From: Pectinatus frisingensis
GTDB lineage: Bacteria; Bacillota; Negativicutes; Selenomonadales; Selenomonadaceae
Assembly (NCBI RefSeq): GCF_015732285.1
Contig: NZ_WIQU01000042.1
Coordinates: 1,145-65,144 of the forward strand
Reading direction: 5' to 3'
Length of the DNA: 64,000 bases
The first letter of the stretch is position 1; every line of letters begins with the position of its first letter. The position numbers and the translations under genes are program-made. Below are positions 1 through 64,000 of the stretch, piece by piece. The notes under the pieces are model-generated. The model searched no databases and had not been told where the DNA came from. It was given only the letters and a program-made list of their open reading frames with translations.

Positions 1-619
1 CCGCATAGGCGGCTTAGAAATCTTTTCCGTGTCTGAAAACTTTTCTCAAATGTTATCCGCCGCATAGGCGGCTTAGAAATTTCATATCCTGCAATGTCAG
101 ATCGGATTCGCGTTATCCGCCGCATAGGCGGCTTAGAAATTTTGGCATTTATCCCTGCAAATTGTTCAAAAGTTATCCGCCGCATAGGCGGCTTAGAAAA
201 TCCCGAAAAGGCTATAAAATAAGCGTTGATCGTTATCCGCCGCATAGGCGGCTTAGAAAACTTTTGTTCTTTCGTTATATATAGTATAGTCGTTATCCGC
301 CGCATAGGCGGCTTAGAAATAGCACAAGATACCTTTGTTCTTTGTAGCTTTGTTATCCGCCGCATAGGCGGCTTAGAAAGCTAATTTTTCATATTTTTTA
401 ATTAAGTCATAGTTATCCGCCGCATAGGCGGCTTAGAAAATATTTATTAATCTTGTAATTCAATACTAATTGTTATCCGCCGCATAGGCGGCTTAGAAAA
501 TACAAACATTATTATCAGCTCTCTTCGTTTAGTTATCCGCCGCATAGGCGGCTTAGAAATACGCTTATATTTATCTGCGTCTTCAGGTGATATTATCTGC
601 TGCATAGGTGGTTCAAAAT
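1..619 (+). CRISPR. Type I-F CRISPR array, trailer end
   Basis: Nine identical 28-nt repeats start at 52, 112, 172, 232, 292, 352, 412, 472 and 532. The window opens with the last 20 nt of another repeat (1-20), and a degenerate repeat at 592-619 closes the array. Repeats begin GTTATCCGCC and end GGCGGCTTAGAAA, with a CCGCC/GGCGG stem around CATA; length and the 3' TTAGAAA are characteristic of subtype I-F. There are ten spacers, one of 31 nt (21-51) and nine of 32 nt. Repeat polarity and the decayed last copy place the leader and cas genes to the left, outside the window. The repeat-class call is from family knowledge; the array itself is seen directly. Confidence 0.97.
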
Positions 620-749
620 TTCATGAGTGTGTGGCTCACTTTTTCGTTGACGTTTATAAATATAAAAAAATACGATGTAATGTATTATTATAAGTACATA
701 TAAATTGTAATATACTACAATAGAAAAAATATATGGGAGGTAATATATT

Positions 750-857
750 ATGCTGCCAAATTCCGATAGACGGAGGCCGCATGGGAAGGTAAAAAAAGAA
801 AGTGCATCGGGGATTTTCCCGGTGCACTTTTTAATTAATGTGTCCAATATATTTTGA
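750..857 (+). CDS. Candidate small basic protein, 35 aa
   Basis: A 35-codon frame starts at an ATG seven bases after a GGGAGG ribosome site (735-740). It begins MLPNSDRRRPHGKVKK and is strongly basic in its first half. Upstream lie a TTGACG box (647-652) and an inverted repeat, ATTGTA-N6-TACAAT, around 705-722. Against it being a gene, a good intrinsic hairpin (801-832) lies inside the frame, so the second half may be only the terminator read as codons. I do not recognise the peptide. It could be a real short protein, a leader peptide, or chance. Confidence 0.2.
   Translation: MLPNSDRRRPHGKVKKESASGIFPVHFLINVSNIF
801..832. terminator. Bidirectional intrinsic terminator
   Basis: An 11-bp stem, AGTGCATCGGG (801-811) with CCCGGTGCACT (818-828), has a T-run on the right and an A-run (791-797) on the left. 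It can terminate on either strand. It ends the leftward GntR transcript and may also stop transcripts coming from the CRISPR side. Confidence 0.8.
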
Positions 858-864
858 AGTTGGA

Positions 865-1545
865 TTAAATTTGTAAGTCGTAGTTTTTAAGTAAAAACTC
901 TCTTTGGGCATTTAGATGTATTATCATACCGTTTTTGGCACCGGTAGCATCACCTGCGGCTATAGCTTTAGCTATCTGACGATGCGTGATGACCGTTTCC
1001 TGGCACAGAGAATTATCCGTTATGAAGATATTTTTCTTTATGGAAGCATGGATTATCTGTGTTATTTTATAGATGATTTTATTGCCGCTGGCATTGCCGA
1101 TAGCGGAGTGAAAAAGATTGTCCTCATCATCGTAATTTTTACCCGCTTTGATCAGGCCTTCTACTACTAAACACAGTTCATTGATCTGGCGTATGTTTTT
1201 TAACGTGGCTTTTTGCGCAGCTATTGCAGCTATTGCGGGCTCAAAAATGAGCCGTACTGTAAGCATGTCAAATATAGTGGAAATATCATTGCCCATAAGT
1301 CCAAGGCCAAGCGGATCATTGCTTATCCCCCGCTTTTTGGAAACGAATGTGCCGGCTCCCTGACGAATGGTTAATATGTTTTGGGTAGACAGAGATTTTA
1401 AAGCTTCACGAACGGTACTGTGCCCAACTTTGAATTTTACTGATAATTTATCCACTGTCGGCAGTTTATCACCGGGTTGCATGTTGTTGTTTTTCAAAAG
1501 ATCTAAAATATTATTTATTGTTGTATTGACGAGTGAGGCTCCCAT
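865..1545 (-). CDS. GntR-family (FadR/FCD) transcriptional regulator
   Basis: This 226-aa protein has the layout of the FadR subfamily: an N-terminal winged helix (about residues 8-75, with the family-typical segments DKLPTVDKLS and GHSTVREALKSL) and an all-helical FCD ligand domain (about 85-220). FCD repressors usually bind a small organic acid and release an operator. The gene diverges from the ketodeoxygluconate operon at 1892, so a sugar-acid intermediate is the likely effector (inference from position). The ATG at 1545 is preceded by a GGATGGG site. Family assignment is secure; the ligand is not known. Confidence 0.9.
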   Translation of the reverse strand: MGASLVNTTINNILDLLKNNNMQPGDKLPTVDKLSVKFKVGHSTVREALKSLSTQNILTIRQGAGTFVSKKRGISNDPLGLGLMGNDISTIFDMLTVRLIFEPAIAAIAAQKATLKNIRQINELCLVVEGLIKAGKNYDDEDNLFHSAIGNASGNKIIYKITQIIHASIKKNIFITDNSLCQETVITHRQIAKAIAAGDATGAKNGMIIHLNAQREFLLKNYDLQI

Positions 1546-1891
1546 AAAATCCCATCCTGTACTAATGATTTATCAGAATAATTAAATTGTTTTAATGAAA
1601 ATCTTTGGCTGTAAATGCAATAAAATATCACTTCGATGAAAAAAATAACTATTCATCATATGTATAGATTAATCACAACAAAATTATACTCAAATATAAT
1701 AGCATAAAATGAACCCTTCTACAAGTAAAGAAGATATATAGATATTCATTGTGATCTGTTTGATAAAGAGTTTTATATAAATCTCAGCAGTTGTAATTGG
1801 TTATTATTGACTTTTATATTTATAGGATGTATTATAATATTCATCTGATGATTATGATACATAAATAACTTTTTACTGGGGGTGATATTTA
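1546..1891 (+). promoter_or_regulatory. Divergent control region with kdg operon promoter
   Basis: This 346-bp AT-rich gap separates the GntR gene from the operon it probably controls. On the + strand a good promoter is visible: TTGACT (1807-1812), 17 bp, TATTAT (1830-1835). A short palindromic stretch with CATCTGATG lies just downstream and could be part of the repressor operator. No reading frame of note is present. The promoter match is direct observation; the operator role is a guess. Confidence 0.55.
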
Positions 1892-2851
1892 ATGTCTGAG
1901 GGATTGATTTTGGCCGGTGAACCTATGGGGCTTCTCATAGCACAAAATGAAGGCCCATTGGACAGTGTGTCCGGGTATTCGTTGGCTGTAGCCGGAGCGG
2001 AGTTTAATGTAGCAGTGGGAACAGCGCGTCTGCATCATCGAGTGACATATATGACAAAATTGGGAAAAGATCCTTTCGGTAAACGTGTAATAAGAGTGTT
2101 GAACGAAAATGGAATCGGTAATGAATTTGTAAGTTTTTCTGATGAACACAAAACAGGTTTTATGCTCAAGGCTAAAGTCAATAGAGGAGATCCTGACATT
2201 TTTTATTTTCGTACCGGTTCGGCAGCATCTACGATTTCGCCAGTCGATGTGGGAAAAATTGATATGAGGAATTATTCTTATATTCATCTGACAGGAATCC
2301 TGCCGGCTTTATCAGATGAAACTCGGGCGGCTGTTTATCTGCTGTTTGACAAAGCCCGTGCTGCCGGATTGACGATAAGTTTTGATCCAAATCTGCGACC
2401 GCAGTTATGGCCTTCTTTGGAAATAATGCGGCAAACCATCAATGATATGGCCTCTCGCGCCGATATTGTTTTGCCGGGAATTGCAGAAGGAAAAATATTA
2501 GTGGGCAGTGATGATCCAAAGAAAATAAATGGTTTTTATCGTCAAAATGGTGCTAGTATTGTCGTTACAAAATGCGGTTCCAATGGGGCATTTGTAACGG
2601 ATGGCAACGAGAATTATAAAGTTGAAGGGTATAAAGTCAGGCAGGTAATCGATACTGTAGGTGCCGGTGATGGATTTGCCGTGGGAATAATTACCGGGTT
2701 AATGGAAAAGTTACCGTTGTATGAAGCTGTTAAGCGCGGTAATGCTATAGGTGCCATTCAGGTCATGAGTCGTGGAGACAATGAAGGTTTACCCACGCCG
2801 GAAAAATTGGCAAATTTTATGAAGCAGGATAACTGCATTGGGAGAAAATAA
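1892..2851 (+). CDS. kdgK: 2-keto-3-deoxygluconate kinase (PfkB family)
   Basis: A 319-aa ribokinase/PfkB sugar kinase that would phosphorylate 2-keto-3-deoxygluconate to KDPG. The C-terminal PfkB signature DTVGAGDGFAVG starts at residue 254, with the catalytic base Asp260 in GAGD. The N-terminal substrate region has the usual GAEFNVAVG. The ATG follows a GGGGGTGA site. The stop lies one base before the start of the KDPG aldolase gene, so the two are one transcript and consecutive steps: the kinase makes the substrate the next enzyme cleaves. Specificity for ketodeoxygluconate rests on this neighbour and on overall similarity; other sugar kinases of the family cannot be excluded by motif alone. 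Confidence 0.85.
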   Translation: MSEGLILAGEPMGLLIAQNEGPLDSVSGYSLAVAGAEFNVAVGTARLHHRVTYMTKLGKDPFGKRVIRVLNENGIGNEFVSFSDEHKTGFMLKAKVNRGDPDIFYFRTGSAASTISPVDVGKIDMRNYSYIHLTGILPALSDETRAAVYLLFDKARAAGLTISFDPNLRPQLWPSLEIMRQTINDMASRADIVLPGIAEGKILVGSDDPKKINGFYRQNGASIVVTKCGSNGAFVTDGNENYKVEGYKVRQVIDTVGAGDGFAVGIITGLMEKLPLYEAVKRGNAIGAIQVMSRGDNEGLPTPEKLANFMKQDNCIGRK

Positions 2852-2852
2852 A

Positions 2853-3824
2853 ATGATTAGTAAAAATATGCAGAATATTTTTAATATTGGTCTGGTACCG
2901 CTTATATCACTTGATGATGCCGATGATGCAGTAGCACTGGCACAAACATTGGTAAAAGGAGGCATTCCTGTTGCCGAAGTAACTTTTCGCACGGCTGCGG
3001 GACTTGCTTCCATAGAAAAAATGGTGACTAAGGTACCGGAGATTATTGTTGGTGCCGGTACTGTCCACGATGTAGAGCATGCCCGGCAGGCTGTGGCTGC
3101 CGGTGCAAAATTTATTGTTACACCAGGATTTAATGCTGCGGTAGTAAAATGGTGTATTGATAATAATGTTGATGTGATACCGGGAACGGTATCACCTGCT
3201 GATGTGGAAGCCGCGATGGCAATGGGGCTGGATGTATGTAAATTTTTCCCGGCAGAAGCATATGGCGGAGTGAGAACATTGAGAGCCTTTTCCGGACCGT
3301 TTGGTAAAATGAAGTTTATGCCGACAGGCGGCGTAAATGAGGAAAATATGCTGGAGTATTTTTCCTTGGGTAACGTCGCTGCAGTGGGTGGCAGTTTTAT
3401 GGTGCCTGCTGTGGCAGTTAAGGCTAAAGCTTGGAAAAAGATAGAACAGCTTTGCCGGCATATAATCGGAAAGATGTTTGGGTTTGAACTGGCACATGTA
3501 GGTATAAATTGCACAGATGCAGCGCAGGCCGATTCGATAGCAGGCAGATTATCGGAGATTTTTCTGCAGGAAAAAGCAGAATACAGCGGAGCCTACTTTG
3601 CGGGAAATATAGCTGAAGTACTCAAAGCTCCTTTCTTGGGAGAAAAGGGCCATTTGTGTATAGATACCAATGATATGGTGCGGGCAGTTGCCTATTTTAC
3701 CCGTAAGGGTATAAAATTTAATAATGATACATGGATAAAAGATGAGCAGGGCAGGCCGCAGGTAGTTTATCTTGCAGAAGAAATCGGCGGTTTTTGTGTT
3801 CATTTGCGGCAAAAATCGAAATAA
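2853..3824 (+). CDS. eda: KDPG aldolase fused to a VOC-like domain
   Basis: Residues 1-205 are a class I KDPG/KHG aldolase, which splits 2-keto-3-deoxy-6-phosphogluconate into pyruvate and glyceraldehyde 3-phosphate. Glu42 (in PVAEVTFRT) and Lys130 (in LDVCKFFPAEA) match the catalytic Glu and Schiff-base Lys of the family. Stand-alone aldolases are about 205-215 aa; this one has about 110 extra residues (215-323) that start FGFELAHVGINC and read like a glyoxalase/VOC beta-alpha-beta unit. ATG 2853 is chosen because GGGAGA lies seven bases upstream; a TTG at 2838 would overlap kdgK. The role of the extra domain is unknown. Confidence 0.85.
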   Translation: MISKNMQNIFNIGLVPLISLDDADDAVALAQTLVKGGIPVAEVTFRTAAGLASIEKMVTKVPEIIVGAGTVHDVEHARQAVAAGAKFIVTPGFNAAVVKWCIDNNVDVIPGTVSPADVEAAMAMGLDVCKFFPAEAYGGVRTLRAFSGPFGKMKFMPTGGVNEENMLEYFSLGNVAAVGGSFMVPAVAVKAKAWKKIEQLCRHIIGKMFGFELAHVGINCTDAAQADSIAGRLSEIFLQEKAEYSGAYFAGNIAEVLKAPFLGEKGHLCIDTNDMVRAVAYFTRKGIKFNNDTWIKDEQGRPQVVYLAEEIGGFCVHLRQKSK

Positions 3825-3872
3825 AGGTCAAATAAATTGAAAATATTAAATCTTTGAAGATGTGGAGATGGT

Positions 3873-4823
3873 ATGGTGAAAATCATTATAACTGACTGTG
3901 ATCATAAAAACATTGATATGGAAACAAGTATATTCAAAAAGGCAGATATTCCTTTTGAATTAAGACAATGCCATACAGAAAAAGCGGTTATAAATGAATG
4001 TAAGAATGCGCAGGCACTTATTGTGCAATATGCCCCCATAACGAAAAAAGTAATGGAGAATCTGACTGAATTAAAAGTGATTGTGCGATACGGTGTAGGT
4101 GTTGATACTATTGATATAACAGCGGCGACAAAATATAAAATACAAGTCTGCAATGTACCCGATTATGGGATAAATGAAGTAGCAAATCATGCGATTGCCT
4201 TAATGATGGCATTCACACGTAAAATTGTGCTGATGAACACTTTTACCAAAAAACAAAAATGGGATTATACGCGCAGTATACCGGTGCATAGAGCTAGCAG
4301 TCAAACGGTTGGAGTTGTGGGATTGGGCCGTATCGGTAAAAATTTTGCGGAGAAAGCGCATGCTTTGGGATACAATATTATTGGTTTTGATCCTTATTAT
4401 AAAGAAAGAGCGAAAACTGAATTTATTAAAGTAGTACCATTGGAAGAACTTATCAGGCAGGCTGATGTTATTTCTCTGCATATTCCTGCCGACGGTAATA
4501 AAAATTTGTTTGATAAGACTGCTTTTAAAAAAATGAAAAAGTCAGCTGTTTTGCTTAATGTTGCCCGCGGCGGCATTATTAATGAGGACGATCTTTATGA
4601 AGCATTAAAAAATGGAGAAATCGGCGGAGCAGGAGTTGACTGTGTATCGGATGAACCAATGAATCCCGGCAGCAGGCTTTTTGAATTGGATAATTATATA
4701 GCTACACCGCATATGGCATGGTATTCGGAAGAAGCAGCGCAAGAACTTAAACGCAAGGCAGCTGAGGAAGCCGTAAGATTTTTAAATGGTGAAAAAGTTC
4801 ATTATCCGGTAAATAAACTTTGA
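3873..4823 (+). CDS. D-2-hydroxyacid dehydrogenase (PGDH-like, NAD-dependent)
   Basis: A 316-aa enzyme of the D-isomer-specific 2-hydroxyacid dehydrogenase family. It shows the Rossmann motif VGLGRIGKNF, the substrate Arg in LLNVARGGII, the acidic partner in VDCVSDEP and the catalytic His in ATPHMAWYS. It lacks the regulatory ACT domain of long serine-pathway dehydrogenases. It is third in the ketodeoxygluconate operon, 48 bp after the aldolase gene, so it may reduce a keto-acid of that pathway rather than make serine (inference). GGAG precedes the ATG. The exact substrate cannot be read from sequence. Confidence 0.85.
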   Translation: MVKIIITDCDHKNIDMETSIFKKADIPFELRQCHTEKAVINECKNAQALIVQYAPITKKVMENLTELKVIVRYGVGVDTIDITAATKYKIQVCNVPDYGINEVANHAIALMMAFTRKIVLMNTFTKKQKWDYTRSIPVHRASSQTVGVVGLGRIGKNFAEKAHALGYNIIGFDPYYKERAKTEFIKVVPLEELIRQADVISLHIPADGNKNLFDKTAFKKMKKSAVLLNVARGGIINEDDLYEALKNGEIGGAGVDCVSDEPMNPGSRLFELDNYIATPHMAWYSEEAAQELKRKAAEEAVRFLNGEKVHYPVNKL

Positions 4824-4850
4824 TTTTAAATAGATAATAATCTATCATAA

Positions 4851-4891
4851 AAATACCTGTTCGGCTTATTTTAGCCGGATGGGTATTTTTT
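4851..4891 (+). terminator. Intrinsic terminator of the kdg operon
   Basis: Nested stems AAATACC/GGTATTT (4851-4857 with 4882-4888) and TCGGCT/AGCCGG are followed by a T-run. It lies 27 bp after the dehydrogenase stop. Confidence 0.85.
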
Positions 4892-5174
4892 GTGGTGCCC
4901 GGTATGGTGGTTCTTAAGGTGAAAGTATCAGAAACGGTTTGGCAGTTCAGATGATTTTTGGTGACTTACAAATTAAATGATGCAAAATCGGAAGACAAAT
5001 AAATGGATATCGAGTATTATTAAAATAATAAGTAAATTTTATAATATTTCTTTACAGTATAAGGGAAAAAGGGTAGATTTATGAAATATGCAAAAACAGA
5101 TATTCATTGTATATTCATCTTTGTCGATAAAATAACGGTATCTGGTGGGGGGCAAGGTATAAGGAGAAAAATAG
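4892..5174. other. Intergenic stretch without recognised gene
   Basis: AT-rich DNA upstream of the alkylation-repair gene. A 34-codon frame starting at the ATG near 5081 behind GGGTAG is possible but has no recognisable features. The only clear signal is the AAGGAG ribosome site just before 5175. Confidence 0.4.
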
Positions 5175-5870
5175 ATGCAAAATGAGATTAGAAAACAAAT
5201 TGAAATGCTGGTAGAAGAAAGCTACCGCATTTTTTCCTCAGGACTGCTTCCGAATATAAAACACATTTTGGGAGTTCGTCTTCCATTGCTTCGAAAAATG
5301 GCAAAGCAGATTTCAAAGTCGGATTGGCGTAGATATTTGCAAATAGCGCAGGACACTTCATTTGAAGAAATCATGCTGCAGGGGATGGTTATTGGTTGTA
5401 TAAAGTGCCCATCAGAAGAACGATTTTTATATATACAGACTTTTGTCCCTAAAATTGACAACTGGTCGGTATGTGACAGTTTTTGCAGGGGGCTTAAATT
5501 TACAAAAGAATGCCCGGGGCAGATGTGGAAATTTTTGCAGCCGTATTTAAAGTCAGATAAAGAATTTCATATTCGGTTTGCAGTTGTTATATTGATTTTT
5601 TATTATATTGATAAAGCTCATATCGTAGAGGTCATTAATCGACTGGATAAAGTGCAGCATGACGGGTATTACGTGAAAATGGCAGTCGCATGGGCGGTTT
5701 CGGTTTGTTATGTTCAGTTTCCAGTAATTACTATGCAGTATCTGCACAGTAATCATTTGGATGATTTTACTTATAATAAAGCATTGCAGAAAATCACAGA
5801 ATCTTTAAAAGTGGATAAGAAAATAAAAAAACAAATCAGAACTATGAAACGGAGTCCGGTGGGAAAATGA
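5175..5870 (+). CDS. AlkD-like DNA alkylation repair glycosylase
   Basis: A 231-aa all-helical protein of the AlkD (HEAT-like repeat) family, which excises positively charged alkylated bases such as 3-methyladenine and 7-methylguanine. In Bacillus cereus AlkD the active site is Trp109, Asp113 and Trp187; here KIDNWSVCD gives Trp97 and Asp101 with the same four-residue spacing, and MAVAWAVS supplies Trp173. Length fits the family. The ATG follows AAGGAG. It stands alone in this strand, with a tiny overlapping frame after it. The family call is good; exact lesion range is unknown. Confidence 0.85.
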   Translation: MQNEIRKQIEMLVEESYRIFSSGLLPNIKHILGVRLPLLRKMAKQISKSDWRRYLQIAQDTSFEEIMLQGMVIGCIKCPSEERFLYIQTFVPKIDNWSVCDSFCRGLKFTKECPGQMWKFLQPYLKSDKEFHIRFAVVILIFYYIDKAHIVEVINRLDKVQHDGYYVKMAVAWAVSVCYVQFPVITMQYLHSNHLDDFTYNKALQKITESLKVDKKIKKQIRTMKRSPVGK

Positions 5871-5938
5871 AAAAAGGAAAATCATATTGGAAAAAAGCTT
5901 CTGTTAAGCAACCCGGCTATAGTGAAGATAATTTTTAA
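5867..5938 (+). CDS. Possible 23-aa coupled small ORF
   Basis: The stop of the AlkD-like gene overlaps an ATG (ATGA), opening a 23-codon lysine-rich frame that begins MKKGKSYWKKASVKQ. Coupled start codons are common in operons, but no ribosome site of its own and no recognisable family support it. It could simply be chance. It is listed because it is too short for ordinary gene calling. Confidence 0.2.
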   Translation: MKKGKSYWKKASVKQPGYSEDNF

Positions 5939-6002
5939 ATTTAACCGGATTACCGGTTGGTCCCGGTGTGCCACAGTGCTTATGGTAAATAATAATAAAA
6001 TA

Positions 6003-6045
6003 TTAACTTTACGCTAACAAAATTTCTCCGCTAACATGTTATATT
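6003..6045 (+). promoter_or_regulatory. Candidate Pho-type promoter
   Basis: Three related hexamers, TTAACT (6003), CTAACA (6013) and CTAACA (6031), precede a TATATT -10 box (6040-6045). No good -35 box is present, as at activator-dependent promoters. Pho boxes in Firmicutes are repeats of TTAACA-like hexamers, and the next gene is a secreted phosphatase, so phosphate control is plausible. Spacing (10 and 18 bp) is irregular, so this is only a candidate. Confidence 0.35.
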
Positions 6046-6097
6046 GAAAGTGCTGGTTTGGATAATAATGTATTGGAGAGAGGAAGATGCTTTGCTG

Positions 6098-7651
6098 ATG
6101 AGGATATTCAGAAAAGAAAAAAAGATGGCGGCGATTTACGCGGCGGCAGTACTGTGTGTGGCTTCTACCGGGTGGGCAGCCACAAGTCATTGGAATGATG
6201 CCTCGGCAATTCCGCAGCAGGTGACACAGACACCTGTAAACAAAGATACTAACTGGCAGCAATGGAAAGAAAATTGGAAAACAATTGGAAATAATTATGA
6301 ACAAGTATCATTAGCACCAGGCGGGGACAGTTCTCAACTGAATTTTGGCTGGTATTCCCGGGAACAGGCTGGTAGGGCAGAAGTGCGCATTGCCAGACAA
6401 CAGGATATGAAACAGGCAAAACTTTTTTCGGGAAACAGTGCAGCGGGGACAGTTATTAATGGAGTCACCTATTATTCCAATAAAGTGAAAGTGGAAGGGC
6501 TTACACCAGAAACAACTTATTGGTATCAGGTAAATCTTAATGGCAAATGGCAGAAGGCACAGCAATTTCACACGGGAAATCCGGATGATTTTGCCTTTAT
6601 GTACGTGGGAGATCCGCAGATTGGCGCTTCTATCGGGCAGGTATCAGCGGAAGGAGCAAAGCAGGATGGCGAACTTGCAACCTGTAATGATGCTTATAAT
6701 TGGAATAAAACTTTAAATGAGGCGCTTTCTCAGCACCCGGAAATCAATTTTCTGGTATCACCGGGAGATCAAATCAATGAGCCGGCATCAGATCAGTCGG
6801 CAGATAAAATTGAGCTGCAGGAACAACAGTACGCAGGATACCTTTCAGCTGCTGCATTGAGAAGTCTGCCAGAGGCGACCAGCATAGGCAATCATGACAG
6901 CATGACTGCTGGATATCAAAATCACTTTAATGTGCCGAATCCGTTTGTTGAGGAAAACAGCCCCACTAAAGCAGGTCACGGCTATTATTATACCTATGGC
7001 AAAGCATTGTTTATCGTTGTCAACGCAAATAATTATAATGCGGCCGACCATAAGGCACTTATAGAAAAAGCGGTGAAAGCTTATCCAGAAGCTAAATGGC
7101 GGGTCGTTGTCATGCACCAGGATATATATGGCAGCGGGCTGGATCACTCCGATTCCGACGGTATTTTGCTTCGTACCCAGTTGACACCGATTTATGATGC
7201 TAATCATATTGATGTGGTACTGCAGGGACATGACCATACTTATGCCCGTACCTATCAACTAAGCAGTGACGGCGGGAAACATGCAGATTTTGCCGATTAT
7301 AAATCCAACGGACAAAGTGGTCAGCAGCACAATGTGCTTGATGCAGCACTGAAGGATAAAGATACCAAAAATTATTATGCCTCGCAGAATTTATGCTATA
7401 CCATCGCGGATATGAATCAAGGGACACTAGTTAATCCTAAAGGTGTATTTTATATGTCGGCCAATTCGGCAACGGGTTCTAAGTACTATGAACTCATTCC
7501 TCAGCAGCAGGACTATATAGCTGCCCGCAGCCAGACATGGCGGCCAACTTATTCAGTTGTCCATATTACGGCAGATACATTTTCGATGGATACCTATGAC
7601 GCAATGAGCGGAACACCAATCGATAATACCTATCGCATTATTAAGCAATAA
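6098..7651 (+). CDS. Secreted purple-acid-phosphatase-like metallophosphoesterase
   Basis: A 517-aa exported protein. The start at 6098 gives a clear signal peptide (MRIFRKEKK, then a hydrophobic stretch ending in GWAA). A fibronectin-like N-terminal domain (about residues 45-160) is followed by a calcineurin-type catalytic domain with the metal-binding blocks GDPQIG, SPGDQIN, IGNHDS, VVMHQD and LQGHDHTYAR in family order. Such enzymes use a two-metal centre to hydrolyse phosphate esters outside the cytoplasm, here probably in the periplasm. An in-frame ATG at 6044 exists but lies before the signal peptide. The upstream Pho-like promoter fits phosphate scavenging. Confidence 0.9.
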   Translation: MRIFRKEKKMAAIYAAAVLCVASTGWAATSHWNDASAIPQQVTQTPVNKDTNWQQWKENWKTIGNNYEQVSLAPGGDSSQLNFGWYSREQAGRAEVRIARQQDMKQAKLFSGNSAAGTVINGVTYYSNKVKVEGLTPETTYWYQVNLNGKWQKAQQFHTGNPDDFAFMYVGDPQIGASIGQVSAEGAKQDGELATCNDAYNWNKTLNEALSQHPEINFLVSPGDQINEPASDQSADKIELQEQQYAGYLSAAALRSLPEATSIGNHDSMTAGYQNHFNVPNPFVEENSPTKAGHGYYYTYGKALFIVVNANNYNAADHKALIEKAVKAYPEAKWRVVVMHQDIYGSGLDHSDSDGILLRTQLTPIYDANHIDVVLQGHDHTYARTYQLSSDGGKHADFADYKSNGQSGQQHNVLDAALKDKDTKNYYASQNLCYTIADMNQGTLVNPKGVFYMSANSATGSKYYELIPQQQDYIAARSQTWRPTYSVVHITADTFSMDTYDAMSGTPIDNTYRIIKQ

Positions 7652-7673
7652 TAAGTAATTGTTTGTCAGTATA

Positions 7674-7708
7674 AAAGACTGTTGTATTTTGTGCAGCAGC
7701 CTTTTTTA
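7674..7708 (+). terminator. Intrinsic terminator after the phosphatase
   Basis: Imperfect stem AAAGACTGTTG with CAGCAGCCTTT, loop TATTTTGTG, then a T-run. It lies 22 bp after the stop. The stem resembles the outer stem of the repeat element described at 21710. Confidence 0.7.
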
Positions 7709-7734
7709 TTGGGAAGAGGGAGCAGAAGAAAAAT

Positions 7735-8862
7735 ATGGAAAGCGGACAGAAATATAAGAAAAAAATTATTATAGCAATACTTATAGTATGTCTGCTGATT
7801 TTTGCCGGTCAATATGCACAGGTGCAGCGGCCAGTACTTGTCAATACACAAGGACGCACTTTTGAGACGGCTGTGGTTACGGAAATTTTGCGGGATAATC
7901 TGCAGGATGACGGCAGTCGGGTAGGAGATCAAACGGTATTACTCAGACTTACCAGCGGCGGCCAGTCGGGGCAGACACTGGAAGCAAATTGTCCCAATGG
8001 TATGCTGTTTGGAACGGTTTGCGAACCGGGAAAACGGGTCATTGTAATTTCCAGCCAAATTAAATCATTGAAAATATATACCGTTTATAGTCTGGATCGT
8101 TCATGGCCGCTGCTGCTATTTGTGGGAGCTTTTTTTCTACTGTTGTGTCTGGTAGGAGGATGCAAAGGGGTAAAATCGGCTGTCGCATTGCTGATTACGT
8201 TTTGCTGTTTCTTATTTTTATTTTTTCCAATGCTGCTGCATGGAGTCGCTCCGATTTGGGCAGCAGTATATACTTCATTGCTGATATTGGTAATTACCAT
8301 TTGGTTAATCAACGGCAGTACGTGCAAAGCTTTAGCAGCCGGAATATCCGCTTTTGGCGGCGTGCTGGCAGCTGGTATTACGGCAATATTATTTGGTTAT
8401 GCAGCCGGACTATCCGGTTATAATGTATCCAATATCGAAGCTTTGATGTTTATCGGACAGAATACACCTATTGATGTTGGACAATTATTGTTTGCCGGTA
8501 TTTTATTTTCCAGTCTCGGTGCTGTCATGGATATTGCTATGGACGTATCTGCAGCAGTGGATGAAATGCATCGGCTTAAACCGGAGATGCCAGCTTCGGC
8601 GTTGTTTACAAGTGGGATGAATGTGGGCCGGGATGTAATGGGAACAATGGCTTCAACTTTGATTCTGGCTTTTTTTGGCGGTTCACTTGGAATTTGGGTA
8701 TTGGATTATGTATATGCTTTGCCATATTTGCAGCTTATTAACTCAAATGCTATTGGCATTGAATTAATGCAAGGTTTATCTGGCAGTTTTGGTGTTATTC
8801 TGACGGTTCCGCTTGCAGCTTTTTGTTCGGCATGGCTGCCTAAATGGCTGGGGCGAAAATAG
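7735..8862 (+). CDS. YibE/F family membrane protein
   Basis: A 375-aa integral membrane protein. One N-terminal membrane helix (about residues 9-25) leads into a soluble segment (about 30-115), then seven or so helices to the C-terminus. The conserved core GAVMDIAMDVSAAVDEM and the GMNVGRDVMGTMASTLILA segment identify the YibE/F family. Members are found in many Firmicutes; their transport or other activity is not established. The ATG follows GGGAG. It is transcribed alone, between two terminators. Confidence 0.85.
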   Translation: MESGQKYKKKIIIAILIVCLLIFAGQYAQVQRPVLVNTQGRTFETAVVTEILRDNLQDDGSRVGDQTVLLRLTSGGQSGQTLEANCPNGMLFGTVCEPGKRVIVISSQIKSLKIYTVYSLDRSWPLLLFVGAFFLLLCLVGGCKGVKSAVALLITFCCFLFLFFPMLLHGVAPIWAAVYTSLLILVITIWLINGSTCKALAAGISAFGGVLAAGITAILFGYAAGLSGYNVSNIEALMFIGQNTPIDVGQLLFAGILFSSLGAVMDIAMDVSAAVDEMHRLKPEMPASALFTSGMNVGRDVMGTMASTLILAFFGGSLGIWVLDYVYALPYLQLINSNAIGIELMQGLSGSFGVILTVPLAAFCSAWLPKWLGRK

Positions 8863-8934
8863 TATGCAATTTGATAAAATTAATCAGCATTTCATGTAAA
8901 TCAGATCCCAATTTTAAAATAATTGCTGGCTTAG

Positions 8935-8963
8935 TTGACAAATAAATAAATTTATAATATATT
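8935..8963 (+). promoter_or_regulatory. Promoter upstream of tRNA-Val
   Basis: TTGACA (8935-8940), 17 bp, TATATT (8958-8963): a near-consensus vegetative promoter. The tRNA starts 86 bp after the -10 box, which implies a 5' leader removed by RNase P. Confidence 0.7.
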
Positions 8964-9048
8964 ATATAAACAGTTATTATATAGGGTATGACTTAGTTGG
9001 ACAGAGTGTTTGCTGACATGGTCAGGGTATTCTATGAATGTTATTTAT

Positions 9049-9125
9049 GTCGGGTTATCTCAGTTGGTTAGAGTACATCGTTGACATCGATGTTGTCGGC
9101 AGTTCGAATCCGCCACCCGACACCA
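9049..9125 (+). tRNA. tRNA-Val (anticodon GAC)
   Basis: The cloverleaf is visible: acceptor stem GTCGGGT (9049-9055) with ACCCGAC (9115-9121), discriminator A, encoded CCA (9123-9125), T-loop GTTCGAATC, and anticodon stem CATCG/CGATG around loop TTGACAT. The GAC anticodon reads valine GUC/GUU codons. The gene is 77 nt including CCA. Confidence 0.95.
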
Positions 9126-9148
9126 ACATTGATTTTAGTCTTTTTTGG

Positions 9149-9182
9149 AAGTCTTGCAGCTACTATAGCAGGGCTTCTTTTT
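9149..9182 (+). terminator. Intrinsic terminator of tRNA-Val
   Basis: Stem AAGTCTTGC (9149-9157) with GCAGGGCTT (9168-9176), then TCTTTTT. It lies 24 bp after the CCA end. Confidence 0.75.
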
Positions 9183-9305
9183 CATTTGCAACTGCAAGTG
9201 CGGTATTTTTTATTTTTCATCATTTACTTTATAATTTTCAAAATATTCAAAGTTTATATTGACTATTTGTGTCTTAGTGAAGGGGATGACTCTTTTCTAT
9301 TAAAT

Positions 9306-9351
9306 ATAGTGAGATAGAACACGGATTAAGTAAGAAGTACCTGCTCACTAT
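9306..9351. repeat. Inverted repeat upstream of the chelatase operon
   Basis: Perfect 8-bp arms ATAGTGAG (9306-9313) and CTCACTAT (9344-9351) flank 30 bases. No T-run follows, so it is not a terminator. It may be an operator or leader structure for the operon beginning at 9479. The rest of the 353-bp gap (9126-9478) holds only AT-rich DNA. Confidence 0.4.
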
Positions 9352-9386
9352 GAGGAATATTAGTTAATATTATGGATATAATAGTG

Positions 9387-9417
9387 TTGACAGTATAACG
9401 ACAATATAGTTTATATT
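9387..9417 (+). promoter_or_regulatory. Candidate promoter of the chelatase operon
   Basis: TTGACA (9387-9392) is followed by an AT-rich -10 region; TTTATA at 17 bp or TATATT at 19 bp are the options. The CobN gene starts 62 bp further on. The -35 box is good, the -10 box ambiguous. Confidence 0.45.
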
Positions 9418-9478
9418 CAAACCGATGAACTTGATGTTAGAAAATGCAGAAACATTTTTGGGGATGGAGATATAGTAA

Positions 9479-12400
9479 ATGAAGACGGTTTTATTTTGTA
9501 CTAATATTACACGGCAGATAGTAATGATGCGTGAAACTATGCATGAATTGCAGCAAAACGGTGCCTTGGATAAAAGCTGCCAATGCATTTGGATAGATGA
9601 GAATACAGCATGGAGCGATGAATGTACGAACATACTCAGTGATGTGGATTTTTTATTGATAAAGTGGATGGGCACAGGGCTCGATACTGATTTTATGAAT
9701 AAATGTGCGGCTTATGCAGAAAAATACAAACTGCCGCATTATATAGATGCTGGTGATAATCAAGTACGAACCGAAGCTTTGTCGGAAAAGCAGATATTGC
9801 AGATTAAAAAATATTTTCTATATGGCGGACAACAGAATAATAAAAATCTTTGGCTGTATGTCAATAAGTGTATTGATGCTTCCGGCATACCTGCATCTGA
9901 ACCGGAGCTGCTTTATTGGTGTGGTATTTTTCACCCGGCCGCGGACGCTGTTTATACCAGCCTTGAAGAGTATAAACGCGGCTTTTACCATGAAGGATGG
10001 CCGACAATAGGAGTCATTTTTTACCGTGAAGAATGGATATGGAAAGATTTAGCTTATCAGACAGCTCTTATAAAAGAAATTGAACAGCGGAATATGAATG
10101 TGGTATGCGTGTTCAGTAATGGTCTGCCGGATGAAACCATGGGGGCACCCAGTCTGGAACAAGTTTTTACAAGCTTTTTCAGCAGTAATGGAATGCCGGT
10201 GATTGATGTATTAATAAACACAATGAAATTTTCACTGACCAGCAGCAGTTCCGTGACGATAAATTATCTGAAAAAATGGAATGTGCCGATTTTGCAGGCA
10301 TATACGCTTATGACAGAATATAAGGAATGGGAAAATAATATTGAGGGCATGAATGATATGGAGGTCTCGATAAGCATATCTTTACCTGAATTTGACGGTG
10401 TGCTGCATGGCCTGCCTATAGCTGCTAAAAAGATGCGCAAAGATAATTCATATTGGTACAAACCAATCGGCGAGCGAATAACAAAGATAGTCGAAAAAGC
10501 TTCTAAATGGGCTATTTTGCGGCATAAAAATAATAATGACAAGAAAATAGCTATTATTTTTCATAATTACCCGCCAAGTAATTCTAATATTGGTAGTGCC
10601 GTCGGACTTGACAGCATTGAAAGCATTCGACTGTTGCTGGCTGCCATGCGGCAATGCGGATATAAAGTTGACCATATTCCACCTGACGGAAAATCATTTA
10701 TCGATGAATTAACGGCAAGTGCGACTAATGACAAGAAAATGCTCACGCAATATCAGCTGGATAGAGCTGAAAAATTGACAGAAAAACAGTACAGACAGTT
10801 TTTCGATACCTTTACAGATAAAGTGCAGCAGCAGATGCACAAGGATTGGGGGACGCCACCGGGCAGTGTTATGGAGTATAAATACAACATAATAGTTCCG
10901 GGAACAATGAATGGCAATGTTTTTATAACTGTTCAACCATCACGCGGATTTGGAGAAGATCCTGATAAGATATACCATTCGCCTTTCACAGTACCTACCC
11001 ATCATTACCTGGCTTTTTATAAATGGCTGCGAGATGTGTGGAAAGCTGATGCTGTTGCACATATAGGCACGCATGGTTCACTGGAGTGGCTGCCGGGTAA
11101 GAACGCCGGATTGTCTGAAAACTGCTATCCTGATTTGGCATTAGGAAATCTGCCAAATGTTTACCCATACCTGATAACAATAACAGGCGAGGGGGTTCAG
11201 GCCAAACGCAGAGGCAGTGCCTGTCTTATAGCTCACTTGCCGGCACCGCAGTCACAGGCCGGGGTGTATGATGAATTGGCTGAACTGGAAAAATTAATGG
11301 ATGAATACATCAGCTTTCAACATGCTGACAATCCTAATCTGGTTCAGGCAGAAAAACTGATAATAGAAAAAGTCAGTGCAGCTGATTTGCAAAATGAAGT
11401 CATTCGAGACGAAAATAGACCATTTAGTGAATATGTAGCGGCACTGCATAATTATCTCACTGACTTGAAGAATATGCAGGTACATACCGGCTTGCATGTA
11501 TTGGGACAGGCGCCGCAAAAAGACGGGTTAGTTGAATATTTATGGCTGCTGACCAGGTTAAGCAACGGAACAGTGCCAAGTTTACCGGAAACTATAGCGC
11601 AGTATTATAAACTTGATTATCACAGCCTTTTGAAAAATAGCTCTGAGATGTATAAACCACTTAATATAACATATGGCATATTGGTTGACCGAATAACTGA
11701 ACAATGCCGTCAGATAATAAGACTATTACAGGCAAATGATTTTGATGAAGCAAAAATAACAGAAATATCAACCTTAGCTTGGATTAATGATGGCAGTGAT
11801 GCGGATAGGAAAAGTATCTTGCAGGTTTGCAAATATATTTGCGGTGAAATCTATCCCCATTTACTGCTTACAGTGCAGGAACAGGATAATATGCTGCGTG
11901 CTTTTGACGGACAGTATATCGAACCTGGACCATCTGGCGCACCAAGCAGCGGCGGAGCAGATTTGTTGCCGACCGGACGAAATTTTTATGGCATTGATCC
12001 GAGGACGCTGCCAACACCAGCGGCTTGGGAAGTTGGTAAAAAACTTGGCGATCAGGCGATAAATCGTTTTATTGAGGAAGAACAGCATTATCCGGAAAAT
12101 ATCGGCATTGTTTTATGGGCCGGAGCAAATATGCGCAGTCATGGGCAGTGTATTGCAGAATTTTTATATTTACTAGGGATAAAACCGCGCTGGCAGCGCG
12201 GCAGTTTGCGTGTTGTGGGAATGGATGTGATACCAGTTGAAGAATTGCAGCGGCCGCGTATAGATGTCACTGCCCGTATAAGCGGCTTGTTTAGAGATTC
12301 TATACCGTCAGCGATACAGCTTTTGGATGATGCTGTGCTTTTGGCAGCTTCATTGGACGAAGAGCCAGAGCAGAATTTTGTCAAAAAACATGTCAATGAA

Positions 12401-13192
12401 GACGCTTTAGCACTGCAAAGTGAAGGATTAAATGACGATGAGGCATGGCGTCAGGCTGCATTCAGAATTTTTGGTGATGAACCTGGGACTTATGGAGCCG
12501 GTGTAGGGGCTTTGCTGGAGGCAAAAAACTGGGATAGCATTGATGATATAGCTGATGTTTATGTTCGCTGGGGAGCACATGCTTATGGCGGTGAAGCAAA
12601 GGGCAAATATTTGCCGCAGCAATTTCGCAAACGTCTGGGAAGCTTGGACATTACAATCAAAAACGAAGATAATCATGAAGTAAACATGCTCAGCAGTGAT
12701 GATTATAATGCCTATCACGGCGGCATGATTGCGGCTGTCAGAAGCATAAAGGGGGCTGCTCCGCGCTCATACTGTGGAGACAGTACTGACCGCAGTCAGG
12801 TAACTATGCACAGTGTTCAGGAAGATACGAAACGTTTATTTCGCAGTGAAGCCATAAATCCCAAATTTATTAACGGTATGATGAAACATGGCTATAAGGG
12901 AGCCGCTGATATGGCTAATTATGTGGCACACAGTTTTCAATGGGATGCGACAAGCGATGTTATGGAAGATTGGATGTATGAAAAGTACGCTGAAAAATAT
13001 GCGTTTGACGGTAAGGTGCAGCAGTGGATGCGGGATGTAAATCCATGGGCATTGCAGAGATTGACCAGCGTTTTGCTTGAGGCCAATCAGCGGGGCTTGT
13101 GGAACGCTAAAGCGGAAACACTTGATAAACTGCGGCATTTGTATCTTTCCATAGAAGGAGAAATGGAGGATCGGACGGATGCCGGAGAGTAA
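9479..13192 (+). CDS. CobN-type tetrapyrrole metal-chelatase large subunit
   Basis: A 1237-aa protein of the CobN/BchH/ChlH family, the porphyrinoid-binding subunit of ATP-driven chelatases. Typical blocks include HIGTHGSLEWLPGKNAGLS, TVQPSRGFGEDP, LPTGRNFYGIDPRTLPTP and RWGAHAYGGEAKGKYLP. Length matches CobN. It overlaps the radical-SAM gene by 14 bp and is followed by ChlI-like and ChlD-like subunits, so a three-subunit AAA+ chelatase can be assembled. Aerobic CobN inserts cobalt late in B12 synthesis, but anaerobes insert cobalt early with CbiK/CbiX, so the real substrate is doubtful. Other CobN-like proteins of anaerobes have been linked to handling heme or other metallo-tetrapyrroles. 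Confidence 0.9.
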   Translation: MKTVLFCTNITRQIVMMRETMHELQQNGALDKSCQCIWIDENTAWSDECTNILSDVDFLLIKWMGTGLDTDFMNKCAAYAEKYKLPHYIDAGDNQVRTEALSEKQILQIKKYFLYGGQQNNKNLWLYVNKCIDASGIPASEPELLYWCGIFHPAADAVYTSLEEYKRGFYHEGWPTIGVIFYREEWIWKDLAYQTALIKEIEQRNMNVVCVFSNGLPDETMGAPSLEQVFTSFFSSNGMPVIDVLINTMKFSLTSSSSVTINYLKKWNVPILQAYTLMTEYKEWENNIEGMNDMEVSISISLPEFDGVLHGLPIAAKKMRKDNSYWYKPIGERITKIVEKASKWAILRHKNNNDKKIAIIFHNYPPSNSNIGSAVGLDSIESIRLLLAAMRQCGYKVDHIPPDGKSFIDELTASATNDKKMLTQYQLDRAEKLTEKQYRQFFDTFTDKVQQQMHKDWGTPPGSVMEYKYNIIVPGTMNGNVFITVQPSRGFGEDPDKIYHSPFTVPTHHYLAFYKWLRDVWKADAVAHIGTHGSLEWLPGKNAGLSENCYPDLALGNLPNVYPYLITITGEGVQAKRRGSACLIAHLPAPQSQAGVYDELAELEKLMDEYISFQHADNPNLVQAEKLIIEKVSAADLQNEVIRDENRPFSEYVAALHNYLTDLKNMQVHTGLHVLGQAPQKDGLVEYLWLLTRLSNGTVPSLPETIAQYYKLDYHSLLKNSSEMYKPLNITYGILVDRITEQCRQIIRLLQANDFDEAKITEISTLAWINDGSDADRKSILQVCKYICGEIYPHLLLTVQEQDNMLRAFDGQYIEPGPSGAPSSGGADLLPTGRNFYGIDPRTLPTPAAWEVGKKLGDQAINRFIEEEQHYPENIGIVLWAGANMRSHGQCIAEFLYLLGIKPRWQRGSLRVVGMDVIPVEELQRPRIDVTARISGLFRDSIPSAIQLLDDAVLLAASLDEEPEQNFVKKHVNEDALALQSEGLNDDEAWRQAAFRIFGDEPGTYGAGVGALLEAKNWDSIDDIADVYVRWGAHAYGGEAKGKYLPQQFRKRLGSLDITIKNEDNHEVNMLSSDDYNAYHGGMIAAVRSIKGAAPRSYCGDSTDRSQVTMHSVQEDTKRLFRSEAINPKFINGMMKHGYKGAADMANYVAHSFQWDATSDVMEDWMYEKYAEKYAFDGKVQQWMRDVNPWALQRLTSVLLEANQRGLWNAKAETLDKLRHLYLSIEGEMEDRTDAGE

Positions 13193-14231
13193 AATCAAAA
13201 TGCTGGTATTAAGCCTTACAGGTAAATGTAATTTTGCCTGCAGATATTGCTATGCAGCGGATCATGATAAGCAGATTATGCTGGCTGAAACGGCTATAAA
13301 GGCGGTAAGACTGGCGGCTCAGAGTGGAGAACGCTTTGTAATACAGTTCAGCGGTGGAGAACCATTGCTGAACTTTGATTGTCTTAAAACCGTTGTGCAG
13401 TACGTAGTGGATAATAAATTATTGGCGGATTTGCAGCTGCAAACCAATGCCTCATTGTTTACAGATGATATAGCCGTATTTTTATTTAAAAATAAAGTAG
13501 CTATAGGTATAAGTATGGACGGAAAACCGGCAATGAATGATAAACTGCGGTTGACCAGTCATGGTGATGGCGCCTCAAATGCAATACTGCATGGACTGGA
13601 AATTTTGAAGCGCAATAATATAGCTGTAGGGTTAACCTGTGTCGTTACTTCGGAAAATGTAAGCCGCTTACCGGAAGTTGTTGACTTTTCATATTATTTA
13701 GGGAATATACGTAAAATAGGTTTTGATATTTTGCGGGGGCAAGGACGGGGAACGGCTTTGCAGCCGCCACCGGCAAATGAGTTGCATCAGGTTATGCAAT
13801 TGGTGTATGAACGTGCAGAGCAACTGGCAAAATTAACCGGCTATAGGATTATTTTCGCACAAAAAGAACGGGTTGATTTATTGGCCTGCCATGCAGCCTG
13901 TGAATTTGGACATTGTTACGCTATGAATAAACAGGCTGCTTTCGTGGATTCCGCCGGAGATATTTATGCCTGCTCATCTCTGGTAGGAAATAGTGAGTTT
14001 TACATTGGCAATGTAGATGATGGAATAGATAAAAGCTTATTGAATAAAACAAGCATTGCAATAAAAGATTATATGTTGTTTTGTCGTTCCTGCAAGGATT
14101 TTAAGCTGTGCGGCGGGGGCTGTTTTTCTCGCTGGTATGGAACTGGAGATAGGGGACCGCATTTAAGCGAATGTGCATTAAAACGGGCGTCTATAGCTGC
14201 TGCGCAGTCGTCAAACAATAATTGCCATTGA
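13179..14231 (+). CDS. Radical SAM protein with SPASM domain
   Basis: A 350-aa radical S-adenosylmethionine enzyme. The cluster-binding motif CNFACRYC gives Cys17, Cys21 and Cys24; GGEP is at residues 59-62. The C-terminal part (about 235-340) carries a SPASM-type cysteine set, including CYAM, YACSS, CRSCKDFKLCGGGC and a late SECAL, which should bind auxiliary Fe-S clusters. SPASM enzymes act on peptides or on tetrapyrrole side chains. The gene overlaps the end of the CobN gene by 14 bp and is followed 21 bp later by the ChlI-like gene, so it belongs to the chelatase operon. I do not recognise a characterised orthologue. Confidence 0.9.
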   Translation: MPESKIKMLVLSLTGKCNFACRYCYAADHDKQIMLAETAIKAVRLAAQSGERFVIQFSGGEPLLNFDCLKTVVQYVVDNKLLADLQLQTNASLFTDDIAVFLFKNKVAIGISMDGKPAMNDKLRLTSHGDGASNAILHGLEILKRNNIAVGLTCVVTSENVSRLPEVVDFSYYLGNIRKIGFDILRGQGRGTALQPPPANELHQVMQLVYERAEQLAKLTGYRIIFAQKERVDLLACHAACEFGHCYAMNKQAAFVDSAGDIYACSSLVGNSEFYIGNVDDGIDKSLLNKTSIAIKDYMLFCRSCKDFKLCGGGCFSRWYGTGDRGPHLSECALKRASIAAAQSSNNNCH

Positions 14232-14252
14232 CTAAAAATAGGAGGAGATTTT

Positions 14253-15284
14253 TTGAAAAGAAAAGCTGTTTTTCCATTTACCGCAATAGTAGGGCAGGAA
14301 GATATGAAATTGTCATTGATTCTTAATGTTATCAATCCGGCACTGGGCGGGGTATTGATAAAGGGCGAAAAAGGAACGGCAAAATCAACGGCTGTACGTG
14401 CATTGGCAGAATTGCTGCCGGCTATGGAAAGTGTTCATAACTGTCGATTCCATTGTGATCCGAATGGGATAAATTATTTATGTGATGATTGTGCAGCAGT
14501 TATTAAGGCACACAAAAAACTACCGGTAGAATCGATAAAAATGAGGGTGGTTGAATTGCCGGTAAGTGCGACTGAAGATCGTGTTGTTGGGACTTTAGAT
14601 ATTGAACATGCGATTAAGCATGGCGAAAAGAAATTTGAACCGGGTATTTTGGCACAGGCCAATCGCAACATATTATATGTTGATGAAATTAATTTATTGG
14701 ATGATCATGTTGTCGATGTTTTGTTGGACGCTGCTGCCATGGGAATTAATACTGTTGAACGTGAAGGAGTATCATATTCACATCCGGCACGATTTGTTCT
14801 TGTAGGAACAATGAATCCTGAAGAAGGTGATATCAGGCCGCAGCTTTTAGATCGTTTTGGATTGTCTGTCATTGTAAAGGGTGAACATGAGCCTGATAAA
14901 CGGGTCGAAGTAATAAAGCGACGGTTAGCCTATGAGCAGGATGCAGATATTTTTATTGCCGGCTATAGTGAGCAGCAAAACGAGCTGGCTGGTAAAATAA
15001 TGCAGGCCAGACAATTATTGAATAAGATAACTGTTGACAATAAATTATTGGAGAGTGCAGCCAGACTTTCAATAGGGCTTGGAGTTGATGGACACAGAGT
15101 TGATATAACAGTAATAAAGACGGCAATTACGATAGCTGCTTTTCATAACAAAAAAGCAGTTGATCTGGATGATATCAAAGAAGCTGCCCGCTTAGTACTG
15201 CCGCATAGAATGCGCCGCAGGCCGTTTGAAGATAGCGGCTTTGATTGGAATAAAGTAGAAAATTTATTAAATGATAATGCGTAA
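14253..15284 (+). CDS. ChlI/BchI-like AAA+ chelatase ATPase
   Basis: A 343-aa AAA+ ATPase of the magnesium/cobalt chelatase I-subunit family. Walker A is GEKGTAKST (residues 38-46) and Walker B is in [10 protein letters not shown] (about 140-149). The typical [10 protein letters not shown] and [19 protein letters not shown] blocks follow. A four-cysteine insert (Cys64, Cys68, Cys77, Cys80) could bind zinc or an Fe-S cluster; it is seen in some anaerobe and archaeal homologues. Translation starts at TTG 14253 behind GGAGGAG; no better start exists. It would form the motor ring that drives the CobN-type subunit. Confidence 0.9.
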
Positions 15285-15296
15285 GGGGTTTAAACG

Positions 15297-17246
15297 ATGC
15301 TGATGCAAAATATGTATCCGTTCACTGCTATCGTCGGTCAGAAACAAATGAAAAAAGCCATGCTGGTTGCTCTTACTAATCCCAAAACCGGCGGATTGCT
15401 GATAGGCGGGCAGAAGGGAACTGCCAAAACGACCTTAGTGCGCAGCTGTAGAAAATTAATATATCCTCAGCAAATTATTGATTTACCGCTGAATGCCACA
15501 GAGGATATATTGTTTGGCAGCATAGATATTGAGGCAGCAGTAAATGAGGGTGTGCGTCGTTTTAATGCAGGCTTATTGAGCCGGGTTGATAATAATATTA
15601 TGTATATAGATGAAGTTAATTTGCTCCAGCGAAGACTGCTAACAACTGTTTTTGATGTTATGGAACTTGGAACCAACAAAATAGAACGTGACGGAATATC
15701 TTATGAACATAAAGCAGAGTTCACCATTGTTGCAACGATGAATCCGGAAGAAAATACACTTCCAGCAACTTTACTTGACCGTTTTGGCATGTACGTGGAT
15801 GTTGAGAGTGAAATGGATTTGTCTAACCGTGTCGCAATAATTAATCGTGAAATGGCATTTGAAAAAAACAGCGGGCGGTTTTGCAAAAAATATGCCGGCA
15901 AGACAGTAGAACTTGCCGCAAAAATTTCTAATGCCAGACATTTGGTCAAGCTGGTGCATATAAGTGATACAATGATACAATTAGCGGCACAAATGTGTGC
16001 TAAGGCTTTTTGCAGGGGACATCGTGCTGAATTTTATCTATTGGAAACCGCACGCACTTTGGCAGCATTGGATAACCGTTCCTATATTTTACCGGGAGAT
16101 ATGGATGAAGCTGCTGTTTTTGTTTTGGTTCACAGAACTAATACTCCGTCGCAGGAGGATAATGAAGCACAAAATGAATCTAATCAGACAGATAATAATG
16201 TAGATGAAGAGCAGGCTAGTGAACGCACTGGACAGCAGCCGCCGGCAGATAACGAAAATAGTGATGGCGATAATAAAGACGGTCAGGCATGCAGTGATGA
16301 TGGCAATGCTAAAGACGAAAATGAAAATACTAACAAATCTGACAACGACGATGGTAACCAACAGCCTAATATGAACTCACCGACAGCTGATGACAAAATC
16401 ACCGACATTGATAAAAACAGTTTCGTTCCGCATATGAAAGTTGAAAAGAAAATAGATCGTTTTAACCGGCATGGAACGGGCAAAAGAACCATTACAAAAA
16501 CTGATTTGAAGCAAGGACGGTATGTGCGTGCGGAAATTCCTAAGAACGATATTACTGACATAGCAATCGATGCCACAATACGGGCGGCTGCACCTTATCA
16601 AAAAGTGCGCCGTAAGAATAGCAAATGTGCTTTGAAAATAAAAGAAGAAGATATAAGACAGAAAGTACGCGAAAAACGTATAGGCAGTACATTTCTATTT
16701 ATCGTTGATGCCAGCGGTTCCATGGGGGCGTATGAAAGAATGCGTGCGGTTAAAGGGGCAATATTCTATATGTTGCAGGAAGCTTATCAAAAAAGAGACC
16801 GAGTGGGGATGATTGCTTTTAGGCGTCAGCAAGCCGAAGTATTGCTGCCAATAACACGAAGTGTTGATTTGGCGCAAAAATGTTTACAAGAATTACCGAC
16901 AGGCGGAAAAACACCACTGGCTGACGGACTGGCAAAAGCTCTACAGATATTATCGGTGCAGGCAAAAAAAGATATGGATATGGAGCCGATAGTCATATTG
17001 GTGACAGATGGACGTGCCAATGCCGTAGAAAAAAATGACGCCGATCCCATCGGCATGGCTATGCATATGGCCGAGCAAATACAGCAGCGGCATATAGCTT
17101 CGGTAGTGATAGATACCGAAGCGGACTTCATAAAACTTGGCATAGCCAGAGATATTGCAGACGTTATGGGTGCGTTATATTATAATTTGGATGGGCTGAA
17201 AAAAGAAAATATAATAAAAATAGTACAGAATATAAGTAATTTATAA
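15297..17246 (+). CDS. Fused ChlI-ChlD chelatase subunit (AAA+ plus VWA)
   Basis: A 649-aa protein. Residues 1-280 are a second AAA+ module with Walker A GGQKGTAKTT (about 38-47) and NIMYIDEVNLL. An acidic, low-complexity linker rich in Asp, Glu, Asn and Gln (about 283-385) follows. The C-terminal third is an integrin-I/VWA domain with MIDAS residues DASGSMG (about 470-476), the Thr in GGKTPLADG and the Asp in VTDGRAN. This is the D-subunit layout of Mg and Co chelatases. It starts 13 bp after the ChlI-like gene, completing the three-part chelatase. A run of AT-rich DNA then separates the operon from a convergent permease. Confidence 0.9.
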   Translation: MLMQNMYPFTAIVGQKQMKKAMLVALTNPKTGGLLIGGQKGTAKTTLVRSCRKLIYPQQIIDLPLNATEDILFGSIDIEAAVNEGVRRFNAGLLSRVDNNIMYIDEVNLLQRRLLTTVFDVMELGTNKIERDGISYEHKAEFTIVATMNPEENTLPATLLDRFGMYVDVESEMDLSNRVAIINREMAFEKNSGRFCKKYAGKTVELAAKISNARHLVKLVHISDTMIQLAAQMCAKAFCRGHRAEFYLLETARTLAALDNRSYILPGDMDEAAVFVLVHRTNTPSQEDNEAQNESNQTDNNVDEEQASERTGQQPPADNENSDGDNKDGQACSDDGNAKDENENTNKSDNDDGNQQPNMNSPTADDKITDIDKNSFVPHMKVEKKIDRFNRHGTGKRTITKTDLKQGRYVRAEIPKNDITDIAIDATIRAAAPYQKVRRKNSKCALKIKEEDIRQKVREKRIGSTFLFIVDASGSMGAYERMRAVKGAIFYMLQEAYQKRDRVGMIAFRRQQAEVLLPITRSVDLAQKCLQELPTGGKTPLADGLAKALQILSVQAKKDMDMEPIVILVTDGRANAVEKNDADPIGMAMHMAEQIQQRHIASVVIDTEADFIKLGIARDIADVMGALYYNLDGLKKENIIKIVQNISNL

Positions 17247-17326
17247 ACAAAGATAATCATATGCGATAATCCCATAATCATCATATTTGTGAATATTTAT
17301 ACTGAAAAAAATATACTATAAAGGCA

Positions 17327-18217
17327 TTAAGTATGTTTGCGGGTGAAGCGATTTTCTGAAATAAGCAAGCCGCTGAGTGTCAAAAGACAGCCAATGATAG
17401 TGGTGACGGATATTTTTTCATCAAGGAAGACAGCGGCGGTGGTTATAGTGATAACAGGCCCAAGATAGATGTAGGCGGTACAGTCAGTGGCACCAAGATA
17501 ATCGATGGCCAGATTCCATGTGACAAAACATATGGCTGAAGCACCAATACCTAAAAATAAAATATTCAGCAGATAGTTGGTGTTGGTAAATTCAGTAAAA
17601 TCAATTACAGAACCTTGGTAATAAAAAATTGGCAGCATGAATAGCAGACCATAAAAAAACATTTTGCGGGTGGCTGTGATCATATTGTAATTCATTACGG
17701 CTATCTGCTTGGTCAGTATGGAGTAGACGGCCCAGATAATGGCCGCTGCCACTGCCAATAAGTCTCCCAGTGGATTTATATGGAGGTTGAAACTGTTATT
17801 AAGGGTTATTAGAATTATACCGCTTATGGCAAGGATAAAACCGATAAAAAAAGTTTTGTGCAATCCTTCACCCGGTAAGAAAAAATGGGCGGCAATGCCT
17901 GTGAAAATCGGTGCAGTCGATACGATGATGCCGACATTGGAAGCCAAAGTGTAGGTTAAGGCGATATTTTCTAATAAGTAGTACATGGTAACACCGGTCA
18001 GACCGGCAGCAGCAAAATAAAGTTCACCTTTTTTGTCAAATTTCAATAACTCGCGCGGATAGATTATACATAAAGTGATAAAGCCCATGATAAAGCGAAT
18101 AAATAGTATGTCTATCGGAGTGAAAACCTGCAGTAAGTATTTAGTGGAAACAAAAGTTGTGCTCCAAATAAGTGACGTGGAAAATGCCAATATATGGCCG
18201 GTAGGTCTGCGTTTCAT
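17327..18217 (-). CDS. EamA/DMT-family permease
   Basis: A 296-aa membrane protein with ten predicted helices and two EamA repeats, typical of the drug/metabolite transporter superfamily. The start MKRRPTGHILAFSTSLIWS fits the family, with an AGAGGTAA ribosome site upstream. It is transcribed toward the chelatase operon, ending 80 bp from it. Substrate cannot be told; DMT members export amino acids, nucleosides or other small metabolites. Confidence 0.85.
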   Translation of the reverse strand: MKRRPTGHILAFSTSLIWSTTFVSTKYLLQVFTPIDILFIRFIMGFITLCIIYPRELLKFDKKGELYFAAAGLTGVTMYYLLENIALTYTLASNVGIIVSTAPIFTGIAAHFFLPGEGLHKTFFIGFILAISGIILITLNNSFNLHINPLGDLLAVAAAIIWAVYSILTKQIAVMNYNMITATRKMFFYGLLFMLPIFYYQGSVIDFTEFTNTNYLLNILFLGIGASAICFVTWNLAIDYLGATDCTAYIYLGPVITITTAAVFLDEKISVTTIIGCLLTLSGLLISENRFTRKHT

Positions 18218-18370
18218 TCAATTACCTCTTTTCAATGAATTTGTATAACTGTACAAAATATGTAAAGTAAACAATATTATGTTATAATTTAAATTGTATC
18301 GGTTAATATGGGTTTATGAAGATATATTGCTGAATGTTAATCATAAAATGAATAATTAGCCTGTTTTAAT

Positions 18371-18453
18371 TCCGGTGCTTGGTTTATATCCACTTTTTGA
18401 TGAATAAAAAACGGGAAGTGGTAAGCATGACGGAAAATATGGCAGTCTGTATA
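18371..18453 (+). promoter_or_regulatory. Possible decayed cobalamin riboswitch
   Basis: In the 376-bp gap before the ABC-F gene, several cobalamin-aptamer landmarks occur in order: CCGGTGCTT (18372-18380), AAAAACGGGAA (to 18417), then GACGGA and GGCAGTCTGTATAA, resembling the conserved GCCACTGTAA block. The P5 hairpin looks shortened and no clear B12-box antisense platform follows. It may be a diverged riboswitch, a relic, or chance. The rest of the gap is AT-rich without genes. Confidence 0.2.
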
Positions 18454-18593
18454 ACAAGCAGCAGCTTTTATTAAATAACACAATGCAGATTATAATATTG
18501 TAGCACATTATTTATTAAGTGCGAAGGTGTACTTAACCGAATAAATTATTATATAACAGGATAAATTACTATATATTACAGGAAGAATGAACA

Positions 18594-20479
18594 ATGGTTT
18601 TAACAATAGAGAATCTGGCTAAAACATATGGTGAAAAGACATTATTTACAGATGTAAACTTTTCTGTTGATAATGGAGATAAGATAGGTGTAGTTGGTGT
18701 TAATGGAACCGGTAAGTCAACGCTATTGCAGGCAATAGCCGGAATAATACCGATTGATGCTGGTGTTTTTGTCACTATGAAGAATATCAGGATCGAGTAT
18801 CTACCGCAGGATAGGCAGGTTGATAGGGATAATGCTGTTTGGAAGCTTTTCGTGGAACACAGCCAATAATGCAGGTGCTTCGAGAGTATGAAGATTTATA
18901 TGGAAGTATTGCGGACAGTACAGTGAAAAATCAGCAGCTGGCAAAATTATCAGAAAAAATTGATGAGCTTGACGGTTGGCAGTTGGAAAGTGATGCCAAG
19001 ACAATACTGACTAAGCTTGGAATAACGGAGTTTGACAAAAAAGCCGGTAATTTGTCTGGTGGACAGCAAAAACGTCTGGCATTGGCATCTGCGCTTATTC
19101 AGCCATGTGATCTGTTGCTTTTGGATGAACCGACCAATCATTTGGATAGCGAGACCATTGTATGGTTGGAAGAGTACCTGATGAAGTTGAAATGCGCCGT
19201 TATTTTAGTAACACATGATCGGTATTTTTTGGATAATGCTGCAACGAGAATAATTGAGCTGGATAAGGGAAAATCATATGTATATGCGGGAAATTACACT
19301 TCTTTTCTGGAGCAGAAGGCAGCACGAATTGAAAGAGAAAATGCTTCGGAAGAAAAACGGCAGAATTTTTTGCGTAATGAATTGAAGTGGATGCGGCGTG
19401 GAGCTCAAGCCCGATCTACTAAACAAAAAGCCAGAATACAACGTTTTGGGACGATAAAAGAACAACAGCCTGATCTGGAACGTCCGGATGTTCAGATAGG
19501 TTTGGGTGCCAGTCGTTTGGGGCGGACTGTAATTGAAATAAATAATATTTCTTATTCGATAGATGGCAAAAATATCATCAAAAATTTCAGCTATACTATT
19601 TTGCGCAATGATCGGGTAGGTATTTTAGGACCAAATGGCATCGGTAAATCAACTTTACTGAATCTCATTGCCGGCAGACTGCAGCCGTCGGGTGGCAGCA
19701 TAAAGATTGGTCAGACTGTTAAAATTGGCTATTTTACTCAAAAAAACATGGAAATGAATGAAAAACTGCGGGCTGTGGAATATATAAAAGAAGCAGCCAA
19801 CTACATCACTTTGGCTGACGGCACACGAATAACAGCGGGAAAATTGATGGAAATGTTTTTATTTGATAGCGATTTGCAGTGGATGCCGATAGCCCGCCTG
19901 TCAGGTGGAGAAAAAAGACGTTTGTATTTGTTGCGGATCCTGATGGAAGCACCTAATGTGTTGTTACTTGATGAACCGACTAACGATCTGGATTTGCAGA
20001 CAATGGCTGTCTTGGAAGAATTCATTGACAGATTTAACGGAGCAATAATATTTGTTTCGCATGATCGATTTTTCATCGACCGGTTGGCCGATAAAGTATT
20101 CGTTTATGAGAATAATGGACATTTACGGCAATATCCGGGCGGTTATTCTTACTATAAACAGCTTTTGCAACAAAAGAATGACCAGCAGGTCAAGACTGTT
20201 GGCAATGAAAAAAATATGGCCGGTAAAAAAGTGAAGACAGTTGATGCACATAAAAAATTTACTTATAGGGAAAAATGTGAATACGAACAGATAGAAGCAG
20301 TGATAGCACAGACAGAAGGCGCTTTACAGGCGGCACATCTGGAAATGGAAAAAAATGCGGCTGATTATGTAAAAATAAAAGAACTTAATGAATGGCAAAA
20401 TGAATTGCAAATTAAGCTGGATAAGTTGATGGAACGCTGGGCTTATTTGGAAGAAATTGCGGAAGCAATGGAAAAATAA
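18594..20479 (+). pseudogene. ABC-F ATPase (Uup-like), frameshifted
   Basis: Two frames join to one Uup-like ABC-F protein of about 628 aa. The first (18594-18869) holds Walker A GVNGTGKST and reads to YLPQDRQVDRDNAVW; the correct continuation, EAFRGTQPIMQVLREYE, is in the -1 frame from about 18839. One extra T in the TTT at 18838-18840 would restore VLEAFRG, the usual family sequence. The rest has LSGGQQKRLALASAL, a second Walker A (GPNGIGKST), LSGGEKRRLYLLRIL and the Uup C-terminal coiled coil. ABC-F proteins act on ribosomes or DNA branch structures rather than transport. The break may be a sequencing error, a true mutation or a slip site. Confidence 0.8.
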
Positions 20480-20603
20480 TCTCACTCACATAATATCAAA
20501 AATATACAGGAATACAGACAGTATGAGGCGAATTACTTATAATAAAGTTTTGTCTGGTAATGCTGGATCAATGTAAAAATAACATATTTTGGAGGGGATC
20601 ATT

Positions 20604-20936
20604 TTGAAAAAGAAAAAAACTTTAGATGGGGAAGATATATGCCTGAATATCATCAAGTCGGCCAATAGTGCTAAAGTTGGTTATTTGCAGGGCATTCAGT
20701 TAGCTAAACAAAAAGAATTTAAAACGGCCGTAGAAAAAATCAATGCAGCTGATGAAAATTTTAATCAGGCCCATGATATTCATACTAAGCTTTTACAATC
20801 GGAAGCTGAAGGTGGTAAAACTGGCGTTGATTTGCTTTTGGTTCATGCGGAGGACATTATGATGAACGCTGAAATGTGTAAGATATTTGCCATGGAAATT
20901 GTTGCATTGTATCTAAAAATTTCTGAAAAATCCTGA
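20604..20936 (+). CDS. PTS lactose/cellobiose-type EIIA
   Basis: A 110-aa all-helical PTS IIA protein of the Lac family, which carries phosphate from HPr to a sugar-specific IIB. The active-site region LLLVHAEDIMMNAE holds the phosphorylatable His. Translation most likely starts at TTG 20604, eight bases after GGAGGGG. No IIB or IIC gene is beside it; an Rpe-like epimerase follows 87 bp later. It may be an orphan component or serve signalling. Family call is good, sugar unknown. Confidence 0.85.
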   Translation: MKKKKTLDGEDICLNIIKSANSAKVGYLQGIQLAKQKEFKTAVEKINAADENFNQAHDIHTKLLQSEAEGGKTGVDLLLVHAEDIMMNAEMCKIFAMEIVALYLKISEKS

Positions 20937-21023
20937 TGCGGCAGTCAGGGATTATAAGGCTTGTTTTTGAGAGCAGGGTTTCACATAATGATATAAAAAT
21001 ATTGGTAATAAAGAGGAGAAAAT

Positions 21024-21692
21024 ATGCAAACTGTTCTATCACCTTCAATTTTATCAGCCAATTTTTCCTGTCTGGCTGATGATGTGCAGCGGCTGGAAAA
21101 AAGCGGTATAAAGGATATACATCTTGATATTATGGATGGACACTTTGTTGATAATATTACTTTTGGTGTAGGTATAATAAAATCATTGCGTCCATGCACA
21201 AAGACAAATTTTGACGCTCATTTAATGGTGACAAGACCTGATGCCCTCTTGGCAGGATTGGCTGATGCCGGTGTCAATTCTGTAACTGTACATAAGGAAG
21301 CCTGTCTGCATTTGTATCATACTTTGGAAACAATAAAAAAACTGGGTATGAACGGCGGTGTCGTACTAAATCCGGCTACCGATTATGAGTCTTTGAAGTA
21401 TGTAGCGGAAGACGGACTGCTGACGAGAGTGCTTATCATGTCCGTTGAACCTGGTTTTGGCGGACAGGCTTATCTGCCGATGAGTACAAATAAAATCAAA
21501 AAATTGGCCAGATGGCGTGCCGATAATGGTTTTGATTTTGTTATTCAGGTGGATGGCGGCATAAATGTCAACAATATAAAAACAGTTATTGAAGCCGGGG
21601 CAGATGATATTGTTATTGGTTCGGCAATGTTTAAAAATCGTAAGATCGAAGAAAATGTGCAATCTTTCCGTAAATTGGTTGGTTTGTGCTAA
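21024..21692 (+). CDS. Ribulose-phosphate 3-epimerase family protein
   Basis: A 222-aa TIM-barrel epimerase with the Rpe pattern: SPSILSANF at the N-terminus, HLDIMDGHFVDN (metal His and Asp), DAHLMV, VTVHKEA, MSVEPGFGGQ and VDGGIN. Rpe interconverts ribulose 5-phosphate and xylulose 5-phosphate. The Glu in SVEPGFGGQ, where Rpe usually has Asn, and the neighbouring PTS IIA gene suggest a specialised paralogue, for example one acting on another ketose phosphate. The ATG follows AGAGGAG. Copy A of the structured repeat begins 17 bp after the stop. Confidence 0.8.
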   Translation: MQTVLSPSILSANFSCLADDVQRLEKSGIKDIHLDIMDGHFVDNITFGVGIIKSLRPCTKTNFDAHLMVTRPDALLAGLADAGVNSVTVHKEACLHLYHTLETIKKLGMNGGVVLNPATDYESLKYVAEDGLLTRVLIMSVEPGFGGQAYLPMSTNKIKKLARWRADNGFDFVIQVDGGINVNNIKTVIEAGADDIVIGSAMFKNRKIEENVQSFRKLVGLC

Positions 21693-21709
21693 AAACTCAA
21701 TTACTGAAG

Positions 21710-21851
21710 AGACTGCCGTACAAACGGCATTGACCTCATGAAGATGCAGCTTTTCACCACTATGTGGTTTCCTGTTCTTTTATAGGCGGACAGGGAAATG
21801 GAATATTTGCATATTTATGAATGAAAATGCTTATGTGGGCAGTCTTTTTTT
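21710..21851 (+). repeat. Structured 3'-UTR repeat element, copy A
   Basis: Outer stem AGACTGCC (21710-21717) with GGGCAGTCT (21837-21845), then a run of seven T. Inside are CGGCATTGACCTCATGA, ATGCA pairing with TGCAT, hairpin CCACTATGTGG, hairpin TTTCCTGT...ACAGGGAAA, and GGAATATTTGCATATTTATG. The same parts in the same order occur in copies B (27871) and C (61785). It sits just after the epimerase stop and should act as its terminator. The conserved interior suggests more than a plain terminator. Confidence 0.75.
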
Positions 21852-21989
21852 GCACCAATATTTTCAATTGAGAGTAAATACCGGATTGATTTTGATATTA
21901 GATATTAAAATATGACTGATAAGAAGTATAATGATATAGTATATAATAAATAGAATTATGTATTTATCATTGGATTCTTACAGACGGCA

Positions 21990-22019
21990 TTGACAATAAA
22001 ATATGTATAAGTGTAAAAT
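21990..22019 (+). promoter_or_regulatory. Promoter of the ECF transporter operon
   Basis: TTGACA (21990-21995), 18 bp, TAAAAT (22014-22019). The S-component gene starts 33 bp later. Between copy A of the repeat and this promoter lies about 140 bp of AT-rich DNA with nothing recognised. Confidence 0.55.
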
Positions 22020-22051
22020 AATATGGACTTTTATTATAAGGAAATGATTAA

Positions 22052-23332
22052 ATGATTAAAAAAGCAATTGGCAAAAGCAGCGATTTGCGCTGGATAACAA
22101 TAACTACGCTGCTTCTGGCAATCGGAGTGATACTGCGTATTATTTCACCTAATTTAGGAGGCATATCCCTCAATTGGAATATAGTTATGTATGCAACGGC
22201 TATTTTATTATGCCGGCCATCTCCGCGACAAGGTCTGGGAATCGGAATTGTTTCCGGAATAATAGCCACAATGACGTCAAAAGCTGCGTTGCCTTATGCT
22301 AACCTGATAAGCGATCCGGTAGCGGCCTTTATTTGTGCACTGCTGGTTAGGTGGTGCGTTTTTGATATAAAACTGGGTCGGCTGCAGATAGAACCTTTGG
22401 TGATAATATTCATAACTACGTTTATCAGCGGGGGTATATTTGTTACTTTGACTAAAGTAGTATTATCTTTACCGATGCCGCTTTATCTATATGCAATGCT
22501 GCCGGCGGTACTGTTGGTGGCAGCACTTGGTTCAGCTGCGGGGCAGTTGTTGTATTTTCCGGCAGCCAGGATATTCAATAATGATGGAATAAATAAAAAA
22601 GCATTTTTTCTGCAAAATATCGATCTGACAATTTCTAAAGGTGAGTTTTTTGTTTTGACCGGTGTAAATGGCAGCGGCAAGACAAGTTTGCTTTTATCGT
22701 TGGCCGGGGCAAAGCCGTCGTATCTTGGTGGATTTAAGAATTCTGATATACATATTGATGATATTGATATAGTAAAGGCCAGACCTGAAATTTTAAATAA
22801 TCAGACAGGTCTGGTAATGGCTGACTACGAGGCACAGTTGGTTACTGAAACAGTAGACGATGAAATTGCATTTTCCTTGGAAAACAAAGGTATGCTGCCG
22901 CAGCAGATTATTGAAAAGCAGCATGATGTTTTAAAAAAAGTCGGCTTAGAAAATATGGGCGGCAGGAAGGTCACTTCCTTGTCGGGTGGGCAAAAGCAGC
23001 GTTTGGTAATCGCTGCCGTGCTGGCAATGGATACTCCTATACTGGCTTTGGATGAACCTGTAGCAGCTGTTGATCCGGAAGGTGCCAAGGAGATATATGA
23101 TTTATTGTACCGTCTCAACAAGGAAGATGGTAAAACAATAATAGTTGCCGAACATGATTTAAAATATGTGCTGGACATTGCCTCACATATGGCGGTTATT
23201 GATAAAGGACAATTAAAATTCAGCGGTGAGAAACAGGTCTGCCTTGAATATATGTATACCAATAAAATTTATCCGGAAGTTATACCGCTGCGTTGGAAGA
23301 TACGCCGGGAAATGGGGCAGGAAGTATGCTGA
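22052..23332 (+). CDS. ECF transporter S-component fused to ATPase
   Basis: A 426-aa fusion. Residues 1-185 form about six membrane helices resembling an energy-coupling-factor substrate-binding S-component, with GLGIGIVSGIIATMTSK typical of the tryptophan-transporter-like group. Residues 190-420 are an ABC ATPase with Walker A TGVNGSGKTS, signature LSGGQKQRLVIAAVLAM, Walker B ILALDEP and the switch His in VAEHD. A second ATPase and a T-component follow in overlapping frames, so the set can form a complete dedicated importer. The substrate is a vitamin, amino acid or metal-like small molecule; sequence alone does not tell which. The ATG follows AAGGAAATG. Confidence 0.85.
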   Translation: MIKKAIGKSSDLRWITITTLLLAIGVILRIISPNLGGISLNWNIVMYATAILLCRPSPRQGLGIGIVSGIIATMTSKAALPYANLISDPVAAFICALLVRWCVFDIKLGRLQIEPLVIIFITTFISGGIFVTLTKVVLSLPMPLYLYAMLPAVLLVAALGSAAGQLLYFPAARIFNNDGINKKAFFLQNIDLTISKGEFFVLTGVNGSGKTSLLLSLAGAKPSYLGGFKNSDIHIDDIDIVKARPEILNNQTGLVMADYEAQLVTETVDDEIAFSLENKGMLPQQIIEKQHDVLKKVGLENMGGRKVTSLSGGQKQRLVIAAVLAMDTPILALDEPVAAVDPEGAKEIYDLLYRLNKEDGKTIIVAEHDLKYVLDIASHMAVIDKGQLKFSGEKQVCLEYMYTNKIYPEVIPLRWKIRREMGQEVC

Positions 23333-24135
23333 ATTTAAAAAATGTAACCTTTTCTTATTCATCAGGCAGTAAAATATTTGATGACATCAGTATCAATATT
23401 GACACTGATGCAATAACAGCGGTGGCAGGCCGTAATGGTACGGGAAAAACAACATTGACCAGATTGATTATGGGAATAATACATCCGCAAAGTGGTGTTA
23501 TTGAATTTGATGGTAAGCTTATCAGTGATAAACCGTCATACGTATTGGCAAAAAATATAGGCTATGTATTTCAAAATCCTGACCATCAGTTATTTGCCGC
23601 GACTGTTTACGATGAAGCAGCTTATGCACCGATGCAGCTTGGAATGGAAACAAAGCAGATACGAGAATGTGTTGATGGTGCTCTTGCGGCCACCGGATTG
23701 TCAGAAAAAGCGCACCTCATGCCGCAAACCTTGTCACTGGGTGACAAGCAGCGTTTATCAATAGCTTCGGCACTGGCAGCCAAGCCACGGATATTGATAC
23801 TTGACGAACCCACCTCGGGACAGGATTGCCGGGAACGTACAGTGCTCTTGCGCCTGATGCGGAAATTAAACAGTACTGGCCTGGGAATAATTTTAGTCAC
23901 ACATGATATGGATATCTTAGCGGAACACGCTGATAAGATGATAGTACTGGCTGATAAAAAAATAGCATATGCGGGGACACCGCGGCAACTGTTTGCCGAT
24001 GAAGAAAAGACTGTAAAGCTGGGGCTGGAGTTACCGGAAGCAGCTGTTATCGCAGCGGAAATGGGATTGGAACTTTGTCTTACACCTGCTGAGCTATATG
24101 GAAAAATGGCTGTATGGAGGGAGAAGAATGCCTGA
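23326..24135 (+). CDS. ECF transporter ATPase subunit
   Basis: A 269-aa energy-coupling-factor A-type ATPase. It has Walker A AGRNGTGKTT, the Q-loop YVFQNPDHQLFAATV typical of ECF ATPases, a signature motif reading LSLGDKQRLSIA in place of LSGGQ, Walker B ILILDEPTSGQD and switch His in VTHDMD. ATG 23326 is preferred because it overlaps the previous stop (ATGCTGA) and has GGGGCAGGA in front; a TTG upstream is less likely. It would pair with the ATPase half of the upstream fusion and dock on the T-component. Confidence 0.88.
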   Translation: MLNLKNVTFSYSSGSKIFDDISINIDTDAITAVAGRNGTGKTTLTRLIMGIIHPQSGVIEFDGKLISDKPSYVLAKNIGYVFQNPDHQLFAATVYDEAAYAPMQLGMETKQIRECVDGALAATGLSEKAHLMPQTLSLGDKQRLSIASALAAKPRILILDEPTSGQDCRERTVLLRLMRKLNSTGLGIILVTHDMDILAEHADKMIVLADKKIAYAGTPRQLFADEEKTVKLGLELPEAAVIAAEMGLELCLTPAELYGKMAVWREKNA

Positions 24136-24817
24136 AGAAAAAAATAACACAGATTTTGCTCCATTGACAAAATTATTCATGGCAATTACAGCATCTGTGG
24201 CAGCTTTATGCACTATTAATTTATATGCTTTAGCAATTTTGGCGGGACTTGAGATGATAGCAGCGGCAGTAATGGATGGCGGCAGGGTACTTTGGAAGGG
24301 TATTAGTATCTTAGCTGTTTTTGCAGTGATTTTGGCTGGGATTCAACTGCTTTTTATCACACCATTATTTTTGTCTGTCGGTTCGGCGTATAAGATGTTT
24401 ATAATGGCAGTATCACTTTTTATACTGGTGGCTACAACACCGACACAGGCAATAACAGCGGCACTTGTCAAACAGTGCCGCTTACCGTATGATTATGCTT
24501 TTATGATAACGGCGGTTTTGCGTTTTGTACCGGATTTGCTGAAGGAAAGCAAAGAAGTACGAGAAGCGCAATCCTGTCGAGGATTCCATCCTTCGAGAGA
24601 TCCATTGCGCCGTATCATTGATTATATGATGATTATAAAACCTATGGTGTTTAAAGCGATATCGCGCAGTGAAAATATGGCGATAAGCTTGACTCTGCGA
24701 GGATTTTCCGGTAAAAACAAACGAACCTTTATGGCAGCAACAAAGCTTTGCGGCAGCGATTATATAATTATGCTGGTAAATTTATTTATTTGTATTGCCG
24801 TAGTCAAATATTTTTGA
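24128..24817 (+). CDS. ECF transporter T-component (EcfT/CbiQ family)
   Basis: A 229-aa membrane protein with about five helices. The C-terminal cytoplasmic coupling helices contain REAQSCRGFHPSRDPLRR and SLTLRGFSGKNKRT, variants of the paired Ala-Arg-Gly motifs by which T-components contact the two ATPases. The ATG (24128) overlaps the end of the ATPase gene and follows GGAGGGAG. It converges on the next gene, whose 3' end it nearly touches (14 bp). Confidence 0.87.
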   Translation: MPEEKNNTDFAPLTKLFMAITASVAALCTINLYALAILAGLEMIAAAVMDGGRVLWKGISILAVFAVILAGIQLLFITPLFLSVGSAYKMFIMAVSLFILVATTPTQAITAALVKQCRLPYDYAFMITAVLRFVPDLLKESKEVREAQSCRGFHPSRDPLRRIIDYMMIIKPMVFKAISRSENMAISLTLRGFSGKNKRTFMAATKLCGSDYIIMLVNLFICIAVVKYF

Positions 24818-24830
24818 TTGTTGGATCGTT

Positions 24831-25724
24831 TTACATATTGTTTATAATAAATTGGCAGCTATGCAGCGGAAAAGTAAATTTTTCCGCTGTATTTTTTTCT
24901 ATGGTAATTGTATTGATTGAAAAATTTACTGTCAGCGGTAAAGTCAGCAGTGCGTTTTCGTTAAGTGGATTGGGTATGCGGTCGGGGACGAAACTATGCC
25001 GGCAGTTGTCGGAATCGATAATGTTTATAATATCGATTGTCTTTAGCTGCTGAAGAGCACCGCTTTCAGTGAAAATCAATGAACCGCTGTCGGCACTGAG
25101 GCCAATGCTGTTGGGATCGCAACAGGTTAAGTGACCGATTGGTGTTAGTAATTTTTGCGCCGAAGCTGGTTCGGCAGAACACAGCTGGCCGTCTTTATAT
25201 AGCGAAAAACCACATTTGATTTTTAAGTGTCCGACTGGTGTGTTTATGGTAATGCGCTCAGTCGACTGTAAGGTAAGACTTTTTAAGTGACCATTTTTAT
25301 AAAAATGAAAACACATGGGGCGGGTGGTGAAAGTACCCACAGATAAAGGAAAAGTCATTTTACCGAGTAAATTTATTTCGCGGTCTTCACTCCAATAGGC
25401 ACTTATTTTACCATTGAGAGGGAAAACGCGGCACAATCCACCATCGGGGTAAAAGGTAATCAGCTCTGCGGCAGTGAGGCCAAGCGGTGTATTTATTGAT
25501 ACTTGTTTTTCCAGATAGACAGACTTTAGAGTGCCATCAGGATAAAATTTTATCGATGGAGATAGTTTGCGGCGTTCATTTTCAGTGTAATAGGGCAGCA
25601 AAGTCAAATTATTCAGGCGTATAATACTCTTATTTTGGCATATACATTCCGCAACATGACCATTTTTATGGTAAGCAATATTGCGGCAGTTGTATAATCT
25701 GCCATAGTTCGTATCTATATCCAT
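24831..25724 (-). CDS. MORN-like repeat protein of unknown function
   Basis: A 297-aa soluble protein I do not recognise by name. It is built from repeated units of the form F-YPDG-x-LKS/CRV (for example KFYPDGTLKSVYL, TFYPDGGLCRVFPL, HFYKNGHLKSLTL, SLYKDGQLCSAEP), each followed by a segment with TPxG, resembling the MORN-variant beta-hairpin repeat. No signal peptide or membrane helix is seen. It is the second gene of a two-gene unit behind the AnfO-like gene (31 bp gap), divergent from nifH, which suggests a nitrogenase-related role. The ATG follows AAAGG. Function is open. Confidence 0.7.
   Translation of the reverse strand: MDIDTNYGRLYNCRNIAYHKNGHVAECICQNKSIIRLNNLTLLPYYTENERRKLSPSIKFYPDGTLKSVYLEKQVSINTPLGLTAAELITFYPDGGLCRVFPLNGKISAYWSEDREINLLGKMTFPLSVGTFTTRPMCFHFYKNGHLKSLTLQSTERITINTPVGHLKIKCGFSLYKDGQLCSAEPASAQKLLTPIGHLTCCDPNSIGLSADSGSLIFTESGALQQLKTIDIINIIDSDNCRHSFVPDRIPNPLNENALLTLPLTVNFSINTITIEKNTAEKFTFPLHSCQFIINNM
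24864..24898 (+). terminator. Terminator for the ECF operon inside a convergent gene
   Basis: Stem CAGCGGAAA (24864-24872) with TTTCCGCTG (24881-24889), then seven T. It lies within the last codons of the leftward MORN-like gene. Confidence 0.75.
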
Positions 25725-25755
25725 ATATACAATCCTTTCATAAATATTTCCGATA

Positions 25756-26391
25756 TCAGTATGAGTGTGAATAATCGGAGCATTTTTTGCTGATAGAGAC
25801 GAGCAGGGAGGTACCGCTGCTGCGTGTTGTTATTACTAGTTTTTCTGCATATTCAGCTGTATTTAACCAGGCCGGGATATGTGAACAGACAAGGTCCAGT
25901 TGTATAAATGGTGTGTTATTAAGGAAAGAGCGCAGAGCTTTTTTTGAAGAAATATCAGGATGTGCGTGTTGTAGTTTTATCAAATCAAGATAATAGATAC
26001 CATTGGCTGTTTCCACCGGTGAAGTCGGTACAGCCGCACCGGCATTGATATTATGCAGATTATTATAAAGATCATTTATGATTTTGTCGAGCATGGCAGC
26101 ATCAAGCGATTCTATTTCAAAAATCGCAAAACGCATGCGGTCGAGTACATTGTAGATAAGTCCATTTACTGCGGCAGAAGCGATAATTTTGCAATCATCC
26201 AGTTTTAAGATCAGATTGCGGGTCTTGTCTCGTATTTCCTGCGCAGTTTTTATACCTGAAAAAGCGAAAGGAAATTTTTTGCGTATTTCCCAATGATTAT
26301 TGTTGTATTCAAAAATAATCATATGGGTCAAACCAATAAAATCCGTGAGCTGGTCATTGTCATCACAGGTTACAGCAATTTTTTTGTCCAT
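25756..26391 (-). CDS. AnfO-like nitrogenase accessory protein
   Basis: A 211-aa protein resembling the AnfO family, named from iron-only nitrogenase clusters. Supporting features are the N-terminal IAVTCDDNDQ segment, the central LILKLDDCKIIASAAVNGLIY block (an AnfO-typical 'glycolysis of stretch' around DCK...G) and FAIFEIE before a short variable tail. The family function is not well defined; it is needed for or linked to alternative nitrogenase maturation. Here it stands divergent from Mo-type nifH, with no anfDGK visible. The ATG follows GGAGAA. The name is my recognition of the pattern, not a search result. Confidence 0.6.
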   Translation of the reverse strand: MDKKIAVTCDDNDQLTDFIGLTHMIIFEYNNNHWEIRKKFPFAFSGIKTAQEIRDKTRNLILKLDDCKIIASAAVNGLIYNVLDRMRFAIFEIESLDAAMLDKIINDLYNNLHNINAGAAVPTSPVETANGIYYLDLIKLQHAHPDISSKKALRSFLNNTPFIQLDLVCSHIPAWLNTAEYAEKLVITTRSSGTSLLVSISKKCSDYSHSY

Positions 26392-26807
26392 GATAAGTTC
26401 TCCTTATACCGTTTTGTTTCTATGAATAATGGTAATAACAGCGGCAAAAAAAGTCAATAGAGGTTGATTTTACAGCGTTTATGATAAAAATGACAATTAC
26501 TTTATTTACCTAAAAAATGTTTGGTATTTATTATTAAAAGAAATTTTTTATAGGAATATATAAGTGTTTGTTAAGAAAAAAATTTAATTTTAAAAAATTG
26601 TTTTCAGTAAGGAAAATCAGTACAAAAAAATACATAAAATTTTAATAAAAATTTACTTAAAAATAGTAATTTAAAAAGTTAAAATTAAGTATGACAGTAT
26701 ATTAAAATATAAGCAAAATGTGTCGAGAGATTTAAAATGAAGGGTATAAAAAATATTTATAAAGAATTTTCAGAAAAATATTCAGAATATGACTCGGGCA
26801 CAGTCTA
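26392..26807. other. AT-rich spacer between anfO-like gene and nifH promoter
   Basis: About 415 bp of very AT-rich DNA with long A and T tracts. It should hold the leftward promoter of the AnfO-like gene, but no single box stands out. No reading frame worth reporting. Confidence 0.5.
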
Positions 26808-26836
26808 TTGACAAGCTGAAAATGATGATTTATAGT
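26808..26836 (+). promoter_or_regulatory. nifH promoter
   Basis: TTGACA (26808-26813), 17 bp, TATAGT (26831-26836): close to the vegetative consensus. No sigma-54 GG/GC boxes are present. Transcription would start near 26843, leaving a leader of about 170 nt before nifH. Confidence 0.75.
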
Positions 26837-26865
26837 TACAGCATCAACAAAACTTAACATATTTA

Positions 26866-27833
<968 letters not shown>

Positions 27834-27870
27834 GCAATTTAATACGATATAATGGCGACCAATGCAAAAA

Positions 27871-27992
27871 GGGACTGTCGCATGGATGACATTGATTTCA
27901 TAAAGATGCAATCCACTGTACTATGCAGGTTTCCCTCCTCTAAGGACGGGGAGGAAAATGGAATATTGCATATTATGTGCGACAGTCCTTTT
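27871..27992 (+). repeat. Structured 3'-UTR repeat element, copy B (nifH-nifI1)
   Basis: Perfect 11-bp outer stem GGACTGTCGCA (27872-27882) with TGCGACAGTCC (27978-27988), followed by TTTT. Interior: GACATTGATTTCATAAAGATGC, ATGCAAT pairing with ATTGCAT, hairpin CTG...CAG, hairpin CCTCCTC/GGGGAGG, and GGAATATTGCATATTATG. It sits 38 bp after nifH and 18 bp before the nifI1 start. A strong stem here should cut or stabilise the transcript so that nifH mRNA exceeds that of nifDK. Confidence 0.75.
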
Positions 27993-28010
27993 GAAATAGG
28001 AGGAACAAAA

Positions 28011-28346
28011 ATGAGTGATTTATTAATGATTCGTGCAGTAGTCCGCCCGGAAAAGTCGGCTGATGTACTTGCAGAACTCTTGGATGCCGGTTATGTGGGG
28101 GTAACCAAAGAGGAAGTATACGGCCGCGGCCGGCAAAAAGGGATAGTAGTTGGTGAAGTGCATTATGATGAACTGCCGAAAGAATTGCTGATAATTATTG
28201 CTGAAGCTGCGGATAAAGAAGATATAGTGCGTATCATTATGAAAAATGCCCGTACCGGTGAGAATGGCAATTTCGGTGATGGCCGTATTTTTATAAATAA
28301 AGTTGAAGAAGCTTATACAATAAGTTCCGGCAAAGCCGGTCTGTAG
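28011..28346 (+). CDS. nifI1: Nitrogenase-specific PII protein NifI1
   Basis: A 111-aa GlnB/PII-family protein. With NifI2 it binds and inhibits dinitrogenase in response to ammonium, relieved by 2-oxoglutarate, as shown for methanogens. The N-terminal MIRAVVRPEKSADVLAELLDAGY and the T-loop segment VYGRGRQKGIVVG fit. ATG 28011 has AGGAGG in front; a longer in-frame extension to 27852 would translate the structured repeat and is rejected. Its position after nifH marks it as NifI1. Confidence 0.92.
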   Translation: MSDLLMIRAVVRPEKSADVLAELLDAGYVGVTKEEVYGRGRQKGIVVGEVHYDELPKELLIIIAEAADKEDIVRIIMKNARTGENGNFGDGRIFINKVEEAYTISSGKAGL

Positions 28347-28359
28347 GGAGGTTCGAATA

Positions 28360-28764
28360 ATGAAAGAAATAATGGCGTTCCTGCGGATGAATAGGATAAA
28401 TGATACTAAGGCGGCTTTGGCAAAGGCCGGATATCCTTCTTTTACAGTGTCAAAGGCAGTGGGGCGCGGCAAAAAACCATTGGCGACGGAAGCAATAAAT
28501 GTAATAGTTGAAAATGCCGGAGAGGTACCGGCCAATGCCATTGGAGTGCATCTTTCCGAAGGTACACGGCTAGTTCCGCGTCGTTCGTTTTCTTTAATCG
28601 TCGATGATTCACAAGTGGAACTCGCTGTAAATACAATAATTACCATTAATCAGACCGGACAGCCAGGTGATGGTAAAATTTTTGTAATGCCTGTTACAGG
28701 TGGTTACAATATTAGAACAGGCCAATATCAAGAAGTTGAAATGCTGCAGTTAGGAGAGGATTGA
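28360..28764 (+). CDS. nifI2: Nitrogenase-specific PII protein NifI2
   Basis: A 134-aa PII-family protein, longer in the T-loop region than NifI1, with MKEIMAFLRMNRINDTKAAL, a VGRGKKP element and C-terminal GDGKIFVMPV. It partners NifI1 in fast post-translational control of nitrogenase. It starts 14 bp after nifI1 behind GGGAGG and ends 1 bp before nifD. Confidence 0.92.
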   Translation: MKEIMAFLRMNRINDTKAALAKAGYPSFTVSKAVGRGKKPLATEAINVIVENAGEVPANAIGVHLSEGTRLVPRRSFSLIVDDSQVELAVNTIITINQTGQPGDGKIFVMPVTGGYNIRTGQYQEVEMLQLGED

Positions 28765-28765
28765 A

Positions 28766-30367
28766 ATGGACGCACGTGAAGCTGTTTTAGATAAATATTC
28801 CGGTCGTGTATTCAAGAATAGAAAAGATCATATCATTGAATTAGATGAGGCCGGTATACCAAAAGAAATAGCAGCCAACAGTCGTTCTGTTCCGGGACTT
28901 ATGATCAACCGGGGCTGCTGCTATGCAGGTTGTAAAGGAGTTGTATTGGGACCTTTGCGTGATACGGTGGTGATAACACATGGTCCTATTGGCTGCGGAT
29001 ATTATACGTGGGGGACAAGGCGCAATAAGGCAGATGCTCCGGATGGCCGCAATTTCATTCAATATAGTTTTTCAACCGACGTGCAGGAAACGGATATAGT
29101 TTTTGGTGGTATGAAAAAACTTCATCAAGCGATAAAAGAAGCTGTGGAAATATTTCATCCTCGTGCCGTTATGATTTGTTCAACTTGTCCGATAGGACTT
29201 ATTGGTGATGATACCAAAGCGGTGGCCGCTGAAGTAGAAAAAGAGTTTGGCATTACCTGCATTGCTTATAGTTGTGAAGGATATAAAGGCGTAAGTCAAT
29301 CAGCTGGACACCATATTGCCAACAACGGTCTGATGCAAAGGGTAATCGGTTCAGCAAATGATGAAGTGAAGGAAAAAGCTTTTCGTATAAATATATTGGG
29401 TGAGTATAATATTGGCGGTGATGGCTGGGAACAGGAACGCCTGCTGAAAAAAATCGGCTATGAAGTGGTTGCTGTATTGACCGGTGATGGTTCTTTTGAA
29501 GCTCTTACCCACGCCCACACAGCTAATTTGAATTTGGTGCAATGTCATCGTTCTATAAATTACATCGCAGAAATGATGAAAACTAAATATAATATTGACT
29601 GGATAAAAGTTAATTTTATCGGTATTGATGAAACAATCAGGACCTTGCGGGAAATAGCCGATTATTTTGATAATGACGAAATAAAAAAACGCACCGAAGA
29701 GGTAATTGGTGAGGAACTTGAATCTATAGCCGAAGAAAGAAAATTTTATCGGTCAAAATTAGAAGGTAAAACAGCCGGTGTTTTTGTCGGTGGTTCACGT
29801 TCACATCATTATCAAAATGTGCTGAAGGATTTTGGTGTCAAAACTGTCATAGCCGGCTACGAATTTGCGCATCGTGATGATTATGAAGGTCGTGAAGTCC
29901 TTCCCAATATAAAACTTGATGCCGACAGTAAAAACATTGAGACGATAACTGTACAGCCTGATAAAGAATTTTATCATGTGGCATTGGATAAAGAAAGATT
30001 TGAAGAATTGCGCAGACAAAATGTCGAACTTGAATATTATAAGGGTATGTTTAAAGATATGGGAGACGGAACTATAACTGTTGATGATTTTAATCATTAT
30101 GAAACAGAGAAAGTGCTGGATATATTTAAACCTGATATTTTTTACTCTGGAATAAAAGATAAATATATGATACAGAAAAAGGGATTTCCTTCTAATCAGT
30201 TACATTCCTATGACTACAGCGGACCTTATGCCTGTTTTAAAGGTGCGATAACATTTGCCAGAAATACGTATTTGAGTATTTATGCACCAGCTTGGAAAAT
30301 GATTGTACCGCCTTGGCGGACAAAACCAACTTTAGAAGGTACGATGGGAGATGAAAATTATGCTTGA
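28766..30367 (+). CDS. nifD: Nitrogenase MoFe protein alpha chain
   Basis: A 533-aa NifD. P-cluster ligands correspond to Cys51, Cys77 and Cys141; cofactor ligands to Cys260 (NLVQCHRS) and His480 (LHSYDYSGPY); His182 in SQSAGHHIAN matches the catalytic His195 of Azotobacter. A roughly 50-residue insert (about 375-428) after FAHRDDYEGR is the hallmark of the Clostridium pasteurianum type. Retained Gln178 and His480 support a molybdenum enzyme rather than V or Fe-only. It overlaps nifK by 8 bp. Confidence 0.96.
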   Translation: MDAREAVLDKYSGRVFKNRKDHIIELDEAGIPKEIAANSRSVPGLMINRGCCYAGCKGVVLGPLRDTVVITHGPIGCGYYTWGTRRNKADAPDGRNFIQYSFSTDVQETDIVFGGMKKLHQAIKEAVEIFHPRAVMICSTCPIGLIGDDTKAVAAEVEKEFGITCIAYSCEGYKGVSQSAGHHIANNGLMQRVIGSANDEVKEKAFRINILGEYNIGGDGWEQERLLKKIGYEVVAVLTGDGSFEALTHAHTANLNLVQCHRSINYIAEMMKTKYNIDWIKVNFIGIDETIRTLREIADYFDNDEIKKRTEEVIGEELESIAEERKFYRSKLEGKTAGVFVGGSRSHHYQNVLKDFGVKTVIAGYEFAHRDDYEGREVLPNIKLDADSKNIETITVQPDKEFYHVALDKERFEELRRQNVELEYYKGMFKDMGDGTITVDDFNHYETEKVLDIFKPDIFYSGIKDKYMIQKKGFPSNQLHSYDYSGPYACFKGAITFARNTYLSIYAPAWKMIVPPWRTKPTLEGTMGDENYA

Positions 30368-31724
30368 TATGACACCAAAAAAATTGGCAGTCAGAAAAGC
30401 ACTGAGGATAAATCCGGCTAAAACCTGCCAGCCGGTGGGTGCAATGTATGCCGCACTGGGAGTGCATCGCTGTATGCCGCACAGTCATGGTTCACAAGGC
30501 TGTTGTTCATATCATCGGACCTTTCTCGCACGTCATTTTAAAGAACCGGCTATTGCCACGACAAGTTCCTTTTCGGAAGGTGCTTGCGTATTTGGTGGCG
30601 GCAGTAACTTGAAAAAAGCGGTAAAAAATATCTTTGATATATATAATCCGGATATTATTGCCGTGCATACCACCTGTCTCAGTGAAACTATCGGTGATGA
30701 TCTTAATACACTTATTCAGCAGCTTGATATACCGGCAGGGAAAATAGTTGTTCATACTAACACGCCCAGTTATGTCGGGTCACATATCAATGGCTTTGCC
30801 AATATGATGAGTGGTTTTATAAAGTATCTCAGCGAAAAAAATGCTGTACCAAACGGGAAAATAGGCATTTTCCCCGGTTTTGTCAATCCGGGTGATATGC
30901 ATGAATTAAAAAGAATAGCTAAACTGCTCGGTGTCAAGTATATAATGTTCCCCGATACTGACGGAACAATGAACTCTGCACTTACCGGGCACTATGAAAT
31001 GTATCCTAAGGGCGGGACGACAATACAGGAAATACGTGAATTGGGCGGTGCACAGCATGTTTTGGCTTTGGGCGAAATAACCAGCTGTACACCGGCCATG
31101 GATCTCAAGCGGAAATGCGGTGTGGATTTTACAGCATTGCCGCTGCCGATTGGTGTGGAAGCCACTGATAGATATATTATGGCTTTGTCGCATTTGAGCA
31201 GACGGGAAGTACCAGCGGAAATTGAAGAAGAACGAGGTCAGCTTCTTGACATCATGATAGATTCACATGCTTATTATGGTGATAAAAGAGTGGCCATCGC
31301 CGGAGATCCTGATACGGTTCTGGGATTGGCGGCATTTTGCTTGGAATTGGGCATGAAACCGCGTTATATGATAACCGGAACACCTGATGAAAAGTTTAGC
31401 AAAAAAGCCAAAGAACTTCTTTTGAAATACGGTGTGACTGATTGCATTGCCAAAGCTAATACGGATCTGTTTGAACTGCATCAGCTGATGAAAAATAAAC
31501 CGGTGGACTTATTGATCGGCGGCACGCACTGTAAGTATATTGCCCGTGCAGAAGATGTACCGTTTGTCAGAGCCGGGTTTCCCATACTGGATCGTTATGT
31601 TCATCCCTATATGCCGCTTGTCGGTTATCGGGGAGCCATGCGGTTGATTGAACTCATTTGCAATACGTTGCTTGATCGTCAGGATCGTGATGCAGCTGAT
31701 AAAGATTTTGAGTTGGTAATGTAG
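30360..31724 (+). CDS. nifK: Nitrogenase MoFe protein beta chain
   Basis: A 454-aa NifK that pairs with NifD and shares the P-cluster. Ligand cysteines are visible in KTCQPVGAMY (Cys23), GSQGCCSYH (Cys48) and TTCLSETIGDD. Start 30360, MLDMTPKKLAVRKALRINPA, matches the short N-terminus of the Clostridium pasteurianum protein; it lacks the roughly 50-residue N-terminal extension of proteobacterial NifK. The start overlaps the nifD stop. A new promoter lies downstream, so this ends the first nif transcript. Confidence 0.96.
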   Translation: MLDMTPKKLAVRKALRINPAKTCQPVGAMYAALGVHRCMPHSHGSQGCCSYHRTFLARHFKEPAIATTSSFSEGACVFGGGSNLKKAVKNIFDIYNPDIIAVHTTCLSETIGDDLNTLIQQLDIPAGKIVVHTNTPSYVGSHINGFANMMSGFIKYLSEKNAVPNGKIGIFPGFVNPGDMHELKRIAKLLGVKYIMFPDTDGTMNSALTGHYEMYPKGGTTIQEIRELGGAQHVLALGEITSCTPAMDLKRKCGVDFTALPLPIGVEATDRYIMALSHLSRREVPAEIEEERGQLLDIMIDSHAYYGDKRVAIAGDPDTVLGLAAFCLELGMKPRYMITGTPDEKFSKKAKELLLKYGVTDCIAKANTDLFELHQLMKNKPVDLLIGGTHCKYIARAEDVPFVRAGFPILDRYVHPYMPLVGYRGAMRLIELICNTLLDRQDRDAADKDFELVM

Positions 31725-31876
31725 ATGAGAATAATCAAAGCATTATTAAAAAGTTTCAAAAACAATAAAAAATATAATGCATAGAACAGAATTATTTATT
31801 TTTATTATCTTTATAGACAGACAATATATATAACACATATTATATAATTATTGCTTATTTTATTAAATATAGACTA

Positions 31877-31994
31877 TTGTATTCTTGTAAAGTTTTGTGT
31901 ATAATAAATAAAAATGAATAATAATTATAAAGAGCTTGCCGATAGCCCTCTAATACAATGATGTATTGATGTATTAGGGGGTTTTCTGTTTTTT
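31877..31994 (+). promoter_or_regulatory. nifE promoter and leader terminator
   Basis: TTGTAT (31877-31882), 17 bp, TATAAT (31900-31905) forms a good promoter. About 35 nt into the transcript comes an intrinsic terminator, CCCTCTAATAC (31946-31956) with GTATTAGGGGG (31971-31981) and a T-rich tail to 31994. A weaker upstream stem AGAG/CTCT overlaps its left arm. Thus the nifE transcript seems to be attenuated, or the hairpin mainly ends nifK read-through. The remaining DNA of this 330-bp gap is AT-rich. Confidence 0.6.
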
Positions 31995-32054
31995 AGCAAA
32001 AACTGAAACAAGCTGGGTAAAAATGTACTGTGCAGTGAGGGGAAGGTGCAGGTT

Positions 32055-33401
32055 ATGGGTGAAGAAATCTTAGAAGTGCGTAAAAAATCGATAATGGTAA
32101 AAACTCTTGGCTGCAGCAGTACCGGAATAGAATGTGATAAAGCCAGTGTGTCGGGGTCTGTGAGTCAAAGGGCCTGTGTTTACTGTGGTGCCCGTGTTGT
32201 ACTGAATCCGATAACAGATGCTTTTCATATAGTCCATGGACCGATTGGCTGTGCCAGCTATACTTGGGATATACGTGGCAGTTTATCCAGTGGCAGTGAT
32301 TTGTATCGTAATAGTTTTTCCACTGATTTACGGGAAAAAGATATAATTTTCGGCGGTGCCGCTAAATTAACAGCGGCAATTGATGAAGTGGTACAAAAAT
32401 ATCAGGCTAAGTTGATTTTTGTCTATGCAACCTGCATTGTCGGAGTTATTGGTGATGATGTTGAGGCTGTCTGCACAGCGGCCGAAAAAAAATATAAAAT
32501 ACGGGTCATAGCGGTAAAGGCACCCGGCTTTTCCGGAACAAAGCGGCAGGGATATAAACTGGCCTGCGATGCCATGATGCGCTTGATTCGGCCATATCAA
32601 TTATCGAAAGATACATTGCATCATGGGGTAAATATACTTGGTGATTTTAATCTTGCCGGAGAAATTTGGTTGATAAAGAATTATTTTAAAAAAATTGGAA
32701 TAGAAGTGATATCAACTTTTACCGGTGATGCTTCATATGAAAAACTAATAAAAGCACCATCAGCGGCATTGAATATTGTACAGTGTGCCGGTTCATCAAT
32801 GTACCTGGCCAAGCTGATGGAAGAGGAGTTTGGTATCCCATATATGAAAGTGAGCTTCTTTGGCATTGAGGACACCAGTGCATCAATTATGCGGGTGGCA
32901 CAAATGCTTGGTGATGCCGGTGTGGTAGAAAAAGCAGTGAATTTGACCAAGCGGGAAAGCTGCCGCTTGAGAAGTTTCATGGAAAAATACCGACCATATC
33001 TGGCCGGGAAAAAGGCAGCTATATATGTCGGCGGCGGGTTTAAGGCTATTTCTTTAATAAGGCAGTTTAATGAGATGGGAATCGAAACGGTAGTTGTCGG
33101 CACACAAACCGGTAAAAAAGATGAATATGAAGTTATCCAGAGTATTGTCAATGATGATACGGTAATCTTGGATGATGCCAATCCGGCTGAACTGGAATTT
33201 TTTATGAAACAAAAAAAAGCGGATATATTGGTAGGCGGTGTGAAAGAAAGACCATTAGCTTACAAATTGGGTATTGCCTTTTGTGACCATAACCATGAAA
33301 GAAAACATGCACTTGGTGGTTATGAAGGTGTGGAAAATTTTACCAAAGAGATAAATTTGAGTATAAACAGTCCTGTTTGGGAGTGTATGACAGCAATTTA
33401 A
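32055..33401 (+). CDS. nifE: FeMo-cofactor scaffold protein NifE
   Basis: A 448-aa NifE, a NifD paralogue. With NifN it forms the scaffold on which the NifB product is converted to FeMo-cofactor. Cluster cysteines occur in RACVYCGAR, GPIGCASYTW and YATCIVGVIGDD. The cofactor-site His of NifD is absent, as expected (C-terminus HALGGYEGVENF). ATG 32055 follows GAGGGGAAGG; a GTG nine bases earlier is less well placed. It opens the second nif operon. Confidence 0.94.
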   Translation: MGEEILEVRKKSIMVKTLGCSSTGIECDKASVSGSVSQRACVYCGARVVLNPITDAFHIVHGPIGCASYTWDIRGSLSSGSDLYRNSFSTDLREKDIIFGGAAKLTAAIDEVVQKYQAKLIFVYATCIVGVIGDDVEAVCTAAEKKYKIRVIAVKAPGFSGTKRQGYKLACDAMMRLIRPYQLSKDTLHHGVNILGDFNLAGEIWLIKNYFKKIGIEVISTFTGDASYEKLIKAPSAALNIVQCAGSSMYLAKLMEEEFGIPYMKVSFFGIEDTSASIMRVAQMLGDAGVVEKAVNLTKRESCRLRSFMEKYRPYLAGKKAAIYVGGGFKAISLIRQFNEMGIETVVVGTQTGKKDEYEVIQSIVNDDTVILDDANPAELEFFMKQKKADILVGGVKERPLAYKLGIAFCDHNHERKHALGGYEGVENFTKEINLSINSPVWECMTAI

Positions 33402-33435
33402 TATCAGTGGTTTTTCAAAGAAGGGAAGAACAGTT

Positions 33436-36099
33436 ATGGAAAATGCCGTCAATTTAAATGTAAATCCATGTAAAATGTGCGTCCCGTTGGGTTCAGTGAC
33501 AGCTTTGTACGGCATTGCCCGCTGTATGTCTATTCTGCATGGCTCGCAGGGATGCAGCACATATATAAGACGTCATATGGCAACCCATTATAATGAACCG
33601 GTGGATATTGCCTCGTCTTCATTAACGGAAGAAGGCACGGTTTTTGGTGGAGAAAAAAATCTTTTATCAGGATTGGAAAATCTTATCAGGCTTTATTCCC
33701 CGGAAGTAATTGGTGTCTCTACGACTTGCCTGGCAGAGACCATTGGGGAAGATATTCCGGGAATAATAAAAAAATTTTATGAACTGCATCCGGAATGTAC
33801 TGCTGAAATAATTCCCGTTTCCTCACCCAGTTATGCAGGGACACATTTTGATGGATTTTTTCGGGCAACAAGAGCAGTTGTGGAAAATGTGTCAATGGAT
33901 ATTAGGAAAAATAATAAGGTGAATATCGTGACCGGTATGATTTCACCGGCAGATACCAGATACTTGAAACATTTACTGAATATGATGCAGATTGATTATA
34001 TACTGCTGCCGGATATATCAGATAATCTTGATGGAGTTCATGTGGAGAAGTATGATCGTTTACCAAAAGGAGGAACATCACTCAGTGATATAAAAAAGAT
34101 GGCTGGTGCTAAATACACTATTGAATTGTCAACTTTTAACAATGACGATTTTTCACCGGCTGTTTATTTGCAGCAGCAATATGGAGTTCCTTATTGCCGA
34201 TTGGATTTGCCGATTGGGATAAAGGCCACGGATGCATTGATAAATAAGTTAAAAGAATTGGGCGGTATGATACCTGAAGAGTTGCAAAAAGAGAGGGGAC
34301 GCTGTCTGGATGCCATGATTGATTCCCACAAATATAATGCCATGGGTAAAGCTGCAATATTTGGTGAACCCGATATTGTTGCGGGAGTAGTCAATATCTG
34401 CTGTGAGAATGGCGTTATACCGGTCGTTTGTGCAACCGGTTCAGTGTGCCATGCCTTTGATAAAAAACTGCGTGAGAAAGTAGAAAAAACTGCTAAAGTG
34501 CAATTTGTAGAGAAAATAAGGATTAAAGATGATGCTGATTTTACAGAAATAGAAAATTGTGTGATTGAGTGTGAAGCAAATATAATGATTGGCAGTGGTG
34601 ACGGATATCGTATTGAAGAACGTACTGATATACCGCTCCTACGCTGTACATTCCCGATACATGACCGGGTAGGAGGACAAAGAGTACGTTTGCTGGGATA
34701 TGATGGTGCCATGCGGATGCTGGACAATATTGCTAACACACTCTTAGCAAAACTGGAAGGATCGTATCGCCAAAATTTATATGACAAATATTTTCGGCCG
34801 GAAAATGAAAGTACGACTGTTAAATTATCAGCAGACAATATTGTTGACATAAATCAACGTCAGGTATTGAAAGAAAAAACATTGCGTCATCCTTGCTATA
34901 CCTGCGGCAGTGGTCAGTATGCCCGCATTCATCTGCCGATTGCTCCTAAGTGCAATATTCAATGCAATTACTGCATCAGAAAATATGACTGCCCTAATGA
35001 AAGTCGTCCGGGAGTTACTACGGAGATATTGTCACCACAAGAAGCCTTTGAAAAATATATGCTGGTTAAAAAACGTTTGCCTAACCTCACAGTAGCAGGC
35101 ATTGCCGGACCCGGTGATGCTTTGGCCAATTTTGAGCAGACCCGGCAGACCTTGTATCTGATAAGACAAGCCGATCCGACGGTGACTTTTTGTCTTTCCA
35201 CCAATGGGCTTATGCTGCCGCAATATGCTCAGGAGATAATTGACCTTGGTGTAACTCATGTAACAGTGACACTTAATGCCGTTGATCCTGAAATCGGTGC
35301 CAAAATATATAAGCATATAGATTACATGGGGCAGCGCTACACCGGGATAAGCGGTGCCGGCATATTACTCGGCAACCAGCTCAATGGCATACGTTATCTC
35401 ACCAGACATGGGGTAATATGCAAAATTAATATTGTCATGCTTAAAGGAATCAATGAAGAACATATTGTTGCCGTGGTAAAAAAAGCAAAAGAACTCGGTT
35501 GCGAAATCACTAATATAATGCAATTGATACCGGTTAAAGGCAGTGCTTTTGAAAACATGCCACTTGTTTCTAATAAGGAAATAATGGATATGCGGAAAAA
35601 ATGCGGGCTGTATATGAAGCAAATGTATCATTGCAGGCAATGTCGTGCCGATGCTATTGGAACATTGGGAAATGACCTTTCTATTGAATATAGAAATATC
35701 AGTGCTGCAAAGGAGAAGCCAGCGAGAAACAGCCCATATCGTTTTGCGGCAGCTAGTAAAAGTGGTATGATCATTGACTGCCACTTTGGGCAGACAGAAG
35801 AATTTTATATATATGAAAGTGATGGCATTGATTTGCGTTTTATTGAAAAACGTAATGTTGAAAAATATTGTCTAGGTAAGGAAAACTGTGGTAACAAAAC
35901 TGACAAAATAGAAAAAATAATAATTACAATAAAAGATTGTACAGCAGTTATTGCCCTGCGTATTGGTGAAGTACCGCGGCAACGGCTTAAGAATGTTGGT
36001 ATAGAAGTGATAACAACTTATGATCGTATTGAAAATGCTGTAAAAAAAGCGGCGGAATCAAAAAATGCAGCTAATGAAGTTTGGAATACAGCATTGTGA
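33436..36099 (+). CDS. nifN-B: NifN-NifB fusion protein
   Basis: An 887-aa fusion. Residues 1-450 are NifN (NPCKMCVPLGSVTALYG, HGSQGCSTY, TTCLAETIGED), partner of NifE. Residues 475-760 are NifB, the radical-SAM enzyme that makes the NifB-cofactor core; CNIQCNYC gives Cys506, Cys510 and Cys513, with HPCYTCGSG upstream and KYDCPNESRPG after. The last 120 residues are a NifX/NafY-like cofactor-binding domain (FAAASKSGMIIDCHFGQ). The same fusion is known from Clostridium pasteurianum. It lies 34 bp after nifE. Confidence 0.95.
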   Translation: MENAVNLNVNPCKMCVPLGSVTALYGIARCMSILHGSQGCSTYIRRHMATHYNEPVDIASSSLTEEGTVFGGEKNLLSGLENLIRLYSPEVIGVSTTCLAETIGEDIPGIIKKFYELHPECTAEIIPVSSPSYAGTHFDGFFRATRAVVENVSMDIRKNNKVNIVTGMISPADTRYLKHLLNMMQIDYILLPDISDNLDGVHVEKYDRLPKGGTSLSDIKKMAGAKYTIELSTFNNDDFSPAVYLQQQYGVPYCRLDLPIGIKATDALINKLKELGGMIPEELQKERGRCLDAMIDSHKYNAMGKAAIFGEPDIVAGVVNICCENGVIPVVCATGSVCHAFDKKLREKVEKTAKVQFVEKIRIKDDADFTEIENCVIECEANIMIGSGDGYRIEERTDIPLLRCTFPIHDRVGGQRVRLLGYDGAMRMLDNIANTLLAKLEGSYRQNLYDKYFRPENESTTVKLSADNIVDINQRQVLKEKTLRHPCYTCGSGQYARIHLPIAPKCNIQCNYCIRKYDCPNESRPGVTTEILSPQEAFEKYMLVKKRLPNLTVAGIAGPGDALANFEQTRQTLYLIRQADPTVTFCLSTNGLMLPQYAQEIIDLGVTHVTVTLNAVDPEIGAKIYKHIDYMGQRYTGISGAGILLGNQLNGIRYLTRHGVICKINIVMLKGINEEHIVAVVKKAKELGCEITNIMQLIPVKGSAFENMPLVSNKEIMDMRKKCGLYMKQMYHCRQCRADAIGTLGNDLSIEYRNISAAKEKPARNSPYRFAAASKSGMIIDCHFGQTEEFYIYESDGIDLRFIEKRNVEKYCLGKENCGNKTDKIEKIIITIKDCTAVIALRIGEVPRQRLKNVGIEVITTYDRIENAVKKAAESKNAANEVWNTAL

Positions 36100-36192
36100 T
36101 TGTCGGCCATCCGGCAGCGGCAGGTTTTGCTGATAATTTATTTTAGGCAACAGATGCCGTTGATCGGATGATTGATTTTAAGGAGGAGCAAC

Positions 36193-37149
36193 ATGATAGT
36201 GGATGCTACTTTATGCTATATGGAAACGTCAACAGCAAAACAGCAGTATATGATGCTTATGGCTCTCACCCGACTGCCGATTGATGCCATAGAAATGACT
36301 GTAGTAGTATACAATAATATTGTTAGAATGAAATTGCCCCGGCAAAAATATATTTTACGGGTAAAGAATAAATATGATATAGAAAATTATCCCGGCTTTC
36401 ATTACTACGTGAAGTCGATTAATATAGATAAAGATTCTGATAAAAAATGGATAGAACAGGTTATGTATGATACATCGGGCAGAGCTGCAGCAAGACGTAT
36501 TATTGTTATTGATGAAGTGTCAGTAATTAACATGTGTGAACAGTTTTGCACATGGATAAGAAATGGAAAACTTTACTTGGAACCGCTTAACTATATCGAG
36601 CAGGCGACAGCATTGGCATATACGTGGTTGAAATGCGGGGGGAATTCAGTTATTACTGCTTTTTGCGGTCTTGGCAACCATGCACCTTTAGAGGAAGTGC
36701 TGATGACACTTCATGTAACGGGGATAAAAAGACTTATAAAGCCACTTAATTTCAGTGAATTGAAAAAGGCGGCAGGAAATATTGCGATATCACCGGTTAA
36801 ACCAGTTGTGGGGGCAGAAATATTTGCAGTGGAATCAGGAATACATGTTGATGGAATAAAAAAAAATCCCCAGTTATATGAACCATATCCACCTGAATTA
36901 GTGAATGCCAGTCGTCGTATTGTTCTGGGTGATATGTCTGGTAAAAGTTCTATTGAGGCTAAATTAAAAGAGTATAATTTGGTCTGTGGCAAAATTGATA
37001 CAGTGAAAATTCTTGAGATTGTAAAACAAAAATCACATGATTTGCACAGAGCAATAACTGATGAGGAGTTTTGTAATTTAGTGAAAATGATAGGATGTGC
37101 TGGCAGTGCAGAAAAAAAAATTTCATATAGTAGATACAACACTGCGTGA
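36193..37149 (+). CDS. nifV-omega: Homocitrate synthase subunit, NifV omega
   Basis: A 318-aa protein covering the C-terminal half of homocitrate synthase, recognisable by FAVESGIHVDGIKKNP, GDMSGKSSIEAKL and an N-terminal barrel remnant. In Clostridium pasteurianum homocitrate synthase is split into omega and alpha chains, both needed for activity. ATG 36193 follows AAGGAGGAG. Its 3' end overlaps the alpha gene by about 45-50 bp. It would supply homocitrate, the organic ligand of FeMo-cofactor. Confidence 0.88.
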   Translation: MIVDATLCYMETSTAKQQYMMLMALTRLPIDAIEMTVVVYNNIVRMKLPRQKYILRVKNKYDIENYPGFHYYVKSINIDKDSDKKWIEQVMYDTSGRAAARRIIVIDEVSVINMCEQFCTWIRNGKLYLEPLNYIEQATALAYTWLKCGGNSVITAFCGLGNHAPLEEVLMTLHVTGIKRLIKPLNFSELKKAAGNIAISPVKPVVGAEIFAVESGIHVDGIKKNPQLYEPYPPELVNASRRIVLGDMSGKSSIEAKLKEYNLVCGKIDTVKILEIVKQKSHDLHRAITDEEFCNLVKMIGCAGSAEKKISYSRYNTA

Positions 37150-37870
37150 CGGAGCTCAAAGTCCGTTGGTTATGTTTGATTCGAGAGAAAAAATTGCTAT
37201 AGCTGAGATGCTGGATGATAAAAATATTTATCAGATAGAAGCAGGTATTCCCATAATGGGTAAAGATGAACTGGCAATCATCAGCAAAATAAAAAAAAGC
37301 TGTTTCCATGCAAAAATCTCTACATGGAACAGATTGAATAAAAATGATCTTATAGCAGCGGCAGATTGTGAGGCGGATATTGTACACATAAGCGTGCCGG
37401 TATCACAACGGCAGATTTATGAGAAGCTGCAAAAAGATGTAAAGTGGCTGCTGGCACAGTTGGAAGATGTATTGGCATTTGCTGCCAGCTATTTTACCGA
37501 GATAACTATCGGTATGGAAGATGCTTCAAGAGCAGATATGAAATTGATGCTGACTGTAATAGAAAAAGTAAAACAATTTGCAGTGAGGAGAGTGCGGTTT
37601 GCCGATACTGTAGGAATTATGACACCAAGTGCAGTTTATGAGCAGATACGTGAAATAAAAGAAAAGACAGCAATACAGATAGAATTTCACGCTCATAATG
37701 ATCTGGGTATGGCTGTGGCAAATTCTATTGCTGCTGTACAAGCAGGTGCAGATTTTATCGACACTACTGTACAGGGAATAGGGGAACGTTGCGGCAATTG
37801 TGATATGGAGAAATTTTTGTCCGCCGCGGCAATAATATTTGGCAGTGATAATAGGAGAGGATTAATGTGA
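37106..37870 (+). CDS. nifV-alpha: Homocitrate synthase subunit, NifV alpha
   Basis: A 254-aa catalytic half of homocitrate synthase (acetyl-CoA plus 2-oxoglutarate). It shows the DRE-TIM motif FHIVDTTLRDGAQ and the metal ligands in EFHAHNDLGMA, and ends soon after GIGERCGNCDMEKFL, before the region found in the omega chain. Only GTG starts fit: 37106 (ten bases after AGGA) or 37097. Overlap with nifV-omega implies translational coupling. It is followed by an overlapping regulator gene. Confidence 0.88.
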   Translation: MQKKKFHIVDTTLRDGAQSPLVMFDSREKIAIAEMLDDKNIYQIEAGIPIMGKDELAIISKIKKSCFHAKISTWNRLNKNDLIAAADCEADIVHISVPVSQRQIYEKLQKDVKWLLAQLEDVLAFAASYFTEITIGMEDASRADMKLMLTVIEKVKQFAVRRVRFADTVGIMTPSAVYEQIREIKEKTAIQIEFHAHNDLGMAVANSIAAVQAGADFIDTTVQGIGERCGNCDMEKFLSAAAIIFGSDNRRGLM

Positions 37871-38322
37871 ATAAAATGGATAAAACAGATAAGGCAATAT
37901 TGAAAAATTTACAGAAAAATGCACGTATGACAATTTCTGATTTAAGTGCGGCAATTTCTTTGTCAATGCCGGCAGCAAGTGAACGTCTGCGTAAGTTGGA
38001 GACTTCCGGAGTTATAAAACAGTATACAGTGATCCTGGATCCTGAAAAAATAAATAAAAACTTGACGGCCTTGATGTTTTTGCGTTTTGAAAGTACATGC
38101 AAAGGAGAGGATTTTGCTGAATATGCCAAGACTGAGGCAGAGATAAATGAATGCTACTATATTACCGGAGATTTCGATTATTTTATAAAAATAGTAACAG
38201 AAGACGCACGTACATTAAAATCGTTGCTTTCCCGTATAAAAAATTGTGCCGGACTGGTAAAAACTTCCAATCTGGTAGTATTGTCTAATATTATTGATAA
38301 CGTATCCATATTGTCAGATTAA
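37867..38322 (+). CDS. Lrp/AsnC family regulator
   Basis: A 151-aa regulator. The N-terminal helix-turn-helix (about residues 4-60, DKAILKNLQKNARMTISDLS and SERLRKLETSGVIKQY) is followed by a RAM/ligand domain (about 68-145). Lrp/AsnC proteins sense amino acids. It starts at GTG 37867, overlapping the nifV-alpha stop by 4 bp, so it is the last gene of the nifE transcript. That suggests feedback on nitrogen genes, which is inference. No operator could be identified. Confidence 0.88.
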   Translation: MNKMDKTDKAILKNLQKNARMTISDLSAAISLSMPAASERLRKLETSGVIKQYTVILDPEKINKNLTALMFLRFESTCKGEDFAEYAKTEAEINECYYITGDFDYFIKIVTEDARTLKSLLSRIKNCAGLVKTSNLVVLSNIIDNVSILSD

Positions 38323-38366
38323 TAATTTCCAGCTAATTAAATAAACTAATTCTGTTATAATAAGCC

Positions 38367-38417
38367 AATATGCACATCCCACATAAAATATAGAAATATG
38401 AGGGATGTGCATATTTT
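38367..38417. terminator. Terminator of the nif operon, near-bidirectional
   Basis: Perfect 14-bp stem AATATGCACATCCC (38367-38380) with GGGATGTGCATATT (38402-38415). It ends the nifE-lrp transcript and faces the leftward kinase gene. Confidence 0.85.
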
Positions 38418-38465
38418 GATACCAGTGCTATTTATACGTACCAAAATGAATATTGAATATATTTA

Positions 38466-39500
38466 TTATAAATTACTGGGATGATGCTGTATTGGCAGAT
38501 AAATAGTAAAAGTGGTGCCCTTGCCTAATTCGCTTTTGACGGTAATCTGACCGGAATGTTTGTTGACAATAATATCATAAGCAATACTCAGTCCCAGACC
38601 GGTACCGACTCCCACTGGTTTGGTGGTAAAAAAAGGAGTGAATATATTGTCTATGTTTTCCTCCGGAATACCTTTTCCGTTATCGGTTATTACGCAGCAG
38701 ACAAAATTATCTTTGGTAAAAGTTTTTATGTTGATAACACCTTCGTGGGAAGATTCTCTTATGGCGTGGACAGCATTTATAATGAGATTCAGCAGTACTT
38801 GGTTAATTGCTCCGCCGGCAGCTTTTATATATGGAATGTCACCTAAATCTTCAATTATTTTCGTAGTGTATTTAATTTCATTATTGGCTACGGCTAAGGT
38901 ATCTTTAATGCCTTTGTTCAGATTATATTCTTCAAATTCCAGACTGCTGACCCTGGAAAATCCCAAAAGGCTTTTAACGATTTTTTCTATTCGTGTCAGT
39001 CCGCTCATAGATTCATCGATTATATCATTCAAATCTTCTGTAATGTAATTGATTTTATTTTCTTTCAAAGCTTTTTCAATAATTTGGAAAAGTTCTTGTA
39101 AATTTGCGTCAGAATCTGTTTCCAGAGTTTTTTCAACGCGACTAAGTGTACTGAGAAAAGAACTGACTTTTTCCAGATATTTTTTTAATGTGTCCATGTT
39201 GCTTTGAACATATCCGAGCGGATTGTTGATTTCGTGTGCTACTCCAGCTGATAACTGCCCGATGCCGGCCAGTTTTTCCTGTTGGATAAGCTGGCTTTGC
39301 AGCATGCGGATTTTTTCCATATTTTCATTGTATTCTTTGGAACTGATATCTATACTGCGTTCTAACAATGAACGTTCTTTGTCATGATTGATATATGCCT
39401 GGTTTACTGCTTCGATAAAAGTTTGAAAATCATTATCCAATTTAATATCATGCAAATAAATTTTTATTTGTCTTTTTAACAGGCGATGTATATTATCCAT
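38466..39500 (-). CDS. Cytosolic sensor histidine kinase
   Basis: A 344-aa kinase without membrane helices or PAS domain. About 80 N-terminal residues with coiled-coil character precede the HisKA H-box SAGVAHEINNPLG; the ATPase part has the N-box LLNLIINAVHAI, G1 ITDNGKGIPEEN, F-box FTPFFTTKP and G2 GTGLGLSIAYD. It begins one base after the FIST gene ends, behind GGAGG. It most likely takes its signal from that FIST protein and phosphorylates the regulator encoded divergently at 40891. Confidence 0.9.
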   Translation of the reverse strand: MDNIHRLLKRQIKIYLHDIKLDNDFQTFIEAVNQAYINHDKERSLLERSIDISSKEYNENMEKIRMLQSQLIQQEKLAGIGQLSAGVAHEINNPLGYVQSNMDTLKKYLEKVSSFLSTLSRVEKTLETDSDANLQELFQIIEKALKENKINYITEDLNDIIDESMSGLTRIEKIVKSLLGFSRVSSLEFEEYNLNKGIKDTLAVANNEIKYTTKIIEDLGDIPYIKAAGGAINQVLLNLIINAVHAIRESSHEGVINIKTFTKDNFVCCVITDNGKGIPEENIDNIFTPFFTTKPVGVGTGLGLSIAYDIIVNKHSGQITVKSELGKGTTFTIYLPIQHHPSNL

Positions 39501-39501
39501 T

Positions 39502-40644
39502 TCAAACCTCCGTTATTAATGTAATAGTCATTGTTTGATTATGTAGTTCACAGATTCTGTTTTTTATGGATGAAACTATTTCACCGTAAGAATAAAAACC
39601 TGTAAATACAGTGTTGGAACCTAAGGTATTGCGTGCGGCGTCAATTTCCTCACTGACCATTTGGCTGAGTATCAATTTTCTGCCTACGCAGCTTACCAAA
39701 ACGGCTAGACAAGATGCAGTATCATTATCAGGAATAAATGAGAGGCTGAGCTGGGCTGCCTGACGTGAACCGTCAATGAGATCATCAAAATTGGTTCGCA
39801 TTAATTTGGAAAGATATCCCTGAGGAACATCACCAGAAAAAATTAAGGCTCGTTCTTTTTCATCAATTCGCTGAATTGTACGTATAAAAGTGTGATTGTC
39901 GTCATTGGAACGTACCATGAGAGGAAAATAAAGACCTGCCGCAGGAAGCTCGTCGGCATATTCACCAAGATATGCTTTATATAAATCCAGTGCGGGTTTT
40001 TCATCAAATTTGTACAATATATTGTTTGTCGATTTTGTGATTACACGTTCAATCCCAAAAGGTGACCAACCACCGGCCGAAGCACAGCCTATTTGTACGT
40101 GGGTACCATAAAATCCAATAGCGGCAAGCATATTTTTTTGTGGATAATTATTGGCAATGACAAATGTTTCCTTATATGATGTACCGTCACCGGCAAGTCC
40201 GCCTGATATGGTGACATCGTCGGGTAAACTGGCAGCAAGTCCATCGACAAGCTTACTGCCATTTATGTTTATACCCTCGGAAATAATGAATATATGCTTA
40301 AGCCCTTGAAGGGGAAATTGTGCTATTAAATCAGCAGATGCTTTAAAATATTCATTATTTTTAATAGCAGCCGAGGCAAAACGTACCGGCGTTTGCTCCA
40401 TATGAACTGCTGTTGCAGAAAGACTCATATCAGCAGCAACATTGTTATATATTTCTCCGGCTGTTGTTCCGCCGATAAGATAGGCACCGGGATATAAAGA
40501 TCTTAATTCGTTGTAAATTTGCTGGTTTAGTAAAAGTCCTTTTGCTCCAAAAATCATGACAAATTGAGCTGAAAACTTTGAATGTTTATCCGGGTGTTTG
40601 ATTATTTGTCCTGTATTGTCATATATTGACTGTTCGATTTTCAT
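39502..40644 (-). CDS. FIST-domain signal protein
   Basis: A 380-aa protein with FIST N (about residues 30-220) and FIST C (about 225-365) sensory domains, seen in YLIGGTTAGEIYNN, GGLAGDGTSYKETFV, GVFGFYSYGEI-like FTGFYSYGEIVS and the late CELHNQTMTIT. FIST proteins bind small ligands; in several bacteria (NosP) they bind heme and nitric oxide and control a co-encoded kinase. ATG 40644 with AGGTAAGAAG upstream is preferred over the ATG seven codons earlier. Operon partner is the kinase at 38466. Confidence 0.88.
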   Translation of the reverse strand: MKIEQSIYDNTGQIIKHPDKHSKFSAQFVMIFGAKGLLLNQQIYNELRSLYPGAYLIGGTTAGEIYNNVAADMSLSATAVHMEQTPVRFASAAIKNNEYFKASADLIAQFPLQGLKHIFIISEGININGSKLVDGLAASLPDDVTISGGLAGDGTSYKETFVIANNYPQKNMLAAIGFYGTHVQIGCASAGGWSPFGIERVITKSTNNILYKFDEKPALDLYKAYLGEYADELPAAGLYFPLMVRSNDDNHTFIRTIQRIDEKERALIFSGDVPQGYLSKLMRTNFDDLIDGSRQAAQLSLSFIPDNDTASCLAVLVSCVGRKLILSQMVSEEIDAARNTLGSNTVFTGFYSYGEIVSSIKNRICELHNQTMTITLITEV

Positions 40645-40890
40645 TCTTCTTACCTCCGACCGCAAAATTGATATACCGATGCTTATGGTATATTTGTTAA
40701 TAAATATATCTTAAATATTTCGGTTTAATATTGCTGATTCCTGCCCACGAAAAATTATTCATTACTATTGAACGATTGCGATAAACTATGCTTATTCGGT
40801 AAAAGGATACTTAAATAATATGTCGAATTTGTAATGTAATAATTAGAAATGTTGGGCAGAGAATGAAAAAATTGAACCTGGGGTGATAAT

Positions 40891-41934
40891 ATGAGTGAAA
40901 ATACGGTGTTATTTGTTGATGATGAAGTCAGTGTCTTAAGGGCAATTAAAAGAGCAGTTATGGATGAAAAATTTGTGTCCTTTTTTGCTAATAGTGGTGA
41001 AGAGGCATTGACTGTTTTGGGAAAAAATAAAATCGATGTTATTGTGACTGACATGCGGATGCCAGGCATGGACGGACTAAAATTGTTAAAAATTGTCAAA
41101 GAAAAATACCCTAAAACAGTGCGGGTGGTTCTTTCCGGCTATACTCAATTATCACAGATGCTTGTAACAATCAACCAGGGAGAAATATTTAAATTTATTA
41201 CTAAGCCTTGGACAACAGAAAATGAACTGCTGCCGGTTATTAAACAATCAATTGACTATTATAATCTTCAAACTGAACGAGATTCACTCAATGAAAAACT
41301 GACTGCTAAAAATGCTGCCTACCAGAGAATATTTAAGACCATAGAGGATAAAAAAATACAAGAAAGAGAAGAACTTCGGCATTTATATAAAATCAGTGTG
41401 TTATTATTTTCGTTACTGCGGAGAAATATTGGCTCTAAAGACACTATTGAACAGGATAATAATAAAGAACAAAGCAAAATATTTCACATGGCTGAAGTGA
41501 TTTATTTAACATATTTAGGACACTTGCCGGCTGTGGTGGATAGCAAACCTTTGGCTAAACTTATTGATGATATCGTTGCGAACTGTGATAACCGTATTTC
41601 TATTGAGCCGGTTGAGGGAGAAACATTTAATACTAAAGGAAATCATAAATATCTGACAATTGTGTTCAAAATATTGATCCATATTTTACCGCATAAGCGT
41701 GAAACATTTAATTGCAGATTAAGTCAGAATAAACAAGAAGATGAAATGATAAAATCAGTATTCAGTATTGACCTGTCATCGTGTCAGTTTAGCATACATG
41801 ATGAAAATCAAATAAAAATTGCAGCGGCATTATTGAGCAAAATTGGTGCTTTTTATGATATAAATGTTGCAGCTGAATATGCTGAACAAAAATTAAATCA
41901 GATTTATGTGGAATGGATAACAGAAAAAAATTGA
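40891..41934 (+). CDS. Response regulator with unknown output region
   Basis: A 347-aa protein. Residues 1-125 are a receiver domain: acidic pair in VLFVDDE, phosphoacceptor Asp in IVTDMRMPGMDG, conserved Ser in VVLSGYT and Lys in FITKPW, closest to receivers of RpfG-type regulators. A coiled coil follows (about 130-165). The remaining 180 residues match no output domain I know: no HD-GYP, GGDEF or DNA-binding motif. It is divergent from the FIST-kinase operon. The ATG follows GGGGTGA. Confidence 0.85.
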   Translation: MSENTVLFVDDEVSVLRAIKRAVMDEKFVSFFANSGEEALTVLGKNKIDVIVTDMRMPGMDGLKLLKIVKEKYPKTVRVVLSGYTQLSQMLVTINQGEIFKFITKPWTTENELLPVIKQSIDYYNLQTERDSLNEKLTAKNAAYQRIFKTIEDKKIQEREELRHLYKISVLLFSLLRRNIGSKDTIEQDNNKEQSKIFHMAEVIYLTYLGHLPAVVDSKPLAKLIDDIVANCDNRISIEPVEGETFNTKGNHKYLTIVFKILIHILPHKRETFNCRLSQNKQEDEMIKSVFSIDLSSCQFSIHDENQIKIAAALLSKIGAFYDINVAAEYAEQKLNQIYVEWITEKN

Positions 41935-41970
41935 TGTTTTGAAATGAAAGATCATAATTATTAGCGATAA

Positions 41971-42022
41971 AAACACCCTGATAAGTCTGGAATAAAAATC
42001 CAACTTATCAGGGTGTTTCTGT
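41971..42022. terminator. Bidirectional terminator
   Basis: Perfect 16-bp stem AAACACCCTGATAAGT (41971-41986) with ACTTATCAGGGTGTTT (42003-42018), with T-runs on both strands. It separates the regulator gene from the convergent efflux operon. Confidence 0.9.
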
Positions 42023-42111
42023 TATAATCGCGAATATTTTTTATTGTATTGATATGAATGAAGAAAATAATTGTTATAGCGTGCAGAATTTTACGATGAC
42101 ACTAAAAATAA

Positions 42112-45100
42112 CTATTTATTATTTTTAATTTTATAGCAGGCGGCGTACATTGTTGGCAGTACCAAAAGCGTAAGTACAGTAGCAACCAGAAGGCCGCTGC
42201 CGATTGCCACTGCCATTGGACCCCAAAATGGACTTGTCATAAGAGGCAGCATACCTAAGATAGCCGCCGCTGCTGTGAGCATAATAGGACGGAATCGCAG
42301 TATTGCGGAATCGATGACAGCATCCCATGGTGATTCGCCGGAAGCCATATGTTTTTGTATCTGGTCAATTAAAATTACTGAATTTCTGATAATCATGCCG
42401 CTTAAAGCAAGAATACCCAATTGAGCCACAAATCCCATTGCTTTATTCATAAGAAGCATTCCAAAACATACGCCTATGAGACCTAATGGGGCAGTTAGCA
42501 GAGTCAACACTACCAGCTTGCCATTTCTGAGCTGCACCATCAACAAGGTTATGATGACAAGAAGCATGATTGGAACAGGCACTAAAAGAAACTGCATTGC
42601 TTCATTACTGTCTGATAACGCTCCGTCAATATCTATACTGTAACCGAGCGGCAATTTATCACGCAGGCTTTTGGTAGCATTATAGGCCTTTTGTGTGGCG
42701 TCATTAGCTGTGCCATCCTTTATATCAGCTTCGACAGTTATAGTTGGTTTTAAGTTATAACGCCAGATAAGGCCGTCCTCTGCTCCATAACTTATTTTGG
42801 CAATTTGTGACAGAGGTACATAGCCGGCACTGCCAAGGTAAACAGGAATATTTTTTATATCAGTTAAATGTTGCCGATCATTATTATCCAGCCGCATTGT
42901 TATATTTATGGTGCGGTCACCATCATAGTATTGGGCTACTGAGGTCCCGGAAATTTCGGTGTACAATGTTTGTGCTACGGCTTGTCCTGACAGCCCCATG
43001 GCTCTCAGTTTATCCTGGTCAAGCGACAGATGCATGATTTTGCTTTTTTCATTCCAATTAAAATGTACATCTTCATTATTAGAATCACTGGCAGTAATAT
43101 CAGCAACTTTTTCAGCAATAGTACGTACTTTATCTTCATCATAGCCAGATACACGAAGCATAACAGGATAATCGGCCGGCGGACCAGTCTGAATAAATTT
43201 TATGTCGCTGCGTACATCAGGATAATTATCAGCTAATTCTTTTTCAATTATTTTAGCAAGCTGTTTTCGATTGTCAACATCTTTGGAAACAATTACAAAT
43301 TGACTGTAATTATCTGCCGGCAGTTGTGGATTTAATGTGAGAACAAAACGTGGTGCTCCTTCGCCTACATAATAGGAAAAGTTTTTAATCTTATCGTTTT
43401 GTGTATTTAAAAAAGCGGCAAATTTATTGGCATGTTCTTCTGATGAACTTATTGATGATCCTTCAGGTAACCGCATTTCAACAATTATTTCAGGACGCAG
43501 TGATGGCGGGAAAAATTCCTGCTTGATAAATTTGAAGGAGAAAACAGACACTATAAATAATCCCAAAGTAGAAGTGATTATGATTTTTTTATGATTTAAA
43601 CACCAGACAAGAATTTTGCGAAATAACAGATAAAATCTGCTCTGGTAAGGATTTTTTCCGGCAGCTGCCGGTTTTTTAACACGTATCAAATAGTAGCCAA
43701 ATAATGGTGCTACCATCACAGAAACTATCCAGGACAGGCAAAGTGCTATACCTATGACCGGAAATAGACTTTTGCAGAATTCTGAAGCCATGCCGTTGGC
43801 AAAAGCTACCGGGATAAAACCGGCACAGGTTATTAAAGTACCGGTAAGCATAGGCTTGGCTGTTGAATTAAAAGCATAGCAGGCAGCTTTAAATCGATCA
43901 AATCCCTCTTCCAGTTTCACACTCATCATTTCCACGGCAATTATTGCATCATCTACCAACAAACCTAACGCAATAATCAATGCACCCAGTGATACTTTTT
44001 GCAAATCGATTCCCAAGGCATACATCATTGAAAAGACACCGGCCAGTACCAAGGGGATACAGCCGGCAACAACCAATCCTGTTCGCAGCCCAAGGCTTAA
44101 AAAGCTTACGGCAAGTATTATGATTACAGCTTCCCTTAATGTACCGACAAATTCACCGATGGACTCTTTTACAACTGTTGGCTGGTCAGATACCTGGTTT
44201 ATTTCCAAGCCCAAAGGAATATCCGATTTTATTTTATTCAGTAATGAACTCAGGTTGTTGCCGAGGGTAAGTATATTTCCGCCCGGTTCCATTGATACGG
44301 CAATGCCAACGGCTGGTTTACCATTAAAATACATTTTGGGATCGGCTGGTTCTGAATAGCTGCGGTCTACTCGCGCTATATCACCAAGGCGGAATATTTT
44401 ATTATTGGCGTTTATCGGTAGATTTTCAATATCTCGAATGTTGCTGAACATACCGGTGAATCGCAGGTAGACATTATCGGAAGATGTTTCTACCATACCG
44501 GCAGGAGTTATTTCATTTTGTGTTTTTATTGCATTGGAGATGGTCTGCGGGCTTATACCAAGTTCAGCCAATTTTACATTTGTTATTTCCACATATACTT
44601 TTTCAGTTTGTACACCAAGCAGTTCCACTTTTTGTACACTGGGTACGTCAAGCAGCATCCGGCGGATTTTTTCTGCATGCTGGCGCAGTTCTTCATATGA
44701 ATAACCATCGCCACTTAGAGCATATATTGAACCGAAAACATCGTCAAAACGATCATTGTAAAAAGGGCCGTAGACACCATCCGGCAAATCCGTTTTTTCA
44801 TCTTCGCAAAGATTACGGACTTCTTTCCAGGTATCGCGTATTTTTGAATTATCGATATCCTGGCGAAGCGTTACATATATTACCGATGTACCAGGTCTGG
44901 ATGAACTTTTTAAATAATCAAGTCCCGGTGTATCCTGAAGCTTTTCTTCAAGTTTGTCAGTTACCTGTTCTTCCATTTGTTTGGCCGTAGCGCCCGGCCA
45001 GCTTACAGTAACAACCATATCTCTTATGGTGAAGGCAGGATCTTCCATGCGGCCGAGCTTAGTGTAGGAAAATATACCGGCAATAATTACGACGATGATA

Positions 45101-45153
45101 AAATACCATACAAGATCTTTATTTTTTAAAGAAAGTTCGGTTAAATTTTTCAT
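42112..45153 (-). CDS. RND efflux pump, inner-membrane transporter
   Basis: A 1013-aa AcrB/HAE-type RND transporter with twelve membrane helices and two large periplasmic loops. The proton-relay acidic pair is in LGLLVDDAIIAVEMM (TM4) and the conserved segments GTLITCAGFIPVA and PLMTSPFWGPMAVAIGSG are present. Its ATG overlaps the stop of the adaptor gene (ATGA). RND pumps need an outer membrane, in line with a diderm host. No outer-membrane TolC-like gene or local regulator is seen in this operon. Substrates unknown. Confidence 0.92.
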   Translation of the reverse strand: MKNLTELSLKNKDLVWYFIIVVIIAGIFSYTKLGRMEDPAFTIRDMVVTVSWPGATAKQMEEQVTDKLEEKLQDTPGLDYLKSSSRPGTSVIYVTLRQDIDNSKIRDTWKEVRNLCEDEKTDLPDGVYGPFYNDRFDDVFGSIYALSGDGYSYEELRQHAEKIRRMLLDVPSVQKVELLGVQTEKVYVEITNVKLAELGISPQTISNAIKTQNEITPAGMVETSSDNVYLRFTGMFSNIRDIENLPINANNKIFRLGDIARVDRSYSEPADPKMYFNGKPAVGIAVSMEPGGNILTLGNNLSSLLNKIKSDIPLGLEINQVSDQPTVVKESIGEFVGTLREAVIIILAVSFLSLGLRTGLVVAGCIPLVLAGVFSMMYALGIDLQKVSLGALIIALGLLVDDAIIAVEMMSVKLEEGFDRFKAACYAFNSTAKPMLTGTLITCAGFIPVAFANGMASEFCKSLFPVIGIALCLSWIVSVMVAPLFGYYLIRVKKPAAAGKNPYQSRFYLLFRKILVWCLNHKKIIITSTLGLFIVSVFSFKFIKQEFFPPSLRPEIIVEMRLPEGSSISSSEEHANKFAAFLNTQNDKIKNFSYYVGEGAPRFVLTLNPQLPADNYSQFVIVSKDVDNRKQLAKIIEKELADNYPDVRSDIKFIQTGPPADYPVMLRVSGYDEDKVRTIAEKVADITASDSNNEDVHFNWNEKSKIMHLSLDQDKLRAMGLSGQAVAQTLYTEISGTSVAQYYDGDRTINITMRLDNNDRQHLTDIKNIPVYLGSAGYVPLSQIAKISYGAEDGLIWRYNLKPTITVEADIKDGTANDATQKAYNATKSLRDKLPLGYSIDIDGALSDSNEAMQFLLVPVPIMLLVIITLLMVQLRNGKLVVLTLLTAPLGLIGVCFGMLLMNKAMGFVAQLGILALSGMIIRNSVILIDQIQKHMASGESPWDAVIDSAILRFRPIMLTAAAAILGMLPLMTSPFWGPMAVAIGSGLLVATVLTLLVLPTMYAACYKIKNNK

Positions 45154-46244
45154 GATGCATCTCCTACGGCATCATCATTTGTACGTACTTTTTGTCCTTC
45201 ACGCAGCTTTTGTACGCCGGCAGTCACAACCATATCGCCTTCATTTAACCCCGATACTTTTACATGATTTTCATCGAAGTCAGCTACTTGAACCTTTTGC
45301 AGGGATACTTTGTCATCTTTATCAACAAGCCATACTTCTGGTGTGTCACCGGTTTGATAAATAGCCGAGAGCGGTAGAATATAAGAAGTTTTATCGGAAT
45401 TATCAGAAGGCAGGCAAATGACACTGGCAGTCATCCCCAGTTTTAATCCGGCAGGTGGATCGGGCAGGGAAATTTTTATTAAATATGTACGTGCTGTTGC
45501 ATCAGCTATAGGGGATATTTCTCTTACTATTCCGTTGACAGATGAATTGTTCAATGCCCAAAAGGATACTGTTACTTTTTTACCTTCACTTACGTCATCT
45601 ATGTGGTTTTCCGGTATATTGACATCGACTTCAAGTTCATTAGTCTGGACAAGAGTCAAGACTGTCTGTCCGGCAGAGACAACCTGTCCTGCCTCCGCGT
45701 TGATTGCTGAAATAACTCCGTCTGTATCAGCAGTAAGATCAGTATAAGAAAGGGCATTGTGTTCCTGTGAGGATTGTGCCTCTGCCTGCTGATATGCAGC
45801 TGAAGCAGAATCATAAGAAGTTTGATATTGATCCAGCTGTGCCTGCGGTACGGCATCTTGTGCGTATAATTGCTGATATCTTTTTAAATTAGCGGCAGCA
45901 AGGTTCAGTTCAGAAGATGCCGCTTCTACTTTGGCATTGCTTTGATTTACTTGTTGGATAATATCCTTATTATCCATTACCATAAGAGTGTCTCCGGCAT
46001 GTACACGATCACCTGTCTGTACATTGCGGCGTAATATTTTACCGCTTACCTGAAAGGATAAGTTTGTTTCATAGCGCCCGTGAACGGAGCCAGCATATGT
46101 AAAGCCGTCAATATTATTTTTTGTGGATATCTGCTGGGTCCTCACTAAGGGTGGAGGAGTGGCTTCTTCTTTTTTACCACAGCCGGCAACGAACACAACT
46201 GCAATAATAGACAGACACAAAATTTTTAAAAAACGGTTTTGCAT
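45150..46244 (-). CDS. RND efflux adaptor (membrane fusion lipoprotein)
   Basis: A 364-aa HlyD/AcrA-family periplasmic adaptor. A lipoprotein signal ends VFVAGC, with lipidated Cys22. Barrel-sandwich/lipoyl halves (GRYETNLSFQVSGKI and TADTDGVISAINAEAGQVV) flank a long alpha hairpin (about residues 95-165), then beta-barrel and membrane-proximal domains. It overlaps the pump gene by 4 bp and should bridge it to an outer-membrane channel. Confidence 0.9.
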   Translation of the reverse strand: MQNRFLKILCLSIIAVVFVAGCGKKEEATPPPLVRTQQISTKNNIDGFTYAGSVHGRYETNLSFQVSGKILRRNVQTGDRVHAGDTLMVMDNKDIIQQVNQSNAKVEAASSELNLAAANLKRYQQLYAQDAVPQAQLDQYQTSYDSASAAYQQAEAQSSQEHNALSYTDLTADTDGVISAINAEAGQVVSAGQTVLTLVQTNELEVDVNIPENHIDDVSEGKKVTVSFWALNNSSVNGIVREISPIADATARTYLIKISLPDPPAGLKLGMTASVICLPSDNSDKTSYILPLSAIYQTGDTPEVWLVDKDDKVSLQKVQVADFDENHVKVSGLNEGDMVVTAGVQKLREGQKVRTNDDAVGDAS

Positions 46245-46419
46245 AAAACAGACCCCCTGATTGGTGATTATTTAGTAATAAACAATATATAATATATGAA
46301 TAACGTTTAATTATAAGAAAAATTTGTTAATTTAGTAACATATATTATTATACTAAATGTTTCGATAAAAATAAATCATTTAAATTAGACAGTGAGAAAA
46401 TATAATTTTGTGAAAAAAA

Positions 46420-47058
46420 TTATAAAATATAAAATAATAATGCTGGCAGGGCAAAGTAGGGGCCATAAGCAAAATAAGCTTTGCGATTTTTTTGTCTTGC
46501 CAGACATAAAAAAATGGCGGCAATACCTCCTAATAAAAAACCGATAAGAATAACTAAGATTAAGTTAATGATTCCCAGCCATAATCCCAATGTAAAGATC
46601 AGTTTAATATCACCGCCGCCGATACCGCCGTGGGTCAAAACGGACAACAGGAAAAAACAAAGCCCACCGCCAAAAGCAGCAATCACACAGTCTATGGCAT
46701 TAGATAATTGAAAAAAAATTGGTAATAAGGAAAAACAAGCAAAATAAAGCAGCATTTTATCGAAAATAACCTGTTGCTCGAAGTCGGTGCAAATTATAAG
46801 CAGCAAAAAAGCGGCAACGATAAAACGCAGTGTAAAAATAACTATTGAGGTCATTTGCGAAAGATAACAAAATAGTGTTGTAAAAGCGATAGTTAAAAGT
46901 ATCTGTCTGAATTTAGCACGTTCAAACTGCCTGTCAGGAAATGACAATATTGCACAATTTTTTCGATAAAGCGTATCTATCCATATTGAGCTAAGGAATG
47001 CCATCAGATATGACAACCAGAAAAATAGGGGAATTTGGGCAATAATCAAAAAATACAT
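46420..47058 (-). CDS. Prepilin peptidase (TadV/CpaA type)
   Basis: A 212-aa integral membrane aspartic peptidase of family A24. The two catalytic Asp motifs are in LIICTDFEQQVIFDK and HGGIGGGDIKLIFTLG (GxGD). It lacks the N-terminal methyltransferase domain of PilD, as Tad-type peptidases do. It would cut the class-III leader of the Flp pilin encoded at 51882. AAGGAG precedes the ATG. It is transcribed away from the other Tad genes, next to the TadG-like gene. Confidence 0.87.
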   Translation of the reverse strand: MYFLIIAQIPLFFWLSYLMAFLSSIWIDTLYRKNCAILSFPDRQFERAKFRQILLTIAFTTLFCYLSQMTSIVIFTLRFIVAAFLLLIICTDFEQQVIFDKMLLYFACFSLLPIFFQLSNAIDCVIAAFGGGLCFFLLSVLTHGGIGGGDIKLIFTLGLWLGIINLILVILIGFLLGGIAAIFLCLARQKNRKAYFAYGPYFALPALLFYIL

Positions 47059-47277
47059 CGAAATGACTCCTTACAGATATTGTTTTAAAGTGATTTGTGG
47101 GGAAAGTTTAGGTTTATCCGGTTGATTCAGCGAATTGGTACTTTTAGGGTTAGAATATAAAAAATAAATCAAGAAAATTATAATGTGTTTATTTATTCTA
47201 AATAAGATATACTTTTATATAAAAAAGATATATGCTATACTAATAACAGTAATAATAATGGATAGGGAAGTGTTAAA

Positions 47278-48489
47278 ATGAAAATGGGACAGAATAGGCA
47301 AAAAGGTGCAGTAGCCGTAATATTTGCACTTGCAATTCCTATTTTATTGGTTTTTACAGGACTGGCTGTCGATTTTGGCAATGCTTATTTTCATAGACAG
47401 CAGCTGCAAAACATGGCTGATGCCGCAGTGCTGGCAGCTGCCGATAAATACAGTAAAACCAGTAGTGAAGCAGATGCTCAGACAACTGCCCAAAAATATA
47501 TTGATGATATGAAGAGCATCAATGGAAACCGTGGTTATGAAAATCCGACGGCCCGTGGCAGTTCCTACCCAATAATTACTAGTAAAGACGGTATAATAAA
47601 GCTTAAATTGGTGCTTGACGATACGGTCCCGACTTATTTTATAAAAATACTCAAACTTTTTAATAATGGCGGTCAGTATGATTCCATGCCGATAGCGGTG
47701 ACAGCGGTGGCTAAAATCACCGGTTCCTCATTATTTGACGGATTGATTACTTATAAACATGAAATGCAGGTTAACCAGGGATATCAAAATGGTAATAATC
47801 AGACTACTTTCGACGGAAAACTTTACTATGCCGGTCCGGATCCTGATTCGGCAAAGAGTGAAAACTATAATGCAACGGGGCAAAACGATAACAATAGCAA
47901 AAATGTTTATTCATCACCGGGTGGTTTTGTTTCATCAGATCAGTTAAAGACAAATACACCCGTTCCCGGTGAAATGCCAAAGCTGGACGGCACGCCATAT
48001 GCCTTTGATACATTGAAACAAAGTGCGGATCAAACGATAACCAATGAACAGGCAGTTTATACGGACGATTTAAAAGGTAATATAATCTCAATCAATTCGC
48101 CCAATATTGACATTATAATCGATAAAGCACTGACAGGATCTGATGATCCGGCGTTAAAAAATAAACCGATATTTATAATTTACGGAAAAAGTGAAAATGA
48201 AACGGGAACAATAAATTTACACGTCAATCATGATACTGTAAGGCCGCTTATCATCTATTATATGGGTACAACTTTTCATTATAATCCGGGACCGGGCAGT
48301 CCAGAACTGCGCGGCGTGATTTATGCACCGAATGCTGACATACTGGTGAATGAAAATGCGGCTAAATTCCATGGCAGTATCTATTGTAATAATTTTTCTT
48401 CACAGGTACAGGGTTCATATACGGGTCCCGATTCCAATGATACCTTTACCGGCAGCGGTACGGCACGCTTGGTGGATGATGACGATTAA
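47278..48489 (+). CDS. TadG-like pilus-associated protein
   Basis: A 403-aa protein with the TadE/TadG-type N-terminus QKGAVAVIFALAIPILLVFTG and then LAVDFGNAYFHRQQLQNMADAAVLA, a single membrane anchor followed by a long exported part. TadG proteins anchor or adjust the Tad pilus. It is the only Tad gene on this strand; its end overlaps the convergent DUF192 gene by 4 bp. A promoter-like TATACT lies about 40 bp upstream. The C-terminal half has no recognised VWA domain. Confidence 0.8.
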   Translation: MKMGQNRQKGAVAVIFALAIPILLVFTGLAVDFGNAYFHRQQLQNMADAAVLAAADKYSKTSSEADAQTTAQKYIDDMKSINGNRGYENPTARGSSYPIITSKDGIIKLKLVLDDTVPTYFIKILKLFNNGGQYDSMPIAVTAVAKITGSSLFDGLITYKHEMQVNQGYQNGNNQTTFDGKLYYAGPDPDSAKSENYNATGQNDNNSKNVYSSPGGFVSSDQLKTNTPVPGEMPKLDGTPYAFDTLKQSADQTITNEQAVYTDDLKGNIISINSPNIDIIIDKALTGSDDPALKNKPIFIIYGKSENETGTINLHVNHDTVRPLIIYYMGTTFHYNPGPGSPELRGVIYAPNADILVNENAAKFHGSIYCNNFSSQVQGSYTGPDSNDTFTGSGTARLVDDDD

Positions 48490-48848
48490 TCAAAGGATTC
48501 TTTTTTTAAGAGTTGAAGACCGACATGGTACCCCGATAATTGAGCTGTGCCGGCAGTTACTTCCAGTACAGCATGGGCTCTGAAACACAGACTGATACCC
48601 AGCCATGGCTGCAGGTGCCGGACAATTCTAATGATACGGTTATCCCTATCGAGGTATACGGCGTCGATGGCAAAGCGCATGAATAACATATGGATGCTGT
48701 TGCATGGTGATAACAGCATACCTTGATCCGGTGGCAGTTTTTTTCTGCCCATCAGACCGATAAGACGTTTAAGAAAAGTATCCGCTGCTTCGATTCGAAG
48801 CGGCGGATACTTTTTGTTCTGCACAATAAAATATTTCAAAGCGGTCAT
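48486..48848 (-). CDS. DUF192 family protein
   Basis: A 120-aa protein of the DUF192 family (beta-rich fold, function unknown). Motifs: RLIGLMGRKKLPPDQGMLL, PCNSIHMLFMRFAIDAVYLD and HAVLEVTAG. It lacks the usual export signal of many members. It is the last gene of the Tad operon, 18 bp after tadC, a pairing often seen with Tad loci. Confidence 0.85.
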   Translation of the reverse strand: MTALKYFIVQNKKYPPLRIEAADTFLKRLIGLMGRKKLPPDQGMLLSPCNSIHMLFMRFAIDAVYLDRDNRIIRIVRHLQPWLGISLCFRAHAVLEVTAGTAQLSGYHVGLQLLKKESFD

Positions 48849-48866
48849 TCCTTTTTCTATAGAAAG

Positions 48867-49817
48867 TCATGGATGCATTGATTTTATAAACACCAGCAGT
48901 GACGGCATCAGGACAATGACAAATAATGCGGGAAAAATAAATAATATCAAGGGGAAAAGTATCTTTATCGGTGCTTTTAAAGCGGCTGCCTTAGCTGACT
49001 GCATGCGCCGTTCACGAGTATTATCTGCCTGTGCCAGCAGTGTCTTGCTCATACTGGTGCCGAGTTTTTCTGATTGAATAACAGCTGTCGTAAATAAATG
49101 GACTTCCTGGAGATTGCAGCGTTTCGACAAGTTCTGCAGAGCAGTGCGTCTGGTCATGCCCATGCGCACGTCACGGAGCATTTTTTCACATTCATCAATA
49201 TAAGGACCGGTCATTTGAGTGGTTATTTTCATTAGTGACGCGTCGAATGACAGCCCGGCCTGTACACTTACACATAACAAATCAAGTACTTCGGGCAGTT
49301 GGTGCAGGATAAGTTTTTGCCGGCGCCGGATTATGGTATTCAAGGCAGAAAATGGCAGCAATGCACCCACAGACAGTCCCAGCAGTAAAATTATAATGCG
49401 CTGGGCAAATGTAAAAGTACCGGTATGAGAAACGTATAGGAAGGCCAATAAGAATCCTGTCCCCATAGAAAGTACCCAAGCTGTGGCAACGGCATTTACA
49501 CTCCAAATGTTTTGCTTACCGGCATAGATAATGCGTTGGGCAAGACTTTGCCTTATTGCATGGGGAGCAAAAGCCAGTAAATGCCGTTCAATATTATGGT
49601 ATAACGGTAAAAAAACACGCTGTGTCAGTGAAGTGTTTCCTTCAGGATTTGCTGCCGCGGTATTGCTGGTATTGTCAGCAAATTTATCAGGATATTTATT
49701 GATGGACTGCAGACGTTCCTGTACGAATTCCTTTTTTTTCAGCATGGTTGATATGAACAAATAAAGAATAGTAAAGATTATGGCACCACAGCCACCGGCT
49801 ATTAATAAAAATTTCAT
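48867..49817 (-). CDS. tadC: Tad pilus inner-membrane platform protein TadC
   Basis: A 316-aa type II secretion F-family protein with several membrane helices. The F-domain motif LPEVLDLLCVSVQAGLSFDA and the second SEKLGTSMSKTLLAQADNTR are present. With TadB it forms the platform on which the ATPase acts. AGGTGA precedes the ATG. It follows tadA by 56 bp. Confidence 0.9.
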   Translation of the reverse strand: MKFLLIAGGCGAIIFTILYLFISTMLKKKEFVQERLQSINKYPDKFADNTSNTAAANPEGNTSLTQRVFLPLYHNIERHLLAFAPHAIRQSLAQRIIYAGKQNIWSVNAVATAWVLSMGTGFLLAFLYVSHTGTFTFAQRIIILLLGLSVGALLPFSALNTIIRRRQKLILHQLPEVLDLLCVSVQAGLSFDASLMKITTQMTGPYIDECEKMLRDVRMGMTRRTALQNLSKRCNLQEVHLFTTAVIQSEKLGTSMSKTLLAQADNTRERRMQSAKAAALKAPIKILFPLILFIFPALFVIVLMPSLLVFIKSMHP

Positions 49818-49873
49818 TTGATGTCACCTGGTTTAATCTATTATACAAGCAGATTTAATGCTGACATGAGAAT

Positions 49874-51265
49874 TTATAGGGAAGTTTCAGGAATATTGTT
49901 GATGCTGAAAAGCTCGGGCGGCAGATCAATCCCGTTGATGCGGAACTTTTCGATGAAGGAAGGCTGTACCCCGGTTGCAGTGAAGTAACCGAGTGCTTTG
50001 CCTTTTTCATCATAGCCGGTCTGGACATATTGGAAAATGTCCTGTAAAGTGATGGTATCGCCTTCCATATGCTGTACTTCAGTAATATAGGTTATTTTGC
50101 GGCTGCCGTCACGGATACGTGACTGGTGCAGGATGAGGTCGATTGCTGAAGAAATCTGTTCACGGATGGCCCGCACCGGCAGTTCCATGCCGGACATGAG
50201 CACCATAGTTTCCAGACGGCTCAACGCATCGCGCGGATTATTGGCGTGTGCTGTAGTAAGAGATCCGTCATGGCCGGTATTCATTGCCTGCAGCATATCG
50301 AGTGCTTCACCGGAGCGGACTTCCCCTACTATAATGCGATCGGGACGCATACGCAGGGCATTGCGTACAAGATCACGGATGGTAATGGCACCGGTGCCTT
50401 CAATATTGGCGGGACGCGCTTCCAAAGTGACCACATGAGTCTGCTGCAGTTTAAGCTCGGCGGCATCTTCAATGGTGACGATGCGTTCATCTTCAGGGAT
50501 GAACGAGGATATCACATTAAGTGTGCTGGTCTTTCCTGAACCGGTGCCGCCTGATACAAGAATATTGAGCCGTGCTTTAACACAGGCCCGCAGAAAGGCT
50601 GCCATGTTACGGTCAAGCGTACCAAAATCAACGAGATTTTCTATTGTCAGCGGTTTATGGGAAAACTTGCGGATTGTTACACAAGGACCGACAAGTGAAA
50701 GCGGCGGGATGATTATATTTACACGGGAACCATCTTCCAAGCGGGCATCAACCAGCGGTGAAGATTCATCGAGACGGCGTCCTATGGGAGTGAGGATACG
50801 CTCAATAATGTGCATCAGGTGCTCGTCACTTTGAAAACTGACATTGGTCAGATGCAGCTTGCCCAAACGTTCCACAAATACTGAATGAGGACCGTTGATC
50901 ATTATTTCCGTTATGGAATCATCTTTCAGCAGCGGTTCGATAGGCCCGAGACCGAGAATCTCATTACGGATATCGGTTACTAGAGAAACCTGCTCGGATC
51001 GCGGCAGGAGAAATGGTTGTTCGGTAAGGACCTGCTGGCAGTAAGTTGTGATTATACCTTCAAGTTCTTCTTTCTGCGATTCATCGTGAAAATTGCTGTT
51101 GAGAAGCTGGTCGTGACTGGTAGTCATCTCATCTACGATGCGGCGATGTATTTCCAGTTTGATTTTTTGATAGTTATTTGTTGAATTATCGGTTGTACGG
51201 TCACCAAAAATCTGTTTGATTTCGTTGATTCCATTTGATCGGCCGAGCCGCTCAAGCAATGACAT
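49874..51265 (-). CDS. tadA: Tad pilus secretion ATPase (TadA/CpaF)
   Basis: A 463-aa hexameric type II/IV secretion ATPase that drives Flp pilus assembly. Walker A SGGTGSGKTSTLN, Asp box IVTIEDAAELKL, Walker B MRPDRIIVGEVRSGEALD and the His box TGHDGSLTTAHANNPRD are present. Start 51265 (MSLLERLGRSNG) has GGGAG eight bases upstream; the longer frame to 51313 has none. Order tadE-tadA-tadC is typical. Confidence 0.94.
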   Translation of the reverse strand: MSLLERLGRSNGINEIKQIFGDRTTDNSTNNYQKIKLEIHRRIVDEMTTSHDQLLNSNFHDESQKEELEGIITTYCQQVLTEQPFLLPRSEQVSLVTDIRNEILGLGPIEPLLKDDSITEIMINGPHSVFVERLGKLHLTNVSFQSDEHLMHIIERILTPIGRRLDESSPLVDARLEDGSRVNIIIPPLSLVGPCVTIRKFSHKPLTIENLVDFGTLDRNMAAFLRACVKARLNILVSGGTGSGKTSTLNVISSFIPEDERIVTIEDAAELKLQQTHVVTLEARPANIEGTGAITIRDLVRNALRMRPDRIIVGEVRSGEALDMLQAMNTGHDGSLTTAHANNPRDALSRLETMVLMSGMELPVRAIREQISSAIDLILHQSRIRDGSRKITYITEVQHMEGDTITLQDIFQYVQTGYDEKGKALGYFTATGVQPSFIEKFRINGIDLPPELFSINNIPETSL

Positions 51266-51328
51266 AATGAACACTCCCAAAATAGTATGTAAAGCAGCTT
51301 GCAGACTGCGCAATTGTCGTATTTAGTA

Positions 51329-51754
51329 TTATTTTTCCTGATGCATTTTGCAGGATACTTTAAGTTCGGAAGGCAACGTCAGTATATTGCCGTAAACAGC
51401 CGTATTAGCAGCAGTTGCCCGCAGGTTGACAAGAACATAGGTGTTATCCGGATCACCGTCAGACTGGTTGACGGCAATATTGAAATCATTGGTATCGTTC
51501 TGGTTCCATGTATAAATGGATGATATCAATGAAGGGTTATTGTTTTGATTGTATTTAGTGCGTATCTGTTCGCCGGTAGTGGTACTGTCGGCTGCGACCG
51601 CGGCATAGCGAGCACTGTCACGGGCGATGGAAGATAAGGTCAGATAATCGGCAAATACCATACTTAGATAGATTATTGCCAGCAATAACATGGTTAATAT
51701 GGGCAATACTAAGGCAAATTCGACGATTGCCTGACCTGTCTGCTGTCGTTTCAT
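51329..51754 (-). CDS. tadE: TadE-like minor pseudopilin
   Basis: A 141-aa protein with the TadE signature TGQAIVEFALVLPILTMLLLA, a class III-like leader and hydrophobic segment, then an exported domain. Minor pseudopilins help initiate or cap the pilus. AGGAGA precedes the ATG. It lies between flp and tadA, after a hairpin terminator. Confidence 0.85.
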   Translation of the reverse strand: MKRQQTGQAIVEFALVLPILTMLLLAIIYLSMVFADYLTLSSIARDSARYAAVAADSTTTGEQIRTKYNQNNNPSLISSIYTWNQNDTNDFNIAVNQSDGDPDNTYVLVNLRATAANTAVYGNILTLPSELKVSCKMHQEK

Positions 51755-51779
51755 AATATTATTCTCCTAAAAAGTACAT

Positions 51780-51805
51780 AAAAGGTCTTCATTAGAAGAC
51801 CTTTT
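51780..51805 (-). terminator. Hairpin after the flp pilin gene
   Basis: Perfect 11-bp stem AAAAGGTCTTC (51780-51790) with GAAGACCTTTT (51795-51805). Partial termination here would make pilin mRNA more abundant than the downstream assembly genes. Confidence 0.75.
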
Positions 51806-51881
51806 GTGTAAACCAAGCCGGATAATTACTTAATGTAATGCAATTTATTTAAGCATGTCTAAAATCTGTTGCACTAGATTA

Positions 51882-52067
51882 TTAAGATGCGGTTAAAGCG
51901 GTAACAACTTTGTTAAATGTTTCTTGTACAGCTGAACCTAATGCTCCTTTTGAACCTAAAAATCCGGCCAATACTACAACAGCTGCCAGGATTAAGGCAT
52001 ATTCGACGATTCCCTGGCCTTTTTCGTTTGAATAATGAAGCTTTAAGTAATTGATTATTGCTAGCAT
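51882..52067 (-). CDS. flp: Flp/Fap-type major pilin
   Basis: A 61-aa pilin precursor. After about 17 residues comes EKGQGIVEYALILAAVVVLA, the Flp motif with the Gly cleavage site and the Glu five residues in, followed by a short tail. The TadV-type peptidase at 46420 should cut it. The ATG has a very strong AAGGAGGAG site, fitting high expression. Confidence 0.93.
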   Translation of the reverse strand: MLAIINYLKLHYSNEKGQGIVEYALILAAVVVLAGFLGSKGALGSAVQETFNKVVTALTAS

Positions 52068-52114
52068 ATAAACTCCTCCTTAAGAATATAAATATATATG
52101 TGAAAGCATATAGC

Positions 52115-53071
52115 TTAAACATCGATATCAACAAGCCGCTGGATGATTATAAAACCGATTATTTCCATTATGACGGCGGCACCAATAGCCATTCGGCCGG
52201 TGGGATCGGTAATGAGTGGTTCCAGATAATTGGGATTGATAATGGAAAGAAGCAAAGATAAGGCAACGGGCAGTGCGGCAAGTATCCAGCCCGACAAGCG
52301 GCCTTGTGCCGTTAAAGTTTTAACTTCCCGTTTCATACGGATGCGGGCATTGATAGTGCCGCTGATAGTATCAAAAATATAGGCTAAATTGCCGCCAACC
52401 TGTCTTTGAATCAAAACGGCGGCAACTATCAGGTCGAAGTCGCGGCTGTCGACGCGTCGGGCCATCGATTGGAGAGCTTGTTCCATGGAAGACCCCATGC
52501 GGGTTTCTGCCATTAACCGGGTAAATTCATCGCCAATCGGTGCACCCATTTCTCGGGCGGCCAGATCTATCGACTGAATAAAACTGAACCCGGCCCGCAT
52601 TGAGTCGGCGACCATCGACAGCATATCACCAAGCTGGTTGGTAAAGGCTTGTTTCCTACGGGTAATAAGTATGTTTATGTATAAACGGCAAAAAACGGCC
52701 GTTGCTAATGCTACCAGTGAAGCTGTTGTTCCTTTTAAAATCAGGCTGAAAGTGATAATGCCGGCAATAAAGCTTAACAGAGCTGTTATTACTATAAATT
52801 CTGATCCCAGTATAGGGAGTCCGGCCTGCTGCATTTTGCGGTCAAGATCCGCATAGTGGCGAATTTGTTCTAGCAGTTTAGCAATGGTGCGGATGAAGGC
52901 CAAAAAACTCTGGCGCCATGTTTGATCTTGCCGGATATCTGTCTGTGGTGCGCTGCCGGCGACATAATTAAGTAAATGCCGGGAGACTTTAGTTCGTTTG
53001 TAAAACAGGCAGATAATTAAAATGTATAATAAAAAGAACAGTAAAAAACCACATAATAAGGCTATTATCAT
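52115..53071 (-). CDS. tadB: Tad pilus inner-membrane platform protein TadB
   Basis: A 318-aa F-family membrane protein with MLSMVADSMRAGFSFIQSID and the second VAAVLIQRQVGGNLAYIFDT half. ATG 53071 is chosen: it overlaps the stop of the upstream gene (ATGA) and has AGGTGGGA in front; a GTG at 53083 is possible. Partner of TadC. Confidence 0.9.
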   Translation of the reverse strand: MIIALLCGFLLFFLLYILIICLFYKRTKVSRHLLNYVAGSAPQTDIRQDQTWRQSFLAFIRTIAKLLEQIRHYADLDRKMQQAGLPILGSEFIVITALLSFIAGIITFSLILKGTTASLVALATAVFCRLYINILITRRKQAFTNQLGDMLSMVADSMRAGFSFIQSIDLAAREMGAPIGDEFTRLMAETRMGSSMEQALQSMARRVDSRDFDLIVAAVLIQRQVGGNLAYIFDTISGTINARIRMKREVKTLTAQGRLSGWILAALPVALSLLLSIINPNYLEPLITDPTGRMAIGAAVIMEIIGFIIIQRLVDIDV

Positions 53072-54201
53072 AATGATTCCCACCTGAGGTCCGACTGGCC
53101 GCGCATGACATCGGCAAGCCGGTCGATGCTGGCAGCAAATTCCGAGTCGGGAGCAAGGTCAACGGCCATACGTCCGTTGTTGGCGGCAGCCGATACTAAC
53201 GCATATTCATTGGGAATAGCGGCATCGAGCGGTCGGTGCAGAACATTTTCAATATATCCCTTGACACTGGAAGTAACCGGCAGCCGGGTAAAAGCAATAT
53301 GGAGCCGCTTTTGGAAATTATCCGGCCAGGCATCGTGAAATATTGTCAAGGCACGTAGCACATGCTGCAGCTCGGTACCGCCGTTATTCATGGCGACTAT
53401 ATAAGTATTGTCGGCTGACTCGGCGGCAGTTATGGAAATGGGGTTGAAGGCCGGCGGTAAGTCTATAAGTATGTAACGGAAAAGATGGCGGGCCATGCGT
53501 ATCATTTCAGAAAAAGGTTGCATGGTAACATGTTCGGCAAATTCGGGGCGTTTGGTACCGCACAATAGGGAAATATTTTTATTAATGGTTATGAAATAGG
53601 AATTCAAAGTGCTCGGTGATAAAAATTTGATGTCACGGACTGCTTCCACAATCGTGCTTTGCGGTTTAAGGTTGAAGAAAACGGCCATATCGCCAAACTG
53701 CAGATCGGCGTCGATGATGCCCACTTTTTCATTGGTTTTACGAGCCAGACTTAGTGCCAGATTAGCAATCAGTGTTGTTTTGCCGCTTTTGCCTTTAGGA
53801 CTGAAAAAGGCTGTTACTTCAGAATAGGCTCCAACGTTATTTACATTAAAACTTTCAACAGCTTTAGTGAGCTCGCTGCCGGAAAAAGGTTTGATAATAT
53901 ATCCAATGGCACCGGCATGAACCATTTGGCTGGTATCCTGGGCATTCCAATGGGCACCGCAGCACAATAGGGAGGCGGCAGGAAATTGTTTGCGGATAAT
54001 GGGGATATAGGATATATTTCCATCGGCATCAGTGTCTAAAATGATCAAACTGGGATCAAATACGGCAGACTGATCTAATGCTTCCTGGGGGGATGTATAA
54101 CGTGCCATCAGATCAAAGTTCCTGGCATTGCGTACGACACTGGAAAGACGTTCAAGCATCAGAGATTTTTCTTCAATTAAAATGACACGGTACGAAATCA
54201 T
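53068..54201 (-). CDS. CpaE/TadZ-like protein, receiver plus ParA-type ATPase
   Basis: A 377-aa protein. The first 125 residues form a receiver-like domain (LIILDTDADG, VHAGAIGYIIKPFSG), followed by a MinD/ParA-type ATPase with deviant Walker A SPKGKSGKTT and IGIIDADLQFGDMAVFF-like strand. CpaE/TadZ places the Tad machine at the cell pole. It sits between a second ATPase gene and tadB. GGAG precedes the ATG. Confidence 0.88.
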   Translation of the reverse strand: MISYRVILIEEKSLMLERLSSVVRNARNFDLMARYTSPQEALDQSAVFDPSLIILDTDADGNISYIPIIRKQFPAASLLCCGAHWNAQDTSQMVHAGAIGYIIKPFSGSELTKAVESFNVNNVGAYSEVTAFFSPKGKSGKTTLIANLALSLARKTNEKVGIIDADLQFGDMAVFFNLKPQSTIVEAVRDIKFLSPSTLNSYFITINKNISLLCGTKRPEFAEHVTMQPFSEMIRMARHLFRYILIDLPPAFNPISITAAESADNTYIVAMNNGGTELQHVLRALTIFHDAWPDNFQKRLHIAFTRLPVTSSVKGYIENVLHRPLDAAIPNEYALVSAAANNGRMAVDLAPDSEFAASIDRLADVMRGQSDLRWESL

Positions 54202-54212
54202 GTTGACTCCTT

Positions 54213-55037
54213 TCAGTTAAATAAGTGTTTCATCCAACCGTGCAGGCTGCTGTCGTTTTTAGTAGGAGATGGCCGCTGGTCGGTGCATTTATTAATCAGC
54301 TGACGGATACTTTTGCCAAGATCACTGCTTTTATCGGATGCCAGAAGCGGAATACCGCTGCGTAATGAGTTTTGTGCCTGCTGGAAATTATTTGGGATGA
54401 TATGATAAAAATCGTCTTTCAGAAGCTGTCGAACATCATTGAGCTCAATATTGGTTTTGGAGTCGCTGCGGTTTAGTATCAGATGTATTTTCTGGTTGTC
54501 ATAACCGATGCTGTGCATGGTATCATAGCCAATTTTCATATTTTTTATTGTCGGTATGAAATCAACGATGCCGATGAAAGCTATGATAGTGCTCATATCC
54601 ATTACTGACAGATTTATTTCACTGAATGCCGAAGTTGTATCGACTATAAGATAGTCAAAACATGTTTGCAATTCATTAAGGCAGCGATTGATGCCGGCAG
54701 TGAAAATATTGCAGGCTTGTTCCAGTTTGTCGGGCGGCAGCAGTGTAAAAAATTGCAGATCATCGTGTATGTAGGGAGTTAAATAATCGAAGAGGTTAAT
54801 ATCTGAAGGTACAGCCGTTTTTTGCAGTTGTGTTACCAGATCAAACAGGTTGTGCCTGGGTTTAAGATGGAGATAATAAGCAACATCACCAAACTGAAGA
54901 TCAAGGTCGATAAGGCAGACTTTATAACCGGAAGCGGCAAGACCTGCTGCCATGTTAACGGCTAAGAAGGTTTTGCCGACAGCCGAGGCTGTGCTGAATA
55001 ATGTTATTATCTTGCCGTTTGGCTGGTCATTTTCCAT
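54213..55037 (-). CDS. Second CpaE/MinD-like ATPase
   Basis: A 274-aa MinD/ParA-type protein without a receiver domain. The P-loop reads FSTASAVGKTFLAVNMA; the GKT core is kept but the signature Lys of the deviant Walker A (KGGxGKT) is replaced by Thr/Ala. CLIDLDLQFGDVAYYL matches CpaE. Duplication of CpaE-type ATPases in one Tad locus is uncommon; this one may be a non-dimerising partner of the protein at 53068. Confidence 0.85.
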   Translation of the reverse strand: MENDQPNGKIITLFSTASAVGKTFLAVNMAAGLAASGYKVCLIDLDLQFGDVAYYLHLKPRHNLFDLVTQLQKTAVPSDINLFDYLTPYIHDDLQFFTLLPPDKLEQACNIFTAGINRCLNELQTCFDYLIVDTTSAFSEINLSVMDMSTIIAFIGIVDFIPTIKNMKIGYDTMHSIGYDNQKIHLILNRSDSKTNIELNDVRQLLKDDFYHIIPNNFQQAQNSLRSGIPLLASDKSSDLGKSIRQLINKCTDQRPSPTKNDSSLHGWMKHLFN

Positions 55038-55081
55038 TTATGCTGTGCCTCCTTTAGCTTGCAGCCGTCAATAAACCAAGT

Positions 55082-56512
55082 TCATTTTATTTGTGCGGTA
55101 ACCGGTTTATTGAGTATTCCTGATAGCTTGATATTTGCAGGTTTATCCGAAGTTTTGGGTTGAACAGAGGAGGGTTCGTCTGTTTCCGACGTATGGGACT
55201 GTCCAGACAGAGCATCGTCGGTGTGCTTATTTATCGCAGAGCCTTCGGTTATGACTGTTTCCCGGCGCTGGTCAATTTGTTTATCTTTGTAGAGATTTTC
55301 TAAATCCTGGGTCATATTTACCGGGGTATTTTGGTCGACCAGCACAGGTGTTATTAAAATGATAAGCTCGCGTTTATCACGTGTTTTGGCCGAGTGTTTA
55401 AAGAATTCACCGATTATGGGAATATCTCCCAAAAGCGGGACTTTAGTAATGGTTTTGCTTTCCTCAGAGTTTAATAATCCGCCTATCGCCATAGTGCCGC
55501 CGGACTTCACGGTGACATCGGTGGAGGCTTCACGTGATGCCAGGGCAGGAATGAGAAAATTATTGTTCTTTAATTGGTGGGCATAATCAAGTGTACTGAC
55601 TTCGGCTTTTATTTTAGCGGTGATATTATTGCTATTGTCTACAATAGGGTCAATATCGAGTTTGATACCATAGTCGCGCCATTCAATACTGATATCTCCA
55701 TTATTGTTACTGGTAGGTATTGGAATTTTACCACCAATCAGGATACTGGCTTTTTCACCGCTCAAAGTTGTAATATTGGGTTTTGAAAGTATCTTGGCAA
55801 GGCCTTTTTGTTCCAAGGCCTGCAAAGTGGCATTCAGGTCGGCATAGCTGCGGTTGAAAGATTGACCGATGGAAAAACTACCGGTAGTGCCCATGGTAAC
55901 AGTGGTGCTGCCATTACTGTTGACAGTTATCGAAGAAGGGTTGGAATAGAGAAAACCGAGATCCCGTTCATTATTGGCAGAAATTTCTACGATTTGAGCT
56001 TCAATACGGACCTGGGAGGGAGCGGACATCTGTATCATGTTTACGACTTTGCTGCCGTACAGATTGGCAATTTTTTCGGCAGTGTCCCGCTCATATTGGT
56101 TCTTGACCGTGCCGCGCAGCAAAATGTTATCACCGGATTTTTGTGCATATATATTAACGTTATTGCCCAGTACATTTTTTATGGCAGTTACCAGGGCGGA
56201 ATTATTGGCTGTTACATTTACGGAAAAGTTTTGCTGCATACCGTCTGATGTTTTTATTAATAAGGTTGTCGATCCGACTTTTTTGGCGACGATGACAATT
56301 TTGTTTGAGGTTATTATTGCTATATCGGCAATTGCAGGATCGGCAATTGCTACTTTGGTTATGGTGCCTCCGGTATCAAGCGGATAATATTGGCTGATTT
56401 CAACAGTCAGTGGTGTCGGAGGTGCGTCAGCGAAAACACGGACATTAATAAAAGTAGTGAAAAGTAAACAAATTATTGCTGTTTTTTTCCAAAAAGAAAG
56501 TTGTATTTGCAT
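55082..56512 (-). CDS. rcpA: Tad outer-membrane secretin (RcpA/CpaC)
   Basis: A 476-aa secretin with a signal peptide. An N-terminal pilus-specific domain (AIADIAIITSNKIVIVAKK) and BON-like segment precede the secretin core, seen in ALEQKGLAKILSKPNITTLSG, GGLLNSEESKTITKVPLLGD and RELIILITPVLV. It forms the outer-membrane channel of the Flp pilus, direct evidence for a diderm envelope. Its ATG shares one base with the rcpC stop. Confidence 0.93.
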   Translation of the reverse strand: MQIQLSFWKKTAIICLLFTTFINVRVFADAPPTPLTVEISQYYPLDTGGTITKVAIADPAIADIAIITSNKIVIVAKKVGSTTLLIKTSDGMQQNFSVNVTANNSALVTAIKNVLGNNVNIYAQKSGDNILLRGTVKNQYERDTAEKIANLYGSKVVNMIQMSAPSQVRIEAQIVEISANNERDLGFLYSNPSSITVNSNGSTTVTMGTTGSFSIGQSFNRSYADLNATLQALEQKGLAKILSKPNITTLSGEKASILIGGKIPIPTSNNNGDISIEWRDYGIKLDIDPIVDNSNNITAKIKAEVSTLDYAHQLKNNNFLIPALASREASTDVTVKSGGTMAIGGLLNSEESKTITKVPLLGDIPIIGEFFKHSAKTRDKRELIILITPVLVDQNTPVNMTQDLENLYKDKQIDQRRETVITEGSAINKHTDDALSGQSHTSETDEPSSVQPKTSDKPANIKLSGILNKPVTAQIK

Positions 56513-57504
56513 TATTGTTGCCCCTCTTCATCTTGCTTGGTACCGCGGATGACGGTAATTGTGCTGCTGTTGGATGAGCTGCCTGATGACTGTTGTACAG
56601 CAGTTGATGCGGATGCCTGCTGCGGTATTGGCGGTGAATAAGCAGGTAAAGGCAAATTAGCCGGCGCACCGGCAATTGGCATATTATTGGCGGCAGGTTC
56701 GCTGTATTGGAAAACGGTATAGTCGATGTCAGGAACGAAATAATCACGTGGGTTGAGGGGCCGTAATTCTAAGAAAACGGTACCTTCAGATTGGGCGACG
56801 GCAAGCTTTAAGGCATCGGCCGGCTGTACAGCTAAGGTAGCGGTAGCAGGTGATTCCTTGGCTTTAGTATCGGCTGCTTTGGCGGGTGTTTTGTCATCAT
56901 TTCCATTAGTAGAATCGGCTTGTTCAAATGATTTATTGATACCCAGAAGTAAAATATTCTGCAGCAGTATCCTGCCGGTTAATTCATTTTTATTATTTTT
57001 TCCGGAAACCAAGATCACATCAACATAATCACCTGGCTTAGCAAATCCGGATATGCCGGTTACATCGGATATTTTTAACGAAATTGCCCGACAATCAGCC
57101 GGGATAGTTCCGGTGAATCCCGATGATCTTATATCTGAAAATAATTTGGGTACGGTGATCATGTCTCCAGCCATTATGGGTACTTGTGAAACTTTACCGA
57201 TGACATCATGTGTATCATTTATGAACTGCACGGGCAGAACATCTTTGGGGACCGTGATGACTTTCACCATGTCATCAGCTATTGTCGTACGGGCGGGGAT
57301 GTCTTTGACGGCAACGACAACGGAAGTCATATTGTCTGATTTTTGCTTGGCGGTATTACGGGAAGCTGTGGACAGGTAAACATACAATATTACGGTAAAC
57401 AATATGCTAATGGCCAAAGCTGCAATGATAAGCTGACGTTGTGACAGTTTTTCCATCTTTGATGTAAGACCATCAAATAATTTAAAAAATCGCAATAAAA
57501 TCAT
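56512..57504 (-). CDS. rcpC: Tad pilus assembly protein RcpC/CpaB
   Basis: A 330-aa protein with one N-terminal membrane helix (about residues 24-44) and an exported SAF-type domain (VVVAVKDIPARTTIADDMV, MAGDMITVPKL), then the RcpC/CpaB region with VTGISGFAKPGDYVDVILV. It supports the secretin. It opens the eleven-gene Tad operon. The exact start is uncertain: the ATG at 57504 has AAGGA only one base away, and an internal ATG at 57456 lacks a site. Confidence 0.9.
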   Translation of the reverse strand: MILLRFFKLFDGLTSKMEKLSQRQLIIAALAISILFTVILYVYLSTASRNTAKQKSDNMTSVVVAVKDIPARTTIADDMVKVITVPKDVLPVQFINDTHDVIGKVSQVPIMAGDMITVPKLFSDIRSSGFTGTIPADCRAISLKISDVTGISGFAKPGDYVDVILVSGKNNKNELTGRILLQNILLLGINKSFEQADSTNGNDDKTPAKAADTKAKESPATATLAVQPADALKLAVAQSEGTVFLELRPLNPRDYFVPDIDYTVFQYSEPAANNMPIAGAPANLPLPAYSPPIPQQASASTAVQQSSGSSSNSSTITVIRGTKQDEEGQQ

Positions 57505-57582
57505 TCCTTAATTGTTTTATGATAGACACTCCAGATTTCTATGTAAATGTAAATACATAATAATTATTTTTGCGTACTAAAA

Positions 57583-57636
57583 AAGGGCGCAGGGATGCAA
57601 TAAAAATATATTAAAAAAATACATTATTGCATCCCT
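57583..57636 (-). terminator. Terminator in the Tad operon leader
   Basis: Perfect 13-bp stem AGGGATGCAATAA (57591-57603) with TTATTGCATCCCT (57624-57636); on the - strand it is followed by GCGCCC and six T. It lies downstream of the Tad promoter at 57755 and upstream of rcpC, so it could attenuate that transcript besides ending the glycan operon. Confidence 0.7.
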
Positions 57637-57754
57637 ACCACCCACCATAATTTATTAAGTTTTAAAATATCGGATAATCGACCATTTAATATAATGACCT
57701 GTTTAATTAAATAAAAATAATATCTTATTTATATTTAAAACATTATTTATTTTA

Positions 57755-57783
57755 AATATAACATATCTTTTAATGATAGGCAA
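57755..57783 (-). promoter_or_regulatory. Tad operon promoter
   Basis: Reading leftward: TTGCCT (57783-57778), 17 bp, TATATT (57760-57755). The sequence from -35 to beyond -10 is nearly the same as at 61738-61766, including ATATGTTATATTT. The leader to rcpC is about 245 nt. The rest of this 349-bp gap is AT-rich. Confidence 0.6.
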
Positions 57784-57853
57784 TATTTTTACAGAAAAAA
57801 AACAATTTTATAAAAAAGCAATTTTTGTTTGATTTTGTGTATTTTATGAATGC

Positions 57854-59431
57854 CTAACTTTGGTCCTCTTGATAACACTGGTCGGCATTTATTGACCAAA
57901 TATTGGTCTTGTCAGAAATATTATGGGTAATATTTTTAACGGCAGCCATGGCGGTTAACATTGAATGGTCCATATTGTTATAGCGATGCATACCGTTTCT
58001 GCCTATTAAATACAGGTTATTGAATTTGTCGATAAATTCACGGATTATCGGTAATTTATCATAAGTTCCAAAATATGCCGGATAAGCTTTGGGAACTTTG
58101 ACCACGATGCTGTCTAATATGTCATCGCTATTTACTATGGCAATTTTTTCTAAATCCTTGATGGCAAAAGTGGTGAAATCCGGTTTTGTTTTTGACCATA
58201 GTTCATCACCTTCAGTGCAGAAGTATTCCAACCCCAGCCAAACATTGTTATCATCATTCACCAGATAGGGACTCCAATTGTTAAATATTTGCAACCGACC
58301 GAGTTTTACTGATTTTTCCTGGATATAAATCCAATTGTCAGGAATAAGACCGTGTCGGGTTTTAAGTTTGGTTTTATTTTTTAGTTTTATTTTTTTGCAC
58401 AGTAAACCTACTGTTATAAAGTCGCGGTATATAAGACCGGCAGCAACAGCGGTGACTATCGGGGGAACAGCCGGCGGCATTGCTTTGATAAGATCACGGA
58501 TGGGCATGGATGACAAGAAAAAATCAGCTGAATAAAAAGTAGTTTTATGTTCAATAGTATTTTTTATCCAGACGCCATTAATTTTATTAGAATTCAAGGA
58601 TAATTTTTTTACTGGGCAGCGCAGTTTTATTATACCGCCGTGCTGGGTAATTTTTGCAGCGACTTCTTCCCACAGCTGGCCGGGACCGTATTTAGGATAC
58701 ATGAATTGTTCGATGAGAGAGGTTTCAATATTTTTTTGTGTCAGGGAATAGTTGTTGACGAAAAGATTCTGCAGGGCATGTTTAATGAGTTTCCAAATGG
58801 ATAGTCCCTTTACACGCTGTGCCCCCCAGTCCGGGCGTATTTTACAGCAGGGTAGACCCCAGACTTTTTCTGTGTAGTCTTTGAAAAAAGTATTGTATAA
58901 TTCCCGACCAAAGTGATTGATAAAAAAATCTTCCAGGGTTTTTACCGATTTAATGGGGAACAGCGAAATATATAAATAACTTAAAATGATTTTTATGGTA
59001 CGTGATAGTCCCAGATTGGCAAAGGTACGCCATTTAATACTCAACGGATAATCAAAGAATTTTTTTAAAAAGAAGATGCGGGATAGGCGAGAGCGCACAA
59101 GCATGACATTATCGGTTTGTTCTGGGTCAACAGGAAAGTTTTGATTATCAGGCAATTCGGCAGATTGTCCGGTAAAATTATAACCACGGTTTTTTTTTGT
59201 CTGCAGCGGTAGTATGTCTGTCCACCATTTATTAATTATTTCGGATTTGGAAAAAAAGCGGTGTCCGCCGATATCCATGCGGTTGCCTTTGTAATTTATT
59301 GTTCGGGAAAGTCCACCGACACTGTCGGAAGATTCGAATATTATGGGAGTGATGTCGGTATTTTTCAATAATTCATAAGCTGCAGTTAATCCGGCCGGAC
59401 CGGCACCAATAATGATAGCAGTTTTTTTCAT
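57854..59431 (-). CDS. FAD-dependent oxidoreductase, UDP-galactopyranose-mutase-like
   Basis: A 525-aa flavoprotein. The N-terminal FAD-binding motif is [17 protein letters not shown], then [11 protein letters not shown] and [12 protein letters not shown], and a late [17 protein letters not shown] that closes the FAD site. It belongs to the amine-oxidase/protoporphyrinogen-oxidase superfamily, in the group next to UDP-galactopyranose mutase found in polysaccharide loci. ATG 59431 follows GGAGA and comes one base after the GtrA stop. With its neighbours it probably modifies a surface glycan sugar. Confidence 0.82.
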
Positions 59432-59432
59432 C

Positions 59433-59864
59433 CTAATTGTCTCCATTTTTTTTTCGGAATAATAATAGTTTTCTGCTGCCAAAGTTCCAAAAAAATACTA
59501 TTATGGCTGTGTAAATTTTAGAAATAAGATAATAATTATTACAGACAGCAGTGAAAAACCAAATGAAAAGTTCATTAAATCCCAGTCCGACTATTCCAAT
59601 TAAAGTAAAAATAGAAAATTCGGCAGGGCGGTTGTTTAAAATATGATCGGTGAAAATAAAGTGCACACTAAGCATATAGTTTAAAATCAAACCGGCTATA
59701 AAAGCAAAAACGGCAGAAATCCAATAGTAAAAATTGAAAAAGGCAGTAAGAATATAAAGCAGGGAAAAATCCAGTAAAAAGGAAATACCACCGGCTAAGA
59801 TGTAATAAATTAATTCATGGATGACAGAAGATTTTTTTGCCAAACCGGCAGTCGATACCGCCAT
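59433..59864 (-). CDS. GtrA-family membrane protein
   Basis: A 143-aa protein with four membrane helices and the GtrA features [19 protein letters not shown] and [17 protein letters not shown]. GtrA proteins are thought to flip polyprenyl-linked sugars for glycosyltransferases. The start at 59864 ([13 protein letters not shown]) is my preference over 59900, which would overlap the upstream gene. Middle gene of the three-gene glycan operon. Confidence 0.85.
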
Positions 59865-59896
59865 AAGTTTCACCACCAAATAAAATGTAATGAGTA

Positions 59897-61597
59897 TCAA
59901 GGTGTGACTGATTTATAGAGACGGTAGTTTTTGTCAGAATAAATCAGTTTACAGGCAGGGTCATTGTATAGGTCAGTGTACAATGCGTCATCGTGATAAG
60001 TTAGAAAATGCGTGAAGTGATAGTGATTGATAAAATCTTTATAATATATATGGGAAGTTTCGAGTTGGAAATATTCGTGCAGGATATCCGTTTGCCAGTT
60101 GTTGCGCGGCAGGAAAACATCGGCACGGGTATCCAGATAGCAGCGTATACCTTTGTACTCAGCATAATTGCCAGTGTTATAGTTGGTCCAAAGTCTGATA
60201 TCATCAGTAGATGCATCCTGCAGCAAACAGTTTACAGCAGGTTCGGTTTCAGAGACAAAATCCGGATTTTGGTAATGATCATTTTCATGGATGATAAATA
60301 TCGTGAAAACAAGTAATAAGATAAAATAAGCGATTTGTCTGGTAATCAGTTCAAAGGAAAGCTGTCGATGAGACTTTTTTAGGAAACGGAAAAATTCAAT
60401 GGAAAAAAGTAAGCCGGCAGTAAGCAGTATAATATCGGCTGCCATGGGTAAAGCAAACAGCTTTGACAGCAATATAGTCCATTGTTTATAGAAAATAAAA
60501 GACATGGTGAACAGCAGTAAGGTAATCAGTCCGCAGCGCAGTCGATAAGATGCTTTATAAGCAGGAGTAATATAAGGTGTATCAAAAGTTAACAGTTTGT
60601 AATTTTTGAAAACATACGCAAGTGGAAAAACACCCAGTAAAAATAACAGAAATACACTGCGATTTGCCGATAAGGCCATGCAGGCGGTTCCGCCTGTCAG
60701 CAGAATATAGCGCAGTGGTGGTATTTTTCGTGCATAAACTATTGTGATATATAACAACATTAGGAAGAGAAGTTTACCCAATAAACTGGTGATAACAACG
60801 GGATGCATTTCGCTTACCAATAAGTTGATTTCAGAGTAACCGTAGGAACGTGACAGGTAACTCATACTTTCCCAGCCATATGGATTGCAAAAACCGACTG
60901 CAAAAGAAACACATAGGCAGATCAGCAGCGGACTGAGCGGGAAGTGCCCGGCAGAATGGGGGAAATGCTGTTTTAATCTGCGTAATTTTCCTAATAAAGC
61001 ATCGGCAATAAATGGCAGCATCAATACAAAAAGCATTGGCCATAAGGCTGCATGCAGATTAATTAACAGTACAGAGAGAAAAGGCAATATCAATAGGTAC
61101 TTTTTTTGCTGGGTGAGGCTATATTTTTCTAAGAAAAATATTTCAATTAACAATAGTAAACCAGAAAAAATCTGCGGCCGGGTACGGATGAATAAAGGAA
61201 TAAATATGACTCCTATAACAGTGGTGATAATAGTGGCAATCTGCCAGTTCCTGCTGCTTACAAGCATACACAGGCGAAACAATATGTAAGTTATGAATAT
61301 ATCGACTATATGTAACAGAATTATTAAACCGTAAGGACCAAATGAAGCATAAACTTTCCAGAAAATAACGGCACTAAGCCATTGCTGCATAACAAAATGA
61401 AAATCCTGGTGGATAGTAAACGGCTCCATGTGTGGAATACCGTGTATTAATATATAACGGCCGCTGTTGAGAAGAAACCAGATATCATTATCCAGAGTGT
61501 AAGGAATAAATAACAGTCCGATAAATATGGAAGAGCAAAAAAGTAATTTTTTAAATTCTTTTTTTTCAGTCAGACACTTTTTCAGCAAAGAGTTCAT
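59897..61597 (-). CDS. Polytopic membrane protein, GT-C-like
   Basis: A 566-aa protein with about twelve helices and a soluble C-terminal part. An early acidic loop, IPYTLDNDIWFLLNSGRYI, and a second, INLHAALWPML, resemble the loops of GT-C glycosyltransferases, which use polyprenyl-phosphate sugars. No closer family recognised. It opens the operon with GtrA and the mutase-like flavoprotein, so a role in building or modifying a cell-surface glycan is likely. The ATG follows AAGGAATG. Confidence 0.65.
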   Translation of the reverse strand: MNSLLKKCLTEKKEFKKLLFCSSIFIGLLFIPYTLDNDIWFLLNSGRYILIHGIPHMEPFTIHQDFHFVMQQWLSAVIFWKVYASFGPYGLIILLHIVDIFITYILFRLCMLVSSRNWQIATIITTVIGVIFIPLFIRTRPQIFSGLLLLIEIFFLEKYSLTQQKKYLLILPFLSVLLINLHAALWPMLFVLMLPFIADALLGKLRRLKQHFPHSAGHFPLSPLLICLCVSFAVGFCNPYGWESMSYLSRSYGYSEINLLVSEMHPVVITSLLGKLLFLMLLYITIVYARKIPPLRYILLTGGTACMALSANRSVFLLFLLGVFPLAYVFKNYKLLTFDTPYITPAYKASYRLRCGLITLLLFTMSFIFYKQWTILLSKLFALPMAADIILLTAGLLFSIEFFRFLKKSHRQLSFELITRQIAYFILLLVFTIFIIHENDHYQNPDFVSETEPAVNCLLQDASTDDIRLWTNYNTGNYAEYKGIRCYLDTRADVFLPRNNWQTDILHEYFQLETSHIYYKDFINHYHFTHFLTYHDDALYTDLYNDPACKLIYSDKNYRLYKSVTP

Positions 61598-61737
61598 TCC
61601 TTATATAAAGAATAACGATAAATATTATCATTTGATAGATAAAAAAGCATAAAAGGTAATTAATTGAAGCCTTTTCGGTTAATATTTATGCCTAAATAAA
61701 ATATAATTTAATAAAATAAATGACATTACTTATTTAA

Positions 61738-61766
61738 AATATAACATATTTTTTATTTAAGGGCAA
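61738..61766 (-). promoter_or_regulatory. Glycan operon promoter
   Basis: Reading leftward: TTGCCC (61766-61761), 17 bp, TATATT (61743-61738). An inverted repeat GGGCAA...TTGCCC (61761-61776) overlaps the -35 box and could be an operator. It is very similar to the Tad promoter at 57755. The leader to the first gene is about 135 nt of AT-rich DNA. Confidence 0.6.
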
Positions 61767-61784
61767 TATTTTGCCCTTGATAAA

Positions 61785-61909
61785 ATAAAAAAGGCTACCG
61801 CATGCAAACATTTTTATTCATAATATGCAATATTCTTATCCACTTATCGTATAGCAGCAGTGGTGTAGATTGCACATTATGAGGTCAATGTTGTTTATGC
61901 GGCAGCCTC
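61785..61909 (-). repeat. Structured 3'-UTR repeat element, copy C
   Basis: On the - strand, outer stem GGCTGCCGCAT (61907-61897) pairs with ATGCGGTAGCC (61803-61793), then a T-run. Interior, in order: ACATTGACCTCATAATGTGC, TGCAAT pairing with ATTGCA, CCACT pairing with AGTGG, and GAATATTGCATATTATG. It begins 16 bp after the DUF362 gene ends and should terminate it. Same build as copies A and B. Confidence 0.75.
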
Positions 61910-61922
61910 GTTAATATTGTAA

Positions 61923-63050
61923 TTAAATTTTTATCAATTCATATTGGCGTGTTCCCATGCCAAGTTTGGCACAATGGTCAAGGCAGGACTGCCATTCCGT
62001 GTCGGGATGGTTATTATGGAAATGGTCATGTTTTTGTGCCTCATTAGGATCTTTTGTGACATTTTCACCTAATATGGAATTAGTGATGACCGGAGCTTGA
62101 TTAACAAGATCGGCACAGGCCTGATCGATAGCGACCGGGTCGAAAGAAGCCAGCATGCCAATATTGGGCACGATAGCGGCATCATTTTCGGCATGGCAGT
62201 CACAGTTTGGTGATACATCAACAATGAGACTGACATGGAATTGCGGGCGGTCATGTAAAATAGCGCAGGCATATTCAGCCATTTTCAGATTAACCATTTT
62301 GCCGGCATTCCAATTGGTGGGAATGATGGCATTGGTCGGACATACACCGATACAACGGCCGCAGCCAACACATTTGTCTTCATCAATATGACATTTTTTA
62401 TTTTCGATCAACGGAGCAGCATAAGCACATGTTTTTCTGCACATACCACAGCCAATACATTTATCTTCTTCTACCTTAGGTTTGCCATCGCAGTGCATTT
62501 CCATTTTACCGGCACGCGAGCCGCCACCCATGCCAATGTTTTTTATGGCACCACCGAAACCAGTCATTTCATGGCCTTTGAAATGGGTAAGTGTGATTAT
62601 GACATCGGCATCCATCAAGGCATGGCCGATTTTGGCTTCTTTTACATATTCACCGTCAGGTACAGGTACGTGGGTTTCATCAGTACCTTTAAGACCATCG
62701 GCAATAATATTCTGGCAGCCGGTTGACAGGGGACTGAACCCATTGATATTTGCGGTATCAAGGTGTTCAAGAGCATCTTTCCTTGTACCAACATAAAGTG
62801 TATTGCAGTCGGTAAGAAATGGTTTGCCACCACATTTTTTTACAGCATCGGCAACTACTTTAGCGTAATTGGGGCGAAGAAATGATAAATTACCAAGCTC
62901 ACCAAAATGAATTTTTATAGCGGCAAATTTATTTTGGAAATCAATGTTCTGGATACCTGCTTTAGTCAGCAGTTTATCCAGTTTTTGTAATAAATTGGGT
63001 TTACCCGGATAAACACGCATGTCGGTGAAATAAACTTTTGATTTTTCCAT
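61923..63050 (-). CDS. DUF362 protein with two [4Fe-4S] clusters
   Basis: A 375-aa DUF362-family protein. Residues 1-185 form the DUF362 domain (AAIKIHFGELGNLSFLRP, THFKGHEMTGFGGAIKNIGMG); two ferredoxin motifs follow, CIGCGMCRKTC (about 195-206) and CVGCGRCIGVCP (about 227-238). The family is soluble and probably electron-transferring; its reaction is not established. It is co-directional with the heme-type radical-SAM gene 124 bp upstream and ends in repeat copy C. Confidence 0.88.
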   Translation of the reverse strand: MEKSKVYFTDMRVYPGKPNLLQKLDKLLTKAGIQNIDFQNKFAAIKIHFGELGNLSFLRPNYAKVVADAVKKCGGKPFLTDCNTLYVGTRKDALEHLDTANINGFSPLSTGCQNIIADGLKGTDETHVPVPDGEYVKEAKIGHALMDADVIITLTHFKGHEMTGFGGAIKNIGMGGGSRAGKMEMHCDGKPKVEEDKCIGCGMCRKTCAYAAPLIENKKCHIDEDKCVGCGRCIGVCPTNAIIPTNWNAGKMVNLKMAEYACAILHDRPQFHVSLIVDVSPNCDCHAENDAAIVPNIGMLASFDPVAIDQACADLVNQAPVITNSILGENVTKDPNEAQKHDHFHNNHPDTEWQSCLDHCAKLGMGTRQYELIKI

Positions 63051-63174
63051 AAAATACTCCTTTTAAACGCCAATAATCATGTTAGTAATATATATTTATT
63101 ACTTTTTCTCTATGTTTTATATTATAACAATAAAATAATTATGTTTACAAGTGAGATTTCAGATATTGACAATA

Positions 63175-63999
63175 TTAATATTGTCCTTCGCGGCCGTGGT
63201 ATAGGCACCATGGTTCTTCGGCCATATAATCGCCATCGTGGTAGTAAGCGGCTCTTGCCCGACAACCACCGCAGGATTTTTTATATTCACATTTGCCGCA
63301 GCCGCCTTTGAAATTAAATGTTCGGAGTTTATTCAAGACGGGACTGTTTTTCCATATTTCATCAAAAGGGGTTTTTCGTACATCGCCTAATTCCATATTC
63401 AAATAAGCACAAGGTTGGACTTTACCACGCGGACTTATTATACAGTAAGAGTTTCCTGCCAGACAGCCACGGCGGAAGCGTGTTTTTACGCCCATTTGGG
63501 CAGCAATACGGACAAATTGCGGAGCACAGGTCGGCTTAAGTTCAATGTCCACTTCCTGCTGCTTTTTCATGATACGTGTCAGTACATCTTCATAAGAACG
63601 GGCCCTTAATGATTCGACTTCAATTGTTTTGGCGCGTCCCGTCGGTACGAGAAAGAAGAAGTGGTGTGCCACAGCTCCTTCCGCCACAGCAAAATCGGTT
63701 ATAGCTTCGATTTCATGTTGGTTCCAATCCATGACGGTAGTATGGATTTGAAAGGGCAGACCAACTTTGCGGCAGTTGCGCATGCCGCGGACGGCACCGT
63801 CCCAGCCGCCGGGGAATCTGCGGAATTTATCATGTTTTTCTTTATTCATAGAATCGAGTGAGATACCCATTCCCATGGCGCCGGCATTTTTTAATTTTTG
63901 AGCTAGTTGTTCAGTTAGAAGTGTTCCGTTAGTACCAAAGACTGAGCGTAAGCCGACATGGGTGGCATGAGCTACAAGCTCGACAATATCGGGGCGCAA
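63175..63999 (-). CDS. Radical SAM/SPASM heme-synthesis enzyme (AhbC/AhbD/NirJ-like), partial
   Basis: The C-terminal 274 residues of a radical-SAM protein; the start, including the CxxxCxxC motif, lies beyond the right edge. Visible features are FGTNGTLL, ISLDSMNKEKHDKFR, FFFLVPTGRAK and a SPASM cysteine set: RRGCLAGNSYC, VQPCAYLN and GGCGKCEYKKSCGGC. The FFFLVPTGRAK stretch and the whole layout resemble NirJ and the AhbC/AhbD enzymes of the siroheme-based heme pathway used by many anaerobes. Which of these it is cannot be settled here. Confidence 0.7.
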   Translation of the reverse strand: MRPDIVELVAHATHVGLRSVFGTNGTLLTEQLAQKLKNAGAMGMGISLDSMNKEKHDKFRRFPGGWDGAVRGMRNCRKVGLPFQIHTTVMDWNQHEIEAITDFAVAEGAVAHHFFFLVPTGRAKTIEVESLRARSYEDVLTRIMKKQQEVDIELKPTCAPQFVRIAAQMGVKTRFRRGCLAGNSYCIISPRGKVQPCAYLNMELGDVRKTPFDEIWKNSPVLNKLRTFNFKGGCGKCEYKKSCGGCRARAAYYHDGDYMAEEPWCLYHGREGQY

Positions 64000-64000
64000 T

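Follow-up and report, generated by a model that had tools for sequence, protein, structure and literature searches.

Among described systems, the closest to the locus studied here are CobN chelatases acting with CobS/CobT or ChlI/ChlD, the CobN-related heme dechelatase HmuS/BtuS, loci controlled by cobalamin riboswitches in which CbiZ serves corrinoid salvage and remodelling, and the nitrogenase-like reductases DPOR (BchLNB) and CfbCD. According to the available text of the respective papers, ChlI/ChlD are proposed to stand in for CobS/CobT (PMC9227772), CobN with ChlID is used in genome surveys as the signature of the late-insertion route (PMC6593275, PMC8123684), and HmuS removes iron from heme (PMC12583661). 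The last of these, a 2025 study, also states in the part available that most bacterial and archaeal CobN-family sequences off its anchored clusters lack reliable annotation (PMC12583661). An Antarctic Chlorobium is described, again in the available text, with a cobN/bchD/bchH/bchI cluster, cbiZ, B12 transport genes and the anaerobic B12 route (PMC8620254). Our literature search, which was mostly outside subscription journals, revealed no account of a linkage between CobN and a radical-SAM enzyme and nothing combining nitrogenase-like enzymes with a cobalamin riboswitch, and only reviews matched nitrogenase-like enzymes, CobN and radical SAM together.

We analyzed a stretch of 64,000 nucleotides from Pectinatus frisingensis, the whole of which is referred to as the window. 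With moderate confidence, we propose that four of its genes (Table 1) constitute the chelatase and radical-enzyme core of a module by which anaerobes process corrinoids, acting in the direction of metal removal, exchange or otherwise; pure insertion is treated as an alternative below.

The operon and its genome

Table 1. Genes of the operon and the region preceding it, in window coordinates
Feature	Position	Strand	Remarks
tRNA-Val to CobN intervening region	9126..9478	+	no cobalamin riboswitch
CobN-type large chelatase subunit	9479..13192	+	1237 aa; PF02514 1271 bits
SPASM radical-SAM enzyme (rSAM)	13179..14231	+	350 aa; PF04055
ChlI/BchI-type AAA+ subunit	14253..15284	+	343 aa; TTG start in ORF list
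ChlID subunit	15297..17246	+	649 aa; AAA + VWA (PF13519)

The open reading frames, the profile matches and an overlap of 14 bp between the CobN stop and the rSAM start bear out the original prediction of a packed four-gene set comprising an AAA+ chelatase and a SPASM radical-SAM enzyme; by the ORF list, ChlI follows 21 bp further on. CobN scores 946.8 bits against TIGR02257, above the cut-off of 822, and 813.7 bits against the BchH model, below the cut-off of 829. Both AAA+ subunits score under the cut-offs of their models, with 498 bits (TIGR02442) and 428 bits (TIGR02030) for ChlI, and 636 bits (TIGR02442) and 442 bits (TIGR02031) for ChlID. Presenting an AAA+ domain at the N-terminus, an Asn/Asp-rich linker and a C-terminal VWA domain with the motif DASGSM, ChlID is a D-type subunit carrying its own AAA domain.

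In the rSAM, C17, C21, C24, C246, C265, C302, C305, C311, C315 and C332 are invariant in all 24 aligned orthologues (alignment A1), and each of the 24 rows presents CxxxCxxC together with a seven-Cys arrangement, which we take to be the SPASM pattern. The scan of genome contigs returned nothing with the single rSAM protein as query and recovered the orthologues with alignment A1 as query. All 25 listed of the 73 NCBIfam matches of the rSAM are under cut-off, and the top models among the matches listed are peptide maturases; the ranthipeptide maturase PapB, for example, reaches 149.5 bits (cut-off 340). The heme-enzyme models AhbC (74.6, cut-off 650) and NirJ (71, cut-off 515) also stay below their thresholds, and AhbD is absent from the 25 matches listed of 73. 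As the rSAM could also serve a RiPP pathway, ORFs of 18–95 aa within 3 kb of it were scanned for precursor peptides in the loci of the class Negativicutes (35 neighbourhoods, each a fetched stretch of up to 20 kb; hereafter class loci). No family was found in more than four class loci, and the small-ORF pieces common to two loci (L037 and L054) fall within riboswitches. Within 3 kb of the rSAM, the RiPP reading thus gains no support from a widespread small-ORF family, although a precursor may be encoded farther away.

That no B12 genes surround the operon, as had been noted originally, is true within the window but not genome-wide, as CbiC, two copies of CbiK and 13 cobalamin riboswitches are found elsewhere. 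A check for this early chelatase had been proposed, and its presence makes CobN look surplus to the early-cobalt B12 route. The block is split in this genome: CobN-rSAM-ChlI-ChlID stand in the window, whereas contig C40 has the NifHDK-like genes, a BtuC-like permease, CbiZ and the TonB receptors. The permease is matched best by BtuC models, one TonB receptor by a B12-receptor model (both under cut-off) and the other by a siderophore-type model. On C40, riboswitches stand ahead of two runs, TonB-receptor/CbiZ and TonB/ExbB/ExbD, and none in front of the NifHDK-like genes. No cobalamin riboswitch was found ahead of the window operon, even with relaxed settings, although many relatives have one, nor was one found in the G004 locus. 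These three absences count against our explanation and leave B12 control of the core in this genus conjectural.

Linkage and cobalamin context in relatives

CobN lies in the fetched stretch with the rSAM in 27 of the 35 class loci, on the same strand throughout, and CobN or ChlI/ChlID is present in 33; the eight stretches without CobN count against our explanation. Genome G132 is without CobN, and in genomes G186 and G193 CobN is remote from the rSAM or placed on a separate contig. Outside the class, CobN is found within 10 kb of the rSAM in 15/15 orthologues, and among the closest named loci, which include two archaeal MAGs and Treponema, in 17/18. For more distant SPASM loci this drops to only 2/62. 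CobN is also near the rSAM orthologue in Acetobacterium. The neighbourhood search suggested with the original prediction thus reveals a conserved linkage, and the lack of linkage that had been named as counter-evidence is not what we see; as the association is kept across phyla, it speaks against chance.

A set of 200 genomes was also analyzed for co-occurrence. CobN is present in 35 of 36 rSAM genomes and 31 of the remaining 164, as well as in 36 of 38 genomes with the NifD-like subunit and 30 of the remaining 162, and it should be considered that co-occurrence and linkage counts share ancestry. The parts also occur separately, with the rSAM missing in eight and CobN in two of the 38 NifD-like genomes, the NifD-like subunit missing in six of the 36 rSAM genomes, and the rSAM missing in 31 CobN genomes; they are, therefore, not obligate to each other. 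All 36 rSAM genomes have CbiC, and 120 of the 183 CbiC genomes are without CobN.

The loci of relatives carry BtuC-like permeases, TonB receptors, CbiZ, an amidase and cobalamin riboswitches, and those of Negativicutes often contain a nitrogenase-like HDK set. Profiles in representative loci identify CbiZ (PF01955), the binding protein (PF01497), the amidase (PF00795), CbiK (PF06180), and NifH-like (PF00142) and NifD/K-like (PF00148) proteins. A cobalamin riboswitch (RF00174) was found in 28 of the 36 relatives' loci scanned, out of 70 loci, and in 16 of the 18 class loci that have one, it stands at the head of a series of genes running in the same direction, CobN or the rSAM among them. Judged by eye, two Clostridia loci contain genes resembling a CbiM-type cobalt transporter.

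The K-like and D-like subunits of the HDK set fall into clades of their own (100/100 and 94/96, respectively). At the position of NifD C260, a Cys that we assume to be the active-site ligand, 7/7 rows of the D-like subunit have Gly, and three P-cluster-type Cys are found in both the D-like and K-like subunits; DPOR and CfbD are described as lacking some of these (PMC12552129, available text). The NifH-like protein reaches 378 bits against the CfbC model (cut-off 402) and the K-like subunit 73 bits against BchB (cut-off 490). Across a phylum sample of 398 genomes, the D-like subunit was found in three, all from the window's own family, and in none outside it.

In the CobN tree, in which the order of clades lacks resolution, the window CobN falls on the CobN side, away from the HmuS-type and BchH rows. 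Its 21-row clade is separate from that of five plasmid references (mostly aerobic; B12-synthesis or CobW genes adjoin four of them, and the fifth has no annotation), which has a support of 100. Among solved structures, the window CobN matches CobN (7c6o) with 702 bits, ChlH with 531 and HmuS with 391, while reference L233 matches HmuS best (9d26, 405 bits; CobN 9uk9, 378). The HmuS-type locus examined has no AAA+ partners in the stretch inspected, whereas the window CobN keeps them. Placement with B12 cobaltochelatases in a genome lacking CbiK and CbiX had been named as evidence against an unusual role; CobN does group towards the cobaltochelatases, yet it stays out of the plasmid-reference clade, and CbiK is present.

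Corrinoid processing and the alternatives

According to our proposal, corrinoids would be imported by the TonB receptor, the PF01497 binding protein, the BtuC-like permease and an ABC ATPase, and then trimmed by CbiZ, often also by the CN_hydrolase amidase. CobN, powered by the ChlI/ChlID AAA+ motor, would move the metal of the corrin ring, and the SPASM rSAM, in many Negativicutes with the HDK reductase, would modify the ring or the side chains attached to it. The sequences themselves show which genes are present and linked, where the riboswitches lie and which way the operons run in relatives, that the D-like subunit has lost its Cys, and that CobN is redundant with CbiK; the corrinoid substrate, the direction of metal movement, the radical and reductive chemistry and the products we infer. 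We lean towards a removal or exchange of metal by which cobalt or reusable corrin would be regained from corrinoids that are foreign or damaged. A more specific version, in which ATP-driven CobN demetallates imported corrinoids or exchanges their cobalt while the rSAM and the nitrogenase-like reductase open or rebuild the ring, so that the B12 ring is demetallated or dismantled, is possible but rather doubtful. Known class I chelatases put metal in, which counts against removal, and no enzyme precedent for cobalt removal from corrin was found. Other points that weigh against our explanation are the peptide-maturase models matched best by the rSAM, the P-cluster-type Cys that the HDK set has beyond DPOR and CfbD, the restriction of the D-like subunit to the window's own family in the 398-genome sample, the genomes with only some of the parts, and the siderophore-type match of one TonB receptor. 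The original prediction of action on an unusual tetrapyrrole thus survives in part: activity outside the normal pathway is probable, but heme as the substrate is not supported.

The conserved context provides one anaerobic CobN group with a testable substrate class, corrinoids, and with named partners. If the complex does remove cobalt, this would represent a biological breakdown or recycling route for B12-type cofactors, with bearing on the cobalt and B12 economy of guts and sediments, and would link one more nitrogenase-like family to tetrapyrroles.

Alternatively, CobN-ChlI-ChlID could load cobalt into imported metal-free or mismetallated corrinoids, with the partners restoring the ring or the side chains before the corrinoid is remodelled into the native cobamide. 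We regard this as unlikely. The AAA+ motor subunits are retained, as in known insertion chelatases, salvage fits the uptake genes, CbiZ and the riboswitches, and the window CobN groups on the CobN side. However, plain insertion needs no ring-active partners, and the CbiK route present here is not known to pass through metal-free corrins. The CobW motif, moreover, is found in 0/70 loci and not in the window, while 4/5 CobN reference loci have CobW (the Halorussus reference locus is likewise without it).

Improbable, too, is an undescribed synthesis of a cobalt or nickel tetrapyrrole by F430-like logic, in which a chelatase and amide chemistry would be joined by nitrogenase-like reduction and a radical step. 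The enzyme classes do recall F430 assembly (a chelatase with NifH/NifD homologues), and the missing active-site Cys of the NifD-like site agrees, but the context is dominated by uptake genes, CbiZ and cobalamin riboswitches.

The HmuS-like insertion or removal of heme iron, to which the original prediction pointed, is very improbable. HmuS offers a precedent, heme could travel via the TonB and ABC transporters, and the genome's own binding protein, which has no clear model, scores higher with heme IsdE (32.6 bits) than with BtuF (27.0), all far below cut-off. For the radical-SAM gene at 63175, described earlier as AhbC/D-like, the NirJ2 model fits best, with 490 bits (cut-off 500) for a gene truncated where the window ends, and AhbD reaches 299 bits (cut-off 500); a second radical-SAM gene adjoins it. 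Neighbourhoods, trees and riboswitches give the heme reading no support, and it is disfavoured by the cobalamin-type context of relatives' loci (riboswitches, BtuC-like permease, CbiZ), the distance of CobN from HmuS-type rows and the AAA+ partners. Finally, an ordinary late-insertion B12 cobaltochelatase with an unrelated rSAM neighbour is scarcely credible: the TIGR02257 score and the published uses of ChlI/ChlD and of CobN with ChlID favour it, but the genome has two CbiK and CbiC, most CbiC genomes lack CobN, the window CobN is outside the plasmid-reference clade and the rSAM association recurs across phyla.

Comparison with known systems

With CobN acting alongside CobST or ChlI/ChlD, the window operon shares the large-subunit family and the AAA+ and VWA partners; it differs in having CbiK in the genome, no CobW nearby, a SPASM neighbour and a position outside the five-row clade. 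The Antarctic Chlorobium cluster likewise joins CobN to Mg-chelatase-type subunits in a B12-making anaerobe, and its available text mentions no rSAM or nitrogenase-like partner (PMC8620254). HmuS/BtuS belongs to the same PF02514 superfamily, and relatives' loci share TonB-dependent uptake. The window CobN, however, is 226 aa shorter than the solved chain of 1463 aa (9d26), matches it with 391 bits against 702 for the CobN structure, stands off the HmuS-type branch, has AAA+ partners and shows a cobalamin rather than heme context. As in DPOR and CfbCD, the HDK set combines a NifH-like ATPase with D/K-type subunits, the D-like one without the active-site Cys, but it differs by its own clades, three P-cluster-type Cys per subunit and scores under the curated cut-offs. 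With the riboswitch-controlled CbiZ loci, the relatives' loci share the ABC importer, CbiZ, the TonB receptor and the riboswitch, to which they add a complete chelatase, the SPASM rSAM and, often, the nitrogenase-like reductase.

Chelatase operon and its linkage to the radical-SAM gene

The chelatase set with a built-in SPASM radical-SAM enzyme (rSAM) described in the original prediction was borne out as four co-directional genes, listed below, which are flanked by tRNA-Val upstream and by a DMT-type transporter of opposite direction (model matches below cut-off) downstream. CobN is present in a single copy in the genome, and the BchH model on this protein reaches 813.7 bits, below its cut-off of 829.

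Genes of the operon and coordinates of other features in the window and in fetched loci (L numbers)
Feature	Location	Size	Remarks
Chelatase operon	window 9479-17246, +		four genes
CobN family protein	gene 1	1237 aa	TIGR02257 946.8 bits, above cut-off (822)
SPASM radical-SAM gene	gene 2	350 aa	start overlaps CobN stop by 14 bp
ChlI	gene 3	343 aa	
ChlID	gene 4	649 aa	AAA + VWA
CRISPR array	window 52-559		28-base repeats every 60 bases, at least 9 copies; RF01317
ECF-type transporter	window 22052-24817		first gene: membrane domain fused to ATPase
nif cluster	window 26925-38000		
nif-cluster protein	window 33436-36099	887 aa	NifK/NifN-like part, NifB part above cut-off, weak NifX part
NirJ2-type radical-SAM gene	window 63175-63999 and L235 1320-3591		beside a second, NirJ1-like gene (by eye)
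Fe-only nitrogenase, own genome	L106 6910-11204		AnfD 1044 bits, above cut-off
NifH-like gene and three NifDK-like pairs, own genome	L110 1474-17375		adjoins ABC transporter genes
CbiK with signal-peptide-like N-terminus (by eye)	L062 1184-2101; L100 8578-9573		possibly periplasmic
Two-repeat protein	L097 6035-6373	112 aa	in seven of the loci searched (also L032/L141, L033, L055, L113, L114); adjoins NifHDK-like genes or rSAM

Orthologues of rSAM (E <= 1e-60) were found in 36 of 200 relatives from the class Negativicutes, own genome counted, and stretches of up to 20 kb were fetched for the other 35 loci. CobN is present in 27 of these, on the same strand every time and within 200 bp of rSAM in nine of the 27, while ChlI or ChlID is present in 30/35 and at least one of the three in 33/35 (all but L038 and L055). 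In a collection of named genomes, the best 80 rSAM-like loci split sharply into the closest 18 (L111-L127 and L141) and the other 62. CobN lies within 10 kb of rSAM in 17 of the 18, which should not be considered independent, as L126 and L127 share one contig and L141, L116 and L118 apparently repeat class genomes G168, G077 and G084; among the 62, it was found in two (L131, L132). The CobN-linked named loci include Acetobacterium bakii, Desulfovirgula, two archaeal MAGs, Treponema and Alkalibaculum, and in Sporomusa (L115) ChlI/ChlID and the corrinoid-salvage enzyme CbiZ occur in place of CobN. A search of 394 phylum genomes yielded 15 more rSAM loci ("same phylum"), all with CobN inside the fetched stretch; the CobN of one of them, L217, belongs to a second type (see next section). 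The linkage of CobN to rSAM on which the original prediction had turned is thus conserved in all three sets.

Types of CobN and radical-SAM enzyme

Against solved structures, the window protein matches CobN (7c6o) at 702 bits, ChlH at 531 and HmuS, a CobN relative that strips iron from heme, at 391. In a tree of 51 rows (quick method, long branches flagged), it falls in a 21-row clade of rSAM-linked CobNs (support 100), with the remaining ones in an 11-row (94) and a 4-row group (100). Another clade (100) consists of five reference CobNs from plasmids: CobW or B12-synthesis genes lie near four of them, and the fifth, from Nonomuraea, is without annotation. Halorussus CobN stands alone; the order among these and the rSAM-linked groups is not fixed by this tree. 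A split with support 81 leaves BchH and two HmuS-type rows outside. A heme-related affiliation, as considered earlier, was not recovered in this tree; the window CobN groups on the CobN side, but outside the clade of plasmid references. The CobW motif was found in 4/5 CobN reference loci (Halorussus being without it) and in 0/70 rSAM loci.

Six rows from Clostridia clusters form a separate clade (100), a second CobN type that occurs in or near the same clusters in L121, L122, L126, L215 and L216 and alone in L217. There may thus be two chelatases per pathway at these clusters.

In an alignment of 24 rSAM orthologues, CxxxCxxC and seven more Cys are invariant. Among the NCBIfam matches listed (25 of 73), all are below cut-off and PapB is the top model (149.5 of 340 bits); the AhbC model gives 74.6 of 650 bits, and the closest solved structure is 5wgg (144 bits). 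Judged by sequence, the enzyme looks like a separate subfamily of its own.

Corrinoid context and possible direction of metal transfer

Clustering, with one representative of each neighbour checked, revealed a PF01497 binding protein, ABC ATPases, CbiZ (PF01955), the early-cobalt chelatase CbiK (PF06180), a CN_hydrolase amidase (PF00795), a TIM-barrel protein (PF01261) and an ABC-2 exporter (PF01061) as recurrent. TonB receptors and a BtuC-like permease, whose identity was tested on the own-genome copies, belong to the same context. Cobalamin riboswitches were found in 28/36 loci scanned (18/22 class, 5/7 named, 5/7 phylum), with about three expected at the density of the own genome (13 in 2.9 Mb), the only genome used for this expectation. 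The riboswitch heads a co-directional run (gaps of up to 600 bp) with CobN or rSAM in 16 of the 18 riboswitch-bearing class loci, as in L032 (NifH-NifD-NifK-BtuF-BtuC-CobN-rSAM-CbiZ), and in Acetobacterium bakii it precedes cbiM/N/Q/O-like genes (by eye) about 2 kb downstream of rSAM. As Negativicutes riboswitches are described as mostly promiscuous among corrinoids in the available part of PMC9600662, they single out no one corrinoid.

The block is not contiguous in the own genome: the part outside the window lies on another contig as TonB receptor, 112-aa repeat protein, nitrogenase-like NifH-, NifD- and NifK-like (HDK) genes and BtuC-like permease, with an opposite run of binding protein, CbiZ, TIM-barrel protein, ABC ATPase and second receptor, and then TonB, ExbB and ExbD (these three named by eye; receptors and permease were checked). 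With two riboswitches between the second receptor and TonB, both the CbiZ run and the TonB run are riboswitch-headed; cobalamin riboswitch scans found none heading the HDK genes or the window operon. A congener (G004) carries 112-aa protein, HDK genes, permease, CobN, rSAM, ChlI and ChlID in one block, and no riboswitch was found in its fetched stretch.

The riboswitches, CbiZ, CbiK and the BtuC-like permease mark these neighbourhoods as corrinoid rather than heme, contrary to the heme reading of the original prediction. Some scores agree less with this: for the own binding protein, no model is a clear match (PGF-CTERM-anchored and F420-0 types best; heme IsdE 32.6 and BtuF 27.0 bits; all below cut-off), and of the TonB receptors, one has the B12 receptor as top model (140.7 of 600 bits) and the other a siderophore model (115.8 bits) before B12 (91.8).

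The check for cbiK gave two CbiK in the own genome, together with CbiC and, adjoining one of the CbiK genes, a CbiL above its cut-off; early-cobalt corrin synthesis is therefore expected. As CbiC is present in 36/36 rSAM genomes and CobN is absent from 120/183 CbiC genomes, CobN is not generally needed for B12 synthesis in the class. Corrinoids, the putative substrate from gene context, would be imported and trimmed, an ATP-driven chelatase would move the metal, and radical and reductive chemistry would act on ring or side chains; this reading uses every conserved part. The lack of a CobW motif, the presence of the CbiK route, an exporter among the neighbours and the ring-active partners speak for metal removal or exchange; the retained AAA+ subunits speak for insertion.

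Nitrogenase-like partner and known systems

Negativicutes blocks often include a NifH-like and two PF00148 proteins. The D-like profile matches 54/200 class genomes (E <= 1e-40), 38 of them above about 185 bits; CobN occurs in 36 of these 38 versus 30/162 others, and rSAM in 30/38. In the phylum sample, no D-like subunit beyond the own family was found (3/398 genomes, all own family). In L060, L062 and L063, CobN is immediately preceded by short NifK-like ORFs of 229-260 aa, perhaps remnants of such a set.

The K-like (support 100/100) and D-like (94/96) clades are separate from Nif, Anf and the three further NifDK-like pairs of the own genome. The D subunits of those pairs keep the active-site Cys, and the pairs are possibly methylthio-alkane or isethionate reductases. 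When aligned with the window NifD, 7/7 D-like and 5/5 K-like rows keep three Cys, which we take to be P-cluster ligands, and Gly replaces C260 of NifD, presumably a cofactor ligand, in 7/7 D-like rows.

As far as the available portions of the cited papers go, earlier work set B12-regulated CobN apart from BtuS and ChlH (Rocha et al., PMC6460266), so that such a CobN is not new in itself; archaeal CobN-family members whose function is unclear are noted, and reliable annotation is described as impossible for most of the family (Nath et al., PMC12583661); ChlI/ChlD are reviewed as CobS/CobT substitutes (PMC9227772); CobN with ChlID is taken to mark the late-insertion route (PMC6593275, PMC8123684); and CobW adjoining cobN is described (PMC7689651). 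In these portions we found no mention of CobN linkage to rSAM or nitrogenase-like genes, and in that of PMC11423573, which treats Group IV nitrogenase-like enzymes, cobN, chelatase and cobalamin do not occur. The apparent loss of the cofactor ligand in the D-like sequences is in line with a tetrapyrrole reductase of the kind of DPOR or CfbCD. In these, however, some of the P-cluster Cys are missing, unlike in the HDK set (PMC12552129, available part), and the HDK set is thus not simply a DPOR or CfbCD.
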